Assembly: GCA_029253285.1 (NCBI GenBank) | Contig: JAQWZU010000176.1 | Coordinates: 1 to 50,420, forward strand | Direction: 5' to 3' | Origin: Akkermansiaceae bacterium | GTDB taxonomy: Bacteria; Verrucomicrobiota; Verrucomicrobiia; Verrucomicrobiales; Akkermansiaceae | Length of the DNA: 50,420 bases | Shown: in pieces, positions 1 through 50,420 of the stretch | How positions within the stretch are numbered: the stretch's first letter is position 1 | Layout: each line of letters starts with the position of its first letter | Notes under the pieces: model-generated | The model's input: the letters and a program-made list of their open reading frames with translations, nothing else | The model's database searches: none | What the model was told of the DNA's origin: nothing | Position numbers and translations under genes: made by a program

Positions 1-124
1 CTGCCTTCTTCGCAGGTGCTTTCTTAGCTGCCTTCTTCGCAGGTGCTTTTTTTGCTGCCTTCTTCGCAGGTGCTTTCTTAGCTGCCTTTTTGGCGACTTT
101 CTTTTTTACAACTTTTTTAGCCAT
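1..124 (-). CDS. Histone H1-like Lys/Ala/Pro-rich protein (N-terminal part)
   Basis: Partial gene on the minus strand, starting with ATG at 124 and running off the left edge of the window. The visible 41 residues begin MAKKVVKKKVAKKAAKK and continue as a 9-residue repeat of the form APAKKAAKK. Composition is almost only Lys, Ala, Val and Pro, as in the tails of bacterial histone H1-like proteins and of some HU or SWIB fusions. Such proteins bind DNA non-specifically. The part that would separate a pure H1-like protein from a tailed HU or SWIB protein is outside the window. It is divergent from scpB, with a 187-base gap that holds no other gene I can support. Confidence 0.75.
   Translation of the reverse strand, partial: MAKKVVKKKVAKKAAKKAPAKKAAKKAPAKKAAKKAPAKKA
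12..92. repeat. 27-bp tandem repeat coding for (APAKKAAKK)n
   Basis: Three tandem copies of a 27-base unit beginning gcaggtgctttcttagctgc lie at 12-38, 39-65 and 66-92, with few substitutions between copies. The unit is nine codons long, so it keeps frame and encodes the APAKKAAKK repeat of the histone-like gene. The array continues past the left edge. It is a coding repeat prone to copy-number change by slippage, not a CRISPR array. Confidence 0.85.
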
Positions 125-311
125 GGGAAAATGCTTGGGGAAAAGGTTTCAGATGGGGCTTGGGCCACTGAATTCGAAAAAACGATTCAGAAGGCGGAGA
201 CAACTAGAGGGTTTAGAACGACGGCGCAAGCTGATTTTCCGCCACGACTTATTCACAATGCCACCATGCTCTTGAATTCTGCTCGCAGCCTTCTAGGCTT
301 CGCACCGTCAT

Positions 312-1118
312 ATGGATCTCGCCTCGATACTCGAATCTCTCCTCATTGCCTCGGAGTCCCCTCTCCCTACCTCAGAACTAGCCCGTTTGGTCAGAACAAG
401 GGCTGCCGAGCTTTCCGATGACTCAATCACGGAAAATCCCGAACACACTCTGGATCCCGACAGTCCGGAGGCTTCTCTCGACCTCGAAAAACTCTCACAA
501 CTCACTGACGAAGAGGTTGTTTTAACTCTCGAAGAACTCAATAAGACTTACGAAGCCGCAAATCGCTCATTCGTCGCTGCAGAACGGTCCAAAGGTTGGA
601 AAATCTACACCAAGCCGGATTATGCCGGTTTCGTGAAACTCCTCTTCCCCGGCCGGAAGCCCGAACGCCTGAGCGCTCCGGCGATGGAAACTCTTGCCAT
701 CATCGCCTACCGCCAGCCAGTCACAAAATCTGCGCTCGAAGCCGTCCGCGGCGTATCCTGCGACGGAATGCTCCAAAAACTTCTCGATCGCGAACTCGTG
801 AAAATCGAAGGCCGCGCAGATCTCCCCGGTCGTCCACTCCTCTACGCCACTACCGAACTTTTCCTGGAGCATTTTGGCATCACCGACATCGAAGCCCTTC
901 CAAACATCGGCGAACTCCGCCAAGTCGAGCTTCCGGACGGCACCGAAGAGGAGGAAGCCTCAGAGGAATCCGAGACAAAAACCGAAGAAGCCGAAAAGCA
1001 ACTCGCTCTCAGCGCAGTGGAAAAACCCAGGGAAGAAGCTCCACCAGAAGAAGAGCCCTCCGAAGAGGGAACCCCAACCGACTCCGAAAGTCCCGAGGAA
1101 TCCTCCGGGGAAGAGTAA
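312..1118 (+). CDS. scpB: Segregation and condensation protein B (ScpB)
   Basis: The 268-residue product is ScpB, the winged-helix kleisin-associated subunit that works with ScpA and SMC in chromosome condensation and segregation. The N-terminal helix around residues 4-25 ([20 protein letters not shown]) and the second winged-helix block around 120-190 ([20 protein letters not shown], then a [17 protein letters not shown] segment) are diagnostic. Two things are unusual. An acidic, low-complexity insertion of about 45 residues splits the first domain. A Glu/Ser/Pro-rich tail of about 65 residues follows the normal end of the fold. ScpB proteins are usually about 180-200 residues. The ATG at 312 is used; no strong ribosome-binding site is visible. 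scpA is not in the window. pheA follows 32 bases downstream. Confidence 0.93.
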
Positions 1119-1150
1119 GCGTTCATTCAGTAACACAATAACATCGTTCC

Positions 1151-2221
1151 ATGCCTCTCGACGACATTCGCAAAACGATCGATTCCATCGACACCCAGCT
1201 TCTCGATCTCCTCTCACAAAGAGCGGACGCCGTCCACGAAGTTGGTGAGATCAAGAAAAAGGAAGGTCTCCAAATCTACGCGCCCGAGCGTGAAGACGCC
1301 CTCCTCAAGTCTCTTGTCGAAAAAAACAAAGGACGTCTCCCCGAAAAATCGATCCGCGCAATTTACCGCGAAATCATGTCCGCCGCCCTCGCCTTGGAAG
1401 ACGACCTGAAAATCGCCTACCTCGGACCTGAAGGGACTTGGACCCACCAGGCCGCCATCCAAAAGTTCGGCCACTCCGTCGAATACCATTCCCTCGCCAA
1501 CTTCGCCGAAGTCTTCGACCACGTCACCCGGCGCAGAGCCAACTATGGCGTCGTCCCCATCGAAAACTCAACCGAAGGAGCTGTTTCCCACACCTTGGAT
1601 CTCTTCGTTGAATCCCCGCTCCGCATCTGTGCCCAAATCCTCCTCCGCATCGAAAACGGCCTCATGGCTTCTATTCCACGCGAGGAAATCAAGACCCTTT
1701 ATTCCCACCCACAGGTCTTCGGCCAGTGCCGTAATTGGATTCTCCAAAATTTTCCCGAGGCTGATCTCGTCGAGGTTTCCTCCACCACAAAGGCCGCCCA
1801 ATTAGCCAAGCAGAATGCCGCCGATGGTGCCGCCGCGATGGGAGGGCCGCTCGCTGCAGAACTTTACGAACTCACCATGCTCGAGGAAGCCGTCCAGGAT
1901 CGCGCCACTAACACCACGCGCTTTCTCGTCATCGGCGAAGAAACCTGTCCTTCCACCGGCAAAGATCGCACTTCCATTCTTTTTTCCGTCCACGACCGAC
2001 CCGGCTCTCTCGTCAAAGCCCTCCAGGCCTTCGACTCCTTCGAGATCAACATGTCCAAGATTGAATCCCGTCCTTCCAAACAAAAGGACTGGGAATACAT
2101 TTTCTATGTCGATCTCGCCGGTCATTGCGAAGACCCCGAAGTCCGCGATGCTCTCCACACCCTCGAGACCCACTGCTCTCTTGTGAAAATCCTAGGATCC
2201 TATCCGGATCTTTCCCTGTAG
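1151..2221 (+). CDS. pheA: Bifunctional chorismate mutase / prephenate dehydratase (P-protein)
   Basis: This 356-residue cytoplasmic enzyme converts chorismate to prephenate and then to phenylpyruvate for phenylalanine synthesis. Three domains are visible. An AroQ-type chorismate mutase covers residues 1-85 and begins with the typical IRKTIDSIDTQLLDLLSQR helix. Prephenate dehydratase covers about 87-270, with YLGPEGTWTHQAA at 90, VPIENSTEGAVSHTLDLF and the catalytic-site segment NTTRFLVIG. A C-terminal ACT domain covers about 278-350, with TSILFSVHDRPGSL and the phenylalanine-binding signature KIESRP. The ACT domain implies feedback inhibition by phenylalanine. Length and domain order are normal for the family. 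A 53-base gap separates it from the sugar operon, so co-transcription is possible but not shown. Confidence 0.97.
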   Translation: MPLDDIRKTIDSIDTQLLDLLSQRADAVHEVGEIKKKEGLQIYAPEREDALLKSLVEKNKGRLPEKSIRAIYREIMSAALALEDDLKIAYLGPEGTWTHQAAIQKFGHSVEYHSLANFAEVFDHVTRRRANYGVVPIENSTEGAVSHTLDLFVESPLRICAQILLRIENGLMASIPREEIKTLYSHPQVFGQCRNWILQNFPEADLVEVSSTTKAAQLAKQNAADGAAAMGGPLAAELYELTMLEEAVQDRATNTTRFLVIGEETCPSTGKDRTSILFSVHDRPGSLVKALQAFDSFEINMSKIESRPSKQKDWEYIFYVDLAGHCEDPEVRDALHTLETHCSLVKILGSYPDLSL

Positions 2222-2274
2222 ATCCTTGATTTTTTCTTCCCTTCCGGCGAATTGTCTGACAACTTTCCGCCGCC

Positions 2275-2685
2275 ATGCTTCAAGAAGGTATTCTTAATCC
2301 ACAGCTCAACGATCTTCTTTCCCGAATTCGCCACACCAACACCCTGGTCATCGCTGATTGGGCCTTTCCTTACTGGAATGACGTTGAAATTGTGGACCTC
2401 TCTCTCACTCGCGGCATTCCCCTCATCACCGATCTTCTCGATGTCCTGAAGGTGAACTTCAAGGTCGGGCACATTTGGCAGGCCGAGGAATTCCTCAACA
2501 CCAATCCCGACGAGGTCATCACGAAATACAACGACAGCTTCGACGGCTTCAATAGACTCTATCCCGAGCTCGAAGTCAGCCGTCTCCCCCACAACGACTT
2601 CAAAAAAATGGTTCCCGACGCCATTGGCCTCATTCGAACTGGCGACCCCACCGCCTACGGCAACATCATTCTCGAATCAGTTTAA
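2275..2685 (+). CDS. RbsD/FucU family sugar mutarotase/pyranase
   Basis: The 136-residue product matches RbsD/FucU, small enzymes that interconvert pyranose, furanose or anomeric forms of sugars such as ribose and L-fucose. The start MLQEGILNPQLNDLLSRIRH places His20 and Asp28 (VIADW) where RbsD has its catalytic His20 and Asp28. The C-terminal IRTGDPTAYGNIILESV matches the conserved RTGE-x-x-PYAN-x-IL family end. It is the first gene of a tightly spaced operon (21 bases to the next gene) with a hexose dehydrogenase and UxaE. I therefore infer a mutarotase for L-galactose or L-fucose rather than ribose, since no ribokinase or ribose transporter is nearby. The family call is firm; the substrate is inference. 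Confidence 0.9.
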   Translation: MLQEGILNPQLNDLLSRIRHTNTLVIADWAFPYWNDVEIVDLSLTRGIPLITDLLDVLKVNFKVGHIWQAEEFLNTNPDEVITKYNDSFDGFNRLYPELEVSRLPHNDFKKMVPDAIGLIRTGDPTAYGNIILESV

Positions 2686-2706
2686 TTATTTCAGATTAAC
2701 ACACCG

Positions 2707-3519
2707 ATGAAATCCGCAATCACTCTTTCCCAAGTCCCCGAGGCCGCCGCCGGACCCTTCGTTTTCCACGAGCCTCTCACCGAAGGCTTTGCCTCCGCAG
2801 CAAAGCACGGCTACGACTCGGTCGAACTCTTTTTTCCCGGACCCGACTTCATCACGGTCGATGAAGTAAACGCTCTCGCCGCCGAACACGACCTCGGCAT
2901 CGCCGCCGTCGGAACCGGAGCCGGCATGGTAAAGCACGGCCTTTCTCTCACCGATCCCGATCCCTCCATCCGCAAAAAAGCCCTCGATTTCATTCTCCAA
3001 ATGATCGACTTCGGCGGCCAACTCGGTTGCCCTGCCATCCTCGGATCGATGCAGGGAAAATGGGGCGGCGACGTCTCCCGTGGGCAAGCTCTCCAATGGC
3101 TCGCCGAAGCCCTCAAAGTCGCCGGTGAAGCAGCTGGCAAACACGGCGTCGCTTTCATCTACGAACCCCTCAATCGCTACGAGACCAACTTGATCAATCA
3201 CCTCGCCGAAGGCGCCAAGTATATCGAAGACAACAATCTCGAGAACATCGTTCTTCTTGCCGACCTATTCCACATGAACATCGAGGAAAGTGACATCGCT
3301 CAAGCGATCATTGATGCCGGAAAACACACTGGCCACGTTCACTTCGCCGACTCTAACAGAAACGCCATGGGCATGGGCCACACTGATTCCGCCCCCATCA
3401 TCGCCGCCCTTAAGCAAGTCGGATACACTGGTTACCTCTCCGCCGAAGTCTTCCCCAAGCCCGACGCACAAGCCTGCGCCGCCCAGGAAATCAAAGCCAT
3501 CAAAGAAGCTCTCGCCTAA
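2707..3519 (+). CDS. Sugar phosphate isomerase/epimerase family protein (TIM barrel)
   Basis: A 270-residue AP-endonuclease-2-type TIM barrel, related to D-tagatose 3-epimerase, hydroxypyruvate isomerase and inosose isomerases. The four metal ligands expected of the fold are visible: Glu153 (IYEPLNR), Asp186 (LLADLFHMN), His212 (GHVHFADSNR) and Glu247 (LSAEVFP). The YEPLNRYETNL and HVHFADSNR segments are typical of ketose 3-epimerase or isomerase subgroups. There is no signal peptide, so it acts in the cytoplasm. It lies between the mutarotase (21 bases upstream) and an aldo/keto reductase (20 bases downstream). Its step in the pathway is not evident from sequence. It could act on a ketose side product or on a keto acid. 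Confidence 0.9.
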   Translation: MKSAITLSQVPEAAAGPFVFHEPLTEGFASAAKHGYDSVELFFPGPDFITVDEVNALAAEHDLGIAAVGTGAGMVKHGLSLTDPDPSIRKKALDFILQMIDFGGQLGCPAILGSMQGKWGGDVSRGQALQWLAEALKVAGEAAGKHGVAFIYEPLNRYETNLINHLAEGAKYIEDNNLENIVLLADLFHMNIEESDIAQAIIDAGKHTGHVHFADSNRNAMGMGHTDSAPIIAALKQVGYTGYLSAEVFPKPDAQACAAQEIKAIKEALA

Positions 3520-3539
3520 TCCAAATTCATTTCCAAAAC

Positions 3540-4478
3540 ATGGAAACACGTCCTCTCGGCAACACCGGAATCGACCTGCCGGCTCTTTCTTTTGGCGCCT
3601 CTTCACTCGGTGCCGAGTTTCGCTCCATCGACCTCAACGAAGCCTTCGGCGCGGTCCACACCGCTCTCGACCTTGGCATGAACTTCATCGACACCTCGCC
3701 CTTCTACGGTCGCGGCATGTCGGAAGTAATGCTTGGACAGGCCCTCAAAGGAATTGATCGCGAGAGCTATCTCCTCGGAACAAAACTTGGACGTTATTCA
3801 CTCGAGCACTTTGACTTCTCAGCCAAACGCGTCGACGAATCTCTCCATGTTTCCATGCACCGCATGGGGACTGATCACCTCGACCTCATTCTTCTCCACG
3901 ACGTCGAGTTTGTGAAGCTTCCCCAGATTTGGGAAGAAACCATCCCCGCCCTGCTCAAGGCCAAGGCCGAAGGAAAAGTCCGCGCCATCGGCTTCTCGTG
4001 TTACCCCATGGCTTGCTTCAACACCGTGCTCGATCAAGTAGAAGACGACATCGATTGCGTTCTCTCCTATAACCAATACACGCTCCAAAATACAGCCTTC
4101 GCTGACGAACTCGTTCCTCGGTTGAAGAGGAAAAATCTCGGAGCGATCAACGCCGGCCCCTTCTCAGCTCGACTCCTCACCAACGCCGAACTTCCCGAAT
4201 GGCTCAAGGAGCCCGAGGAAGTCAAAGCCGCCGCCCGCGCCGCCGCCAAACTCTGTGAAGACAACGGCGTCGATATTGCACAACTCGCTCTACAGTTCTC
4301 CTGCGAAAATCCCGACATCGCCTCTACCGTCGCCGGATCCGCCAATCCCAAGAATGTCGCGAAGTGGGCCAAGTGGCTCTCCGAACCCATCGACCGAGAT
4401 CTCCTTGCAGCCGTCCAGGAAATTTTCGCCCCGGTCAAAAACATCGGACACCTCGAAGGACTTCCCGCAAATAATTAA
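3540..4478 (+). CDS. Aldo/keto reductase, L-galactose (L-fucose) 1-dehydrogenase-like
   Basis: A 312-residue NAD(P)-dependent aldo/keto reductase. The catalytic tetrad is visible as Asp51 and Tyr56 (FIDTSPFYG), Lys82 (GTKLGRY) and His120 (LLHDVEF). Several segments closely follow plant L-galactose dehydrogenase and bacterial L-fucose or D-threo-aldose 1-dehydrogenases: the LGNTGIDLPALSFGASSLG start, the FDFSAKRVDESL block, HDVEF and VLSYNQYTLQN. Those enzymes oxidise C1 of the sugar to the 1,4-lactone. With RbsD/FucU upstream and a hexonate-type dehydrogenase downstream, I infer oxidation of L-galactose, with L-fucose or D-arabinose as alternatives. No lactonase gene is in the cluster, so the lactone may open spontaneously or through an enzyme encoded elsewhere. 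Confidence 0.92.
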   Translation: METRPLGNTGIDLPALSFGASSLGAEFRSIDLNEAFGAVHTALDLGMNFIDTSPFYGRGMSEVMLGQALKGIDRESYLLGTKLGRYSLEHFDFSAKRVDESLHVSMHRMGTDHLDLILLHDVEFVKLPQIWEETIPALLKAKAEGKVRAIGFSCYPMACFNTVLDQVEDDIDCVLSYNQYTLQNTAFADELVPRLKRKNLGAINAGPFSARLLTNAELPEWLKEPEEVKAAARAAAKLCEDNGVDIAQLALQFSCENPDIASTVAGSANPKNVAKWAKWLSEPIDRDLLAAVQEIFAPVKNIGHLEGLPANN

Positions 4479-4490
4479 TCACTTTCTAAA

Positions 4491-5528
4491 ATGTCATACG
4501 CCATTGAATTCACCGACGTCAAAGAGATCAACGCCGTTGATCTCCCCAACATCGAAGCGCCCGGACCGGGAGAAGCTCTCGTCCGAACTCATCGGATGGG
4601 AATCTGCGGTACCGACCTTTCCTGTTATCTTGGAAAGTTCCCTTTCTTCTCTTATCCGCGCACTCCCGGACATGAACTCGGACTGGAAGTCATCGCAGTT
4701 GGTGAAGGCGTCACGAATGTGAAGCCCGGGGACAAGTGCTCGCTCGAGCCTTACCTTAACGACCCCGAGTCCATTCCTTCTAAAAAGGGACACTCCAATG
4801 CTTGTTCAAACGTCTCCGTAGTGGGCGTTCACCAAAGCGGCGGACTTCGAAAATCAGACTGGACCGTCCCCGCTCACAAGCTTCATCCCGGCAACGATCT
4901 TTCCTACGACGAACTTGCTCTGGTGGAAACTCTCGCCATCGGCTACCACGCCGTAAAACGCGGAAACCCACAACCCGGTGAAACCGTCATGGTCATCGGC
5001 GCCGGCCCCATCGGCCTCTCCTGTCTCGAGTTCCTCAAGCTCATGGACCTCAAAATCCTTGTCGTCGACTTCGCGCAAAACCGTCTCGACTTCTGTGCCG
5101 AAAACCTTGGCATCCCGCACCCCATTCTCGCCAAACCCGACGGCTCACACCTTGCGGAAATTGAAACGATCACCGAAGGCGGATTTTGCGACGTCATCAT
5201 CGACGCCACCGGTCACGCCGGCTCCATGGTGCAATGCCATCAATACGCTGCCGTTGGAGGCCGTGTGGTCTACGTCGGCATCACCGCGCAAGAACTCACC
5301 TTCCCACAAGCTCCCTTCTTCCACCGCCGTGAACTCTCCGTTATGGCCAGCCGCAATGCGCTTCCCGCAGACTTCCCCGAGATCATCCAGATCATCACCG
5401 ACGGAAAGATCAATCTGCAAAACTGGATCACCCATCGCCTCGACATCACCGAAGTCCCCGAGGAATTCGACAAGTTCACCGCCCCCGCCACCGGCGCCCT
5501 CAAAGCGGTGATCACCGTGAATGACTAA
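4491..5528 (+). CDS. Medium-chain zinc-type dehydrogenase (LgoD-like hexonate dehydrogenase)
   Basis: A 345-residue medium-chain dehydrogenase/reductase. The catalytic zinc motif is present with Cys39 (GICGTD) and His61-Glu62 (PGHELG). The Rossmann nucleotide-binding motif IGAGPIG is near residue 170. The structural-zinc loop is degenerate. Where the family normally has four cysteines, residues 91-105 carry Asp, Ser, Ser and only Cys105, so this zinc is probably absent. The family includes L-galactonate 5-dehydrogenase and L-gulonate 5-dehydrogenase. Since uxaE follows by 35 bases, I infer oxidation of L-galactonate to D-tagaturonate. Oxidation of L-gulonate to D-fructuronate is the main alternative. 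Confidence 0.9.
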   Translation: MSYAIEFTDVKEINAVDLPNIEAPGPGEALVRTHRMGICGTDLSCYLGKFPFFSYPRTPGHELGLEVIAVGEGVTNVKPGDKCSLEPYLNDPESIPSKKGHSNACSNVSVVGVHQSGGLRKSDWTVPAHKLHPGNDLSYDELALVETLAIGYHAVKRGNPQPGETVMVIGAGPIGLSCLEFLKLMDLKILVVDFAQNRLDFCAENLGIPHPILAKPDGSHLAEIETITEGGFCDVIIDATGHAGSMVQCHQYAAVGGRVVYVGITAQELTFPQAPFFHRRELSVMASRNALPADFPEIIQIITDGKINLQNWITHRLDITEVPEEFDKFTAPATGALKAVITVND

Positions 5529-5563
5529 AATCGCAATACTCAGAAAACCAACTCACTCTTCTT

Positions 5564-6814
5564 ATGAAAACCTGTCCTAAATTCACCTTCGGCGTCGGCG
5601 ACCGTTTCGCTCACGGCGCCCACGCCCAACTCCAAGCCTTTATCGACGCCAAAGAACTCGGCGTCGACATCTGCCCGACCTGGAACAAGTCCAATCGCGA
5701 GCATGAAATCATTGGCTCCGAACCCCAGACCACCCGAGACGCCGCCGATAAAGCCGTCGCCGATCTTGGCTGGGAAGGCGAATACCTCCTGGATGCCGAT
5801 CACATCAATCTCTCCACGGTTGACCGCTTCGTGGAGCCATGCAACTTCTTCACCCTCGACGTGGCTGATGACATTGGCGAAGCCGCTGCTCCCGAAGATG
5901 TCGAAGCCTTTATCAACAAGCACCCCGAGCTCATCGGCTCCGTTTCCGTCGAGGGTATCGACGTTCCTCTCGAAATCTCCCGCGAGCTCGTAGAGAAGAC
6001 CGCGAACCAATTCCTCAAGGCCACTCAAAAAGCCAAAGCGATCTACGATCACATCGTGGCAGCCAAGGGCGGCACCGATGACTTCGTCACCGAAGTCTCC
6101 ATGGACGAAACTGATAACCCACAGGTTCCTGCCGAGATGCTCATCATCCTCGCTGCAATCGCTGACCAGGGAATCCCTATTCAAACCATCGCACCAAAAT
6201 TCACCGGCCGCTTCAACAAAGGTGTCGACTACGTCGGAGATGTCGCGCAATTCGAACAGGAATTTAACGACGACCTAGCCGTCCTCGCACACGCCGTGAA
6301 AGCGTACGGACTTCCCGAGACTCTCAAACTTTCCGTCCACTCTGGATCCGATAAATTCTCCATCTACGAACCCATCAAAAAAGCCATCGCCCGCACCGGG
6401 GCCGGGCTTCACATCAAAACTGCAGGTACCAACTGGCTCGAAGAAGTCATCGGACTCGCCACCGCAGGCGGAGACGCCCTCGACCTTGCCAAAGAAATCT
6501 ACGTCAAGGCTCTCGAGAAAAAAGAAGCTCTCTGCGAACCCTACGCCACCGTCATCGACATCGACCACTCACAACTTCCAAGCGCCGTGGAAGTCAACGG
6601 CTGGAACAGCGAGCAATACGTCAGCGCCCTCACGCACGACCAAAGCAACCCCGGCTACAATGCCAACGTTCGCCAACTCCTCCACGTCGGTTTCAAAATC
6701 GCCGCCCAAATGGGTGACCGTTACCTCAACGCCCTTAAGGCCAACGAAGCCGTCATCTCAAAATGCGTCACCGGCAACCTCCTCGACCGCCACATGAAGC
6801 CCCTGTTCGCTTAG
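5564..6814 (+). CDS. uxaE: Tagaturonate/fructuronate epimerase (UxaE family)
   Basis: A 416-residue cytoplasmic protein of the UxaE family, first described in Thermotoga. UxaE interconverts D-tagaturonate and D-fructuronate and so joins the galacturonate and glucuronate catabolic branches. Family landmarks are FGVGDRFAHGAHAQLQAF near the start, LLDADHINLSTVDRF around residue 72, TGRFNKGVDYVGDVAQFEQE, SVHSGSDKFSIYEPIKKA and HIKTAGTNWLEEVIGLA. It is the last gene of the five-gene operon and is followed by a clear hairpin terminator. An enzyme that acts on 5-keto-hexonates at the end of this operon is what ties the upstream dehydrogenases to L-galactonate or L-gulonate rather than to deoxy sugars. 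Mannonate or altronate reductases are not in the window. Confidence 0.9.
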   Translation: MKTCPKFTFGVGDRFAHGAHAQLQAFIDAKELGVDICPTWNKSNREHEIIGSEPQTTRDAADKAVADLGWEGEYLLDADHINLSTVDRFVEPCNFFTLDVADDIGEAAAPEDVEAFINKHPELIGSVSVEGIDVPLEISRELVEKTANQFLKATQKAKAIYDHIVAAKGGTDDFVTEVSMDETDNPQVPAEMLIILAAIADQGIPIQTIAPKFTGRFNKGVDYVGDVAQFEQEFNDDLAVLAHAVKAYGLPETLKLSVHSGSDKFSIYEPIKKAIARTGAGLHIKTAGTNWLEEVIGLATAGGDALDLAKEIYVKALEKKEALCEPYATVIDIDHSQLPSAVEVNGWNSEQYVSALTHDQSNPGYNANVRQLLHVGFKIAAQMGDRYLNALKANEAVISKCVTGNLLDRHMKPLFA

Positions 6815-6837
6815 GCTCCACAGACATTATTTTTCAT

Positions 6838-6867
6838 AAACGGCTTCGGGAAACCGAGGCCGTTTTT
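6838..6867 (+). terminator. Rho-independent terminator after uxaE
   Basis: The sequence aaacggcttcgg, loop gaaa, then ccgaggccgttt forms a 12-base-pair stem with one G-U pair, followed by a run of T. It starts 23 bases after the uxaE stop and lies between the convergent uxaE and miaA genes. On the minus strand the T-run is weak, so it mainly serves the sugar operon. Confidence 0.85.
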
Positions 6868-6894
6868 GCGTGAACGGACTTAACTTTCGGCTCC

Positions 6895-7809
6895 TTAAGA
6901 AAGAGAAGCATATTTCACATCAAAAGGAATCGGACACGCCACATCCTTGATCCAAGCTTCCTTCTTCATCCAGGAACGCTGGCGTTTTGCGAATCGACGT
7001 GTGCTCGTGTGGAAACCTTTATGACATTCCTTTAAGGTGATCTTCCCATCGAGATGGTCTTCAATCTCGGAAAATCCAATCGTTTTTCGGCAAGTGGCTG
7101 AAGCTGTTCCCCGCAGAGCCTTCACCTCATCAAGCCCTCCTTTTTCCAAAATCTGCATCGTTCGTGAGCTAATCCGCTGCTTGGAATTGTCATTGTCCCA
7201 GAGGAGATATAGCCCACGAAGCGTCTGGGAAATTTCATCAAACTTCCGAAACTGCTCTTCTTTCAAAACCGACATCTTCTGTCCCGAAAGCAAACAAATT
7301 TCCAAGGCCCGAATGAGATAACGCCGATTCTTCAAATCAGTCGCAGCTGCGCCCTCTGGATCAAGACTCTTTAGTTCTTCAGCCAAATCATCATTGCTCC
7401 GCTCCTCAAACTTCACCCGAAGTACATCATCGCGCTCTGGAATTGAGGAAGGACCATGCGTCAGCATCTTCAAATAAACTCCCGAACCTCCTACCACAAT
7501 CGGCACCTTGCCCCGCGATTGAATCCCCTCAATCACTGGCAGGGCTAAATTGCGAAATGCCAGAGGATCACAAAACTCCGTCGGTTCCAATACCCCGTAA
7601 AGATGGTGCGGCAATTGCGCCTGTTTTAAATCAGAAGGCGATGAACCAAGAATTTCAAGCCCCCGATACGCCTGAGCGACATCTCCATTCACAATTTCCC
7701 CACCTAATTCCAACGACAGTGAAATGGCCAAGGACGATTTCCCGGACGCCAAGGGTCCGCAAATGTAAAGGGGCGAGGGTAAAGAAGCAGACATGCCGGA
7801 GAAGAGCAT
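6895..7809 (-). CDS. miaA: tRNA dimethylallyltransferase (MiaA)
   Basis: MiaA transfers a dimethylallyl group to N6 of A37 in tRNAs reading UNN codons. Visible motifs are the P-loop YICGPLASGKSSLA, AQAYRGLEIL (the usual form is DSxQVYRGxDI), LPHHLYGVLEPTE, VPIVVGGSGVYLKML, and the C-terminal TSTRRFAKRQRSWMKK, which matches the conserved TR-x-YAKRQ-x-TWF motif. I chose ATG at 7809 because GGAG sits five bases upstream. This gives about 304 residues, usual for MiaA. A longer reading from TTG at 7887 adds 26 unconserved residues, and ATG at 7794 is a second alternative. The usual Asp-Ser before QVYRG is Asp-Val here, a mild deviation. It is divergent from the acyltransferase-like gene. Confidence 0.95.
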   Translation of the reverse strand: MLFSGMSASLPSPLYICGPLASGKSSLAISLSLELGGEIVNGDVAQAYRGLEILGSSPSDLKQAQLPHHLYGVLEPTEFCDPLAFRNLALPVIEGIQSRGKVPIVVGGSGVYLKMLTHGPSSIPERDDVLRVKFEERSNDDLAEELKSLDPEGAAATDLKNRRYLIRALEICLLSGQKMSVLKEEQFRKFDEISQTLRGLYLLWDNDNSKQRISSRTMQILEKGGLDEVKALRGTASATCRKTIGFSEIEDHLDGKITLKECHKGFHTSTRRFAKRQRSWMKKEAWIKDVACPIPFDVKYASLS

Positions 7810-7910
7810 AAGACTCCGTGCAAGTCTACTGATACCGAGGAAACCCCCTCTCTCATCAAAACTCTTTTCACGATTGAGAAGATCCAAGAATTCCCTACAA
7901 ACCGAACATC

Positions 7911-8852
7911 TTGAATGTCAAAGCGCCCTCAAGCACCACCTCCCAATGGTTTCAGGCTGCCGAAGAGTCCGGAGATTTCATGGGAATTCGCTATGGTCGC
8001 ATCCCATCCGGTTCCAAGGAAGTCGAATGGCAATTTGTTTCACACTGTGAATGCGATGGTATTGGCGGCTTTGCACGGGTCTTGAGGAAAAGTGGAGTCC
8101 GGCTTGATTCGCTCCCAAACACCCGAAACTCCAACCGCAAAATATTCGGTCCGCTCTGGCGACTTTGGCGGCGGAATAAACCCGAATGCGCTGATCGCCG
8201 CGATTGGATGCCGAACGGCCCCTCAGGAGAAAACTCGGTAGCCTGGCACCTTTTCTCGGAGGAAGAAACCAAAGCGCTCCGGGAAAAGTGCCGGTCGCAA
8301 AAAATCAGCGTGAATAGCTTCCTTCTCAAACTTCTCGACCAAGCCATTCGGCCCGATATTCGCAAACCTGAGGCAACCATTCCCTGGATGATTCCCGTCA
8401 ATCTACGCGGAGACATCAATCACGCCGACGATGCCGAAAACCACGTGAGTTATATCGAAGCCCGTATTTCAGCCAACGACTCCCCGACTCAAATCCAAAA
8501 CCAAATCCACTCCCGACTGAAGCGCGGGGAACATCGCGCCTTCTATCTCCTCCTTGCTCTTGGGCGATTTCTAAGCCACCGCGCCAAGGTGAACCTTATC
8601 ACGAGGGATCGCACCAAACCCGCGGGAAATATCGGTGCTTTTTCTAATCTGGGCGTTTGGGATCCCGACAAAACCATCGAAACCTCCGACTGCTGGCTCT
8701 TTTGTCCACCTGTCGTCAAGGGCCAGCTTCTCGGCGCCGGATGCGTCACATTTCAGGGACGACTCGGCCTCACGATCCAAAGCCACCCTGCTCTGCAAAA
8801 TCCACCCGAAATCCCAAAAACCTGGCTGAATCGAATCCTCTCCTCAATTTAA
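7911..8852 (+). CDS. HxxxDG-type CoA-dependent acyltransferase-like protein
   Basis: A 313-residue soluble protein with no signal peptide. His45 and Asp49-Gly50 in SHCECDGIGG form the HxxxDG catalytic motif shared by chloramphenicol acetyltransferases, condensation domains, PapA-type and WS/DGAT acyltransferases. A second landmark is WMIPVNLRGD around residue 165, like the PVNLR block of PapA and DGAT-type enzymes. A third is NIGAFSNLGVWDP around 245, in the place of the superfamily's late solvent-channel motif. Only one half of a typical two-subdomain enzyme is obvious, and the N-terminus is short. The annotated start is TTG at 7911. ATG at 7980, with GGAG five bases upstream, is an alternative that still keeps the catalytic His. 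The acyl substrate is unknown. Confidence 0.65.
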   Translation: MNVKAPSSTTSQWFQAAEESGDFMGIRYGRIPSGSKEVEWQFVSHCECDGIGGFARVLRKSGVRLDSLPNTRNSNRKIFGPLWRLWRRNKPECADRRDWMPNGPSGENSVAWHLFSEEETKALREKCRSQKISVNSFLLKLLDQAIRPDIRKPEATIPWMIPVNLRGDINHADDAENHVSYIEARISANDSPTQIQNQIHSRLKRGEHRAFYLLLALGRFLSHRAKVNLITRDRTKPAGNIGAFSNLGVWDPDKTIETSDCWLFCPPVVKGQLLGAGCVTFQGRLGLTIQSHPALQNPPEIPKTWLNRILSSI

Positions 8853-8862
8853 CAAAGAGTAA

Positions 8863-9055
8863 TTTGTCTACGAAGGTTCGGTCGAAGATGGCAAAGGTGA
8901 AGTCATTTTCACCCAGATTACTTTTGGCAACGAATCTTCATCCGCCCCTCTTGGTTTGTAGAATTCAAAAAAACACTCTGGGAACTTATCAGAAAGTCGG
9001 GGGGAACATAAAAATCACCGATTTCCCTCCTGAAATTTTCAAAGACGCCAGCTAA
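8863..9055 (+). pseudogene. Short frameshifted coding remnant
   Basis: Protein-like sequence runs through three successive frames. 8863-8961 reads FVYEGSVEDGKGEVIFTQIT and onward to a stop. 8955-9004 reads FVEFKKTLWELIRKSGG. 9005-9055 reads NIKITDFPPEIFKDAS and then a TAA stop. Joined, they would give about 64 residues. The switches fall near ggtttg and at a run of six G at 8999-9004, where indels are common. There is no usable start codon: TAA directly precedes 8863. I do not recognise the family. It may be the decayed 3' end of a small gene or reflect sequencing errors. The rest of the gap to gltX (9056-9190) holds nothing I can identify. Confidence 0.4.
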
Positions 9056-9190
9056 TTCGACTGCACGGAAGCTGACTCCCTTCTTGCGAGAATCCCTGCG
9101 GATAGAAGAAGGAAGTGGTCACCCAGCTTTTAAAATCCGCAGTCATAATGCCGGTTGCCCCCCGGCCCTTGGACAGCTATAGCAGTCGGC

Positions 9191-10471
9191 ATGTCCGCAC
9201 CAGTCCGCACCCGCTTTGCGCCCTCGCCCACCGGCTACCTTCACCTTGGGGGTGCCCGCACCGCTCTCTTCAATTGGCTCTTCGCCAAGAAGCACGGAGG
9301 CAGCTGCATCCTGCGTGTTGAGGATACCGACGAAGCCCGGAACACCGAGGAAGCCCGCGCGGCAATTTTCGAAGGGATGGAATGGCTTGGGTTGGACTGG
9401 GAAGGCCCCGGAAATGAAGGCGACGCCGGTCCCTATTTTCAATCCAAGCGCACGTCAATCTACCAGGAATGGTTTGAGAAACTTAAGGACGCCGACCGCG
9501 TCTACGAGGACGATGGCGCGTGGAGATTCCGCTTTGAGCGCAAACTCATCACGATGAATGACTTGGTTTGTGGAGAGGTCTCCATTGACTACACCAACGA
9601 AGAAAACACTCCCGACATGGTAGTGCGACGCTCCGATGGTTCCTTCGTCTTTCACTTCGTCAATGTCGTCGATGATCTCACCATGGGGATCACGCACGTG
9701 ATCCGCGGCGAAGATCATCTGATGAATACTCCTAAGCATCTCCAACTCATCGAAGCCTTTGGAGCCATTCCTCCTGCCTATGCCCATATCCCTCTTATCT
9801 TGAACTCCGATGGTTCGAAAATGTCCAAGCGCGACGAAGGGGCTGCCGTGGGAGATTACCCGCGCCAAGGATTTTTGTCAGACGCAGTGGTAAACTTCAT
9901 CGCGCTTTTGGGTTGGTCACCCAAAGACGAATCCGAAATCTTCTCTCCTGCTCAATTGATCGAGAAATTTTCCCTCGAAAATATTAACCGCTCACCAGGA
10001 CGCTTCGACATCGAAAAGTGCAAGTGGGTCAACCAACAACATCTTTTAAAACTCAGCACCGAGGAATTTGCGGCGGCCTGCAACTCGGACGCGACTCCAG
10101 CGATGCTCGCCTCCGTGCAGGAAAAGGTCTCCCTTCTCACGGAAATTCCCGACGCCGTGGCTTTCTACCTCGACCCCGATTATCCCATCGCCAATGACGC
10201 GCTGGATAAAGTAAAGAAAAACCAAGCGGCCGGAAAGCTCCTCACCGCACTTGCGGTAACATTCACTGACCTTTCCGATTGGTCCGAAGCCAAAAGCTCC
10301 ATCGGAGAAACGGCCAAGGAAAATGGTGCTAAGCCCGGACAGCTGATGTTCCCACTCCGGGTAGCCCTCTCCGGAAAAAGCGGCGGACCCGATCTTGGAG
10401 CCATTCTGGAAATCCTTGGACAAGAGGAATGCGTCCGTCGTATTAATCGTTTCACCGCTCTTCTCTCATGA
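9191..10471 (+). CDS. gltX: Glutamyl-tRNA synthetase
   Basis: Class I aminoacyl-tRNA synthetase that charges tRNA-Glu with glutamate. From ATG at 9191 the product is 426 residues. It opens with VRTRFAPSPTGYLHLGGART, where HLGG (residues 18-21) is the HIGH-motif equivalent. The KMSKS loop appears as SKMSKRDEGAAV near residue 209. The specificity region FHFVNVVDDLTMGITHVIRG and the GDYPRQGFLSDAVVNFIALL block are typical. The reading frame extends 36 bases upstream to 9155, but those residues lack conservation. The protein is somewhat shorter than the usual 460-490 residues, mainly in the C-terminal anticodon-binding region. Its stop overlaps the aroE start by four bases (ATGA). The sequence does not show whether it also charges tRNA-Gln. 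Confidence 0.96.
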   Translation: MSAPVRTRFAPSPTGYLHLGGARTALFNWLFAKKHGGSCILRVEDTDEARNTEEARAAIFEGMEWLGLDWEGPGNEGDAGPYFQSKRTSIYQEWFEKLKDADRVYEDDGAWRFRFERKLITMNDLVCGEVSIDYTNEENTPDMVVRRSDGSFVFHFVNVVDDLTMGITHVIRGEDHLMNTPKHLQLIEAFGAIPPAYAHIPLILNSDGSKMSKRDEGAAVGDYPRQGFLSDAVVNFIALLGWSPKDESEIFSPAQLIEKFSLENINRSPGRFDIEKCKWVNQQHLLKLSTEEFAAACNSDATPAMLASVQEKVSLLTEIPDAVAFYLDPDYPIANDALDKVKKNQAAGKLLTALAVTFTDLSDWSEAKSSIGETAKENGAKPGQLMFPLRVALSGKSGGPDLGAILEILGQEECVRRINRFTALLS

Positions 10472-11391
10472 ACTATTTCACTCTCGATCAGCTCTCCGAA
10501 ATCAACTCCGGCCACGACCATCCTGCCAAATTTGCTGTCATCGGAAATCCGGTAGCCCATTCTCTTTCACCCCAATTGCATCAGCCGGCGCTCAACGAAC
10601 TCAAGCTGGATTGCCGCTACATTCGTGTTGAGGTGCCCGGAGGACAGGTGAACGAAGCGTTCGAAAAAATGTATGCCGCTGGGATCCGAGGCATCAACGT
10701 CACCGTCCCTCACAAGCTTGAAGCCTTGGATGCCTGCCATCAAGTCGACCCCGCCGCCTCCAGTATGGGCGCGGTAAACACCATCGTGTTCAATACGGAA
10801 GGCCAAAGAACTGGATTCAACACTGACGGCCCCGGATTTGTCCGGGCTATTCGACAGGAGTTCGGCATGGATTTGGGAGACCTCAGGGTCATCATTATCG
10901 GGGCGGGAGGTGGAGCTGGAAGAGCCATCGCCACCCAGTGCGCATTGGAAGGATGCCCCCAGCTGATTTTAGCAAACCGCACTCTCGAAAAACTCACCCC
11001 GATGCGGGAAGAACTCACCAGACTGACACAGTCCGAAAAGCTAGAAGGACCACGTGACCGGATTGAAATCCATTCACTCGATGATCCCATTCTCGAGGAC
11101 GCGATTGGAGCGAGCGAACTCATTATCAATACAACTTCAGTGGGACTCAAATCAAGCGACCCCGCCCCTTTCCCTCCACACTGGGTGGAACCTCATCATC
11201 TGGTCTACGACACCATCTACAACCCTTCAAGAACCCACCTCCTTCGCGACGCCGAAAGTCAGGGAGCCAGAATCGCCAACGGACTTTCCCTCCTCCTTCA
11301 TCAAGGGGCGCTTTCTCTGGAACACTGGCTCAATCAGGACGCGCCGGTTGACGCAATGCGACAAGGGCTTTTGGATTTCCTTAAGGCCTGA
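10468..11391 (+). CDS. aroE: Shikimate dehydrogenase
   Basis: A 307-residue NADP-dependent enzyme that reduces 3-dehydroshikimate to shikimate in the chorismate pathway. The substrate site shows the SLSP motif near residue 32, catalytic Lys83 in NVTVPHK and Asp120 in FNTDGPGF. The nucleotide-binding motif is IIIGAGGGAGRAIA near residue 145, followed by LILANRTLEKL, where NRT is typical of NADP preference. The C-terminus has the usual DTIYNPSRTHLL and GLSLLLHQGALSLEHW segments. It overlaps gltX by four bases, so the two genes are almost certainly translated from one message. Its last 11 bases overlap the end of the convergent gene at 11381. Confidence 0.97.
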   Translation: MNYFTLDQLSEINSGHDHPAKFAVIGNPVAHSLSPQLHQPALNELKLDCRYIRVEVPGGQVNEAFEKMYAAGIRGINVTVPHKLEALDACHQVDPAASSMGAVNTIVFNTEGQRTGFNTDGPGFVRAIRQEFGMDLGDLRVIIIGAGGGAGRAIATQCALEGCPQLILANRTLEKLTPMREELTRLTQSEKLEGPRDRIEIHSLDDPILEDAIGASELIINTTSVGLKSSDPAPFPPHWVEPHHLVYDTIYNPSRTHLLRDAESQGARIANGLSLLLHQGALSLEHWLNQDAPVDAMRQGLLDFLKA

Positions 11392-12529
11392 CCCAACTCT
11401 CGTGTTCGAGGCTGGCAATCTCAAATACGCTGGACGTTCCTTTTTCGTTTCCAAAACGAACACGTAGAGTTACCGGCTCATTTTCTTTTAACGGGAGCAC
11501 AAAATTGCCGTAATCGAGAGCACCCTTCAACTGCCCGTCTAAAATCCGATTCGCATCACTGGAAAGCGGCACGTAGGCGAAAGAATATTCACCATCCTCC
11601 CGGTCGGAAAGAATGTATCCCGAGTATACCACACCCCCAAACTTCACATCATAGATCACCTTTTTTTCAATGAGACATCTGATCAAGACTTCATTGCGTG
11701 GCTTGGTCTGCAGCAAGGTCTTCATTTTAACCTCTCCCCATCCTGTTGTGGCATCCCAGTCGAGAAGGACCTTCTTGTCACCTCCCACCTCTTCTTCGAC
11801 AAAATACGCCGTGAACGCCTGACCGTCCTCATACTCTCCCCCAATACTCAAGAAGCCTCGCTCGTCGACACTAGAATTTCCACCAGGCTTGCTGAGACCA
11901 GTTAATAGCTCAAAATCTGAAATCGTTTCCGCAATAAATGGATTAGCCGAACGATCCAAGGAAACTGGGTTCAAACTACGATAGGGTGACTGGCGAATGA
12001 ATGGCTCTACTTCCTCGAGAGTCTTTGCGTCGTTGAGAGCATTCAGAATTCTAATCACTTCGGCCGTAACCATCTCTGAATCGCCCAGAAACCAGCCATT
12101 GGGACCATCGAAAGCAGAAAAATCCTTTTTCAGCACACCAACTCCATTCTTCAATTCGACACCCGACCCTTCGTTGGGATTCTGCGTCAGCTTCGAAATA
12201 ATAATCACGATAATAATCAATGGCATGATGATCCCCAACAGCAGAATCCAAAGCCACGAACTGGAACGCCTTTTCGTTCCCCAAACATCATCCAGAGGTT
12301 TATCATCGTCAGCATCCTGCTTCAGACGCCGCAATTGCTCGGCAACATCAACATGCTGTTCGCCTTCATCCTTCTGCATCCCGAAGAGCAGATCTTTTCC
12401 TTTTTCAAAGACCCTGTTGGCAGAAACCGAACCTTCCTTACTTCGACGCTTTCTTCGCACCTTGCGGCGCTTACGGACCATCCCCTCAGGGACTTTTTCA
12501 ACCGGATTTTTTGATTCGTCGTCACTCAT
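11381..12529 (-). CDS. Single-pass membrane protein with basic cytoplasmic region, unknown function
   Basis: I do not recognise a named family. The 382-residue protein has a cytoplasmic N-terminus with the basic stretch RKRRKVRRKRRSK at residues 19-31, a single membrane helix around 93-112 (WLWILLLGIIMPLIIIVIII) and a C-terminal domain of about 270 residues outside the cytoplasm. It has no signal peptidase site. It begins three bases after the stop of the upstream gene 12533-13897, whose product has the same plan and similar C-terminal segments, for example VTLRVRFGNEKG and HESWV here. The two are probably paralogues that work together. They follow the iscA-hscB-hscA genes, but nothing in them suggests iron-sulfur chemistry. 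Confidence 0.8.
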   Translation of the reverse strand: MSDDESKNPVEKVPEGMVRKRRKVRRKRRSKEGSVSANRVFEKGKDLLFGMQKDEGEQHVDVAEQLRRLKQDADDDKPLDDVWGTKRRSSSWLWILLLGIIMPLIIIVIIISKLTQNPNEGSGVELKNGVGVLKKDFSAFDGPNGWFLGDSEMVTAEVIRILNALNDAKTLEEVEPFIRQSPYRSLNPVSLDRSANPFIAETISDFELLTGLSKPGGNSSVDERGFLSIGGEYEDGQAFTAYFVEEEVGGDKKVLLDWDATTGWGEVKMKTLLQTKPRNEVLIRCLIEKKVIYDVKFGGVVYSGYILSDREDGEYSFAYVPLSSDANRILDGQLKGALDYGNFVLPLKENEPVTLRVRFGNEKGTSSVFEIASLEHESWVRP

Positions 12530-12532
12530 CTT

Positions 12533-13897
12533 TTAAAATGGCTTCACCTTATCAGGTCCGGTTTCTTCATCGAGTTCAGATTCCTCCTCTGTTCCCGGGT
12601 CAAAATCATCCAGGGTATCTACGATTCTTTGACCATACCAGGAAGGGCTGATGAGTTCCTTCAACACCAAAACTGGTTCATCTTTCTCGTCCGACTCCCA
12701 AGCCAATTTCACCGTGACGCGCAGATATCCTTTCGGATCATAATGAGGGAACACTGAGCCCAAGAAGAAATCCTTGTTTTGATAATTTTCTAAAACCTCA
12801 ATGAATTGCTGTCCCAGGCCGCTCCTCGCATCAACTTCCACCTCGGGAGATTCCACATCAAAACTACTCGCTTTCCGGTCACTCTCTCCAAAAACGGGTG
12901 GAGCATAAAACTTCACAAAGAACCTTTTTGAATCATCAAGTGATTTCATCTTTCTCATGTAGAGTCGGAATACCCCCTCACTTCTCTCGGTTCCAGAAAC
13001 AAACAACACCCATGGTGAGCTCGAATAAGGGCCAAAGGCCTCCCAATCCAACTTCCACGCCTCTCCGTCGTGAACGTGCACTGTTTCGAGGATACCGTCC
13101 TTCCCATCAACCCATATTGTTTCCAGCCCCAGGACAGGGTCGGGACCAGACTTAATCTCGATAACATTGCGCACACCCGCGCCAATCTCGCCTTCGGGAG
13201 CTGGGAATACCGCACTCCGGTAGAAGCGATTAAACTGCAGTGAAAGCCTTGACGATTGATCAATGAATTGAAGACGCCTTCCCGATTCAAACTGTCCCAG
13301 AAACGCTTTAAATGAGACGTTAATTTTTGGGGAATGCTCACCAGCAAACAAGCGATTTCTGGCGGCAATGATAGACTCTTCGTCAGCGGACTCTTCATCT
13401 TGATCCTGCTTGGAATTATCTCCCGATTTTAAGAGGTAAGAAACCGAGGTGATAATAACCAACCAGACGGTTGTAAAGATCAGGAGAGCCTTGCTCTTCT
13501 CCTTTTTCAACTTCTTTTTACGCCTCCGGATCCTTCTGGATCCATCCGCCATAATCATCTCATCCCTATCTTCAGGCATCTCCCCGGAAGCGGCATCCGA
13601 CTCTTCTTCCACTTTTACCATCACAGGCGCCTCGGTTTTCAGCACAAAAGGAGCTTCGTGCGCCGGCACTTCCTCCATCGCCTCCTTAACCGATACCGGA
13701 TTGCGCTTGCGAGCAACATTCCGCACTACGCTATCACTCTTCTTGGAAGCACTGACTGATCCCACCTGAGGAGGCATTACCGTCCTCTTGAAAAACTCAT
13801 GTCCGCACTCGGTACAGGTTAACCCGTTTTCCGTCCCACGATCACTTTGAATGACCGCCTGACAAGACGGACAAAGAAAAACTCCTGATTGGCTCAT
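12533..13897 (-). CDS. Zinc-ribbon single-pass membrane protein, unknown function
   Basis: The 454-residue protein starts with a zinc ribbon: Cys9 and Cys12 (FLCPSC) with Cys28 and Cys31 (LTCTECG). A charged, disordered linker follows, then the basic cluster RRIRRRKKKLKKEK near residue 120, a membrane helix around 136-155 (ALLIFTTVWLVIITSVSYLL) and an extracytoplasmic domain of about 290 residues. The C-terminal domain resembles that of the next gene, with WKLDWEAFG here against LLDWDATTGWG there, and YLRVTVKLAWES against VTLRVRFGNEKG. The zinc ribbon suggests a regulatory or binding role inside the cell linked to something sensed or held outside, which is inference. It starts 48 bases after the hscA stop and may belong to that transcript. 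Confidence 0.8.
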   Translation of the reverse strand: MSQSGVFLCPSCQAVIQSDRGTENGLTCTECGHEFFKRTVMPPQVGSVSASKKSDSVVRNVARKRNPVSVKEAMEEVPAHEAPFVLKTEAPVMVKVEEESDAASGEMPEDRDEMIMADGSRRIRRRKKKLKKEKSKALLIFTTVWLVIITSVSYLLKSGDNSKQDQDEESADEESIIAARNRLFAGEHSPKINVSFKAFLGQFESGRRLQFIDQSSRLSLQFNRFYRSAVFPAPEGEIGAGVRNVIEIKSGPDPVLGLETIWVDGKDGILETVHVHDGEAWKLDWEAFGPYSSSPWVLFVSGTERSEGVFRLYMRKMKSLDDSKRFFVKFYAPPVFGESDRKASSFDVESPEVEVDARSGLGQQFIEVLENYQNKDFFLGSVFPHYDPKGYLRVTVKLAWESDEKDEPVLVLKELISPSWYGQRIVDTLDDFDPGTEEESELDEETGPDKVKPF

Positions 13898-13945
13898 GCG
13901 TAACTTACTTTGCGACTGTGGTGAAAAGGCCTCGCCGCGTCAACC

Positions 13946-15712
13946 TCATGAATCCGAAAAAAGAGCGCCGGATGCCAAATCCACAAGCATTGCCGCCAGA
14001 GCCTCCGTCGCTCCATCCAGCTCTTCGACCGCAGCTTTTAGCCTGGGACCGCTCCCCGACGCAATTGCCGACACAACCGCATCCCGGGCTTTCTCGATTA
14101 CCTGACGCTCTTCGGGCTCCAAATGTCCGCCAAGCTGCCCCAAAGCCACCTCCACCGCCGGGAGCAGCTCCTCGGCCTTCAAGCGTGCTTCTTCGAAAAC
14201 CCGCGCCCCCATATCTTCGAAAGCAAATTCCACGCTTTCACTCACCATTTTTTCGACACGGGCCTCGGCCACATCCACTGCCGCGCTGCCGACATCAATG
14301 ACGGTATCCTGACCGCTTGCGATATCCCGCGCCAAGACCGAAAGAATCCCGTCCGAATCAATCCTGAATTCCACGCCAACCCGAGCCTGCCCCTTTCTCT
14401 CCGTTTGAAATTCCACCTCGAACGCCCCTAATTCCCAATTATCGGCAGCCAATTCCCGCTCCCCCTGAAGAACCCGCACTTTCATCGACTTCTGACCATC
14501 AGCGGCATTTGTAAACATCTCTCCAGCCTTACAGGGAATCGTCGTATTCCGCGGAATCAGGACATTCATCAAGCCTCCCATTGTTTCAATCCCAAGACTC
14601 AGCGGGGTCACATCTAACAGCAACACCTCTCTCACCGTGCCCGCAAGAACTCCGGCCTGAATCGCCGCGCCCCGCGCAATGGCCTCATCAGGATGCTGGC
14701 TCAGATCGGGCTCTTTCTCAAAAACCGTCTCCACCCTTTCCTTCACCACCGGAATCCGGCTGCTTCCTCCCACCATGACCACCGCTTGCAGTTCGCTCAC
14801 TTCCATCGCGGCATCAACGAGGGCCCGACGGCAACAGCCCTCAACCCGATCCAAAAAGGGACTCATTTCGCGTTCAAAATCGCCTCGCGAAATCACACAC
14901 TCGCCAGAAAAGGGAATTCGGAAAACCACCTCGTCCTCCCGAGATAATTCGTGCTTCACTCTCCTGGCCTCCGCATGCCACCGCGCCCTCTCCAACCCAT
15001 CGAACCCCTCCCACTCAATCGACAATCGCTTCGCCGCCATCCTTAAGAGCAATTCGTCAAAATCGTCGCCTCCCAGGTGGGTATCTCCCGCCGTTGCCAC
15101 CACTTCAAAGACCCCTTCCCGCATCTCCAGGATCGAAACATCAAAGGTCCCTCCTCCCAGATCAAAAACCACCACCCGCGCCGACTCTTTGAGACGGTCC
15201 AGTCCGTAGGACAATGCCGCTGCCGTCGGTTCGCTCACGATTCGCACCACCTCAAGTCCCGCCAATTCACCCGCCCGCTTGGTTGCCGCCCGCTGGGCAT
15301 CATTAAAATAAGCCGGGACCGTGACCACCGCCTTAACAACTTCTATTTCGAGACGCTTGGAAGCGATCGCTTTGAGCTCTTTGAGAATCTCCGCGGATAT
15401 TTCCTCCGGACTTTTCTCACCTGAAGCCGTGGAAAAGGTAACTTGCTCGGTCACGGCCTTCTTCTGTAGCTCATCCAGCTCATCGTAGCGCCGTCCAATC
15501 AAACTCTTCACACTGGCAAAAACCCGATCAACTCCGGCGCGTCGCAACGCCTTCTGACCAACCTCCACTTTTCCATCGCCTCCATACCAGACCACACTCG
15601 GCGTCAACACGGAACCAGATTCATCTGCCAGAAGAATCGGAAACCCCGAGTCCATCACTCCCACCGCAGATTGGGTCGTCCCCAAATCAATCCCGACAAT
15701 CACCTCGCTCAT
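13946..15712 (-). CDS. hscA: Hsp70-family chaperone, HscA type
   Basis: A 588-residue Hsp70. The ATPase domain shows the phosphate-1 motif [12 protein letters not shown] at residue 7, the phosphate-2 motif [13 protein letters not shown] and the adenosine motif [15 protein letters not shown]. The linker [17 protein letters not shown] leads into a substrate-binding domain and a short helical lid that lacks the acidic DnaK tail. It is shorter than DnaK (about 640 residues) and close to HscA (about 615). It lies 18 bases after an hscB-type J-protein gene and an iscA-type gene, so I assign it to iron-sulfur cluster transfer rather than general folding. HscA normally acts on IscU through an LPPVK motif. 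No iscU is in the window. Confidence 0.88.
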
Positions 15713-15730
15713 TACGGATCGATATAGCCA

Positions 15731-16303
15731 TTAAAGCCCTCCGAGCAAGGCTTGGAACAATTTTCCGGTCGCAGCTCGAATCTCTCCCTGCCATTTCTCC
15801 AAAAAAGACAAACCCCGTGCCACTTCCCCCATTTGCTCCGCAAGTTCCAACCAACCTCTTCGATCAAACTCCTCAAAGGCTTCAAGCAAACCAGCTTCCT
15901 CATCAGAGACACTCTGCAGGACATCCTCCAACTCGCGCTTCAATTCCGGCACCCTCGCATCCAATACCGCCCGGCCCAAAGCACTCTTTGAATTTCCCCT
16001 CTCCAACTCGAACTGATCAACCTTCTGAATGACCTCCGCCACCGGCGAAAACAAATCCATCACCGGCATCGGCACGCTCCCCCTACCGTCCCAAGCTGAC
16101 TCGGTCGACTCAATGGCCCACCGCAACCTCCTCGACGGACTCTTCAAGAGCTCTGCCGCTGCGGCCATTTCCTGGAAATCCTCCTCCCCACCTCCACTGT
16201 CAGGATGAAGCCGACGGCTGGCCTCTCGATAAGCCTCGTCGATCTTCTCCGAAGAGATGGCCAGTCCACGCGGCAACTCCAAAATCTCAAAGGGATCCTT
16301 CAC
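15731..16303 (-). CDS. hscB: HscB-like J-domain co-chaperone
   Basis: A small J-protein with two domains. The N-terminal J-domain contains DPFEILELPRG and the His-Pro-Asp triad at residues 33-35 (RRLHPDSGG), which stimulates the Hsp70 ATPase. A C-terminal helical region from about residue 90, with DARVPELKRELEDVLQS, matches the IscU-binding bundle of HscB. I chose GTG at 16303 because it forms a GTGA overlap with the iscA stop and gives the usual N-terminus directly before DPFEIL. The longer reading from TTG at 16324 adds seven residues. The product is about 190 residues, close to the 170-175 typical of HscB. It pairs with hscA, 18 bases downstream. Confidence 0.88.
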   Translation of the reverse strand: MKDPFEILELPRGLAISSEKIDEAYREASRRLHPDSGGGEEDFQEMAAAAELLKSPSRRLRWAIESTESAWDGRGSVPMPVMDLFSPVAEVIQKVDQFELERGNSKSALGRAVLDARVPELKRELEDVLQSVSDEEAGLLEAFEEFDRRGWLELAEQMGEVARGLSFLEKWQGEIRAATGKLFQALLGGL

Positions 16304-16656
16304 GCCGCGAAACTTTCTCCACAAGAACAGGTCACCACCGCATTAGGATTGCTGACCTTGAATCCCCCTTGCTGAAGGTCATCCGAGTAATCCAACTCGC
16401 TGCCACTCACAAACAAAGCGCTCTTGGGGTCAACAACAACCTTCACCCCATTACTCTCCACCATGATATCACGATCCCGAGGACCATCCACCAGATCCAT
16501 TTGATATTGCAGACCACTACAGCCACCCCCGACCACCGCAATTCTCAGAGCTCCATCATCTTTTCCCTGCTTTTTCCATAGCCCCAAAAGATGGCCCGAA
16601 GCCCCATCAAGAACTTTGACCAACTTTTCGTTTCCGACTGTGTATCCTGCTTTCAA
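16300..16656 (-). CDS. IscA/ErpA-type iron-sulfur carrier
   Basis: A-type carrier that holds an iron-sulfur cluster and passes it to target proteins. The three conserved cysteines are present: one in GGGCSGLQY (about Cys46) and two in the terminal TCSCGESF motif (about Cys110 and Cys112). The NPNAVVTCSCG end and GGGCSGLQY resemble ErpA slightly more than IscA. No ATG lies in a good position. I chose TTG at 16656, with AGGA nine bases upstream, which puts the first cysteine near its position in ErpA. TTG at 16623 and 16770 are alternatives, the last adding 38 unconserved residues. It is first in the iscA-hscB-hscA transcript. iscS, iscU and ferredoxin genes are missing here. Confidence 0.85.
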   Translation of the reverse strand: MKAGYTVGNEKLVKVLDGASGHLLGLWKKQGKDDGALRIAVVGGGCSGLQYQMDLVDGPRDRDIMVESNGVKVVVDPKSALFVSGSELDYSDDLQQGGFKVSNPNAVVTCSCGESFAA

Positions 16657-17064
16657 GATGCAGAATCCTATCTCTACTGCGGCGCCCTGCAACCCCTGAT
16701 CCCATCGAAAGAACCCAAGCGGTTTCTCAAAACGAGCCTCTCTTGGTTCGTTCCCCTTCTTCCCTCCCAAAATTCATCCCGTATTCTGCTTTTTAGCGTT
16801 GTATTAGGTCCAGTGTCACCCTCCGGCTGATAAACACTATCCGAAAAATAAGCACCTCTCCCTTTGGACAAATCTCACAACAGCCCGTAAGATACTCTAG
16901 GCGAATGAAGCAAGGCCCTCAACGACCTTAACGACCGACCTAAATCATCGAAATTCGCCCCAAACCCCCTCAAAAACTCCGGCATTTACAAAGATTTACA
17001 CATTTAGGCATTTTCACGTTGATTTCACATGACTCAACACTCAGTATATAAAAATACAAAGATT
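16657..17064. other. Intergenic region between divergent iscA and TIGR02597-like genes
   Basis: About 400 bases between divergent genes. The left part (16657-16870) has open but unconserved reading on the minus strand that could be an iscA N-terminal extension or leader. The right part from about 16980 becomes clearly AT-rich and holds the candidate promoter at 17024-17052. I see no tRNA, riboswitch or strong hairpin. Confidence 0.5.
17024..17052 (+). promoter_or_regulatory. Candidate sigma-70-type promoter of the TIGR02597-like gene
   Basis: TTCACA at 17024-17029 and TATAAA at 17047-17052, each five of six to consensus, are separated by exactly 17 bases in an AT-rich stretch. The predicted transcription start near 17059 would leave only about six bases before the ATG at 17065, so the message would be nearly leaderless. 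This matches the absence of a Shine-Dalgarno sequence there. Confidence 0.5.
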
Positions 17065-18075
17065 ATGAATCTTATCCCGTCTCTCTTTTCCCTCTCGCTA
17101 TGCCTCCCACTTCTGGGGCAAGCAGTATTCACGACTCCTGAAGGTTACACTAAAATCCCCATTGCTGCAGGAACGGCAGGAGGACCAACTCTCACCGCGA
17201 TTTCTGCCACTTTACTCAACGGCCTAGAGCACTCAAGCGGTGCGACGGTTGTGGCCAACTTTGCCATTGACGAGCAAAATGTCACTGTGACAGGAGCCAC
17301 TTGGACCGCGAATCAGTGGACCGGAGTTCCATATCTCGCCTATCTCACTAACACCAGCGGTTCTGAGGAGGCTTTTCTCATCGCTTCCCACACAGCCGAT
17401 ACGCTTACTCTTTCCACTACATTCGACCTTCTCAGCGCCACTCGCTTTCCTGCGTCGACAACCGTGACGATTCGGAAAGCGAATACTGTGAACTCGATTC
17501 TTGGAGCACCGTCGACACCTTTCACTACAAATGACCGTGTTTTTATCTGGGAAGATGGGACTTGGGTCACCCTTGCTACTTTTGGTGGCAATTGGGCATA
17601 CTTCTCAGGTCCTAATTTAGGAGACTCGGCAACTGACGCGGTAATCTTTCCAGAGGAAGGTATCTTTGTCCAGCGAGCTGAGTTAACCGCTGCAGAGCTC
17701 ACCCTGTTTGGTGAGGTCCCATCCGCCCCTCAGGCTTCAACCGTAGCTGGAGCTTCATCATATTTCGTTTCCACTCGATTTCCTGTTGGTGACACACCAA
17801 CCGTCAACCCGACTGGGATGAGACTTCAGGATTTAAACATTCACGACATTCCCGGATGGTCCACCAGCGACCGAGCATATTTTTGGGATGGCGCGCAGTG
17901 GATTACACTTGCAGCATTCGGGAGCAACTGGGCTTACTTTTCAGGTCCTAACGTTGGAAATTCCGCTAACGATTTAGTAGTTCCGGCAAATAGCGCCTTA
18001 TTCCTCACCCGGGCTTCAGTCGGCACCGAATCCGCCTCGCCCTTGAATGTCCCTCTCCCTTACGCTGTCGAATAA
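17065..18075 (+). CDS. Secreted TIGR02597-like protein with internal duplication
   Basis: A 336-residue exported protein. The Sec signal peptide MNLIPSLFSLSLCLPLLGQA ends near residue 20. The open frame extends to 17029, but those residues precede the signal peptide and contain the -10 box, so ATG at 17065 is used. The mature protein holds two related blocks. The first has FIWEDGTWVTLATFGGNW followed by AYFSGPNLGDSATDAV. The second has YFWDGAQWITLAAFGSNW followed by AYFSGPNVGNSANDLV. This layout, with a YFVSTRFPVGD-type segment before the second block, resembles the TIGR02597 family that expands in Verrucomicrobia; the family match is from memory of its pattern. The role is unknown, probably at the cell surface or outside. 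A PEP-CTERM gene follows by 44 bases. Confidence 0.8.
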   Translation: MNLIPSLFSLSLCLPLLGQAVFTTPEGYTKIPIAAGTAGGPTLTAISATLLNGLEHSSGATVVANFAIDEQNVTVTGATWTANQWTGVPYLAYLTNTSGSEEAFLIASHTADTLTLSTTFDLLSATRFPASTTVTIRKANTVNSILGAPSTPFTTNDRVFIWEDGTWVTLATFGGNWAYFSGPNLGDSATDAVIFPEEGIFVQRAELTAAELTLFGEVPSAPQASTVAGASSYFVSTRFPVGDTPTVNPTGMRLQDLNIHDIPGWSTSDRAYFWDGAQWITLAAFGSNWAYFSGPNVGNSANDLVVPANSALFLTRASVGTESASPLNVPLPYAVE

Positions 18076-18119
18076 TTTACTCAGTATCTTTTAAAAGTTA
18101 AAAAATCTTTCCTTCCAAA

Positions 18120-18719
18120 ATGAAATATACACTTGCACTTCTAATAGTCACCGCTGCTTCTTCACCGGCTGCAACGCTCACGATTGTAATGTCGAACAAC
18201 AATAACGCATTCAATCTGACCAATCCTTTTCAAGACAGCGCAGGTTCAAATCTGGCGAATGGTGATCTTGTTCAACTTGGCTATTTCGAAATCGCAGGCA
18301 CCCCCGGGAATAACGGAGGTTCATTTGATAGCTTTGTTGCAGTCGAAAGTGTCTCTTTCGCCGTAGGCGCAGACGGGAAATTTACTGATCAGGTAACTCT
18401 TGATGACCAAATCGACTTACCTGGAACTAATTCTCAAACACTTCAATTTGGACTTCGAATTTTCGATGCCTCGACAAGCGCCGCTGCGACCTTTTTCAAT
18501 ACCGTTACAGACGATGAATGGCAGTTTTCGTTCTCGACCGCAAATCCGCCACCAACTCCTAGCGAGCTGAATCTCGTCCCAAGCTTTGGCGCAGAGAATC
18601 CAGTTTGGCAAGATGCTGGAGCTCCACTCCAAACATCCATTGCAATACCTGAGCCAAGCACCTCGCTGACTGCACTTCTTGGGCTTGCGTTCTTAACTGG
18701 TAAGCGTCGCAGGAAATAA
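18120..18719 (+). CDS. PEP-CTERM sorting domain protein
   Basis: A 199-residue exported protein. It has an N-terminal Sec signal peptide (MKYTLALLIVTAASSPAA) and a C-terminal PEP-CTERM tail made of the IPEPST motif, a hydrophobic helix (LTALLGLAFL) and a basic end GKRRRK. Exosortase is expected to cleave this tail, linking the protein to the envelope or to secreted matrix; no exosortase gene is in the window. The mature part is rich in Asn, Ser, Thr and Asp and probably a beta structure, with no recognised enzyme motif. It lies 44 bases after the TIGR02597-like gene and shares the upstream 9-mer actcagtat. A strong terminator follows. Confidence 0.85.
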   Translation: MKYTLALLIVTAASSPAATLTIVMSNNNNAFNLTNPFQDSAGSNLANGDLVQLGYFEIAGTPGNNGGSFDSFVAVESVSFAVGADGKFTDQVTLDDQIDLPGTNSQTLQFGLRIFDASTSAAATFFNTVTDDEWQFSFSTANPPPTPSELNLVPSFGAENPVWQDAGAPLQTSIAIPEPSTSLTALLGLAFLTGKRRRK

Positions 18720-18740
18720 ATTGCTGCAAACCAATTTTCA

Positions 18741-18771
18741 AAACCTCCCTCTTCGGACGGGAGGTTTTTTT
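18741..18771 (+). terminator. Rho-independent terminator after the PEP-CTERM gene
   Basis: The arms aaacctccc (18741-18749) and gggaggttt (18759-18767) form a perfect nine-base-pair stem with a nine-base loop containing ttcgg, followed by a run of T. It lies 22 bases past the PEP-CTERM stop and just before the end of the convergent helicase gene. Confidence 0.88.
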
Positions 18772-18776
18772 GCGCC

Positions 18777-20771
18777 CTATTCCTCAAGCATCGTGGACAT
18801 CCCACTAAAGAATCCGCGAAGCTCTTCGTCGGAAGCTTCCGCTCCCATGATGTCGTCGTAGTCTTCTTCCTGAATCCAATCGGGATTCAATTCCTGAATA
18901 AAGCTACTCCGATCACAGGCCTCTTGATTTCCCCACTTCACCCGGGTGGCACAATAGGTCATCGTCAGACGTTCCCTTGCTCTCGTGATGCCCACATAGA
19001 GCAGGCGCCGTTCCTCATCGCGAGTTCCTTCCTCAATACTCCGTTTATGAGGAAGAATCCCTTCCTCTAAGCCCACCAAATAAACTACGGGATATTCCAG
19101 CCCTTTGGCAGCATGCAAGGTAATCAAGGTTACTCCGCTTTTCTTATCCAAATCGTCATCGTCTTTCTCTGCATCTAACGCCGTTTTAGCCAAAAAGTCA
19201 GCGAGCGTAGCTCCTTTCCTAACTGCTTCCACAATCGCTCCGGTTGCATGACTGATCGCCTCTCGCCGCGCGTCCTTTTCCTTATCGCTTTTGCATTGTC
19301 GCATCAACCACTCTACAAAATCCATTTCCCGTAACCATTGGTCGATCACCACTCCAGCGTTGTCTCCATCGATAATCCGCTCCTGTCCAGATACGACCTG
19401 ATTAACGAAAGATCCAATGGAATTCCTCACCTTAGTGGACAACTGGTCAGTAAACCCATCGTCGATGAGCGTCTTCCAAACACTTTGGTCTTTCTCACGA
19501 CTCCACTCCAAAGCCGCCATCGAGGTCGTATTGCCAATTCCCCTGGGTGGCGTATTCAAGACTCTCAGCAAGGCCACATCCAATTCCGGATTTGCGAGAA
19601 TCTGGGCGTAGCTTAAAACGTCCCGCACTTCCTTACGATCAAAGAAGCTCTGCGCTCCTACCATGCGATAGGGAATCTTGGCCTCCCGCAGGGTTTCTTC
19701 CACAATCCGGGTCTGGCCATTGGTCCGAAAAAGAATGGCAAAATCTTCCAACACCTTTCCCTCCTCACGCTGAGTCACAATCTCCGAAACAATCCACTCT
19801 GCCTCTTCCTTATCACCCGGCATCGAAACCAACCTCACAAGATCGCCACCGGGAATGGTATGCCGAAGTTGCTTCTCCCGACGTCCCATATTGTGACGAA
19901 TCAAACTGTTCGCCACCTCCAGAACAGCCTGCGTGCTCCGGTAATTCTCCTCCAGACGAATGATCTTCGGGTTGGGGAAAAACCGCTCAAACTGCAAGAT
20001 ATTCGCCACCTCGGCGCCCCGCCAGCCATAGATCGATTGATCGTCATCACCAACCACGCAGATATTGTATGGCTCTCCCACCAACTGCTGGATCAATCTC
20101 ATCTGCAGGCCATTGGTATCCTGAAATTCGTCCACCGTGACGTATCGAAATCGATTCCGCCAATAGTCCCGAATATCTGAATATTCCCGCAAAACTCGCT
20201 CACCCAAAAGAAGCAGATCATCAAAATCGATGGCATTTTGCGCTCTGAGTTCGTTTTGATAGGCCACTGCGATCGCCGCAATCAGATCGTCTTGAATCGT
20301 ATCCAAATCCCGCTCGGCATTTTTGGCCTTCGAGATTTCAGCAAGGACCTCCATCGGCTTCAAATTAATCTTCGCTCCTCCTTTTCGAACGATCAACTGA
20401 CGAATCAATCCCGTCTGATCGCCTCCAGCCATCAGCGCAAATTTTTTCTTATAACCCACCGCCTCAATGTCCCGCTTGAGAATTCTCAGGCACAGGGAAT
20501 GGAAAGTGCACACCGTCAGGGCCTTCCCCTTCTTTTTCCCCACCATTCCCATCACCCGCTCAGCCATCTCGGCTGCCGATTTGTTCGTGAAGGTCACCGC
20601 CAACAAATTCTCTGCCGCCACTCCGTTTTCCAAAAGAGCCGACATTCGGCAAGTCACGGCTCGGGTCTTACCCGTCCCCGCGCCAGCCAGAATCAACACC
20701 GGGCCCTCAAGACTCATCACCGCCTCGCGCTGAGCCTTGTTGAGCGAACTAATCGAAAATCCTTCTGCCAT
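18777..20771 (-). CDS. uvrD: UvrD/Rep-family superfamily I DNA helicase
   Basis: A 664-residue ATP-dependent 3'-5' helicase of repair and replication restart. All SF1A motifs are seen in order: Q-motif region LNKAQREAVMSLEGP, Walker A AGAGTGKT (29-36), motif Ia TFTNKSAAEM, Walker B DEFQDTN, motif III GDDDQSIYGWRGA, motif IV RLEENYRST, motif V TLHAAKGLEYPVVYLVG with GLEEGILPHKRS, and motif VI ERRLLYVGITRARERL. The length is closest to Rep (about 670) and shorter than UvrD or PcrA (720 or more), because the C-terminal tail after motif VI is short and acidic. UvrD, PcrA and Rep cannot be separated safely by eye, so the symbol means the family. Start is ATG at 20771. Confidence 0.95.
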   Translation of the reverse strand: MAEGFSISSLNKAQREAVMSLEGPVLILAGAGTGKTRAVTCRMSALLENGVAAENLLAVTFTNKSAAEMAERVMGMVGKKKGKALTVCTFHSLCLRILKRDIEAVGYKKKFALMAGGDQTGLIRQLIVRKGGAKINLKPMEVLAEISKAKNAERDLDTIQDDLIAAIAVAYQNELRAQNAIDFDDLLLLGERVLREYSDIRDYWRNRFRYVTVDEFQDTNGLQMRLIQQLVGEPYNICVVGDDDQSIYGWRGAEVANILQFERFFPNPKIIRLEENYRSTQAVLEVANSLIRHNMGRREKQLRHTIPGGDLVRLVSMPGDKEEAEWIVSEIVTQREEGKVLEDFAILFRTNGQTRIVEETLREAKIPYRMVGAQSFFDRKEVRDVLSYAQILANPELDVALLRVLNTPPRGIGNTTSMAALEWSREKDQSVWKTLIDDGFTDQLSTKVRNSIGSFVNQVVSGQERIIDGDNAGVVIDQWLREMDFVEWLMRQCKSDKEKDARREAISHATGAIVEAVRKGATLADFLAKTALDAEKDDDDLDKKSGVTLITLHAAKGLEYPVVYLVGLEEGILPHKRSIEEGTRDEERRLLYVGITRARERLTMTYCATRVKWGNQEACDRSSFIQELNPDWIQEEDYDDIMGAEASDEELRGFFSGMSTMLEE

Positions 20772-20873
20772 CCCGTCAGGGAGATAGCAAACTCCGTCCG
20801 CCCGAAAAACGCAAGGGTCTCCATCCGCTGACTCAAATTTCCTTACCTTTCCGGAATCCTAAACACTAAATAT

Positions 20874-20902
20874 TTGCCATGATCCAGCTAGAGGGCTAAC
20901 AC
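20874..20902 (+). promoter_or_regulatory. Possible promoter of the DUF5069 gene
   Basis: TTGCCA (20874-20879, five of six to the -35 consensus) is followed after 17 bases by a weak TAACAC. The predicted start would lie about 55 bases before the ATG at 20964. Low confidence because the -10 box is poor. Confidence 0.3.
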
Positions 20903-20963
20903 TGCGCGACAGGATGCCAATCCCTTTTGGCCTCTCAAAAACAGAAAACACACAAACTAAGAA

Positions 20964-21407
20964 ATGAGCGATATCATTCCTACAATCACCTCCGGCATCG
21001 CCGGTCCACTCGGCGTCCTTCACCTTCCACGCCTCTGGCAGAAGGCTTCCCTCGGCGCAGTCGGCAAACTTCACAGCGATTACCCAGAAGCAGGTGCCGG
21101 CTTTGACCAAATGACTCTCGATGCTCTCGGTATCAACCGTGAGACCTTCCTCGACTACATCAAGGCCAGTAAGCCTTCCTACACCCAGCTTGAGCAGTGG
21201 ATCCTCGACCAAAAAGGCGGCGCGCTCGACGACGCGGCTGTTGTCAAACATAACGATGCCGTCGTTGGTTACAACCACACCGACGAAACCCGCGGAGCGA
21301 TCCTCAAGGCCGTCGGAATCGCTGACAACGGAGCAATCCTCGACGCCGTGAACCTCAACAACCTCGAGGACTGGCAGGATTTCTACGCACAGCAGATTCA
21401 GGGCTAA
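20964..21407 (+). CDS. DUF5069 domain-containing protein
   Basis: A 147-residue soluble protein that follows the DUF5069 pattern: an early LPRLWQKASLGAVGKLHSDY segment, a GAGFDQMTLDALGI segment and a TQLEQWILDQKGG segment. The family occurs mostly in Verrucomicrobia and Planctomycetes and has no known function. There is no signal peptide, membrane helix or metal-binding cysteine, and the protein is acidic. It stands alone between the divergent helicase gene and a strong terminator, so it is probably a single-gene transcript. It is rich in GNC and CTC codons, as in well-expressed genes of this window, which may mean good expression (inference). Confidence 0.75.
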   Translation: MSDIIPTITSGIAGPLGVLHLPRLWQKASLGAVGKLHSDYPEAGAGFDQMTLDALGINRETFLDYIKASKPSYTQLEQWILDQKGGALDDAAVVKHNDAVVGYNHTDETRGAILKAVGIADNGAILDAVNLNNLEDWQDFYAQQIQG

Positions 21408-21436
21408 ATCCTTTCGGAGTTCACCATTTCAAAAAA

Positions 21437-21468
21437 CCTCGTAAGCTCCCACTTACGGGGCTTTTTTT
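21437..21468 (+). terminator. Rho-independent terminator after the DUF5069 gene
   Basis: The arms cctcgtaag (21437-21445) and cttacgggg (21452-21460) pair over nine positions with one G-U, around a six-base loop, followed by cttttttt. It overlaps the last codons of the convergent transglutaminase gene, which ends at 21453. Confidence 0.85.
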
Positions 21469-23657
21469 GACACCCAACTCCGGGACCTCACAACCCGCTT
21501 CAACCTCTTCACCTCGAACATCATTTGGGGCAGCGGTCGTTCATCCTCCGCTTTTTCACGAGCACGGGGATCAAAAATTAATCGCTGGTAGCTCGCGATC
21601 AACGTTCCCGCTTCCTCACCCAAATGCTCCGCCAACCAGGGCGCCATCGGAGTTCCCCGGGGACGTCTCCCCACTCGCTTCCCCAACCAACGTTCAAAAT
21701 CTTTTAGGGCATTTAATCTACGACAATTGTCCTCCCAGCTTCCCTTTTCAGCCAATCCCGGATTGCGACGAGTCACGACGAGACGGTAGATCAGGAACAC
21801 AATCAAAAAGACAAACAAGGAGATGAAGAACACCCTGGTAACCACTGATATCAGAGGTTGTGAAAACCAAAGGATAATGTCCTGACGGGCAATCTGCCCC
21901 CAGTCTTTAATCTTCTGCAGCCACCCATCGGTGCTTCCTCCTTCGCTCAGCCAACTGGTCGGAGTATTATCGACCGTCACCCATTCTCCGCCACGACAGC
22001 GCCACACCGGACTCCCCTCGCTTCCTTCATTTTTCCATTTCCCGCCAATGTATGCTTGGGCCCAAGCATGGGCATGTTTCCCTCTCAAAATCCATTCACC
22101 TTCTTCGTCTCCCTCTTCTTCTACGGCATACCCCACCACATAGCGCGCGGGAATTCCCGCCCTCCGCAAAAGCATCACCGACGCACTGGCATAATATTCG
22201 CAGTGGCCCTCATGCGAGTTTTCCAGGAAATAAGTGATCGGAGTTCTCTCTTCATCATTTTTCAATTTCAGATCGTATGCAAAGGGATTACTCGCAAAAA
22301 CTCCGGCGAGCAGAGTGAGCAACTCTTTTTGTTCGGCCCGGCTTCCTCGGTGGGCAACCGAAATGACCGGACTCCTTCTCCCATCCCGCTGCCATTCCAC
22401 CAGAGACACTCCTCTAAATTCCCAGAATCTCGTGAGTCCCTTTCTTTCGTCCGACGGTAATTGCAAATCATACAAAGAAGGATCGTCTTCAATCGCCCCG
22501 GTTCCATTCTTAAATTCAAAAACCAATTCCATCGCGCCGTGATTCGGATCGAATACCCGGGTCGCACCAAGAATGCTATACTCCATCCCCTCCGCTTTCG
22601 GTTTATGAATCCGTCGGGCATTAATCGGGGAGGGAATTAAACTTTGATCCTCAACCAAGCCAATCACTCTTCCCCGGTTTCCAAAATCCCCGGACTTCAA
22701 ATCCTCTTCCCGATAGCTGTAATCGCCGCCGTCATTCTGAAACATCTTTAAAAACGCTCCGCCTCGATCACGCTCTTCCGTCACAGTTTTCGATTCGATA
22801 AACTTTGGCGAACGCCCCCTTCCCGTCCACCTCTTGCTCCCCACCGGTTTGTTATAAGCAGCCAGTCTCAACAAGCCGGGTTGCTCCCCCTCGTCTTGAA
22901 AAAATCGCCACTCAATTTTCGGGCTCAACTGAAGATCTGCAATATCTCCGATCTTCGTTTCGGTATCCCGCTGGGATTCACCTTCGTTACCGGTCAGCGA
23001 AGCATTCTTCACTACATATTTGTAGAGCACATAGACTCCCTCCGTCATCGCTCCCGCCATGACAACCGCCATTATAAAAGCCATCGACCAGGCCGCCGGA
23101 CGTTTGCGGCTACCTCGTAAATGAAACAACGCTATTCCCACCAGGACGCACACTCCAAAATAATAGCGCTCCAGCTCTAGTTTGCCGATTCCCAAGCCAG
23201 CGGTAAACAGGATAATCCCGAACCAACAGTAGCCAAACTGAAACCATTTTAAATAAGCCGGACGACCCGCCTTGCGATCCGCAGCCAACTTCCTCCTCGC
23301 AAAATAGGAAAACGTCGTCAGGGGAACACCCCGATCAGAGGAATACTGCTGGGCCAAGCCCATCGGCATCAGGATGAATGGCAACCAGGACAACAGAAAT
23401 AAAGACCCCTCAGCCGTCCGGTCCTCGCTCTGCAAAAATCCCGCTGCGACTACGATCAAAATTAACATGCACAACTGCCAGGATCTCGCGAAACCTTTCT
23501 CACCGAAGTTCCACCGGATCTTGGTCCAATGACGCGACTCAGCCGCGATCGCCGCGATCAAAGCCGCCAATGGTTGATCCAGCATTGCCCCCCAAAAAAG
23601 AAAGGCCACCCCCAGCAAAAGGCGCGGTGGAGATTTGAAAAGAACTTTTTCCTCCAT
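21453..23657 (-). CDS. Transglutaminase-like membrane protein (TgpA type)
   Basis: About 734 residues. Several membrane helices lie in the first 210 residues. A large extracytoplasmic region follows with a transglutaminase-like core: Cys486 (EGHCEYYASASVMLLRRAG), His530 (HAHAWAQAY) and Asp563 (VTVDNTPTSW). A last membrane helix is near residue 610 (FFISLFVFLIVFLIYRL), followed by a cytoplasmic tail. This is the TgpA/DUF3488 plan. Papain-like transglutaminase cores of this kind cross-link or cleave peptides outside the cell. The ATG at 23657 shares a base with the stop of the DUF58 gene (TGATG), so the two are translationally coupled; the longer reading from 23705 is unlikely. The substrate is unknown. 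Confidence 0.9.
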   Translation of the reverse strand: MEEKVLFKSPPRLLLGVAFLFWGAMLDQPLAALIAAIAAESRHWTKIRWNFGEKGFARSWQLCMLILIVVAAGFLQSEDRTAEGSLFLLSWLPFILMPMGLAQQYSSDRGVPLTTFSYFARRKLAADRKAGRPAYLKWFQFGYCWFGIILFTAGLGIGKLELERYYFGVCVLVGIALFHLRGSRKRPAAWSMAFIMAVVMAGAMTEGVYVLYKYVVKNASLTGNEGESQRDTETKIGDIADLQLSPKIEWRFFQDEGEQPGLLRLAAYNKPVGSKRWTGRGRSPKFIESKTVTEERDRGGAFLKMFQNDGGDYSYREEDLKSGDFGNRGRVIGLVEDQSLIPSPINARRIHKPKAEGMEYSILGATRVFDPNHGAMELVFEFKNGTGAIEDDPSLYDLQLPSDERKGLTRFWEFRGVSLVEWQRDGRRSPVISVAHRGSRAEQKELLTLLAGVFASNPFAYDLKLKNDEERTPITYFLENSHEGHCEYYASASVMLLRRAGIPARYVVGYAVEEEGDEEGEWILRGKHAHAWAQAYIGGKWKNEGSEGSPVWRCRGGEWVTVDNTPTSWLSEGGSTDGWLQKIKDWGQIARQDIILWFSQPLISVVTRVFFISLFVFLIVFLIYRLVVTRRNPGLAEKGSWEDNCRRLNALKDFERWLGKRVGRRPRGTPMAPWLAEHLGEEAGTLIASYQRLIFDPRAREKAEDERPLPQMMFEVKRLKRVVRSRSWVSKKAP

Positions 23658-25018
23658 CACGCGCTCTTCATTAAATCTTCCTGCACCGAATCCCATCGAA
23701 TCCAATGCGCCCCAGGCAAGTCTTCTTCCGGCATCTCACCCGCCCCAATGACATAGAGATGAACCTTCATCCCACTTTTCCGAAGACTCTCGACAAACTC
23801 CTCGCGCTCCTCGTCCCACCCCGTCAGGACTACCAAACACGCCGTCATTTCCGTCGCATACCTCAACACCAAACTTTTCAACAGATCATAGCCACCTTCA
23901 TCATTCCCCTCGGTCCGCGCCAAAATTTCCATCAATCGATCTGCCTTCGCCACGCCCCGTCCTGCCGTGAACACCTGCGGTTCATCACGGACAAACATTA
24001 AATCCAGCAGGCACCGCTCCCGGTCCATCGATGAAACAAACGAAGCCGCCACCGAAATTGCCTCCTCAAACATCTCGGGACCGCTTCCCCGCAAATTGGT
24101 ATCCAACACCAAACCGTATCGCGGAAAGCGCACTTCCTCGAACTCCTTCACAATCGGCTGTCCGGTTCGCGCCCAAGCCTTCCAATGCATGTGCCTTGGG
24201 GAATCACCCGGTCGATATTCCCGCAAGCCCATAAACTCACCCCCCTCGCCCTTGACCGTCGAGGCCGTTTCGCCTCCGATTTTCAACTCTGACTGCCCGC
24301 CTAAATCGAGAGGGGGCAATTTGTATCGCCTCGGAATCACCAATATTTCCCCCGCTTCATTACCCGTCGGCCGACACCGCTGAAACAAACCAAAGGGGTC
24401 AGGCAGCTCAACACGAAGATCATCCAAAACCAACACGCCCCGCCTTTGTGGAATCAATTTCAATCTCACCTCCTCCGATTCTCCTCCCCCCAAATTCAGG
24501 GCCTCGGAGCGGCCAAGGCTTTTCCATTTCCCACCCCGATCATTCAACCACTTCCAACGATAGTATGCCAAAGCCCGATCAAAAATATTCCGGTCTTCTT
24601 CCCCGGGTTCCTTGAGATTCACAAATTCCCACTCCGTCGGCCTCGGATCATCTCCCTGCTCTCTAAAGTGAATTTCCCGCAAAGTCCGCTTCCCCACATT
24701 GGTCACATTGACAAAGTAACTCAATTCCTCGCCCACCGATCCCGTATCCGGCAGGATTCTCGTCGCGACCACCTGCGCCCGCCGAAGCAGAGCCCACATG
24801 AACCCCACGGCCAGGACTCCCAACATCAATAAGCTAAATGCCACCACCACGCTCTGCCGCAAGTCCGCCCCGGTGATGACGCTCAATCCACCCAAGCCCA
24901 TCAAAAGCCACGCCGTAGGTCGAATCCGACGACTAAAAAAGTTACCCAAGGCACTTCCCTGCCAGTAATTTCGGTACAACCAGCGTTGAAAAAAATTGCC
25001 TTTCCGCCCCTCGACCAT
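23657..25018 (-). CDS. DUF58 domain-containing protein
   Basis: A 453-residue protein with two hydrophobic helices around residues 33-80 and the DUF58 hallmark GGEFMGLREYRPGDSPRHMHW, continuing KAWARTGQPIVKEFE, near residue 255. The C-terminal part looks like a von Willebrand A-type fold (LVLDTNLRG, then LVVLTGWDEE). DUF58 proteins usually sit with a MoxR AAA+ ATPase and a transglutaminase-like protein and are thought to help assemble envelope or metal-dependent complexes. Here the transglutaminase partner is coupled directly downstream, but no moxR lies upstream: the next gene is divergent. The 100-base gap at 25019-25118 presumably holds both promoters, though I see no convincing one. Confidence 0.92.
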   Translation of the reverse strand: MVEGRKGNFFQRWLYRNYWQGSALGNFFSRRIRPTAWLLMGLGGLSVITGADLRQSVVVAFSLLMLGVLAVGFMWALLRRAQVVATRILPDTGSVGEELSYFVNVTNVGKRTLREIHFREQGDDPRPTEWEFVNLKEPGEEDRNIFDRALAYYRWKWLNDRGGKWKSLGRSEALNLGGGESEEVRLKLIPQRRGVLVLDDLRVELPDPFGLFQRCRPTGNEAGEILVIPRRYKLPPLDLGGQSELKIGGETASTVKGEGGEFMGLREYRPGDSPRHMHWKAWARTGQPIVKEFEEVRFPRYGLVLDTNLRGSGPEMFEEAISVAASFVSSMDRERCLLDLMFVRDEPQVFTAGRGVAKADRLMEILARTEGNDEGGYDLLKSLVLRYATEMTACLVVLTGWDEEREEFVESLRKSGMKVHLYVIGAGEMPEEDLPGAHWIRWDSVQEDLMKSA

Positions 25019-25118
25019 CTCGCATTAAGAAACCACAGCTCTCCCGAACTGGCAATCTCGGAACATTCTTCTCTCTTTATAGAGTTGCAGACCCCTCCAG
25101 CTTCGTTATTCCAGAGAC

Positions 25119-25697
25119 ATGAGACTATTCTTTATTTCTTTCGCCCTGGCCCTCGTTGTTCTGGGGACCGCGATCAGCTGCAAAGACACCAAGGAAGAAG
25201 AGCCCGACTCCCCAAGCTCGGCGACTCAGGAAAAAAAAGCCCATCCCGCCATCGATCTGGTGAGACGCAAAGTCGGTCTGGAAAAGCAACTCGAATCAAT
25301 CATCGCCAAGGCCGATCTCAGCGGCCAAACCCAAATAAAGGAAGCCGAAGACAAGGCCCGGGAAGCTGATCAACATTTCCTCGCCGTCCAAAGCCAACAC
25401 CCAAAACTCCAGAAACTTCTAAAAAAAGCCGCTAGGTTGAGAGGACGATATTCTCCTACCAATTCGGCTCAAAACGCCAAAACGGCAACCATGATGCTAG
25501 AGATCAACACCGAGATTTCAAAGATCTCATCGACCCTCCCGGAACTTCAAGCCGCCAGGAACGCACAAGCACAGGCTCGTAAGGCAATTCACAACACAAG
25601 ACGTCAATTGGCCGACAAGATTCCCCGAGCCAAAGCAATCCTCGAGGAACTCAGTGAGATCGACACCAAACTCGCCGCGCAGCGCCCTCAATCTTAA
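25119..25697 (+). CDS. Putative lipoprotein with coiled-coil region
   Basis: A 192-residue protein with a hydrophobic N-terminal segment ending in a lipobox-like TAISC with Cys21, followed by an acidic linker (KDTKEEEPDSPSS). Lipidation is likely though the lipobox is not perfect. The rest is highly helical, rich in Lys, Ala, Gln and Glu with heptad-like spacing, for example IAKADLSGQTQIKEAEDKA, and probably forms coiled coils in the periplasm. I do not recognise a family. The antiporter gene starts 39 bases downstream, so co-transcription is possible, but nothing links the two by function. Confidence 0.75.
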   Translation: MRLFFISFALALVVLGTAISCKDTKEEEPDSPSSATQEKKAHPAIDLVRRKVGLEKQLESIIAKADLSGQTQIKEAEDKAREADQHFLAVQSQHPKLQKLLKKAARLRGRYSPTNSAQNAKTATMMLEINTEISKISSTLPELQAARNAQAQARKAIHNTRRQLADKIPRAKAILEELSEIDTKLAAQRPQS

Positions 25698-25736
25698 ATT
25701 TTCATCCCTCGCGTTTTCCTTGCCGGACGGTCTCTG

Positions 25737-27452
25737 ATGACTACATTTCGGCCCGTGAAGCACCTCCTCTCGATCCGCCTCCTGTTGGTTCTCTTCGTCG
25801 CGACCCTTTCCCTTCCCACTGCCGAAGCCGCCTCAAAAAAAGAACCAGCCTATTCCGCCGAAGAATACGGTCTGGGACACGACCAGCATGCCATCTTTCC
25901 GATCCCTCTCTCTGAATACGACAAAGAGGAGGGCGACGATTGGAGCATCATGCAGAAGCTCAAGCACCGGGCCGGTCAGCAAGGTGGCTTTAACCTCGTC
26001 GCTTCCATCATTTTCCTCTGTGCCATCTTCCACACCTTCCTCAGTGGCTACTTCATCGAAATGGCTCATATTCACGAGAAAAAGCACAAGGAGAAAATCG
26101 AAAAGCTAGGCCTGACCGCCGAGGCCAAACCACACGAAGACGCTCAAGATCATGTCTCGTTCAAAGCCCATCTCTTTCACTTCCTGGGTGAGGTAGAAGC
26201 GATTTTCGGGATCTGGGTCATCGCACTTGCCGGAGCCGTCCTCTGGTTCTTTGGCATCCAGGGAGAAGGGATTGGAGCCGGCATGACCCAATTCAAGGGC
26301 TATATCGACGATGTTAACTTCACCGAGCCTGCATTCGTTGTCATCATCATGGCAATCGCCGCGACCCGTCCGGTGGTGCGCTTTGCCGAATACATTGTCG
26401 ACAAAGTCGCCAAGATCTTTGGTGGCACTCCCGCCTCCTGGTGGTTTTCCGCTCTGACCGTGACTCCACTCCTCGGCTCCTTCATCACCGAGCCTGCAGC
26501 GATGACCATCGCGGCCTTCCTGCTTTCCAAGAAATTTTTCGATCTCAACCCCTCTCCCAAATTTGCATACGCCACTCTCGGCCTGCTCTTCGTGAATATC
26601 TCGGTCGGTGGAACCCTCACTCACTTCGCCGCGCCCCCGGTCCTCATGATCGCCGAAAAATGGTCCTTCGGCATGAGTTACATGTTCCTCAACTTTGGCT
26701 GGAAAGCTGCTATCGGCATCCTCATCGCCAACACCGCTTACTTCCTCTACTTCAGAGATCAGTTTTCAAATCTCAAAAAATCGGATTCCCGGGACATGCA
26801 TATTCCAATCCGTTGGGTAGATCGCGAAGACCCCATCCCAACTTGGATCACGGTGATGCACCTTCTCTTTCTTGCTGGCACCGTTTATTTTGCCCACGAT
26901 CCAAAGTTATTTATTGGCGGCTTCCTTTTCTTCCTCGGCTTTACCCAGGCCACCGGCCATCACCAAAACGAGGTTAATATGAAAAGCCCGATTCTCGTTG
27001 GCTTCTTCCTCGCCGGACTCGTCATTCATGGCGGCTGTCAGGGATGGTGGATTTCCGTTCTCCTCACATCCATCGACAACCAATGGGTTCTCATGATTGG
27101 CTCCACTCTCTTAACAGCCTTCAATGACAATGCCGCCATCACCTACCTCGCCTCCCAGGCACCAAATCTTTCCATCGGAGTCAAATACGCGGTCCTCGCC
27201 GGAGCGGTGACCGGAGGCGGCCTGACCGTCATTGCCAATGCTCCCAACCCCGCCGGACAATCCATCCTCGGACGCTACTTCAAAGGTGGCGTTTCTCCCA
27301 TGGGGCTGGCCAAGGCCGCCATTATTCCCACCATTATCATGGGAGCCTGCTTCATGCTGATTCCAAGCTCTGGGATGACTAAAGATCCCAAGGCACCCGA
27401 GCCCACCAAAGAGCTGGCGGAGTCAGCTGCGAACACGAAAAAAGTCCAATAA
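25737..27452 (+). CDS. Putative Na+/H+ antiporter (DUF1504 type)
   Basis: A 571-residue polytopic inner-membrane protein. It begins with a signal-like hydrophobic segment (LLLVLFVATLSLPTAEAA) and has about a dozen further membrane helices. It matches the putative Na+/H+ antiporter family formerly called DUF1504. Landmark segments are FVVIIMAIAATRPVVRFAEY, LTVTPLLGSFITEPAAMTIAA, SVGGTLTHFAAPPVLMIA and the late LTAFNDNAAITYLASQAPN followed by IANAPNPAGQSIL. Acidic and Asn residues buried in helices (FITEPAAM, FNDNAAITYL) suit cation transport. Cation specificity has not been shown from sequence. ribE starts one base after its stop, so the two are co-transcribed. Confidence 0.88.
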   Translation: MTTFRPVKHLLSIRLLLVLFVATLSLPTAEAASKKEPAYSAEEYGLGHDQHAIFPIPLSEYDKEEGDDWSIMQKLKHRAGQQGGFNLVASIIFLCAIFHTFLSGYFIEMAHIHEKKHKEKIEKLGLTAEAKPHEDAQDHVSFKAHLFHFLGEVEAIFGIWVIALAGAVLWFFGIQGEGIGAGMTQFKGYIDDVNFTEPAFVVIIMAIAATRPVVRFAEYIVDKVAKIFGGTPASWWFSALTVTPLLGSFITEPAAMTIAAFLLSKKFFDLNPSPKFAYATLGLLFVNISVGGTLTHFAAPPVLMIAEKWSFGMSYMFLNFGWKAAIGILIANTAYFLYFRDQFSNLKKSDSRDMHIPIRWVDREDPIPTWITVMHLLFLAGTVYFAHDPKLFIGGFLFFLGFTQATGHHQNEVNMKSPILVGFFLAGLVIHGGCQGWWISVLLTSIDNQWVLMIGSTLLTAFNDNAAITYLASQAPNLSIGVKYAVLAGAVTGGGLTVIANAPNPAGQSILGRYFKGGVSPMGLAKAAIIPTIIMGACFMLIPSSGMTKDPKAPEPTKELAESAANTKKVQ

Positions 27453-27453
27453 A

Positions 27454-28035
27454 ATGTTCACCGGACTCGTCGAAGCCACAGGCTCGGTCATCTCGCTCAC
27501 CAACAAAGGAGATCAGGCCCGGCTGGAACTCGCGATACCCTTCGCAGCCGAACTCTCCATGGGCGACTCGGTAGCCATCAACGGCTGCTGCCTCACCGTC
27601 GCCGGCTTGGGCGAATCCGTCGGTTTCGACATCCTGGCCCAAACACTGAAAGTCACCTCTCTCGGCCAACTCTCCCAAAGCAGCCTCGTCAACCTCGAGC
27701 GCGCTCTCGCAGTCGGTCACCGCCTTGGCGGTCACTTCGTGCAAGGCCACGTCGATACCACTGCCGAACTCCTCGATATTTCTCCCCTCGGGCAGGATTA
27801 CCGGCTCGAAGTCGCTCTCCCGTCCGAAATCCACGCCCTTTGCCTCGACAAAGGCTCCCTCACCATCGACGGGATCTCCCTCACCATCGCCGAGCTCACT
27901 AAAAACTCCGCCGTTTTCTGGATTACCCCGCACACTTTCACCGCAACCCACCTCCACAAGGCCGCTGCCGGCCAAACCGTCAATCTTGAGGCTGATTTAC
28001 TCGCAAAATACGTCCAAAAGCTGCTCAAACCTTAA
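27454..28035 (+). CDS. ribE: Riboflavin synthase, alpha subunit type
   Basis: This 193-residue trimeric enzyme joins two molecules of 6,7-dimethyl-8-ribityllumazine to form riboflavin. The family start MFTGLVEATGSV is intact. Two lumazine-binding repeats are seen: the first with DSVAINGCCLTVAGLGE, the second starting near residue 90 with RLGGHFVQGHVDTTAELL and containing KGSLTIDGISLTIAEL. The length is slightly below the usual 200-215. It is one base behind the antiporter gene. No FMN riboswitch is visible upstream of this operon, and no other riboflavin gene is in the window. Confidence 0.97.
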   Translation: MFTGLVEATGSVISLTNKGDQARLELAIPFAAELSMGDSVAINGCCLTVAGLGESVGFDILAQTLKVTSLGQLSQSSLVNLERALAVGHRLGGHFVQGHVDTTAELLDISPLGQDYRLEVALPSEIHALCLDKGSLTIDGISLTIAELTKNSAVFWITPHTFTATHLHKAAAGQTVNLEADLLAKYVQKLLKP

Positions 28036-28199
28036 TTCGGCTCTCAAATAAAGCGATCGCCATCGAAAAGGCTCTCCTAAGGCAGAAAAATATGTTAATT
28101 CTCCTTAAAAGTGGCGAAAGTTTTTGTTTTCTCCCAAGGTAGTTATTCTATTCGGGAATTTCATTCAATACGTCCCTTCCTTTGAACCACCTTCATCCC

Positions 28200-30623
28200 A
28201 TGATCCGCTCCCTTTGCGCACTCACAACAGCCCTGCCTGTTTTTGCCGCCAGCCCTGATTTCCGGGAGGATATTCAGCCCATTCTAGAGAGCCATTGCGT
28301 TCGCTGTCACTCCGAGTCGAAAGTCAAGGGCGGACTCCGCATGGACACCTACGAAAAAATCATGGAAGGCGGAGACACCGCCGACGCCATCGTTCCGGGC
28401 AATCCGGAAAAAAGCGAGATGCTCGTCAGGGTCCATCTTCGTCCAATCGATGAAGGAATCATGCCCGACGAGGGGCAAATGCTGAAGCACGAAGATCTCG
28501 TTTTGCTCGATGAGTGGGTGAAGGCCGGTGCTCAATGGCCAAAGGGCGTCACACTCACCGAGCGAAAGCCAGTCAAACCCAAACGCGTCGCGATGCCAAC
28601 AAAGGCTCCGGAATCCAATTTTGAGGCAGCCGAAATGCTCGATGATCTTCTGAAACGCGAAAATGCCGATACCGGCGTTATCACCACCGAGACCCTCACC
28701 GATACCGCCTTCCTTCGTCGCGCCACTATCGACCTCATCGGCCGCATACCCACCATGAAAGAAGTGCGGGAATTCGAGAAATGGGGAACCGACCGCCGGA
28801 TCAAGCTCATCGATAAACTCTCCAATCATCCGCGCTTTGCCGACCGCTGGACCATTTTCATGTCCGATATGCTGCGCATTCGCTCGAATGTCACCGGAGG
28901 AAACCAACTCCTTGCCTACATTCACGGCTCCATTGATCAGGAAAAACCCTACGACGAAGTCGTCCGCGAACTGATCAGCGCCTCCGGACGCGCCAATTCC
29001 AATCCTGCCGTGGGATACATTCTCGGTGACGACGCCGCACCGATGGAACTCGCGGCCGCCACCTCGCAAATCTTCATGGGTGTGCGCATCGGTTGCGCGC
29101 AGTGCCACGACCATCCCTTCGACGACTGGGCGCAAGAGGATTTCTACGATCTCGCCGCCTTCTTCGGAAAAACCAAGCAGGTTCAAAGCCGCCGTCAAAA
29201 CGGATCGATTTACACCACGGAGGGCGACAAAATGACCGTCCTCTGGCCACCTGAAGACAAAGCCGAGCCCGAAAAGCGGAAACCCGTCGAACCGAAATTC
29301 CCTTTCCAGGTCAACGACTTTAAATCGAAACCGGAATACATTAAACGATTCGAGGCTATCAAGGTAATCCGCGAAAAGAAAATCACCAAGGACGATGGCT
29401 CCGCTTCACTCGACGCCCTTCTCGATGCCGTCGAACCCAATGTCGGTCGCCCCAGTGATCCGGTGTTAGCGGAAGCCAAAAGGGAAAGCCGCAAGCTCGA
29501 CGTTCATGGCGAACTCTATCGTGCCAGCGAACTCCGCAAGCAACTCGCCGACCTCATCACCGATCCCCGCAACGATTACTTCGCCCGGGCCTTCGTAAAC
29601 CGTGTGTGGGCCGAACTCATCGGACGCGGCTTCGTCGAGCCACTGGACAACTTCTCGGACTACAACGGAATGCATCATCCCTCGACGCTCGATTTCCTCG
29701 CCCAGGAATTCATCGCCAGCGGATATGACTTCCGAACCTTGGTTCGCATTATCACTCTTTCCGATGCCTACCGCCGCTCCACCCTTCCCGCCGACACCTC
29801 CCTCGAACTCCGCGAGAGGAGTGAAAAGAATTTCTCCGCCGCACCCGCCCGCCGGATGATCGGAGAGGTGCTCTACGATAGCATCGTCGTCGCCGGACAC
29901 CTTGGGGACTTCAAATGGCCCAAAGGCGCGAACAACAAGGAAGTCTCTCGCGAAATCCGCGTAGCCACCGGCGAATATACCGTTGTCAAAAACGAAGGCG
30001 CTGCAGCCCCTGCGATGATGGAGGAAAAGAAAATATCCATGCGCAGTGACGGCTACGATCTCGAGTCCTCACTTCAGATCGATTTTAATTCGGTCCTGAG
30101 CAGCGAGGAACAAACCGAACTCATTTCCATGCGGAAGATGTCCGACGAGCAGATCAAGGCCAAAGAAATGGCCGCCATGAAAATGGAAGAAGAGCGCAAG
30201 GTGATGAATTACAAAACTGAAACGATCACCGAAACCATCGATGACAACCCTCGTTTTGACAGCGCCATGCGCATGGCCACTCCGGCCCCGCCCGCGCACT
30301 TCCTCCGCGTCTTCGGCCAGCCCTCTCGTGTAGGATTGGGCGAGTTCCGCGACGAAGCCTCCTCGCTTCGCCAGCAACTCATGATGCTCAACGGACGAAT
30401 AACCCACGAAGCCTCCCGCGTCGGCACCTTGGAGCCACTCCATCGTCTCCTGAAAAAAGATCAGGATCTCGCCATCAATTGGGCCTACCAGGAAATCCTG
30501 ACACGCCTCCCGACTTTAGAAGAAAAATCCGACGCCCGCGTCATCGTCAACAAGAGCGCTGACGGCATGGCCGACCTCCGTTGGGCTCTTCTCAACAGCA
30601 ACGAATTCCGCTTCATCCCCTAA
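28200..30623 (+). CDS. PSCyt1/DUF1549/DUF1553 cytochrome-type protein
   Basis: An exported protein of about 807 residues. ATG at 28200 gives a short Sec signal peptide (MIRSLCALTTALPVFAA); the TTG at 28182 only adds six residues. Residues 20-110 are a PSCyt1 domain with one c-type heme motif CVRCH (33-37) and GIMPDEGQML downstream. DUF1549 spans about 140-330 and includes LRRATIDLIGRIPTM and a second CxxCH in CAQCHDHPFDDW near residue 299. DUF1553 covers most of the rest, with RNDYFARAFVNRVWAELIGR, GYDFRTLVRIITLSDAYRRS and ILTRLPTLEE. This family is widespread in Planctomycetes and Verrucomicrobia next to DUF1501 genes; its function is not established. It opens the ten-gene array. The 164-base gap upstream shows no convincing promoter. 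Confidence 0.93.
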   Translation: MIRSLCALTTALPVFAASPDFREDIQPILESHCVRCHSESKVKGGLRMDTYEKIMEGGDTADAIVPGNPEKSEMLVRVHLRPIDEGIMPDEGQMLKHEDLVLLDEWVKAGAQWPKGVTLTERKPVKPKRVAMPTKAPESNFEAAEMLDDLLKRENADTGVITTETLTDTAFLRRATIDLIGRIPTMKEVREFEKWGTDRRIKLIDKLSNHPRFADRWTIFMSDMLRIRSNVTGGNQLLAYIHGSIDQEKPYDEVVRELISASGRANSNPAVGYILGDDAAPMELAAATSQIFMGVRIGCAQCHDHPFDDWAQEDFYDLAAFFGKTKQVQSRRQNGSIYTTEGDKMTVLWPPEDKAEPEKRKPVEPKFPFQVNDFKSKPEYIKRFEAIKVIREKKITKDDGSASLDALLDAVEPNVGRPSDPVLAEAKRESRKLDVHGELYRASELRKQLADLITDPRNDYFARAFVNRVWAELIGRGFVEPLDNFSDYNGMHHPSTLDFLAQEFIASGYDFRTLVRIITLSDAYRRSTLPADTSLELRERSEKNFSAAPARRMIGEVLYDSIVVAGHLGDFKWPKGANNKEVSREIRVATGEYTVVKNEGAAAPAMMEEKKISMRSDGYDLESSLQIDFNSVLSSEEQTELISMRKMSDEQIKAKEMAAMKMEEERKVMNYKTETITETIDDNPRFDSAMRMATPAPPAHFLRVFGQPSRVGLGEFRDEASSLRQQLMMLNGRITHEASRVGTLEPLHRLLKKDQDLAINWAYQEILTRLPTLEEKSDARVIVNKSADGMADLRWALLNSNEFRFIP

Positions 30624-30659
30624 ACTCCACATCCAACTCCTAACCGAACCTCACGAGCC

Positions 30660-31913
30660 ATGTCCTGCAAAGATTACCAATTCACCCGACGTAAAATGCT
30701 GAAAACCTTCAGCGCCAGCATGCTTGGCATGCCCGTCAGCCAACTCCTCGCCAAATCAGATTCCAACAAGGCTCAAGCCGAACACGTCATTCTCTTTTGG
30801 AACAGCGGCGGCATGAGTCATCTCGACACTTGGGACCCGAAACCCGGCCGTAAGACCCAAGGTGAATTTAATCCCATCAAGACCTCCGTCGATGGCATGG
30901 AGATCTCAGAAATTTTCCCGCAGCTTGCCAAGCAAATGCATCACGCCGCGCTCATCCGCTCCATCGCCGGAACCAATGGCGACCACGGCCGCGCGCAATA
31001 CGAACTGCAAACCGGATTCAACCAAAATCCCGCGATCGTCCATCCCGGACTCGGCTCCATCGTCGCTCATGAACGCCAACCTCTCGGCGACCTCCCTTCT
31101 CTCGTCAGCATCAGTGGTCAGGGTGCCCGCGCCGGATATCTCGGCCAGCAATGCGAAGCTTACTTCGTTGGTCGCCCCGGACAAAAAGACCCCTACCTCG
31201 CTTTCCCTGAGGGCATCAGCCACGCCAGGGGCATGCAGCGATTGCAGATCCTTGAAAAGATGAATGCCCGCACTACCGCCGCGAAAGGCGCTGCGGAATT
31301 GAAAGCTTCCCAAACCGCCCTCAAGGACGCCGTCAGCCTCATGGAAAGCCCCGCTTTGAAGGCCTTCGACTTGAAAGAAGAGAATCCGGCCACCGTTGAA
31401 AAATATGGTGACACCGAATTCGGTCGCGGAGCTCTCCTCGCCCGACGCCTCGTCGAAAAGGGCGTCCGCTTCGTGCAAGTCAACCGCGGAGGTTTTGACA
31501 ACCACGGCAACATCTTTGAAGCGATGCGCAATCACGGTGGCGTCATGGACCCCGCCATCGCCTCGCTCATTTCCGACCTCAAGGCCAATGGTAAGCTCGA
31601 AAAGACTCTCGTCGTCGTTCTCAGTGAATTCGGCCGCACCCCTCGCATCAACGACGGCGGCGGACGCGACCACTGGGCCCGCGTTTTCAGCTGCATGATG
31701 GCTGGTGGCGGAGTCAAGGGCGGAAGTATCGTGGGAGCTTCCGACGAAGACGGCATGGACCCTGCCGAACGCCCGGTTAAGGTCGCCGATCTTCACGCGA
31801 CTCTCTGTCATGCTCTTGGCATCGACCCGAGCAAGGAACTCACAACACCACTGGGTCGCCCCATGCGTCTTGTTCGTAAAGAAGCAGCTCCCATCCACGA
31901 ATTATTCGCTTAA
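30660..31913 (+). CDS. DUF1501 protein with Tat signal
   Basis: A 417-residue protein with a twin-arginine signal at residues 10-30 (TRRKMLKTFSASMLG). The fold resembles the alkaline phosphatase/sulfatase superfamily, as known for DUF1501. Landmarks are VILFWNSGGMSHLDTWDPKP near residue 43, SGTNGDHGRAQ-type text seen here as AGTNGDHGRAQYELQTGF, GVRFVQVNRGGFDNHGN, VVLSEFGRTPRINDGGGRDH and the C-terminal DLHATLCHALGIDP. The Asp and His residues in these segments would bind metal. It lies 36 bases after the PSCyt1 gene, the usual partner arrangement, and seven bases before the TPR gene. Function is unknown. The export route fits a folded metalloenzyme acting in the periplasm. Confidence 0.93.
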   Translation: MSCKDYQFTRRKMLKTFSASMLGMPVSQLLAKSDSNKAQAEHVILFWNSGGMSHLDTWDPKPGRKTQGEFNPIKTSVDGMEISEIFPQLAKQMHHAALIRSIAGTNGDHGRAQYELQTGFNQNPAIVHPGLGSIVAHERQPLGDLPSLVSISGQGARAGYLGQQCEAYFVGRPGQKDPYLAFPEGISHARGMQRLQILEKMNARTTAAKGAAELKASQTALKDAVSLMESPALKAFDLKEENPATVEKYGDTEFGRGALLARRLVEKGVRFVQVNRGGFDNHGNIFEAMRNHGGVMDPAIASLISDLKANGKLEKTLVVVLSEFGRTPRINDGGGRDHWARVFSCMMAGGGVKGGSIVGASDEDGMDPAERPVKVADLHATLCHALGIDPSKELTTPLGRPMRLVRKEAAPIHELFA

Positions 31914-31920
31914 TCAAAAC

Positions 31921-34098
31921 GTGATCAACCTGAACCGCCTCTTCATTCCACTTCTCCTCGCGCTCCCACTCTTCGCACAGTCACCGAAGACCATCGAGCG
32001 CGGCTCCATCATCGAGGACCGCGCAGCACGCAAGCTATTACAGGCCGGCGATTCCCGACTGGAGGTCGGAGAAAACGAAAAGGCTCTCGAGATTTGGGAT
32101 TCGGTCGTCGAGCGCTACCCGCGCAGCCAGATCCGTTTCGAGGCCCACCTTCGTCTTGCCGATCATCTCCTCAAGGAGATCAAGGACTTCGACAAGGCAC
32201 GCCTTCATTACGAAGCCGCTGCCGTTGAAACCAACGAGGACGACGAGAAACGCGCCTACGCTTTTCTCAACACCGGAGCTTGTTTCTACGAGGCCGGAAA
32301 CTACGGGAAATGCTTCAGCATCATGCGTGATGTGATCGAGCAATTTCCAACTTCTCCAGAAGTCAACGAAGCCTACTACTACATCGGACTCGGACACTTT
32401 AAACTCGGACACTTCAGCCGTGCCATCGAAGCTCTCGAAAAAGTCGGCACCGCGCTCTCAAACAAGGACAAGCAGATTGAAAAAGTCGAAGCTGGAAAGC
32501 GCCTCTACGTAAAAATCGACGATCAGGACTTCGCCATCCTCGAGCCGGGCTCGCAAATCAAAGTCATTTGCCGAACCAAAAGCGGCGACGAGGAAACCAT
32601 CTTATGTGATCCTGTCGGACGCAATGCACGAATCGCCTTGGGACGCATCCCCACAAAACTCAATAAGGCCACCCCCAACAATGGCACTTTGGAAGTCCGG
32701 GGTGGCGATCACATCAAGGTCACCTACATCGACGCCCACACTGCTGAGAAAGGCTTCAACGAAAAACGCCTTAAGGAGGTTGTCGTCGTCGGCAATGGCG
32801 TTGCCCGCATTACTGACGGTTCCTATCAACGCGACCTCCCCGCCGCCGTCCTTGGAAAACATCTTCACCTTCAAATCATCGACGCCGATCATGATACGAG
32901 CGAGGGAGCCGACAAAGTCGAAGCGACCATCCAGATTTTCCGGCGCAAGACTCCGGATGAAATTGACGACGAACTTGCCAAAGGGGTCGCCAGTGGAGAA
33001 CTCGTCGAAGGACCCGAAGGTGAAGACCTTAAGTCACAGATCGACCCTCTCCTCATGATCCGCTCTGTTCCGGTTTCTCTTCTAGAGCAGGAACAAAAAG
33101 GAACCTTCCGCCTCGCTATCCCTCTCCGCATTGGAACGGCTGAGGGGACTCTCACCGGAGAATCCGGTCAGACTATCCGTCTTATCTACCGCGACGAACA
33201 GAACCTCACCGACAGCGCAGCCATCCGCACCTCGGAAACAAAAATCATCGAGGGCAACCTCGGCGAAGTCCGCGTCACCCGCACCGATATTTCAGATGAG
33301 GAACTCCGCCTCAAAACCCAACTTCAAACCGCCTCTGCTCTGACTGAAGTGGGTAATCACTACAAGGAATTCGGACTCAACGACAAGGCCGATCTCAAAT
33401 ACACCGAAGCTCTCGATGTCTGCGAAGAAATCCTCGTCGAAGCTCGCAAAGTCGGGGGCAAGCTTCTCGAAGAAACCTACGTGCAACTCTGGCGAATTTA
33501 TTTCGCCATGGACAAACTCGACTTGGCCCTCGGCATGAGTCGTCGCCTCCTCAACGAATTCCCCTCAAGCTCCTTTGTCGACGAAGCGATGCTCCAACAA
33601 GCCCACGTCGAGCGAAAGCGCGAGAACTTCCCGCGTGCCATCAGCCTCTACTCCGCCATCACCAAACTCCCCACCAGCCCGCTACGTGGCGAAGGACAGT
33701 TCTACACCGGCGACTGTTACGAGAGTATGGCCTTGAAGGCGAATCTCGGCCAATCGTCACCTCTTTTTGAAAAGGCCTTCCTTGCCTATCAAAAAGTTTA
33801 CGAGCAATTCCCCGACTCCGGACGCGTCGGTGACGCCGTCGCAAAAATGGCAGCCTTCTACTACCAAAAGGAAGACTACACCCGCGCCATCGATGTTTTC
33901 GAAAACGTCCTCTCAGATCATCCCGACGCGAACTTCCTCGACGTCATTCTCTTCAATTACGGACGCTGCCTCTACAAGCTCGAGCGCAAACCCGAGGCCC
34001 GTCGCAGATTTGAACAATTAATCAACGATTACCCCGAAAGCGAGATCGCCTCGGAAGCTAACAAGATCGTTGGAGCGCTCAAAAAAGCAGGATTTTGA
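31921..34098 (+). CDS. Exported TPR protein with beta-type repeat insert
   Basis: About 725 residues. The GTG at 31921 gives a clear signal peptide (MINLNRLFIPLLLALPLFAQ); the open frame upstream overlaps DUF1501 and is not used. TPR-like helical repeats fill residues 30-180, for example AYYYIGLGHFKLGHFSRAIE, and again 480-720, for example LFNYGRCLYKLERKPEARRR. Between them lies a beta-rich section with the unit also found in the giant protein downstream: a segment ending in NNGTLEVRGGDHIKVTYIDA near residue 265, then LHLQIIDADHD, then GQTIRLIYRDEQNLTDS. I do not recognise a named family. The stop overlaps the next start by four bases (TTGA), so coupling with the giant gene is tight. A periplasmic scaffold is inferred. 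Confidence 0.85.
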   Translation: MINLNRLFIPLLLALPLFAQSPKTIERGSIIEDRAARKLLQAGDSRLEVGENEKALEIWDSVVERYPRSQIRFEAHLRLADHLLKEIKDFDKARLHYEAAAVETNEDDEKRAYAFLNTGACFYEAGNYGKCFSIMRDVIEQFPTSPEVNEAYYYIGLGHFKLGHFSRAIEALEKVGTALSNKDKQIEKVEAGKRLYVKIDDQDFAILEPGSQIKVICRTKSGDEETILCDPVGRNARIALGRIPTKLNKATPNNGTLEVRGGDHIKVTYIDAHTAEKGFNEKRLKEVVVVGNGVARITDGSYQRDLPAAVLGKHLHLQIIDADHDTSEGADKVEATIQIFRRKTPDEIDDELAKGVASGELVEGPEGEDLKSQIDPLLMIRSVPVSLLEQEQKGTFRLAIPLRIGTAEGTLTGESGQTIRLIYRDEQNLTDSAAIRTSETKIIEGNLGEVRVTRTDISDEELRLKTQLQTASALTEVGNHYKEFGLNDKADLKYTEALDVCEEILVEARKVGGKLLEETYVQLWRIYFAMDKLDLALGMSRRLLNEFPSSSFVDEAMLQQAHVERKRENFPRAISLYSAITKLPTSPLRGEGQFYTGDCYESMALKANLGQSSPLFEKAFLAYQKVYEQFPDSGRVGDAVAKMAAFYYQKEDYTRAIDVFENVLSDHPDANFLDVILFNYGRCLYKLERKPEARRRFEQLINDYPESEIASEANKIVGALKKAGF

Positions 34099-37000
34099 AA
34101 ACACCACTTCCCTACCTCGCCCTCGTTCTCGCCCTCAGTCTGCCGGCCCATGCTGATCGGGGCGCCGATTTGGAGGCCAAGCTCAAGGAAACAACCGAAG
34201 CTTCCTCCACCGGAGCGAAGCTCATGAAAGAGCTCACTGAGCTCTATTGGAAAAACGAACAAGTATTTGGATTCATCAGAACCACCGGAAAGTTCTCCCG
34301 AGCTCAGACGAAAAACCCGGAGCGCGCCGCCATGACGCTGAAGCAAATGGACGGCTACGCCGCCGCGGCTCGTCACGAAGACGTCATTATCACCGGACGA
34401 CAGTTCCTCGAGATTTTCCCCAAGCACGCCCTCACCAACAAAGTCCGCGACCGTATTGCCACGGCCCTGGAACACACCGGACGGGGTGGCCACGCTGCCG
34501 TCGAACGCACCGCCATCTGGAACAATGGAGGGTCGACCGACCAGGGAGTCCACGCCCTTCGTCTCGCCATCAAGGTCAACAATGGCGACTCCTATAAGAA
34601 AGCCTCTGCACTCGCCGCCGCGATGGTTGCCAAACTCCCCGCCACTCCCCTTCTCACCGGTGTGGGATTCCAGGGCATGCAGGCCGCCGAGCGCTCCGAG
34701 CAATGGGCCGATGGCCTCCAGATTTCCAAAGCTCTTATCCGTCGCAAGGCCCCCATGAACGACGGCACCAAGAAAGACCTTTGGTTCCGCACCGGACGCT
34801 TCGAGACCCGTCTCGGACAATTCGAAAACGCCATCCAATCGTATCGCAAGGCACTCAGCCCTGGCAAAGACGACGTCCACCGTAGCCTCATCGAGGCCAT
34901 GGCCAACGGGAAAAAAGCACCCGCTGAGATCGAAGCCGAGGCCCGGCGCTATATTGCAGCCTATCCATTCAGGGAGGATCGCTATACTCCTCTCACCCAA
35001 GCTGCCCATGCGGCCGCGGCAGCAAAGGACACTAATCGCGCGCTCGCTATCGCCGAGGATATTCTCCGTCTAGGCACCCCTACCCCCGACTTACCCCGTG
35101 CCTATGTCAAATGGTGTGGAGAAAACCACAAACGCGCCGAACAGGGCCTTATCAAGCTAATCGGCCAAACCGAAAAGGGAGCCGGCACTCTTCGCGCCGT
35201 CCTCGCAATCGATGTCTATCGCGACGGGCTCAAAGACGTCGCCAAGGCCCGCAGCATGGCCTATGACTACCTTTCCAAATCTCCTACTGACGACGGTTGG
35301 ACCGAAGAAATCACCAGTTTTCTTTATGACTCCGCAAGTGGTGAAGAAACCTTCAAAAAAGACCTCGCCACCATCAGCGCCAGCGCCAAGACCTTTCCTC
35401 ATCTCAGCGGATTCCAGGAGCGGATTTGGAAACGCTCACCTCAAGATAAGAACCGAAAACGCGCTTGGCAATCCAGTGCCAAAGCTCATCAAAACAACTC
35501 TATCACCAAGCTCTGGAGATCAACCCTGGAAAAGGGCGGCAAGTCCGGACAGAGTTGTCAAAAGCTCCTCCAACAGAAACTTAGCAAGGAGCAACGTCAC
35601 TACCTTCTCTCCCGGCTCGCCTACGTATACCGCCATCACCTTGGAGGAAAGTCCCGCGCCAACGCCGCGAAACACTACCAGAGTCTTTGCAAGGAATTCC
35701 CACGCGACCTCAGCGCAGCCGAGGCATGGCTCGAGGCCGCTCCCTACTCTGAAGGCGACGGGAAGCAGGAAATGAAAATCGCGGCAGCCAATCACCTCCT
35801 CTCCATTCCGGCCGGACCTACGAACTACGAGACTTGGTATCGCATTGTCGAAATCAAAGACGAAACAATTATCCGCAAGGCCATTCCCTGGATTACGGCT
35901 TCGACCAAAATCAGTGGCTACAGTTCCGCTCACTCCACCCGCATTGGTGACGTCATGAACGAAATCGGCATGAAAGCCGAAGCCGCCAAGTGGTGGAAAT
36001 CCCGCATGGATCTCGACCCCAACAACAACGAATACGTCTCATGCGCCCGGCGTTACGCCTCCACCCTCGAACCTGCCGCGGCACAGAGCTTTTTCGGGGC
36101 CCGTATGATGGCTGACACCAACTATCACGGGAGCTACGCCGCGGAACTTGCCAACCAGCTTTTCATCGCCGACAAGCTCGAAGCCATGGAGCCCATCCTC
36201 AAAAAATCCCGCGCCCGGGCCGATCAAGATCCCTTCCGCTCCTGGGGCATGGGAGACTATCCCGCCCGGAATTGGCTGGATACCACCCGCAACTCCAAAG
36301 AATGGTCCGAGGATAAAAAGAACCGCGTTTACCGCATGGTTCGCGACCTCCGTCTCGGCAGGGTCAGCACTGAAGCAGGCCTCGAACTTCTGGCCAAGGA
36401 ACCCAAATCCATCGAACGACTTCTCAAGGCCCAGACTCTCATCGAACAAGCCGACCGTCACTATGAATCCTGGCGTCGCATCTATCCATACGCGCAAGCC
36501 GCCCTTGCACGTAAAGACTTCTCACTCGGCACGGCCATCCTCAATGGACTCCTCAACACCATCCGTTCAGTCGGCAATGCCGAAACAACGGCAGCCCGAA
36601 ACCTCCTCCGCAACGCTTACGGGAAAATGGGCAGCCTCAGCGCAGACATTCCCGCAGACAGCCCCATCGCCCCCCTTCTCCAAATCATCCTGCATCGCCG
36701 TCTTGGCGACGAAGACCTTGCAGAACAAGCCTACTATGCAAACAAGGAGCTCTTCGACAAACACCGCAACGAACTCCCGGTCGAACTCCTTCTCTTTGGC
36801 GCCGAAATCCACATCGCCCAGGGAACACCGGAAGACCACGAACGCGCCGAAGATATCCTCCGCGGATGGATGATCAAATTTGGCGAATCCGACAAAGTAG
36901 ACATCCGCGACAAGTCCCGCATTCAACTTCTCCTCGCCCGCAACTACCAACGGGCTCGGCAATACGACATTGCCCGCGCCGAGTTCACCACCGTTTTAAA

Positions 37001-40000
37001 CATCTACAAGGACCAACCTGAAGCCGTCGACGCACGCTTTGGAATTGGTGAAACCTACATGGCGCAACGCGTCTACGACCAAGCTGCGGAAATATTCACC
37101 GACCTCTCGGAAAACCCAAATCCTGCCATCGCCATCCGTGCCAACTTCCTCCGCGGCGTCCTTGCGATCCGACAGGACGACAACCAGGAAGCCCGCAAGA
37201 TTTTCCTCTCCGTTCTGGAGCAAGCACCCGACACCGAACTGGCCAACGAAACGCTCTACAACCTCGCTGAAGTCTACGGAATCGAACAGCGCTTTCTTAC
37301 CCAACTCGAGACCCTCCGTACCGTCGGACGCCTCGGACAGGAATCCAAACTCTGGCACACCCCCGGTAAAGCTCTTTCCGTCGTGGTGCAGGATCCCGAC
37401 CTCGGCATCAGTCGTGGTGATACCCGCATCCCAGTCATCGTCACCACCGAACCCGGGAATGATCGCGAGCAATCTTTCCTCACCAGCGGAGGTGCCGGCA
37501 AAGGAATCTTCCTAACCGAATTCCCCACCACTCTCGGAGAACCCACGCCCGATGATGGTGTCCTGCAAGTCACCGGAGGAGACGTCATCTCGGTGGACTA
37601 CCCCGAAGAATTCAAGAAACAATTTCAGTTCGAATTCCTAAGCAACACCCGCCTGCGTATCGCTTCGGATGGTGCGCTCGAAGTCGCCAGCAGCGAAATC
37701 ATCAACGAAGACGACGAGACATTCACCGACAACCTAAAAAAAGAAATTGAAGGTAAAAAGGAAGAGCAATCCCGTTCCGCCTCCCGCCCCAAGAATCAGG
37801 TCAAACCTGGCAACTTGATCTACACGCAGGTCAAAGACGGCGACCGCGACCTCACCGCCGCTCCGGATAAAGTCAGCGTCAAGCTCACGGCTTCCAGCGG
37901 GGACGAAGTCCAAATAATGATCGATGAGGAGAGCCAGCACGGCGGCGTCTTCCTCGGGATGGCACGCACGGGGGAACTTCCCGCCGGAGCCAGCGCCTCC
38001 GACTCAGCCCTCGATCGCAATCCGCTCATGGCCATTGACCACTCCACCGACACCGCCTGGCGCAGTGAACCGGATGGCGCGGCCCCCAAGTCGCTCTCGG
38101 TCGACATGAAGGAACTTCGCCCAACCGAAGCCATCATTCTCAGCTCTCCGGAAGCCGAACAGGAAGCGCCCGTCCGAATGAAAGTTCGCGGCAGCCACGA
38201 CGGACGATTCTGGTTCAATCTCGCCTCCTTCCCCACTCCGGCCGAAACTCAACCTTTAAAGTTTACCGAAGCCGGCATGAATCTTCGCGTTTACAAAACG
38301 CCTGCCAAAAACCTACGCAAGGCGTATTCCTGGACCGACATTGTCGGCCTCGTTCAAAAAGTCGATCCTTCCGAAACCAAGAAGGTCGAAACTCTTTCCT
38401 GGGAAGCTCCCGAGGAAACCAAGGACGCCTTCTTTCTTATCTGGTCCGGCCCCTTCGTCCAAGAAAGAGACGGCGCGATCCGTATCGAAGTCACAGGCCG
38501 CAATACTGCCGTCATGTTCAACGGACGACTCGAACTCCCAATCGGCGACGGGGATCAAAGCATCGATATCCACGCGCCTCGCGGTATTCATGACCTCACT
38601 ATCTTCACAATTTCCACCCCCGACGAGAGAACCGTGGAGGCCCGCCTTGCGAAAGAGAACCGACAGTCCTCTACCGTGAAAATTCGCCCCTTTCTCGCCA
38701 GCGACTTCGACCCGGGCTCAGTCGCCGACATTCAGAAATTCACTCCGCTCCCACCGGCTGAAATCAAGCAGGAAGAAAACCGTTGGACACTTTCGATGCC
38801 CGCTCGCGAACTTCGCTATGTAGACTTCGAATTCCTCGAGTATCGCGGCGAAGCCATCGCTATCAACAACGTCGAAATCAGCGGAGGTGGAAACAAGCAC
38901 ATGCCACCCGAGGCTGACGTTCTAGAACTCGCCACCAACGATATTCTGGAACTGGCGCCCGGAGACACCGTGAATATCTCCTATCTCGACGAACTCACCG
39001 CAGGTGCCGAACAACGCAATCGACTTCTCACTAAATCTCTCACCGCCACTTACTACAACGGCGAGATTACTCCCATCAGCTACGACTTCAACCGCAGCGG
39101 TGATGGTTCGGTCAGAGGGGCCCGCAAGGAACTCCTCCGCATCGAACCCGGTGAACGCATCGTCGCCGAAGTCGTCGACTTTGATTTGGATATCGGACTC
39201 GACCGAGACGAGGTCGAAGTGGAAGTTCAGATCAATTCAGACCCACCTTTCAAAGTTACCGCTACCGAGTCCGGCTCGTCGACCGGAGTCTTCCTCGTCG
39301 AGATCGACACTGCTGCCGAAGCTACCGAAGGAAAGGTCGTCGTCAAAAAAGGTGACAAGGTTTACCTTCGCTACAAAGACACCCAAAACACATTCCCCGG
39401 ACATGCCTTCTATCGTGAGACAGTCGTCCTACTCAACGAGCCCACCGAGGCCCGCATTCAAATCGTCGGCAGCGAGACACCCATCGAAGGCGCCCCGAAA
39501 TTCATCCCCGGGACCTTCGACCCCGAGCACGTCAGCAAAGTCGAATACCGACTCCCCCTCACTGTCGAGGTCGTCGACCCAGACCAAGCCAAAGATTCCC
39601 GCAGCACCATTCTTGTTGATGTCGTCACCACCCAGGGCGCCAAAATTCAAGTTCAATGCGTCCTCTCCCGCGCCTACGCCACCGACGATGAAACCCTATC
39701 CGACGTTCGCAATCCGGCTCTACAGGAAGGCCGTTTTGTCGGTCAAATCCCCCTCCTCCTCGGAGACCCGCAAAGCGCCAACATCGTTCCCGAAGACGGA
39801 ACACTCCCCCGGGGAGGTCTTGGTAAAGTCATCCTCCCTGTCGACGACGATCCTGAAGCAGCCCTCGACGATGGCTCGAGCAAAAACACCGCCGCCCTAG
39901 CGATACTCAACGTCATCGGCTCCGACACCTTCACTGCCCGATACGACGACACCGTCCGCCCCGACGGAGCCAAGACTTCGCTTGATGCCTCGGCAACGCT

Positions 40001-41216
40001 CGCCTCTGCCGCAACTCTCGAGATCACCGATGAGGAATATTTGGAAACCGCCGAAATTGTATACGTCGGGAAAAAGATCTTCCTCCGCCTTGAAGATCCC
40101 GACCGCGACCTTTCCAATAAACGGGACAGGGCCATGATTCGCATCGTCACAGCCAGCGGCGAAGACGAAACGATCGAACTCGAAGAAACGCTCACCCACA
40201 GCGGTGTCTTCAGCGCATCTTTCCCGCTCTCGGCTCAGGCCAAGCCCGTTTCTGGAAACTTTGAAGGAAGTATCGAATGCTTCTTCGGAGATGAGATCAC
40301 TGTCGGCTATCTCGACAACATTCCCCAGCGCCCTGATGGAGAGGCAATCATCGAAAAGATGATACCCGTCGCCATCGGAACCAATGGTGTCATGGCCGCG
40401 TTCAGTAAGATCTACAAGAACGAAGACCTCGCCATCCAAACGCAGTTCCACATTGCCGAAAGTCACTTTGAGCTCTTCAAGAGCCACCGCAAACTCAAGC
40501 ACGACGAGTCAGCCGCCACTGCCCTCGCTGCCGGACGTCGCGTCCTCCGCGAACTGCGTGACGATTATCCGAATCCCAAGTATGCCCCACGCGTTTCCTA
40601 CCTCCTCGGTCAGTTTGCACAGGAAATGGAAGCCTGGGACGAAGCGATTGCCGCATACGGCTCCATCGTCCGCAATCATCCCGAGCACAACCTCGCTCCG
40701 GATTCCCAATACAAACTCGGGCAGTGTCACGAAGAAGCCGGTGAACTCGACGAAGCTCTCGAAGCCTACGTCACTCTCGCCGGCACCTACCCCAAGAGCC
40801 CGCTCATCGCGAACGTTATGCTCCGCATCAACGAGCACTTTTATGTAAAGGAAGACTTCGCTGTGGCAGCCTCAGTTGGAGTCAAATTCCTCGAAAAATT
40901 CCCCAACCACGAATGGACTCCCAAGATGGCCTTCCGTATTGGCCAGTGCCACTACAAGCTCGAAGAATTCCTCAAGGGCGGCGAAGCTTTCGACCGCTTT
41001 GCCAAGCGCTTCCCGGACCAGGAACTCACTGCACAGTCTCTCTTCTGGGCGGGCGAAAGTTACCGCATGGGCAAGGACATCCCCAATGCTTTCCGTCGCT
41101 ACAACCGCTGCCGCTGGGACTTCCCGGAAAGTGATGCTGCCAAGTATTCCCGTGGCCGTCTTGCTCTCCCCGAGCTCCTGGCTCAATTTGAACGCGAAGC
41201 AAATCTGAACGAATAA
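34095..41216 (+). CDS. Giant exported TPR and beta-repeat protein (2,373 residues)
   Basis: The TTG start at 34095 overlaps the previous stop and gives a signal peptide (MKTPLPYLALVLALSLPAHA). Residues 20-1090 are TPR-like helical repeats. Residues 1090-2090 are beta-rich and hold several copies of a unit with Asp-rich strands, a GD-containing turn and a GVF strand, for example VVQDPDLGISRGDTRIPVIV near 1095, DGDRDLTAAPDKVSVKL near 1246, DFDLDIGLDRDEVEVEVQI near 1694 and DPDRDLSNKRDRAMIRIV near 2000. A discoidin (F5/8 C)-like module sits around 1300-1365 (NPLMAIDHSTDTAWRSEPDG, then RMKVRGSHDGRFWFNLASF). Residues 2103-2370 are TPRs again, of the Ybgf/BamD-like kind. No transmembrane segment follows the signal, so it is probably periplasmic or surface-bound. 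No catalytic motif is seen. exbB follows by ten bases. Confidence 0.85.
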   Translation: MKTPLPYLALVLALSLPAHADRGADLEAKLKETTEASSTGAKLMKELTELYWKNEQVFGFIRTTGKFSRAQTKNPERAAMTLKQMDGYAAAARHEDVIITGRQFLEIFPKHALTNKVRDRIATALEHTGRGGHAAVERTAIWNNGGSTDQGVHALRLAIKVNNGDSYKKASALAAAMVAKLPATPLLTGVGFQGMQAAERSEQWADGLQISKALIRRKAPMNDGTKKDLWFRTGRFETRLGQFENAIQSYRKALSPGKDDVHRSLIEAMANGKKAPAEIEAEARRYIAAYPFREDRYTPLTQAAHAAAAAKDTNRALAIAEDILRLGTPTPDLPRAYVKWCGENHKRAEQGLIKLIGQTEKGAGTLRAVLAIDVYRDGLKDVAKARSMAYDYLSKSPTDDGWTEEITSFLYDSASGEETFKKDLATISASAKTFPHLSGFQERIWKRSPQDKNRKRAWQSSAKAHQNNSITKLWRSTLEKGGKSGQSCQKLLQQKLSKEQRHYLLSRLAYVYRHHLGGKSRANAAKHYQSLCKEFPRDLSAAEAWLEAAPYSEGDGKQEMKIAAANHLLSIPAGPTNYETWYRIVEIKDETIIRKAIPWITASTKISGYSSAHSTRIGDVMNEIGMKAEAAKWWKSRMDLDPNNNEYVSCARRYASTLEPAAAQSFFGARMMADTNYHGSYAAELANQLFIADKLEAMEPILKKSRARADQDPFRSWGMGDYPARNWLDTTRNSKEWSEDKKNRVYRMVRDLRLGRVSTEAGLELLAKEPKSIERLLKAQTLIEQADRHYESWRRIYPYAQAALARKDFSLGTAILNGLLNTIRSVGNAETTAARNLLRNAYGKMGSLSADIPADSPIAPLLQIILHRRLGDEDLAEQAYYANKELFDKHRNELPVELLLFGAEIHIAQGTPEDHERAEDILRGWMIKFGESDKVDIRDKSRIQLLLARNYQRARQYDIARAEFTTVLNIYKDQPEAVDARFGIGETYMAQRVYDQAAEIFTDLSENPNPAIAIRANFLRGVLAIRQDDNQEARKIFLSVLEQAPDTELANETLYNLAEVYGIEQRFLTQLETLRTVGRLGQESKLWHTPGKALSVVVQDPDLGISRGDTRIPVIVTTEPGNDREQSFLTSGGAGKGIFLTEFPTTLGEPTPDDGVLQVTGGDVISVDYPEEFKKQFQFEFLSNTRLRIASDGALEVASSEIINEDDETFTDNLKKEIEGKKEEQSRSASRPKNQVKPGNLIYTQVKDGDRDLTAAPDKVSVKLTASSGDEVQIMIDEESQHGGVFLGMARTGELPAGASASDSALDRNPLMAIDHSTDTAWRSEPDGAAPKSLSVDMKELRPTEAIILSSPEAEQEAPVRMKVRGSHDGRFWFNLASFPTPAETQPLKFTEAGMNLRVYKTPAKNLRKAYSWTDIVGLVQKVDPSETKKVETLSWEAPEETKDAFFLIWSGPFVQERDGAIRIEVTGRNTAVMFNGRLELPIGDGDQSIDIHAPRGIHDLTIFTISTPDERTVEARLAKENRQSSTVKIRPFLASDFDPGSVADIQKFTPLPPAEIKQEENRWTLSMPARELRYVDFEFLEYRGEAIAINNVEISGGGNKHMPPEADVLELATNDILELAPGDTVNISYLDELTAGAEQRNRLLTKSLTATYYNGEITPISYDFNRSGDGSVRGARKELLRIEPGERIVAEVVDFDLDIGLDRDEVEVEVQINSDPPFKVTATESGSSTGVFLVEIDTAAEATEGKVVVKKGDKVYLRYKDTQNTFPGHAFYRETVVLLNEPTEARIQIVGSETPIEGAPKFIPGTFDPEHVSKVEYRLPLTVEVVDPDQAKDSRSTILVDVVTTQGAKIQVQCVLSRAYATDDETLSDVRNPALQEGRFVGQIPLLLGDPQSANIVPEDGTLPRGGLGKVILPVDDDPEAALDDGSSKNTAALAILNVIGSDTFTARYDDTVRPDGAKTSLDASATLASAATLEITDEEYLETAEIVYVGKKIFLRLEDPDRDLSNKRDRAMIRIVTASGEDETIELEETLTHSGVFSASFPLSAQAKPVSGNFEGSIECFFGDEITVGYLDNIPQRPDGEAIIEKMIPVAIGTNGVMAAFSKIYKNEDLAIQTQFHIAESHFELFKSHRKLKHDESAATALAAGRRVLRELRDDYPNPKYAPRVSYLLGQFAQEMEAWDEAIAAYGSIVRNHPEHNLAPDSQYKLGQCHEEAGELDEALEAYVTLAGTYPKSPLIANVMLRINEHFYVKEDFAVAASVGVKFLEKFPNHEWTPKMAFRIGQCHYKLEEFLKGGEAFDRFAKRFPDQELTAQSLFWAGESYRMGKDIPNAFRRYNRCRWDFPESDAAKYSRGRLALPELLAQFEREANLNE

Positions 41217-41226
41217 ACAATCAATC

Positions 41227-41946
41227 ATGCTCATCAATCCTACCGCTTACACCCTCGCCAACTCCGGCTTCTTCGAAAGCGGCGCACTAAAGCTTCTTCT
41301 CGAAGGCGGCCCCTTCATGTGGCCTCTCCTGGCGCTTCTCATCATGGCTATCGCCGTCATCATCGAACGCTATCGCAGCCTCAAACTATTGGAAAGCGAT
41401 GCCAGCGCCCTTCGCGAGGAAGTCACCAATCTCCTCTCAGAAGACAAGGTCGAGGAATCTCTCCAACTCTGCGAATCCGCCCGTGGCCCCGTTCCCGCCA
41501 TTCTCTCCAACGGACTTCGCAAATACCTCGTCCTCCGCAGGCTTAACTACGACCAGGCACAGACGGAACAACAAGTGATTAAAAGCATGGAGAACTACGG
41601 CACCAACATCGTCGCCACTCTCGAACGTCACCTTCCCATCCTCGCCACCATCGCCTCGGTTGCCCCCATGCTCGGTTTCCTCGGCACCGTCCAGGGGATG
41701 ATCGTGGCCTTCGGTGATATCGAAGCCAACATCGGACAACAAAACATCGTGCAGGCTGCCGCCTCCGGAATCCGGGTCGCACTCCTCACCACCGCGTTTG
41801 GCTTGATTGTCGGCATCCCGGCCTACATGGCCTTCAATTACTTCACCGGGCTCATCAATGACTTCGTCCTCCAGGTGGAATCCTCCGCTGCCGAACTCAT
41901 CGAAGTCGTCAGCCTCCGCCTCACTCTCGACAAAGGCGATTCATGA
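41227..41946 (+). CDS. exbB: ExbB/TolQ/MotA-type proton channel protein
   Basis: A 239-residue inner-membrane protein with the three-helix ExbB layout. Helix one is around residues 30-48 (PFMWPLLALLIMAIAVIIERY), followed by a cytoplasmic loop of about 90 residues. Helix two carries the signature APMLGFLGTVQGMIVAF. Helix three is ALLTTAFGLIVGIPAYMAF. Family members form a pentamer around an ExbD or TolR dimer and turn proton-motive force into motion of a periplasmic partner. Two ExbD genes follow, the first overlapping by four bases (ATGA). The upstream partner is the giant TPR protein, not TonB, Tol-Pal or an adventurous-gliding gene. Its power output here is therefore probably to the TPR/beta-repeat proteins (inference). 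Confidence 0.93.
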   Translation: MLINPTAYTLANSGFFESGALKLLLEGGPFMWPLLALLIMAIAVIIERYRSLKLLESDASALREEVTNLLSEDKVEESLQLCESARGPVPAILSNGLRKYLVLRRLNYDQAQTEQQVIKSMENYGTNIVATLERHLPILATIASVAPMLGFLGTVQGMIVAFGDIEANIGQQNIVQAAASGIRVALLTTAFGLIVGIPAYMAFNYFTGLINDFVLQVESSAAELIEVVSLRLTLDKGDS

Positions 41947-42365
41947 AACTGCAACGCGGCAAATTGTTAGTCGATCCGCCGGCCAGTGCCAGCTCGGACA
42001 TCGCTTTCATCCTTATCATCTTCTTCCTCGTCTGTGCCGCGGTGCAGCCGGAGACCGGTGTCGCGCAAATCCTCCCAAAAACCGAAGAGAAAAAAGACAA
42101 ACAAGATCAAAGTAAAAACCTCGAAGTGAACATTACACCGACCAGCATCGTCCTCAACGGCAGCCCGCTCGCACTTCCAGAATTCACGCAGCGTATCACC
42201 GCCGCCTTAAAACAAAAGACCCGGGACGCCGACCGTATCGTCACCGTGAAGAGTGCGCCGAACACGCCTTACCCTTTCTGGATTAGGGTCTCCCAGGCTA
42301 TCAAGCAAGCGGGCGGCATTCTCACGCTCGAACTCGAATCCGATCGCATCATTAACGTCGAATGA
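41943..42365 (+). CDS. exbD: ExbD/TolR-type protein, first copy
   Basis: A 140-residue protein with a short cytoplasmic N-terminus, a single membrane helix around residues 19-36 and a periplasmic domain. Asp19 in SSDIAFILIIFFLV is the proton-carrying aspartate of the family. The periplasmic part shows the usual order: NITPTSIVLNGSPLALPEF, a TVKSAPNTPYPFWIRVSQ strand-helix and a final AGGILTLELE. It overlaps exbB by four bases and the second exbD by four bases. Two different ExbDs in tandem suggest a heterodimeric stator core, or one copy per mode of action. Confidence 0.93.
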   Translation: MKLQRGKLLVDPPASASSDIAFILIIFFLVCAAVQPETGVAQILPKTEEKKDKQDQSKNLEVNITPTSIVLNGSPLALPEFTQRITAALKQKTRDADRIVTVKSAPNTPYPFWIRVSQAIKQAGGILTLELESDRIINVE

Positions 42366-42775
42366 AGCTTCAACGCAAAAAACTGACCGCTTCCATCCCC
42401 GCTTTCGCGATGGGAGACATCGGCTTTTTGTTGCTCATCTTCTTCGTCATCCTCGCCCGGGCACAAGACGATAGCCACGTGCGATGGCAGCCCGCCAATC
42501 TCAAGGAAGCCGACATGGTCGCCTCCCCCCTCGCCAGCGTCACCATCGACACTGGCTTTAAGACCTACCTCGATGGCAAGGAAATCTCTACCGACGAACT
42601 CGCCGGAGCGCTCACCAATCTCCTCGGAGAAGCCCCTTCCGGCCAACGAAACGTCTTTCTCAAAGTCCACAAGGAAGCCAAGGCCTCCCATTTCGAACCC
42701 GTCATCGCCGCCATCAGTGAGGCCGGGGGCGATCTCATTCACATTCTTGAGCCCGAAGAAAAAGCTACCAAATAA
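42362..42775 (+). CDS. exbD: ExbD/TolR-type protein, second copy
   Basis: A 137-residue paralogue of the preceding protein, with the same start pattern (MKLQRKKLT against MKLQRGKLL) and the conserved Asp19 in MGDIGFLLLIFFVI. The periplasmic domain is shorter and diverged: VTIDTGFKTYLDGKEISTDE, then NVFLKVHKEAKASHFEPVIA and EAGGDLIHI. It ends in a charged tail. It overlaps the first exbD by four bases and shares one base with the following gene (TAATG). Both copies keep the key aspartate, so neither looks like a dead subunit. Confidence 0.92.
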   Translation: MKLQRKKLTASIPAFAMGDIGFLLLIFFVILARAQDDSHVRWQPANLKEADMVASPLASVTIDTGFKTYLDGKEISTDELAGALTNLLGEAPSGQRNVFLKVHKEAKASHFEPVIAAISEAGGDLIHILEPEEKATK

Positions 42776-43248
42776 TGAAAGGTAAATCCAACAACTCCGA
42801 CGCTTCCCGCGTCGCCATGGCCAGCACCAAGGCCGATCTCCGTGAGCTGAAATCCAACACAAATGCCACCGTTCAGGAACTGCAACAGTTCCTCCGTGAA
42901 CTCAAAGGCAAGAGCCCGCAGGAAATGCTCGGCGTGGTCGCCTCCAGCCAACTTTTCCGCTCCACCATCATCTCAGTTATCCTCGTCGCCATCGCCCTCT
43001 TCGCGCTCACCGCGATCCCCTACTTTCTTCAGAGCGACAAACCCGCACCCTCAGAAGAAGCCGCTGTGGCCCCAACGCCCGCCGCCCCGCCTTCAACGCC
43101 CACTCCAGCGGCCCCGGCCCCAAAACCAGCCGATCCCGACACGCCTGCATCGCTCAAACCTCTCAAGGTCAACGAAACCATCACCGCTCCCTCAAACAGC
43201 AATCCTCTTGAGGATAAAGGCGGCGATTTCCTAAAGGATCTGGAGTAG
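42775..43248 (+). CDS. Proline-rich single-pass membrane protein in the TonB position
   Basis: A 157-residue protein that I cannot assign to a family. Residues 1-50 are a charged cytoplasmic helix with coiled-coil character (ATVQELQQFLRELKGKSPQE). A membrane helix spans about 63-84 (STIISVILVAIALFALTAIP). It is followed by a Pro/Ala-rich periplasmic stretch (residues 90-125, with repeats of PTPAAP type) and a short acidic end. The helix plus Pro-rich spacer recall TonB or TolA, and the gene lies straight after exbB-exbD-exbD. Unlike TonB it lacks the C-terminal domain that contacts outer-membrane receptors, and its cytoplasmic part is longer. It may anchor or regulate the ExbBD complex. Translation is coupled to exbD through TAATG. 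Confidence 0.8.
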   Translation: MKGKSNNSDASRVAMASTKADLRELKSNTNATVQELQQFLRELKGKSPQEMLGVVASSQLFRSTIISVILVAIALFALTAIPYFLQSDKPAPSEEAAVAPTPAAPPSTPTPAAPAPKPADPDTPASLKPLKVNETITAPSNSNPLEDKGGDFLKDLE

Positions 43249-43262
43249 CAACAGCCACCCGG

Positions 43263-44690
43263 ATGCCCAACAAACCCAACAAGATCTCTGTCCCCGACTG
43301 GCTTCTCCGCCTCAGTCGTCGGCCGGTCATGTTGACTTGGATTTACGTGGTGTTGTGGTGTCTTATTTGGCTCGATGCCCACGCTTGGTTTCGCCTGAGC
43401 TATCTTACTTCGGCCATCGGATTCGCCACTGCGGTCCCGGTTTGTTACTTCTGGATCCGCCACCACCGCAACTCGTCGCTTATCGTCAGGCGCGCCGTTT
43501 TCAGCATCTCCTATCTTCCCCTCTGGCAACTCATCGTCCATCTCCCTCTCCTCAATTACTCCTACTCCCTCTCCTCAACTCTTACCCAGGTCGGCACCGC
43601 CGGAGCCTTCTTCCTCGGGTTAGGTTGGGCCGTCTGGTGGATCGACCGCGAGACCAAACGCGTCTCCGAACCCAAAATTAAAAAGATCATTTGGGACCCA
43701 CGGCAACTCGTCGCCTGGTATTTCGGTAATAAGAACAACAAGCTCCGACAGTCCATCTTCACCCTCATGAGCTACACCTTCATGTTTGGCCTGATGGCAT
43801 TCTTTCTCACCCGCCTATCCGGTTGTAGCATCTACGAATCCCCCCGCGGCGGCGGCGAGGAAACCCAACTCAAGCAGATCGTCAAAATTCAAAAGGTCAT
43901 TAATAAGAAGTACGTCATCAATCCATACTCCAGTATCCTATTCAACCCGCCGCCTATCGATGACGTAAAACTTCAAGTCCTCGAAGTCACCGAGCACCTC
44001 TACAAGATCGGTCAGGGCAAAGGCGACGGCGCGGGCTTCTCCGCCGGCACCACACGCGGTAAGGTGCGCTTCATTCGCCTCAAGTACGACGGTGGTGATT
44101 GGGAACAGGACATGGACCGTGGCTCCGACCTCAATCTCCTTACCGAATACGGCGTCCGCACCGGCCACCCCGTCAGCGACCGCCCCGAGCCCATGGAGAT
44201 TGGCCGCCTCAAAAGCTTCCCGCCCCGCAAAAGCCCACCCATGGTTTACATGACCGGGCAGCAAAGTATTAATTTTAGCGCGAAGGAAATCAAAGTCATG
44301 CGCAGCTACCTTCTCGAGCACCACGGCATGCTCTTTGGCGACAACGGCGGTAGCTCCGGTTGGGAAGGACAGTTCGTCTCCATGATGCAAAAAGTCCTCC
44401 CCAAGATCGAACCAATCTCAGTCTACCTCGACCACACCATCCACCGCATTCCCTACCCGCTCCCCAAACTTCCCATCGTGGCTCCCCACGGGCGGTCCAA
44501 CGCCCTCGGCTGGGTCGTCAACGGACGACTCGTCGCCTATTACCACCCCGGCGACATTGGCGACGCCTGGGCCGACGGCCACTCCGGCGTTCCCCGCGAC
44601 GTCTGGGAATCCAGCTACCAACTCGGCGTCAACATCATCTACTACGCCCACGCCGAATATAACAAATGGCTCGAAGCGACCAAAAAGTAA
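43263..44690 (+). CDS. Membrane protein with DUF4159 domain
   Basis: A 475-residue protein. The first 190 residues hold about five hydrophobic helices, the last ending in FGLMAFFLTRLSGCS. The rest is an extracytoplasmic DUF4159 domain: VRFIRLKYDGGDWEQDMDRG near residue 265, SPPMVYMTGQQSINFSAKEI, then YLLEHHGMLFGDNGG and ISVYLDHTIHRIPYPLP. DUF4159 is related to class I glutamine-amidotransferase-like folds and often sits with BatA-type or DUF58/MoxR genes; its role is unknown. It lies 14 bases after the Pro-rich protein gene and 14 bases before the last TPR gene, so it is part of the same transcript. The start ATG has no strong ribosome-binding site. Confidence 0.88.
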   Translation: MPNKPNKISVPDWLLRLSRRPVMLTWIYVVLWCLIWLDAHAWFRLSYLTSAIGFATAVPVCYFWIRHHRNSSLIVRRAVFSISYLPLWQLIVHLPLLNYSYSLSSTLTQVGTAGAFFLGLGWAVWWIDRETKRVSEPKIKKIIWDPRQLVAWYFGNKNNKLRQSIFTLMSYTFMFGLMAFFLTRLSGCSIYESPRGGGEETQLKQIVKIQKVINKKYVINPYSSILFNPPPIDDVKLQVLEVTEHLYKIGQGKGDGAGFSAGTTRGKVRFIRLKYDGGDWEQDMDRGSDLNLLTEYGVRTGHPVSDRPEPMEIGRLKSFPPRKSPPMVYMTGQQSINFSAKEIKVMRSYLLEHHGMLFGDNGGSSGWEGQFVSMMQKVLPKIEPISVYLDHTIHRIPYPLPKLPIVAPHGRSNALGWVVNGRLVAYYHPGDIGDAWADGHSGVPRDVWESSYQLGVNIIYYAHAEYNKWLEATKK

Positions 44691-44704
44691 CCCATTTCAC
44701 CGAC

Positions 44705-46189
44705 ATGAATTTACGCCTCATCACTTTCTTTTTTCTCATCCTTGCCACGCTCTCACACAGCAAGCTCACCTCTCTTCAGCAGATCGACGTCAAGACCTTC
44801 GAGAAGATGCGCGAGGTCGAACGCTATCAGATCAAAATTGCCGAAAAGCATTTCCTAAAGGGAACCTTCAAGGTTGCCCTCGCCGAATATGAGAAATTTC
44901 TCACACTCTATGAAAAGAGCCCCGGCGCTCCCTATGCCCAACTCATGTGGAGCCATACCATGATGAGATTAAAAAAGCCCAAGACCGCCCTGCGCGACGG
45001 CTTTCAATCCGTCATCGATTACTGGCCTGATTCCCACGAAGCTACCATCGCCGCCTATTGCATGGGCGACGCCTACCGCACCATGGGCGAAGTCAAGGAC
45101 GCCCAGAAGTCCTTCCGCTTCCTCATCACGGAATACCCCGATCACGAAATTGCCATCCGCGCCCGACAGGACCTCCTCCACTACTCCCGACTCCATCAGG
45201 ACATGGACGAACGCCTTTCTCTCCTCAACGAACTCACCTTTAAGATCAAGCGAACCGACAAAGCCAAGGACGCCTGCGTTAAGGCCTGTCACGAACTCGC
45301 CGAAATCCATTGCTTCGCCCAAAAACTCGACGAAGGCAAAAAAGCCCTCGCCACCACATACGCCGGCCCCAAACTCTTCGACCAGGTCTTCAGCCTTTCT
45401 GCCAAAACCGTGACCCACCTCCTCAAGGAAGCCAAAACAAGACCCGCCGCCCTCAAGCTCGGCGACCAGCTTATCAGGGAACTCCGGGCCGAGACCTCGG
45501 TCCGTCCCGAGATCGCCAAAGACCTTCTCTATCGGGTGGCCAATCTCCATGGAACCCTTGGCCGCCCTTCCGACACGATGAAGGTCTACGAGGAAATCGG
45601 TGAGAAGTTTGGTATCGAAGACGGCCTCCGCGGCCGCATGGCCGACTGGCACCTCTCCCGCAACAAACTCGACTCGGCCTATCGCATCTACGGTCAATAC
45701 GACAACAAGGTCAACGGCCTCTCTAACATCGCCTCACTCCAACTAAAGGAAGGCAAAACCGAGGAAGCCATCGAAACCTACCGTCAGATCATCGAAATCG
45801 ATGGCGAAAACTCCGGCACCTACCTATGGACCATCGCAGGATGTTACGAAAAACTCTCCGACTGGAAAAAAGCCATCGCCTGCTACCGGCAGGTTGACCG
45901 CTTCCCTGCCAACTACTTCGCCATCGCCAATTGCCACCGCCGCCTCGGCCAGCAAAAGGAAGCCATCGTCCTCTACAACCAATGCAAGGTTGTCGAGAAA
46001 TCCGCCCCCGAGGCCACCATCCAAATCGGCTACACCTACGAAGAAGCCAAGGATAAGGAAAAAGCGATCCGTACCTTCCAGCTTACCTGCAAACGTTACC
46101 CCAAATCCGGCCAGGCCAGCCGCGCCCACTCACACCTGCAGAACAAATACAACATCAACGTCACCCTCGGCGGAACGGAGGAAGAGTAG
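44705..46189 (+). CDS. Exported TPR protein
   Basis: About 494 residues. ATG at 44705 gives a signal peptide (MNLRLITFFFLILATLSHS); the frame runs back to 44666 inside the DUF4159 gene but that part is not needed. The whole mature protein is TPR-like: KGTFKVALAEYEKFLTLYEK near residue 60, AYCMGDAYRTMGEVKDAQKS, KTEEAIETYRQIIEIDGE and EAKDKEKAIRTFQLTCKRYP near the end. It ends the ten-gene array. A periplasmic scaffold role is inferred, matching the other two TPR proteins. No clear terminator follows. The convergent isomerase-like gene ends 56 bases downstream. Confidence 0.88.
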   Translation: MNLRLITFFFLILATLSHSKLTSLQQIDVKTFEKMREVERYQIKIAEKHFLKGTFKVALAEYEKFLTLYEKSPGAPYAQLMWSHTMMRLKKPKTALRDGFQSVIDYWPDSHEATIAAYCMGDAYRTMGEVKDAQKSFRFLITEYPDHEIAIRARQDLLHYSRLHQDMDERLSLLNELTFKIKRTDKAKDACVKACHELAEIHCFAQKLDEGKKALATTYAGPKLFDQVFSLSAKTVTHLLKEAKTRPAALKLGDQLIRELRAETSVRPEIAKDLLYRVANLHGTLGRPSDTMKVYEEIGEKFGIEDGLRGRMADWHLSRNKLDSAYRIYGQYDNKVNGLSNIASLQLKEGKTEEAIETYRQIIEIDGENSGTYLWTIAGCYEKLSDWKKAIACYRQVDRFPANYFAIANCHRRLGQQKEAIVLYNQCKVVEKSAPEATIQIGYTYEEAKDKEKAIRTFQLTCKRYPKSGQASRAHSHLQNKYNINVTLGGTEEE

Positions 46190-46245
46190 CGATCACTTTC
46201 GTTTAAAAGCGGACGCATCAGCTCAAAGGCCCACCCTGATTATGG

Positions 46246-47133
46246 TCACCCCAGCTTCTGCAGCGTCTTCTCAATCAACTTCTTCGTCCCGAGGACTCCG
46301 GCGACCGAATTCTTTCCGCCTTCGAATTCAATGCCAATGTATCCCTTAAATCCGCCGTCCTTCACGATCTTGAGCATGCGGTGAAAATCGGTATGCGCGG
46401 CTTCTCCGTCCTCATTAATCTGATGAACCTTGGCACAAATCGCCTTGGCCCAGGGTAGCATATCCTTGACTCCTTGATACTTGTCGTAGCCCTTAAAATT
46501 CCCAAAGTCCGGCAAGGTCCCGCAGTTATCCACCTTCACCGACTCCATCACCTCCTTAACCCAGTCCCCCTTGCTCGACCAGTTGCCGTGATTCTCGACA
46601 ATGGCATTCATCTTCATCGGCTTTAAGAGATCGCACAGTTGATGCAGCCCGTCCGCCGCCTGCTTCTTGACCTCCTCACGATTTCCTTTCGAACGACAAT
46701 CGACCCGGATCGAGTGACATCCCAGTTCCTTGGCAAACTCCCCCCAACGAGCCAGCAAGGCCGACGCTTTCTTCCGTTCATTGGCATCGGCTGAATCAAG
46801 CGCGAGGTCCGAGCGACAAAGCATCAATTGACTTTTGACCCCAAGATCCCCGACACGCTTTTTTAGCTCCGCGAGAAACTCGGCGGAATCAATCTTATCC
46901 TCAAAGAAGCCGTTAAAATACTCGAGCGCCTTGATCCCAGTTTTGTCGATGGCGAACTTCGGATAGTCCAGCGGATCCAACGCCTTCGAGCGAAACATGC
47001 TCGCAAAGGAATACTGCTGCAGCGAAATCTGCAGCCACGGGGTCTTCTTTTCCTCATCCCCGAAAAGAGAAGCGGTAAAAGCGGCGGGAATGGCAGTGGC
47101 AAGAAAGGAGCGGCGGGAAGTCGAAGTGGTCAT
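46246..47133 (-). CDS. Tat-exported sugar phosphate isomerase/epimerase-like protein
   Basis: About 295 residues from ATG at 47133; the nine residues added by the longer frame precede the Tat signal. The twin-arginine motif is TSRRSFLATA followed by a hydrophobic stretch and an Ala-rich cleavage region. The mature protein is an AP-endonuclease-2-type TIM barrel, with Glu in IVENHGNWSS, Asp in TLPDFGNFKGYDKY, His in AKVHQINEDG and Glu in YIGIEFEGG as likely metal ligands. Exported members of this family are common in Planctomycetes and Verrucomicrobia near sulfatases and are poorly understood. It is divergent from the sulfatase gene at 47311, with a 177-base gap in which I see no firm promoter. 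Confidence 0.9.
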   Translation of the reverse strand: MTTSTSRRSFLATAIPAAFTASLFGDEEKKTPWLQISLQQYSFASMFRSKALDPLDYPKFAIDKTGIKALEYFNGFFEDKIDSAEFLAELKKRVGDLGVKSQLMLCRSDLALDSADANERKKASALLARWGEFAKELGCHSIRVDCRSKGNREEVKKQAADGLHQLCDLLKPMKMNAIVENHGNWSSKGDWVKEVMESVKVDNCGTLPDFGNFKGYDKYQGVKDMLPWAKAICAKVHQINEDGEAAHTDFHRMLKIVKDGGFKGYIGIEFEGGKNSVAGVLGTKKLIEKTLQKLG

Positions 47134-47310
47134 AATATTAATTAGAAAGTGATACGGCAAAGACTAGGAACTGTCCCTCCCCGAGCCAAGGCCCTTTCTT
47201 CTCCAAAAAATATTCCTTTCCCCAGCCCTCATTGCCTCTCTCAGACCAGCGGGAGACCCGAAGGATATTGCATTCACTATCAACCAACACCAAATTGCCT
47301 AAGCAAAGCT

Positions 47311-48753
47311 ATGAAAGCTCTTCCCATTCTTGTCTCTTTTCTCGGGCTCTGCGCCGCCGGATTCGCTGCAGATGCCCCCTCCGCCAAGGCTCCGAATATC
47401 CTTTTCATTCTGGTCGATGACCAGCGCAACGACACCCTCGGCTGCGCCGGTCACCCAGTCATCAAAACCCCGCACATCGACCGCCTCGCCAAAAACGGGG
47501 TTCGCTTCGAGCATGCCTACGTCACCACTCCCATCTGCATGTCCAGCCGGGCGACGATCTTTACGGGAATGACCGAAGCCGGACACGGCTACACCGGTGG
47601 CGGCTTCCCTGCGACTCCCGTTCAGAAGATGGATGTAGACAGCAGTTTCCCGGTTCTCCTGCGCAGTGAAGATTACCGGAATGGTTTCTATGGAAAGCAG
47701 CACGTAAAATTCGCGGAGGGTAAAGAAGCGGCTCTAAAGCGGATGTTCGATGATCACAAAGTCTACGGCGGCGGACCGCATTTCATGAAGCAGCCCGACG
47801 GGTCGAAACGACATACGGCAGACTTGATCGGAGATCGCTCGGTGGAATTTATCCGCTCCCAACCGAAGGAAAAGCCCTTCTGCCTCTACATGAGCTTCAA
47901 TATCGCCCATGCGCGAGACGGCGACCATCGTCCCGGCATTGGCCATTTCCCTTGGCCGCCTGCCGTGGATGGCATGTATGACGACATCGACCCTGCAACT
48001 CCGCGCCTCGGCGATCCCAAATACTTCGAGATGCAGCCGGACTTCCTCAAAGAGTCGCTGAACCGGGTTCGCTGGTATTGGCGCTGGGACACCCCGCAAA
48101 AATACCGGATCAACATGCAGGCCTACTACCGCATGCTCTCAGGCATGGACGGAGTGATCGGCAGGGTCCTCAATGAACTTACGACCCGGGGTTTGGCGGA
48201 AAACACGGTGGTGATCTACACCGCCGACAACGGCTTCTACATGGGCGAACGCGGATTCGCCGGGAAATGGTCTCACTACGAAGAATCACTCCGCGTCCCG
48301 CTCATCATCCATGATCCACGACCTGATCGCATGAAACGGAACACCGTGATCCCGTCCCTCGCGCTGAACCTTGATCTCCCCGCGACAATACTAAAACTTG
48401 CCGCCATCGACGTCCCTGAAAAGTACCAAGGGAGAAGCCTGCTCCCCTTGCTCCGGGGATCGACTCCGACAGACTGGCGCTCAAACTTTTTCACCGAATT
48501 CAATTCTTCCAACAAAAAGCTCCCTGATTGGCGGGGCGTGCACGGAAAGCGCTACACCTATGCCAACTACTACGGGCAAAAGCCTGCTGTGGAAATCCTT
48601 TATGACCTAGAGGAGGACCCGGACCAAATGAACAACCTCGCGAGCGATCCCGGGCACAGGGAAATACTCAACAGAATGCGCTTCCGGACAGAAAGTTATC
48701 TCAAGGAATACCGTCGTCCTGAGATCATGAAACTTAAGGTCGCACCGAAGTAG
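47311..48753 (+). CDS. Exported S1-type sulfatase with atypical CxSSR motif
   Basis: A 480-residue exported sulfatase (signal peptide MKALPILVSFLGLCAAGFAA). It begins the fold with NILFILVDDQRNDTLG (metal-binding Asp36 and Asp37). The formylglycine site is Cys76 in PICMSSRATIFTG, so the consensus CxPxR has Ser78 in place of Pro. Other active-site parts are present: YGKQHVKF, TADNGFYMGERGFAGKWSHY and the EESLRVPLIIHDP segment. The long C-terminal part is like iduronate-2-sulfatase-type or related polysaccharide sulfatases. Function would be removal of sulfate esters from a glycan in the periplasm. The ATG at 47311 is chosen because the upstream frame has no signal peptide. Confidence 0.93.
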   Translation: MKALPILVSFLGLCAAGFAADAPSAKAPNILFILVDDQRNDTLGCAGHPVIKTPHIDRLAKNGVRFEHAYVTTPICMSSRATIFTGMTEAGHGYTGGGFPATPVQKMDVDSSFPVLLRSEDYRNGFYGKQHVKFAEGKEAALKRMFDDHKVYGGGPHFMKQPDGSKRHTADLIGDRSVEFIRSQPKEKPFCLYMSFNIAHARDGDHRPGIGHFPWPPAVDGMYDDIDPATPRLGDPKYFEMQPDFLKESLNRVRWYWRWDTPQKYRINMQAYYRMLSGMDGVIGRVLNELTTRGLAENTVVIYTADNGFYMGERGFAGKWSHYEESLRVPLIIHDPRPDRMKRNTVIPSLALNLDLPATILKLAAIDVPEKYQGRSLLPLLRGSTPTDWRSNFFTEFNSSNKKLPDWRGVHGKRYTYANYYGQKPAVEILYDLEEDPDQMNNLASDPGHREILNRMRFRTESYLKEYRRPEIMKLKVAPK

Positions 48754-48935
48754 CCAAGGCGATGATCTTAGAGATCTTTACGTCGTCGATTCAGCGAACA
48801 AAAACAGAACCTTGCTGTCTCCAGTGGGAAGATGATCCTCGCAAAATCCAATTCCCTGAATTCCGAAATACCAAACTTAGCTGGCGGCAACAGATTTCAG
48901 TTGTGGTCCGATGGCAAGTCCGCTGAGAATATCGC

Positions 48936-50420
48936 ATGAAGAAGCCCTCTACTTGTCTCAGGCTCGCCACCGCCACGATACTCTGCCTCGCGGCTACCGC
49001 GGTAGGCGCCGACAAACGGCCGAACATCCTGATTGTACTCACCGACGACATGGGTTTCTCCGACCTTGGCTGCTTCGGTGGTGAGATTGACACTCCCAAC
49101 CTCGATGCACTGGCCGCCGGCGGTTTGCGCTTCACCGAATTCTATAACACGGCGCGCTGCTGGCCAACACGCGCAACTCTCATGAGCGGACGCTACAGCA
49201 ACAAGCTCGGACCAGCGCAGGTCACGATCCCGCAAATCCTCAAGACCGCAGGCTACGACACCGGAATGGTCGGTAAGTGGCATCTGGGCATGAACCCAAA
49301 AAAAGACGGACCAATTCAGCGCGGCTTTGACAACTTCTACGGAACCATGACCGGAGCCGGCTCGTTCTGGGACCCTTACACCCTCACCCGTGATACCGAG
49401 GCCACCGAACCGGATAGCAACAACTACTATTACACCGACAAGATTGGCAGCGAAGCCGTCCGTCAAATCCAGAGTTTCGCACGTTCAGACAAACCCTTCT
49501 TTCAATACGTTGCCTTCACTGCGGCCCACTGGCCACTCCACGCACCGGAAAAATCGATCCAGAAATATCTCAAACTATACGAAGGTGGTTGGGATCAACT
49601 CCGCAAAGAGCGCTATGCTCGCATGCTGAAAATGGGAATCATCGACAAGGAACGCTGGCCGCTGCCGGAACGCGAGCCGAGGGTCAATGACTGGAAAACG
49701 GTCGACCACAAAACCTGGCACATCCGCAACCAGGCCATCTACGCGGCGATGGTCGACCACATGGACCAGGCAGTCGGCCGGATCGTCACGGCCCTGAAAC
49801 GCACGGGGCAATTCGAGAACACGCTCATCATCTACGCCCACGACAACGGCGCCTGCCCCGAGCATCTCAGCGGCAACGGCTGGAACACCGCCAACAATAT
49901 TTTGGCGAAAGCGAAGCAAGGGGGCCAAATCGTGGCGGTCGGTGACCAGTATGATGTCCCGATGGGGGGTCCACTGACCTACGGAAGTGTCGGGCACAAC
50001 TGGGCCCACGCGCAAAACACGCCGATGCGACGCTATAAGTCGAACGTCCACAACGGCGGAGCCTGCACGCCCGCGATCATGCACTGGCCAGGCGGCTTGA
50101 AAACCAAGCCTGGCTCAATCACCGCGGAACGCGGCCACGTCGTCGACCTCATGGCCACCTGTCTCGAACTTGCCGGCACCAGCTATCCGGAAAAGTTCAC
50201 AGACAAGACACTCGAACCACACGAGAGCAAGTCGCTCGTGCCGATACTGACCGGTGACTCGACCGACCGCAATCACGCCTACCTCTTCAACCACTCAGGC
50301 ACCCACGCAGTCATCCGCGGCGACTACAAGATCGTGCGTGAGGGAAAGCGTCCGTGGGCACTCTATAACCTAGCCAAAAATCGTACCGAGACGATCGACC
50401 TCTCCAAGAATATGCCACAG
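48936..50420 (+). CDS. Arylsulfatase-type sulfatase (3' end outside window)
   Basis: Open from ATG at 48936 to the right edge, 495 codons with no stop. The signal peptide is about residues 1-24 (KPSTCLRLATATILCLAATA). The catalytic motif CWPTR at residues 75-79 fits the formylglycine consensus CxPxR. The metal site begins with NILIVLTDDMGFSDLG, followed by GYDTGMVGKWHLG and IIYAHDNGAC. The late segment HAQNTPMRRYKSNVHNGGAC and PAIMHWPGG is typical of arylsulfatase A-like enzymes of Planctomycetes and Verrucomicrobia. Only the last 20-60 residues should be missing. It is co-directional with the sulfatase upstream, 182 bases away, but belongs to a different subfamily. Confidence 0.93.
   Translation, partial: MKKPSTCLRLATATILCLAATAVGADKRPNILIVLTDDMGFSDLGCFGGEIDTPNLDALAAGGLRFTEFYNTARCWPTRATLMSGRYSNKLGPAQVTIPQILKTAGYDTGMVGKWHLGMNPKKDGPIQRGFDNFYGTMTGAGSFWDPYTLTRDTEATEPDSNNYYYTDKIGSEAVRQIQSFARSDKPFFQYVAFTAAHWPLHAPEKSIQKYLKLYEGGWDQLRKERYARMLKMGIIDKERWPLPEREPRVNDWKTVDHKTWHIRNQAIYAAMVDHMDQAVGRIVTALKRTGQFENTLIIYAHDNGACPEHLSGNGWNTANNILAKAKQGGQIVAVGDQYDVPMGGPLTYGSVGHNWAHAQNTPMRRYKSNVHNGGACTPAIMHWPGGLKTKPGSITAERGHVVDLMATCLELAGTSYPEKFTDKTLEPHESKSLVPILTGDSTDRNHAYLFNHSGTHAVIRGDYKIVREGKRPWALYNLAKNRTETIDLSKNMPQ

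Follow-up and report, generated by a model that had tools for sequence, protein, structure and literature searches.

Gene content of the locus

The window, i.e. the whole stretch of 50,420 nucleotides that was analysed, carries five genes on the plus strand at 2275-6814 (ORF calling on the window), with intergenic gaps of 21, 20, 12 and 35 bp in order. Their products fall in the Pfam families RbsD_FucU, AP_endonuc_2, Aldo_ket_red, ADH_N/ADH_zinc_N and UxaE (all above cut-off), which agrees with the first-pass annotation of five tightly spaced genes from these families. None of the five reaches the curated cut-off of an NCBIfam model (RbsD, IolO, PRK10083, AKR, UxaE). The genes are probably co-transcribed; a terminator and promoter scan gave no more matches than shuffled sequence and is given no weight. 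The neighbouring pheA (1151..2221, plus strand; chorismate mutase/prephenate dehydratase with Pfam PDT, CM_2 and ACT) ends 53 bp upstream and is outside the pathway. No lactonase gene adjoins the operon, and none like those of its relatives was found in the window.

Residue conservation was scored in alignments of stop-free relatives that cover nearly the whole window protein (window row included, some genomes present twice); ORFs in GC-rich loci were called by codon score. The first gene (2275..2685, plus strand) encodes an RbsD-type sugar mutarotase (pyranase) of 136 aa (PF05025, 89.6 bits), which scores 90.3 bits against the NCBIfam D-ribose pyranase model NF008761, below its curated cut-off of 93, and has PDB relatives 3e7n/1ogc. 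His20, Asp28, His106, Lys110, Tyr128 and Asn130 are conserved, being invariant in 45 aligned rows (36 distinct); this includes the His20/Asp28 pair already described as intact, which we take to be catalytic in RbsD/FucU proteins.

The second gene (2707..3519, plus strand) had been called a TIM-barrel isomerase and left unnamed. The gene is present, and its product is of the IolO/LguG type of keto-uronate epimerases: among NCBIfam models it scores best with IolO, the 5-keto-L-gluconate epimerase (NF041099, 243 bits, cut-off 300), the best solved relative is TM_0416 (2zvr, E 8.3e-45), and Glu153, Asp186, His212 and Glu247 are invariant in 71 rows (53 distinct). Judged by sequence it can be named LguG-like, and would join 5-keto-L-gluconate to D-tagaturonate.

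The third gene (3540..4478, plus strand) encodes an aldo-keto reductase (AKR) of 312 aa, a putative L-galactose/L-glucose 1-dehydrogenase. Each of its top five PDB sequence matches (E 1.3e-84 for the best) bears the name L-galactose dehydrogenase, and Asp51-Tyr56-Lys82-His120, presumably the AKR catalytic tetrad of the L-galactose dehydrogenase type, is invariant in 97 rows (76 distinct). The best NCBIfam score is 78 bits (cut-off 550). Since identity to the LguA-type protein of locus L160 is just 45% and the window AKR forms a sister group to the LguA-type AKRs (tree of 39 chosen rows, with a long-branch warning), its specificity may differ.

The fourth gene (4491..5528, plus strand) encodes a zinc medium-chain dehydrogenase of 345 aa, a putative L-galactonate/L-gluconate 5-dehydrogenase. 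Its best NCBIfam models are PRK10083 (155 bits, cut-off 376) and then IolM (132 bits, cut-off 450). Identity amounts to 50% with the LguD-type protein of L160 (a row outside the alignment that was added by hand) and to 34% with E. coli LgoD. Cys39, His61, Glu62 and Glu146, which we assume to be the catalytic zinc ligands, are invariant in 69 rows (56 distinct). An L-galactose-dehydrogenase-like AKR adjoins an L-galactonate-dehydrogenase-like medium-chain dehydrogenase here, as the lgu pathway of the Luteolibacter sp. LG18 type requires.

The fifth gene (5564..6814, plus strand) encodes a short UxaE of 416 aa, a putative D-tagaturonate/D-fructuronate epimerase, which covers model positions 80-472 of 475 (PF16257, 180.9 bits, cut-off 27.1) and has no NCBIfam match. 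Its AlphaFold model (pLDDT 94) has a TIM-barrel fold with TMq 0.81 to 6il9 and 0.83 to 9lhu. Glu46 and Asp79 are invariant in 108 rows (89 distinct) and align with Glu126 and Asp159 of Cohnella UxaE, if the chain index equals the published number plus 1; these two are catalytic according to the portion of PMC11194214 that was available.

Proposed pathway

The content and order of the genes, their conservation, the intactness of active-site residues and a replacement pattern among relatives (see below) were observed directly, and homology and context suggest every substrate, direction and function given here. Taken together, the five genes probably form a compact operon that breaks down L-galactose and, via the LguG-type epimerase, L-glucose or another source of 5-keto-L-gluconate, with UxaE as the exit. 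The mutarotase would present the right anomer and the AKR would oxidise C1 of the sugar, after which the lactone would open spontaneously or by a lactonase whose gene lies elsewhere. Next, the medium-chain dehydrogenase would oxidise C5, turning L-galactonate into D-tagaturonate and L-gluconate into 5-keto-L-gluconate; the latter could be converted to D-tagaturonate by the LguG-type enzyme. Finally, UxaE would convert D-tagaturonate to D-fructuronate, taking the place of LguC (tagaturonate reductase) and LguB (altronate dehydratase) of LG18.

The first-pass annotation had proposed the route from L-galactose through L-galactonate and D-tagaturonate to D-fructuronate, and homology, context and a published relative support its steps. 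L-galactose as the only substrate is not supported: in LG18, where 'rbsD' and lguG are drawn in one cluster, LguG is required for L-glucose and dispensable for L-galactose (PMC12632266). Because the operon holds an LguG-type epimerase, a dual L-galactose/L-glucose role, or one fed by 5-keto-L-gluconate, fits better, and the dual role is likelier than L-galactose alone. L-galactose, which had been linked to red-algal galactans, also occurs in pectin RG-II, as stated in the accessible part of PMC6353982.

Exit types among relatives

Within one verrucomicrobial family 117 genomes were sampled, of which 58 are AKR-positive: 37 have uxaE only, 9 have lguB and lguC only, 12 have neither and none has both, counted over stretches around the AKR that vary in length and in several cases stop at contig ends. 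The AKR and one of the two exits thus occur together in 46 of the 117 genomes. As uxaE lies near the AKR in 37/58 of these genomes and lguG in the inspected stretch of 41/58, the operon grouping is not due to chance. Likewise, lguG lies close to the AKR at 40 of the 43 window-type loci; uxaE is absent from the inspected stretch in 10 of the 43 window-type genomes (some at contig ends), three of which (G013, G093 and G101) have a UxuA match. Genome-wide, Mannitol_dh_C was found in none of the 37 uxaE-type genomes, and UxuA is above cut-off in only three of them. The 9 lguB+lguC genomes do match Mannitol_dh_C, because LguC belongs to that family. A Fisher test of uxaE against lguB+lguC gives p 2.8e-5 with kinship ignored, and we therefore rely on the replacement pattern, whose counts are themselves not independent of kinship, and not on the p-value. 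The earlier view that a UxaE exit is unusual does not survive these counts, nor the UxaE in a galacturonate locus of T. maritima reported in the accessible part of PMC3750489.

Two mixed loci are informative. In G048 (L158) a window-type AKR (72%) and dehydrogenase (67%) lie in one same-strand run with LguB- and LguC-type genes, and no lguG was found in the 18 kb read. G109 (L265) combines a uxaE, dehydrogenase and mutarotase that are 90%, 80% and 78% identical to those of the window with an LguA-type AKR, which shares 45% identity with the window's and 62% with that of L164; hence the two AKR types seem interchangeable. Among the loci of the best 80 of 92 relatives, 17 have ORFs that cluster with an Amidohydro_2 protein, a possible lactonase (one member scanned). 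Planctomycetota loci (L065, L078-L081) also carry the gene set, and a relative available in culture, Haloferula rosea (L023), has these genes as well.

Alternative functions

In Thermotoga, inositol is degraded with IolM and IolO, and an operon that serves inositol-derived 5-keto-L-gluconate, the AKR acting on another aldehyde or a cyclitol, would explain why IolO is the best model of the epimerase and IolM the second of the dehydrogenase. It would also suit the presence of lguG near nearly all window-type AKRs, given that LguG is dispensable for L-galactose in LG18. By the family identities that we assume for IolG and IolN, however, no gene of either kind is among the five. L-glucose is presumed absent from nature by the authors of PMC12632266, which again favours the inositol source, but the PDB matches of the AKR, the 50% identity of the dehydrogenase to the LguD type and the G048 run (LguB and LguC present, lguG not found in 18 kb) all argue against it, and we consider it improbable.

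Still less probable is an AKR that oxidises L-fucose or D-arabinose as part of a deoxy-sugar or pentose pathway. Broad threo-aldose dehydrogenases occur in this AKR group, an L-arabinonate dehydratase and other IlvD/EDD proteins are encoded elsewhere in the genome, and the cluster of one relative (L168) holds a fucose mutarotase and a fucose isomerase. Against this, LguA reportedly shows no activity towards L-fucose or D-arabinose (PMC12632266), 6-carbon keto-uronates are the known substrates of UxaE and of the IolO-type epimerase, and the five genes include no pentonate dehydratase.

A UxaE homologue with neutral ketohexoses, for example D-tagatose, as its substrates is very improbable, even though its nearest folds include deposited tagatose/tagose epimerases or isomerases (tagatose 4-epimerases of the 9lhu series, and 9kcs), as the two catalytic residues of Cohnella UxaE, Glu and Asp, are retained, no other operon member has a neutral ketohexose as a known substrate or product, and a UxaC-like gene directly adjoins the short UxaE in three of the loci of the best 80 of 92 relatives (L070, where the protein was scanned, and L043 and L076, assigned by clustering). 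The UxaC-like cluster comprises six loci; in the other three the UxaC-like gene lies 5.5 kb (L057, L055) and 3.2 kb (L075) from uxaE.

Downstream of D-fructuronate

The L-galactose/L-glucose operon of the preferred reading ends, like the earlier proposal, at D-fructuronate, which is not usable by known enzymes in the window's genome. A search of this genome, which is 96.7% complete, gave no UxuA, Mannitol_dh_C (PF08125), PF04295 or PF01081 protein, so that a growth-supporting pathway is incomplete as known; UxuA was found in none of 10 same-genus genomes (own included) with an AKR at least 78% identical. A KDG pathway through UxuA or altronate dehydratase was rejected, both families being absent from the genome search. 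An enolase-superfamily mannonate dehydratase was also rejected, as the genome has two PF13378 places only: one, in L113, holds an ORF judged enolase-like by eye, and the other is L112:632-1972 (minus strand), whose sole NCBIfam match is a weak one to DgcA racemase (25 bits). The same applies to IlvD/EDD dehydratases, which occupy three places, none tied to the pathway: one protein scores as an L-arabinonate dehydratase (910 bits, cut-off 882), the second place overlaps an ORF resembling an aldehyde dehydrogenase and the third is presumably IlvD. KDPG aldolase is present in cluster relatives such as L026.

Genes outside the operon would permit a 2-keto-gluconate bypass: one for a mannonate-oxidoreductase-like SDR, and one for a PfkB kinase with a 2-hydroxyacid dehydrogenase gene next to it. 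The SDR would reduce D-fructuronate to D-mannonate, an Ldh_2-type (S)-2-hydroxyacid dehydrogenase would oxidise C2 to give 2-keto-D-gluconate, and after phosphorylation by PfkB a D-isomer-specific 2-hydroxyacid dehydrogenase would reduce the product to 6-phosphogluconate, avoiding UxuA and KDPG aldolase. One relative (L060) has a fused 2-Hacid_dh/Ldh_2 protein, SDR, UxaE and PfkB in one run with gaps below 30 bp, and L078-L081 hold AKR, dehydrogenase, UxaE, PfkB, Ldh_2 and SDR together. The window's genome encodes an SDR 62% identical to that of L060 and, away from the operon, a 2-Hacid_dh (59% to L060's) 35 bp upstream of a PfkB (67%). Two results speak against the bypass: the stretches of the window's genome that were read showed no Ldh_2, and the closest PfkB relative seen (80%) adjoins KDPG aldolase in G014, which points to a KDG kinase. 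We regard this exit as doubtful; if true, it would parallel the nickel enzyme GntE with NAD(P)-based chemistry.

Two questions become testable: which natural sugar accounts for the retention of the 'L-glucose' epimerase, and by what route D-fructuronate is consumed without UxuA, Mannitol_dh_C reductases and (in the window genome) KDPG aldolase. Genes for steps of the mannonate-to-gluconate type are a known gap, mannonate kinase and 6-phosphomannonate epimerase activities having been reported without genes in the accessible part of PMC6978723.

Comparison with known systems

The upper pathway is already published; the UxaE exit differs from that of LG18, giving a variant of a known pathway. The L-galactose pathway of Phocaeicola (Bacteroides) vulgatus reportedly exits to D-altronate and, to our knowledge, has no IolO-type epimerase; an amidohydrolase, which we take to be a candidate lactonase, is likewise encoded in relatives of the window operon. 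The P. vulgatus genes concerned are BVU_0219/BVU_0222, as cited in PMC12632266. According to the same paper, Paracoccus laeviglucosivorans 43P (lgdA and lgn genes) shares the conversion of L-glucose via L-gluconate to 5-keto-L-gluconate, but reduces the latter to D-idonate and continues via KDGal. In E. coli, LgoD (a medium-chain dehydrogenase) similarly oxidises L-galactonate with D-tagaturonate as intermediate, whereas the route continues by reduction to D-altronate (PMC12632266) and the window protein is only 34% identical.

In T. maritima, UxaE of gnd-uxaRED-gntEK performs the same tagaturonate to fructuronate step; the route starts from galacturonate, however, and C2 inversion by the nickel enzyme GntE links mannonate to gluconate with no need for UxuA (accessible parts of PMC3750489 and PMC7583248). 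Closest is the dual L-glucose/L-galactose pathway of Luteolibacter sp. LG18 (lguABCDEF, lguG and lguH), published in 2025 and placed by its discoverers in some Luteolibacter species (PMC12632266). Both systems have the AKR first, the medium-chain dehydrogenase second, D-tagaturonate as meeting point and an IolO-type 4-epimerase clustered with an 'rbsD' gene. The genes lie in separate loci in LG18 against one compact operon in the window, where the AKR (sister group) and the dehydrogenase are 45% and 50% identical to an LG18-type cluster (L160); LG18 has the KDPG aldolase LguE, whereas PF01081 was not found in the window genome, and LguC plus LguB stand in LG18 where the window has UxaE.

Operon layout and products

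The operon consists of five plus-strand ORFs (2275-6814, with intergenic gaps of 21, 20, 12 and 35 bp) encoding the mutarotase (rbsD), an IolO/LguG-type epimerase (lguG), the AKR, a medium-chain dehydrogenase and UxaE. The run lies 53 bp downstream of pheA, and a minus-strand ORF (6895-7887), presumably miaA, is convergent on it. Elsewhere the window holds a 2373-aa protein with many tetratricopeptide repeats and a weak F5/8 type C match (34095-41216, plus strand), and another TIM-barrel protein that resembles xylose isomerases and is encoded divergently from a sulfatase (46246-48753).

Each product scores above the cut-off of a Pfam family: RbsD_FucU for the mutarotase, AP_endonuc_2 for the epimerase, Aldo_ket_red for the AKR, ADH_N/ADH_zinc_N for the dehydrogenase and UxaE for the last. 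With NCBIfam, the mutarotase reaches 90.3 bits for D-ribose pyranase (cut-off 93), the epimerase 243 for IolO 5-keto-L-gluconate epimerase (cut-off 300) and the dehydrogenase 155 for PRK10083 (cut-off 376), followed by IolM with 132; the AKR stays far below every model (at most 78 bits, where the cut-off is 550), and UxaE matches none. By sequence, the nearest solved structures are RbsD proteins, TM_0416 (2zvr), L-galactose dehydrogenase 9w6y, RspB (4ilk) and Cohnella UxaE, respectively.

Alignments (rows exceed distinct sequences since some genomes entered twice) reveal invariant residues in all five proteins: His20, Asp28, His106, Lys110, Tyr128 and Asn130 in the mutarotase (45 rows, 36 distinct); Glu153, Asp186, His189, His212 and Glu247 in the epimerase (71 rows, 53 distinct); Asp51, Tyr56, Lys82 and His120 in the AKR (97 rows, 76 distinct); and Cys39, His61, Glu62 and Glu146 in the dehydrogenase (69 rows, 56 distinct). 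In these four we presume active-site roles. UxaE retains Glu46, Asp79 and His80 (108 rows, 89 distinct) and is without the first 79 Pfam model positions. Its AlphaFold model (33 sequences, pLDDT 94.0) superimposes on the Thermotogota structure 9lhu (TMq 0.83) and on Cohnella 6il9 (TMq 0.81). If the printed chain index equals the published number plus 1, Asp79 and Glu46 align with Cohnella Asp159 and Glu126, both named as catalytic in the accessible text of a review (PMC11194214).

Distribution among relatives and exchange of the exit

Searching genome contigs with UxaE yielded 92 relatives, near-identical ones being named Verrucomicrobiales or Akkermansiaceae. In many of the best 80 loci of these 92, including that of Haloferula rosea KCTC 22201, which has the amidohydrolase gene in the series as well, the five genes are collinear; a Planctomycetota locus, also among the best 80, carries the same set rearranged. 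We conclude that the operon is a real, conserved gene cluster.

An AKR relative (E 1e-40 or better) occurs in 58 of 117 sampled genomes of one verrucomicrobial family, and partner genes were sought in the fetched surroundings of all 58 (the window's own locus served for the window). We distinguished window-type AKRs (at least 65% identity, n=43), LguA-type AKRs (42-50%, n=12) and a remainder below 42% (n=3); in a tree of 39 rows a branch with support 100/99 splits the first two. Within the inspected stretches, window-type AKRs are accompanied by uxaE in 33 cases, by lguB+lguC (altronate dehydratase and tagaturonate reductase) in one and by neither in nine, their further partners being lguG (40), the dehydrogenase (32), rbsD (26) and an amidohydrolase (18). 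For LguA-type AKRs the exits are uxaE (4) and lguB+lguC (8), and for the remaining three neither was found there. The two exits never co-occur (0 of 58 inspected stretches). Genome-wide, Mannitol_dh_C (LguC/UxaB/UxuB) was found in none of the 37 uxaE genomes and, as the definition requires, in all nine lguB+lguC genomes.

Two genomes act as natural experiments. In G048, a window-type AKR (72%) and dehydrogenase (67%) share a same-strand run with an AraC-type regulator and two exit genes. One exit protein resembles tagaturonate reductase (351 bits, cut-off 359); the other is of the altronate dehydratase type, scores highest with the galactarate dehydratase model (271 bits, cut-off 731) and is 75% identical to LguB of L160, an LG18-type locus. 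This arrangement ties the window-type pair to D-tagaturonate. G109 has a window-like operon (uxaE 90%, dehydrogenase 80%, rbsD 78%; lguG not found in the 16.8 kb read) with an LguA-type AKR, so that the two AKR types look interchangeable.

Variants of the cluster were also seen. Roseibacillus-type loci (L031-L033, L035-L040, L056) keep lguG-akr-uxaE, mostly with a downstream amidohydrolase; no dehydrogenase gene was seen in their cluster. Between lguG and the AKR gene, L012 carries an opposite-strand molybdopterin oxidoreductase operon (1751-5649, minus strand) for a large subunit, a 4Fe-4S subunit and a protein weakly similar to nitrate reductase delta, and similar genes occur in L004, L006, L007, L015, L016 and L019 (proteins were scanned for L012 only). 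Further loci lend contextual support: the short form of UxaE lies immediately beside a UxaC-like gene at L043, L070 and L076, the cluster is followed by KDPG aldolase and ROK kinase genes at L026 and L163, and at L168 genes of the LguA/LguD type occur together with uxaE and with genes for fucose mutarotase and fucose isomerase.

Fate of D-fructuronate

The most interesting aspect is the fate of D-fructuronate. UxuA, Mannitol_dh_C, PF04295 and PF01081 were not found in the window genome (96.7% complete), which therefore has no textbook exit. Nor was UxuA found in the ten same-genus genomes (own included) with an AKR at least 78% identical. It scores above cut-off in three of 37 uxaE genomes (G061, G014, G085; the G109 match is below cut-off), and matches occur in 6 of 12 genomes with neither exit, 1 of 9 with lguB+lguC and 14 of 59 AKR-negative ones.

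Several candidates are encoded outside the operon. An SDR scores highest with the D-mannonate oxidoreductase model (243 bits, cut-off 281); a KDG-kinase-like PfkB gene lies 35 bp downstream of one for a 2-hydroxyacid dehydrogenase; and DHDPS-family proteins occur in five places. Thermotoga maritima UxaD is a tested example of such an SDR, according to the accessible part of PMC5673643. In the window genome, moreover, the gene for an L-arabinonate dehydratase is accompanied by a DHDPS-like one (L204:7731-10456, minus strand), and a putative aldehyde-dehydrogenase-like ORF overlaps an IlvD/EDD paralogue (L205:6606-10021, plus strand); these genes may serve an oxidative pathway for pentoses or sugar acids. 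In G063, another genome of the family, UxuA and SDR form a single 666-aa ORF (L128:1495-3495) next to a KDG-kinase-like PfkB.

A possible exit, suggested by gene content, is a 2-keto-D-gluconate bypass. An (S)-2-hydroxyacid dehydrogenase would convert D-mannonate to 2-keto-D-gluconate, the PfkB kinase would phosphorylate this, and a D-isomer-specific dehydrogenase would reduce the product to 6-phosphogluconate. The stereochemistry would allow these steps, and the kinase and last dehydrogenase presumably resemble kguK/kguD. At L060 a 696-aa fusion of D-isomer-specific 2-hydroxyacid dehydrogenase and Ldh_2 dehydrogenase (5095-7185), SDR, UxaE and PfkB are consecutive with gaps under 30 bp; the two parts of the fusion could jointly invert C2 of a 2-hydroxy acid. 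The window genome has counterparts of the SDR (62%), 2-Hacid_dh (59%) and PfkB (67%); Ldh_2 was not found in its stretches read. Against the bypass, the PfkB relative in G014 (80%) comes after KDPG aldolase, UxuA being encoded close by on the opposite strand, and that in G063 (61%) adjoins the UxuA-SDR ORF. The kinase step itself has parallels: as far as the accessible text of PMC6651773 goes, a characterised 2-ketogluconate kinase also accepts KDG, and some KDG kinases accept 2-ketogluconate.

Comparison with known systems

The open literature combining L-galactose and fructuronate deals with 3,6-anhydro-L-galactose, the composition of pectin, the use of UxaE to catabolise hexuronates, or marine genomes, and its accessible text contains no L-galactose pathway with a UxaE exit. 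Joining L-galactonate, tagaturonate, epimerase and L-galactose adds only LG18. Mannonate, 2-keto-D-gluconate and fructuronate together led to fungal work only (in the accessible text), and mannonate/gluconate epimerization with 2-ketogluconate to nothing. Known parallels of the bypass, from partial texts, are Thermotoga GntE (PMC7583248) and the mannonate kinase and 6-phosphomannonate epimerase of L. suebicus, reported as activities without genes (PMC6978723).

The closest system is that of Luteolibacter sp. LG18 (PMC12632266). In its accessible text, LguA (AKR, NADP) acts on L-glucose and L-galactose, with a 40-fold higher kcat/Km for L-galactose, and LguD (NAD) on L-gluconate and L-galactonate; LguC and LguB lead via D-altronate to KDG, LguH and LguE finish, and 'rbsD' and lguG cluster together, apart from lguA-F. 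UxaE, fructuronate and mannonate are absent from the main text. G082 carries the LG18-type cluster L160, whose LguD starts with the published N-terminus MKTLVLREPG, while its LguA start differs from the published one. The window AKR and dehydrogenase are 45% and 50% identical to their L160 counterparts, and the dehydrogenase is 34% identical to E. coli LgoD. The operon, whose biochemistry we infer, is a new form of a pathway that was described in 2025.
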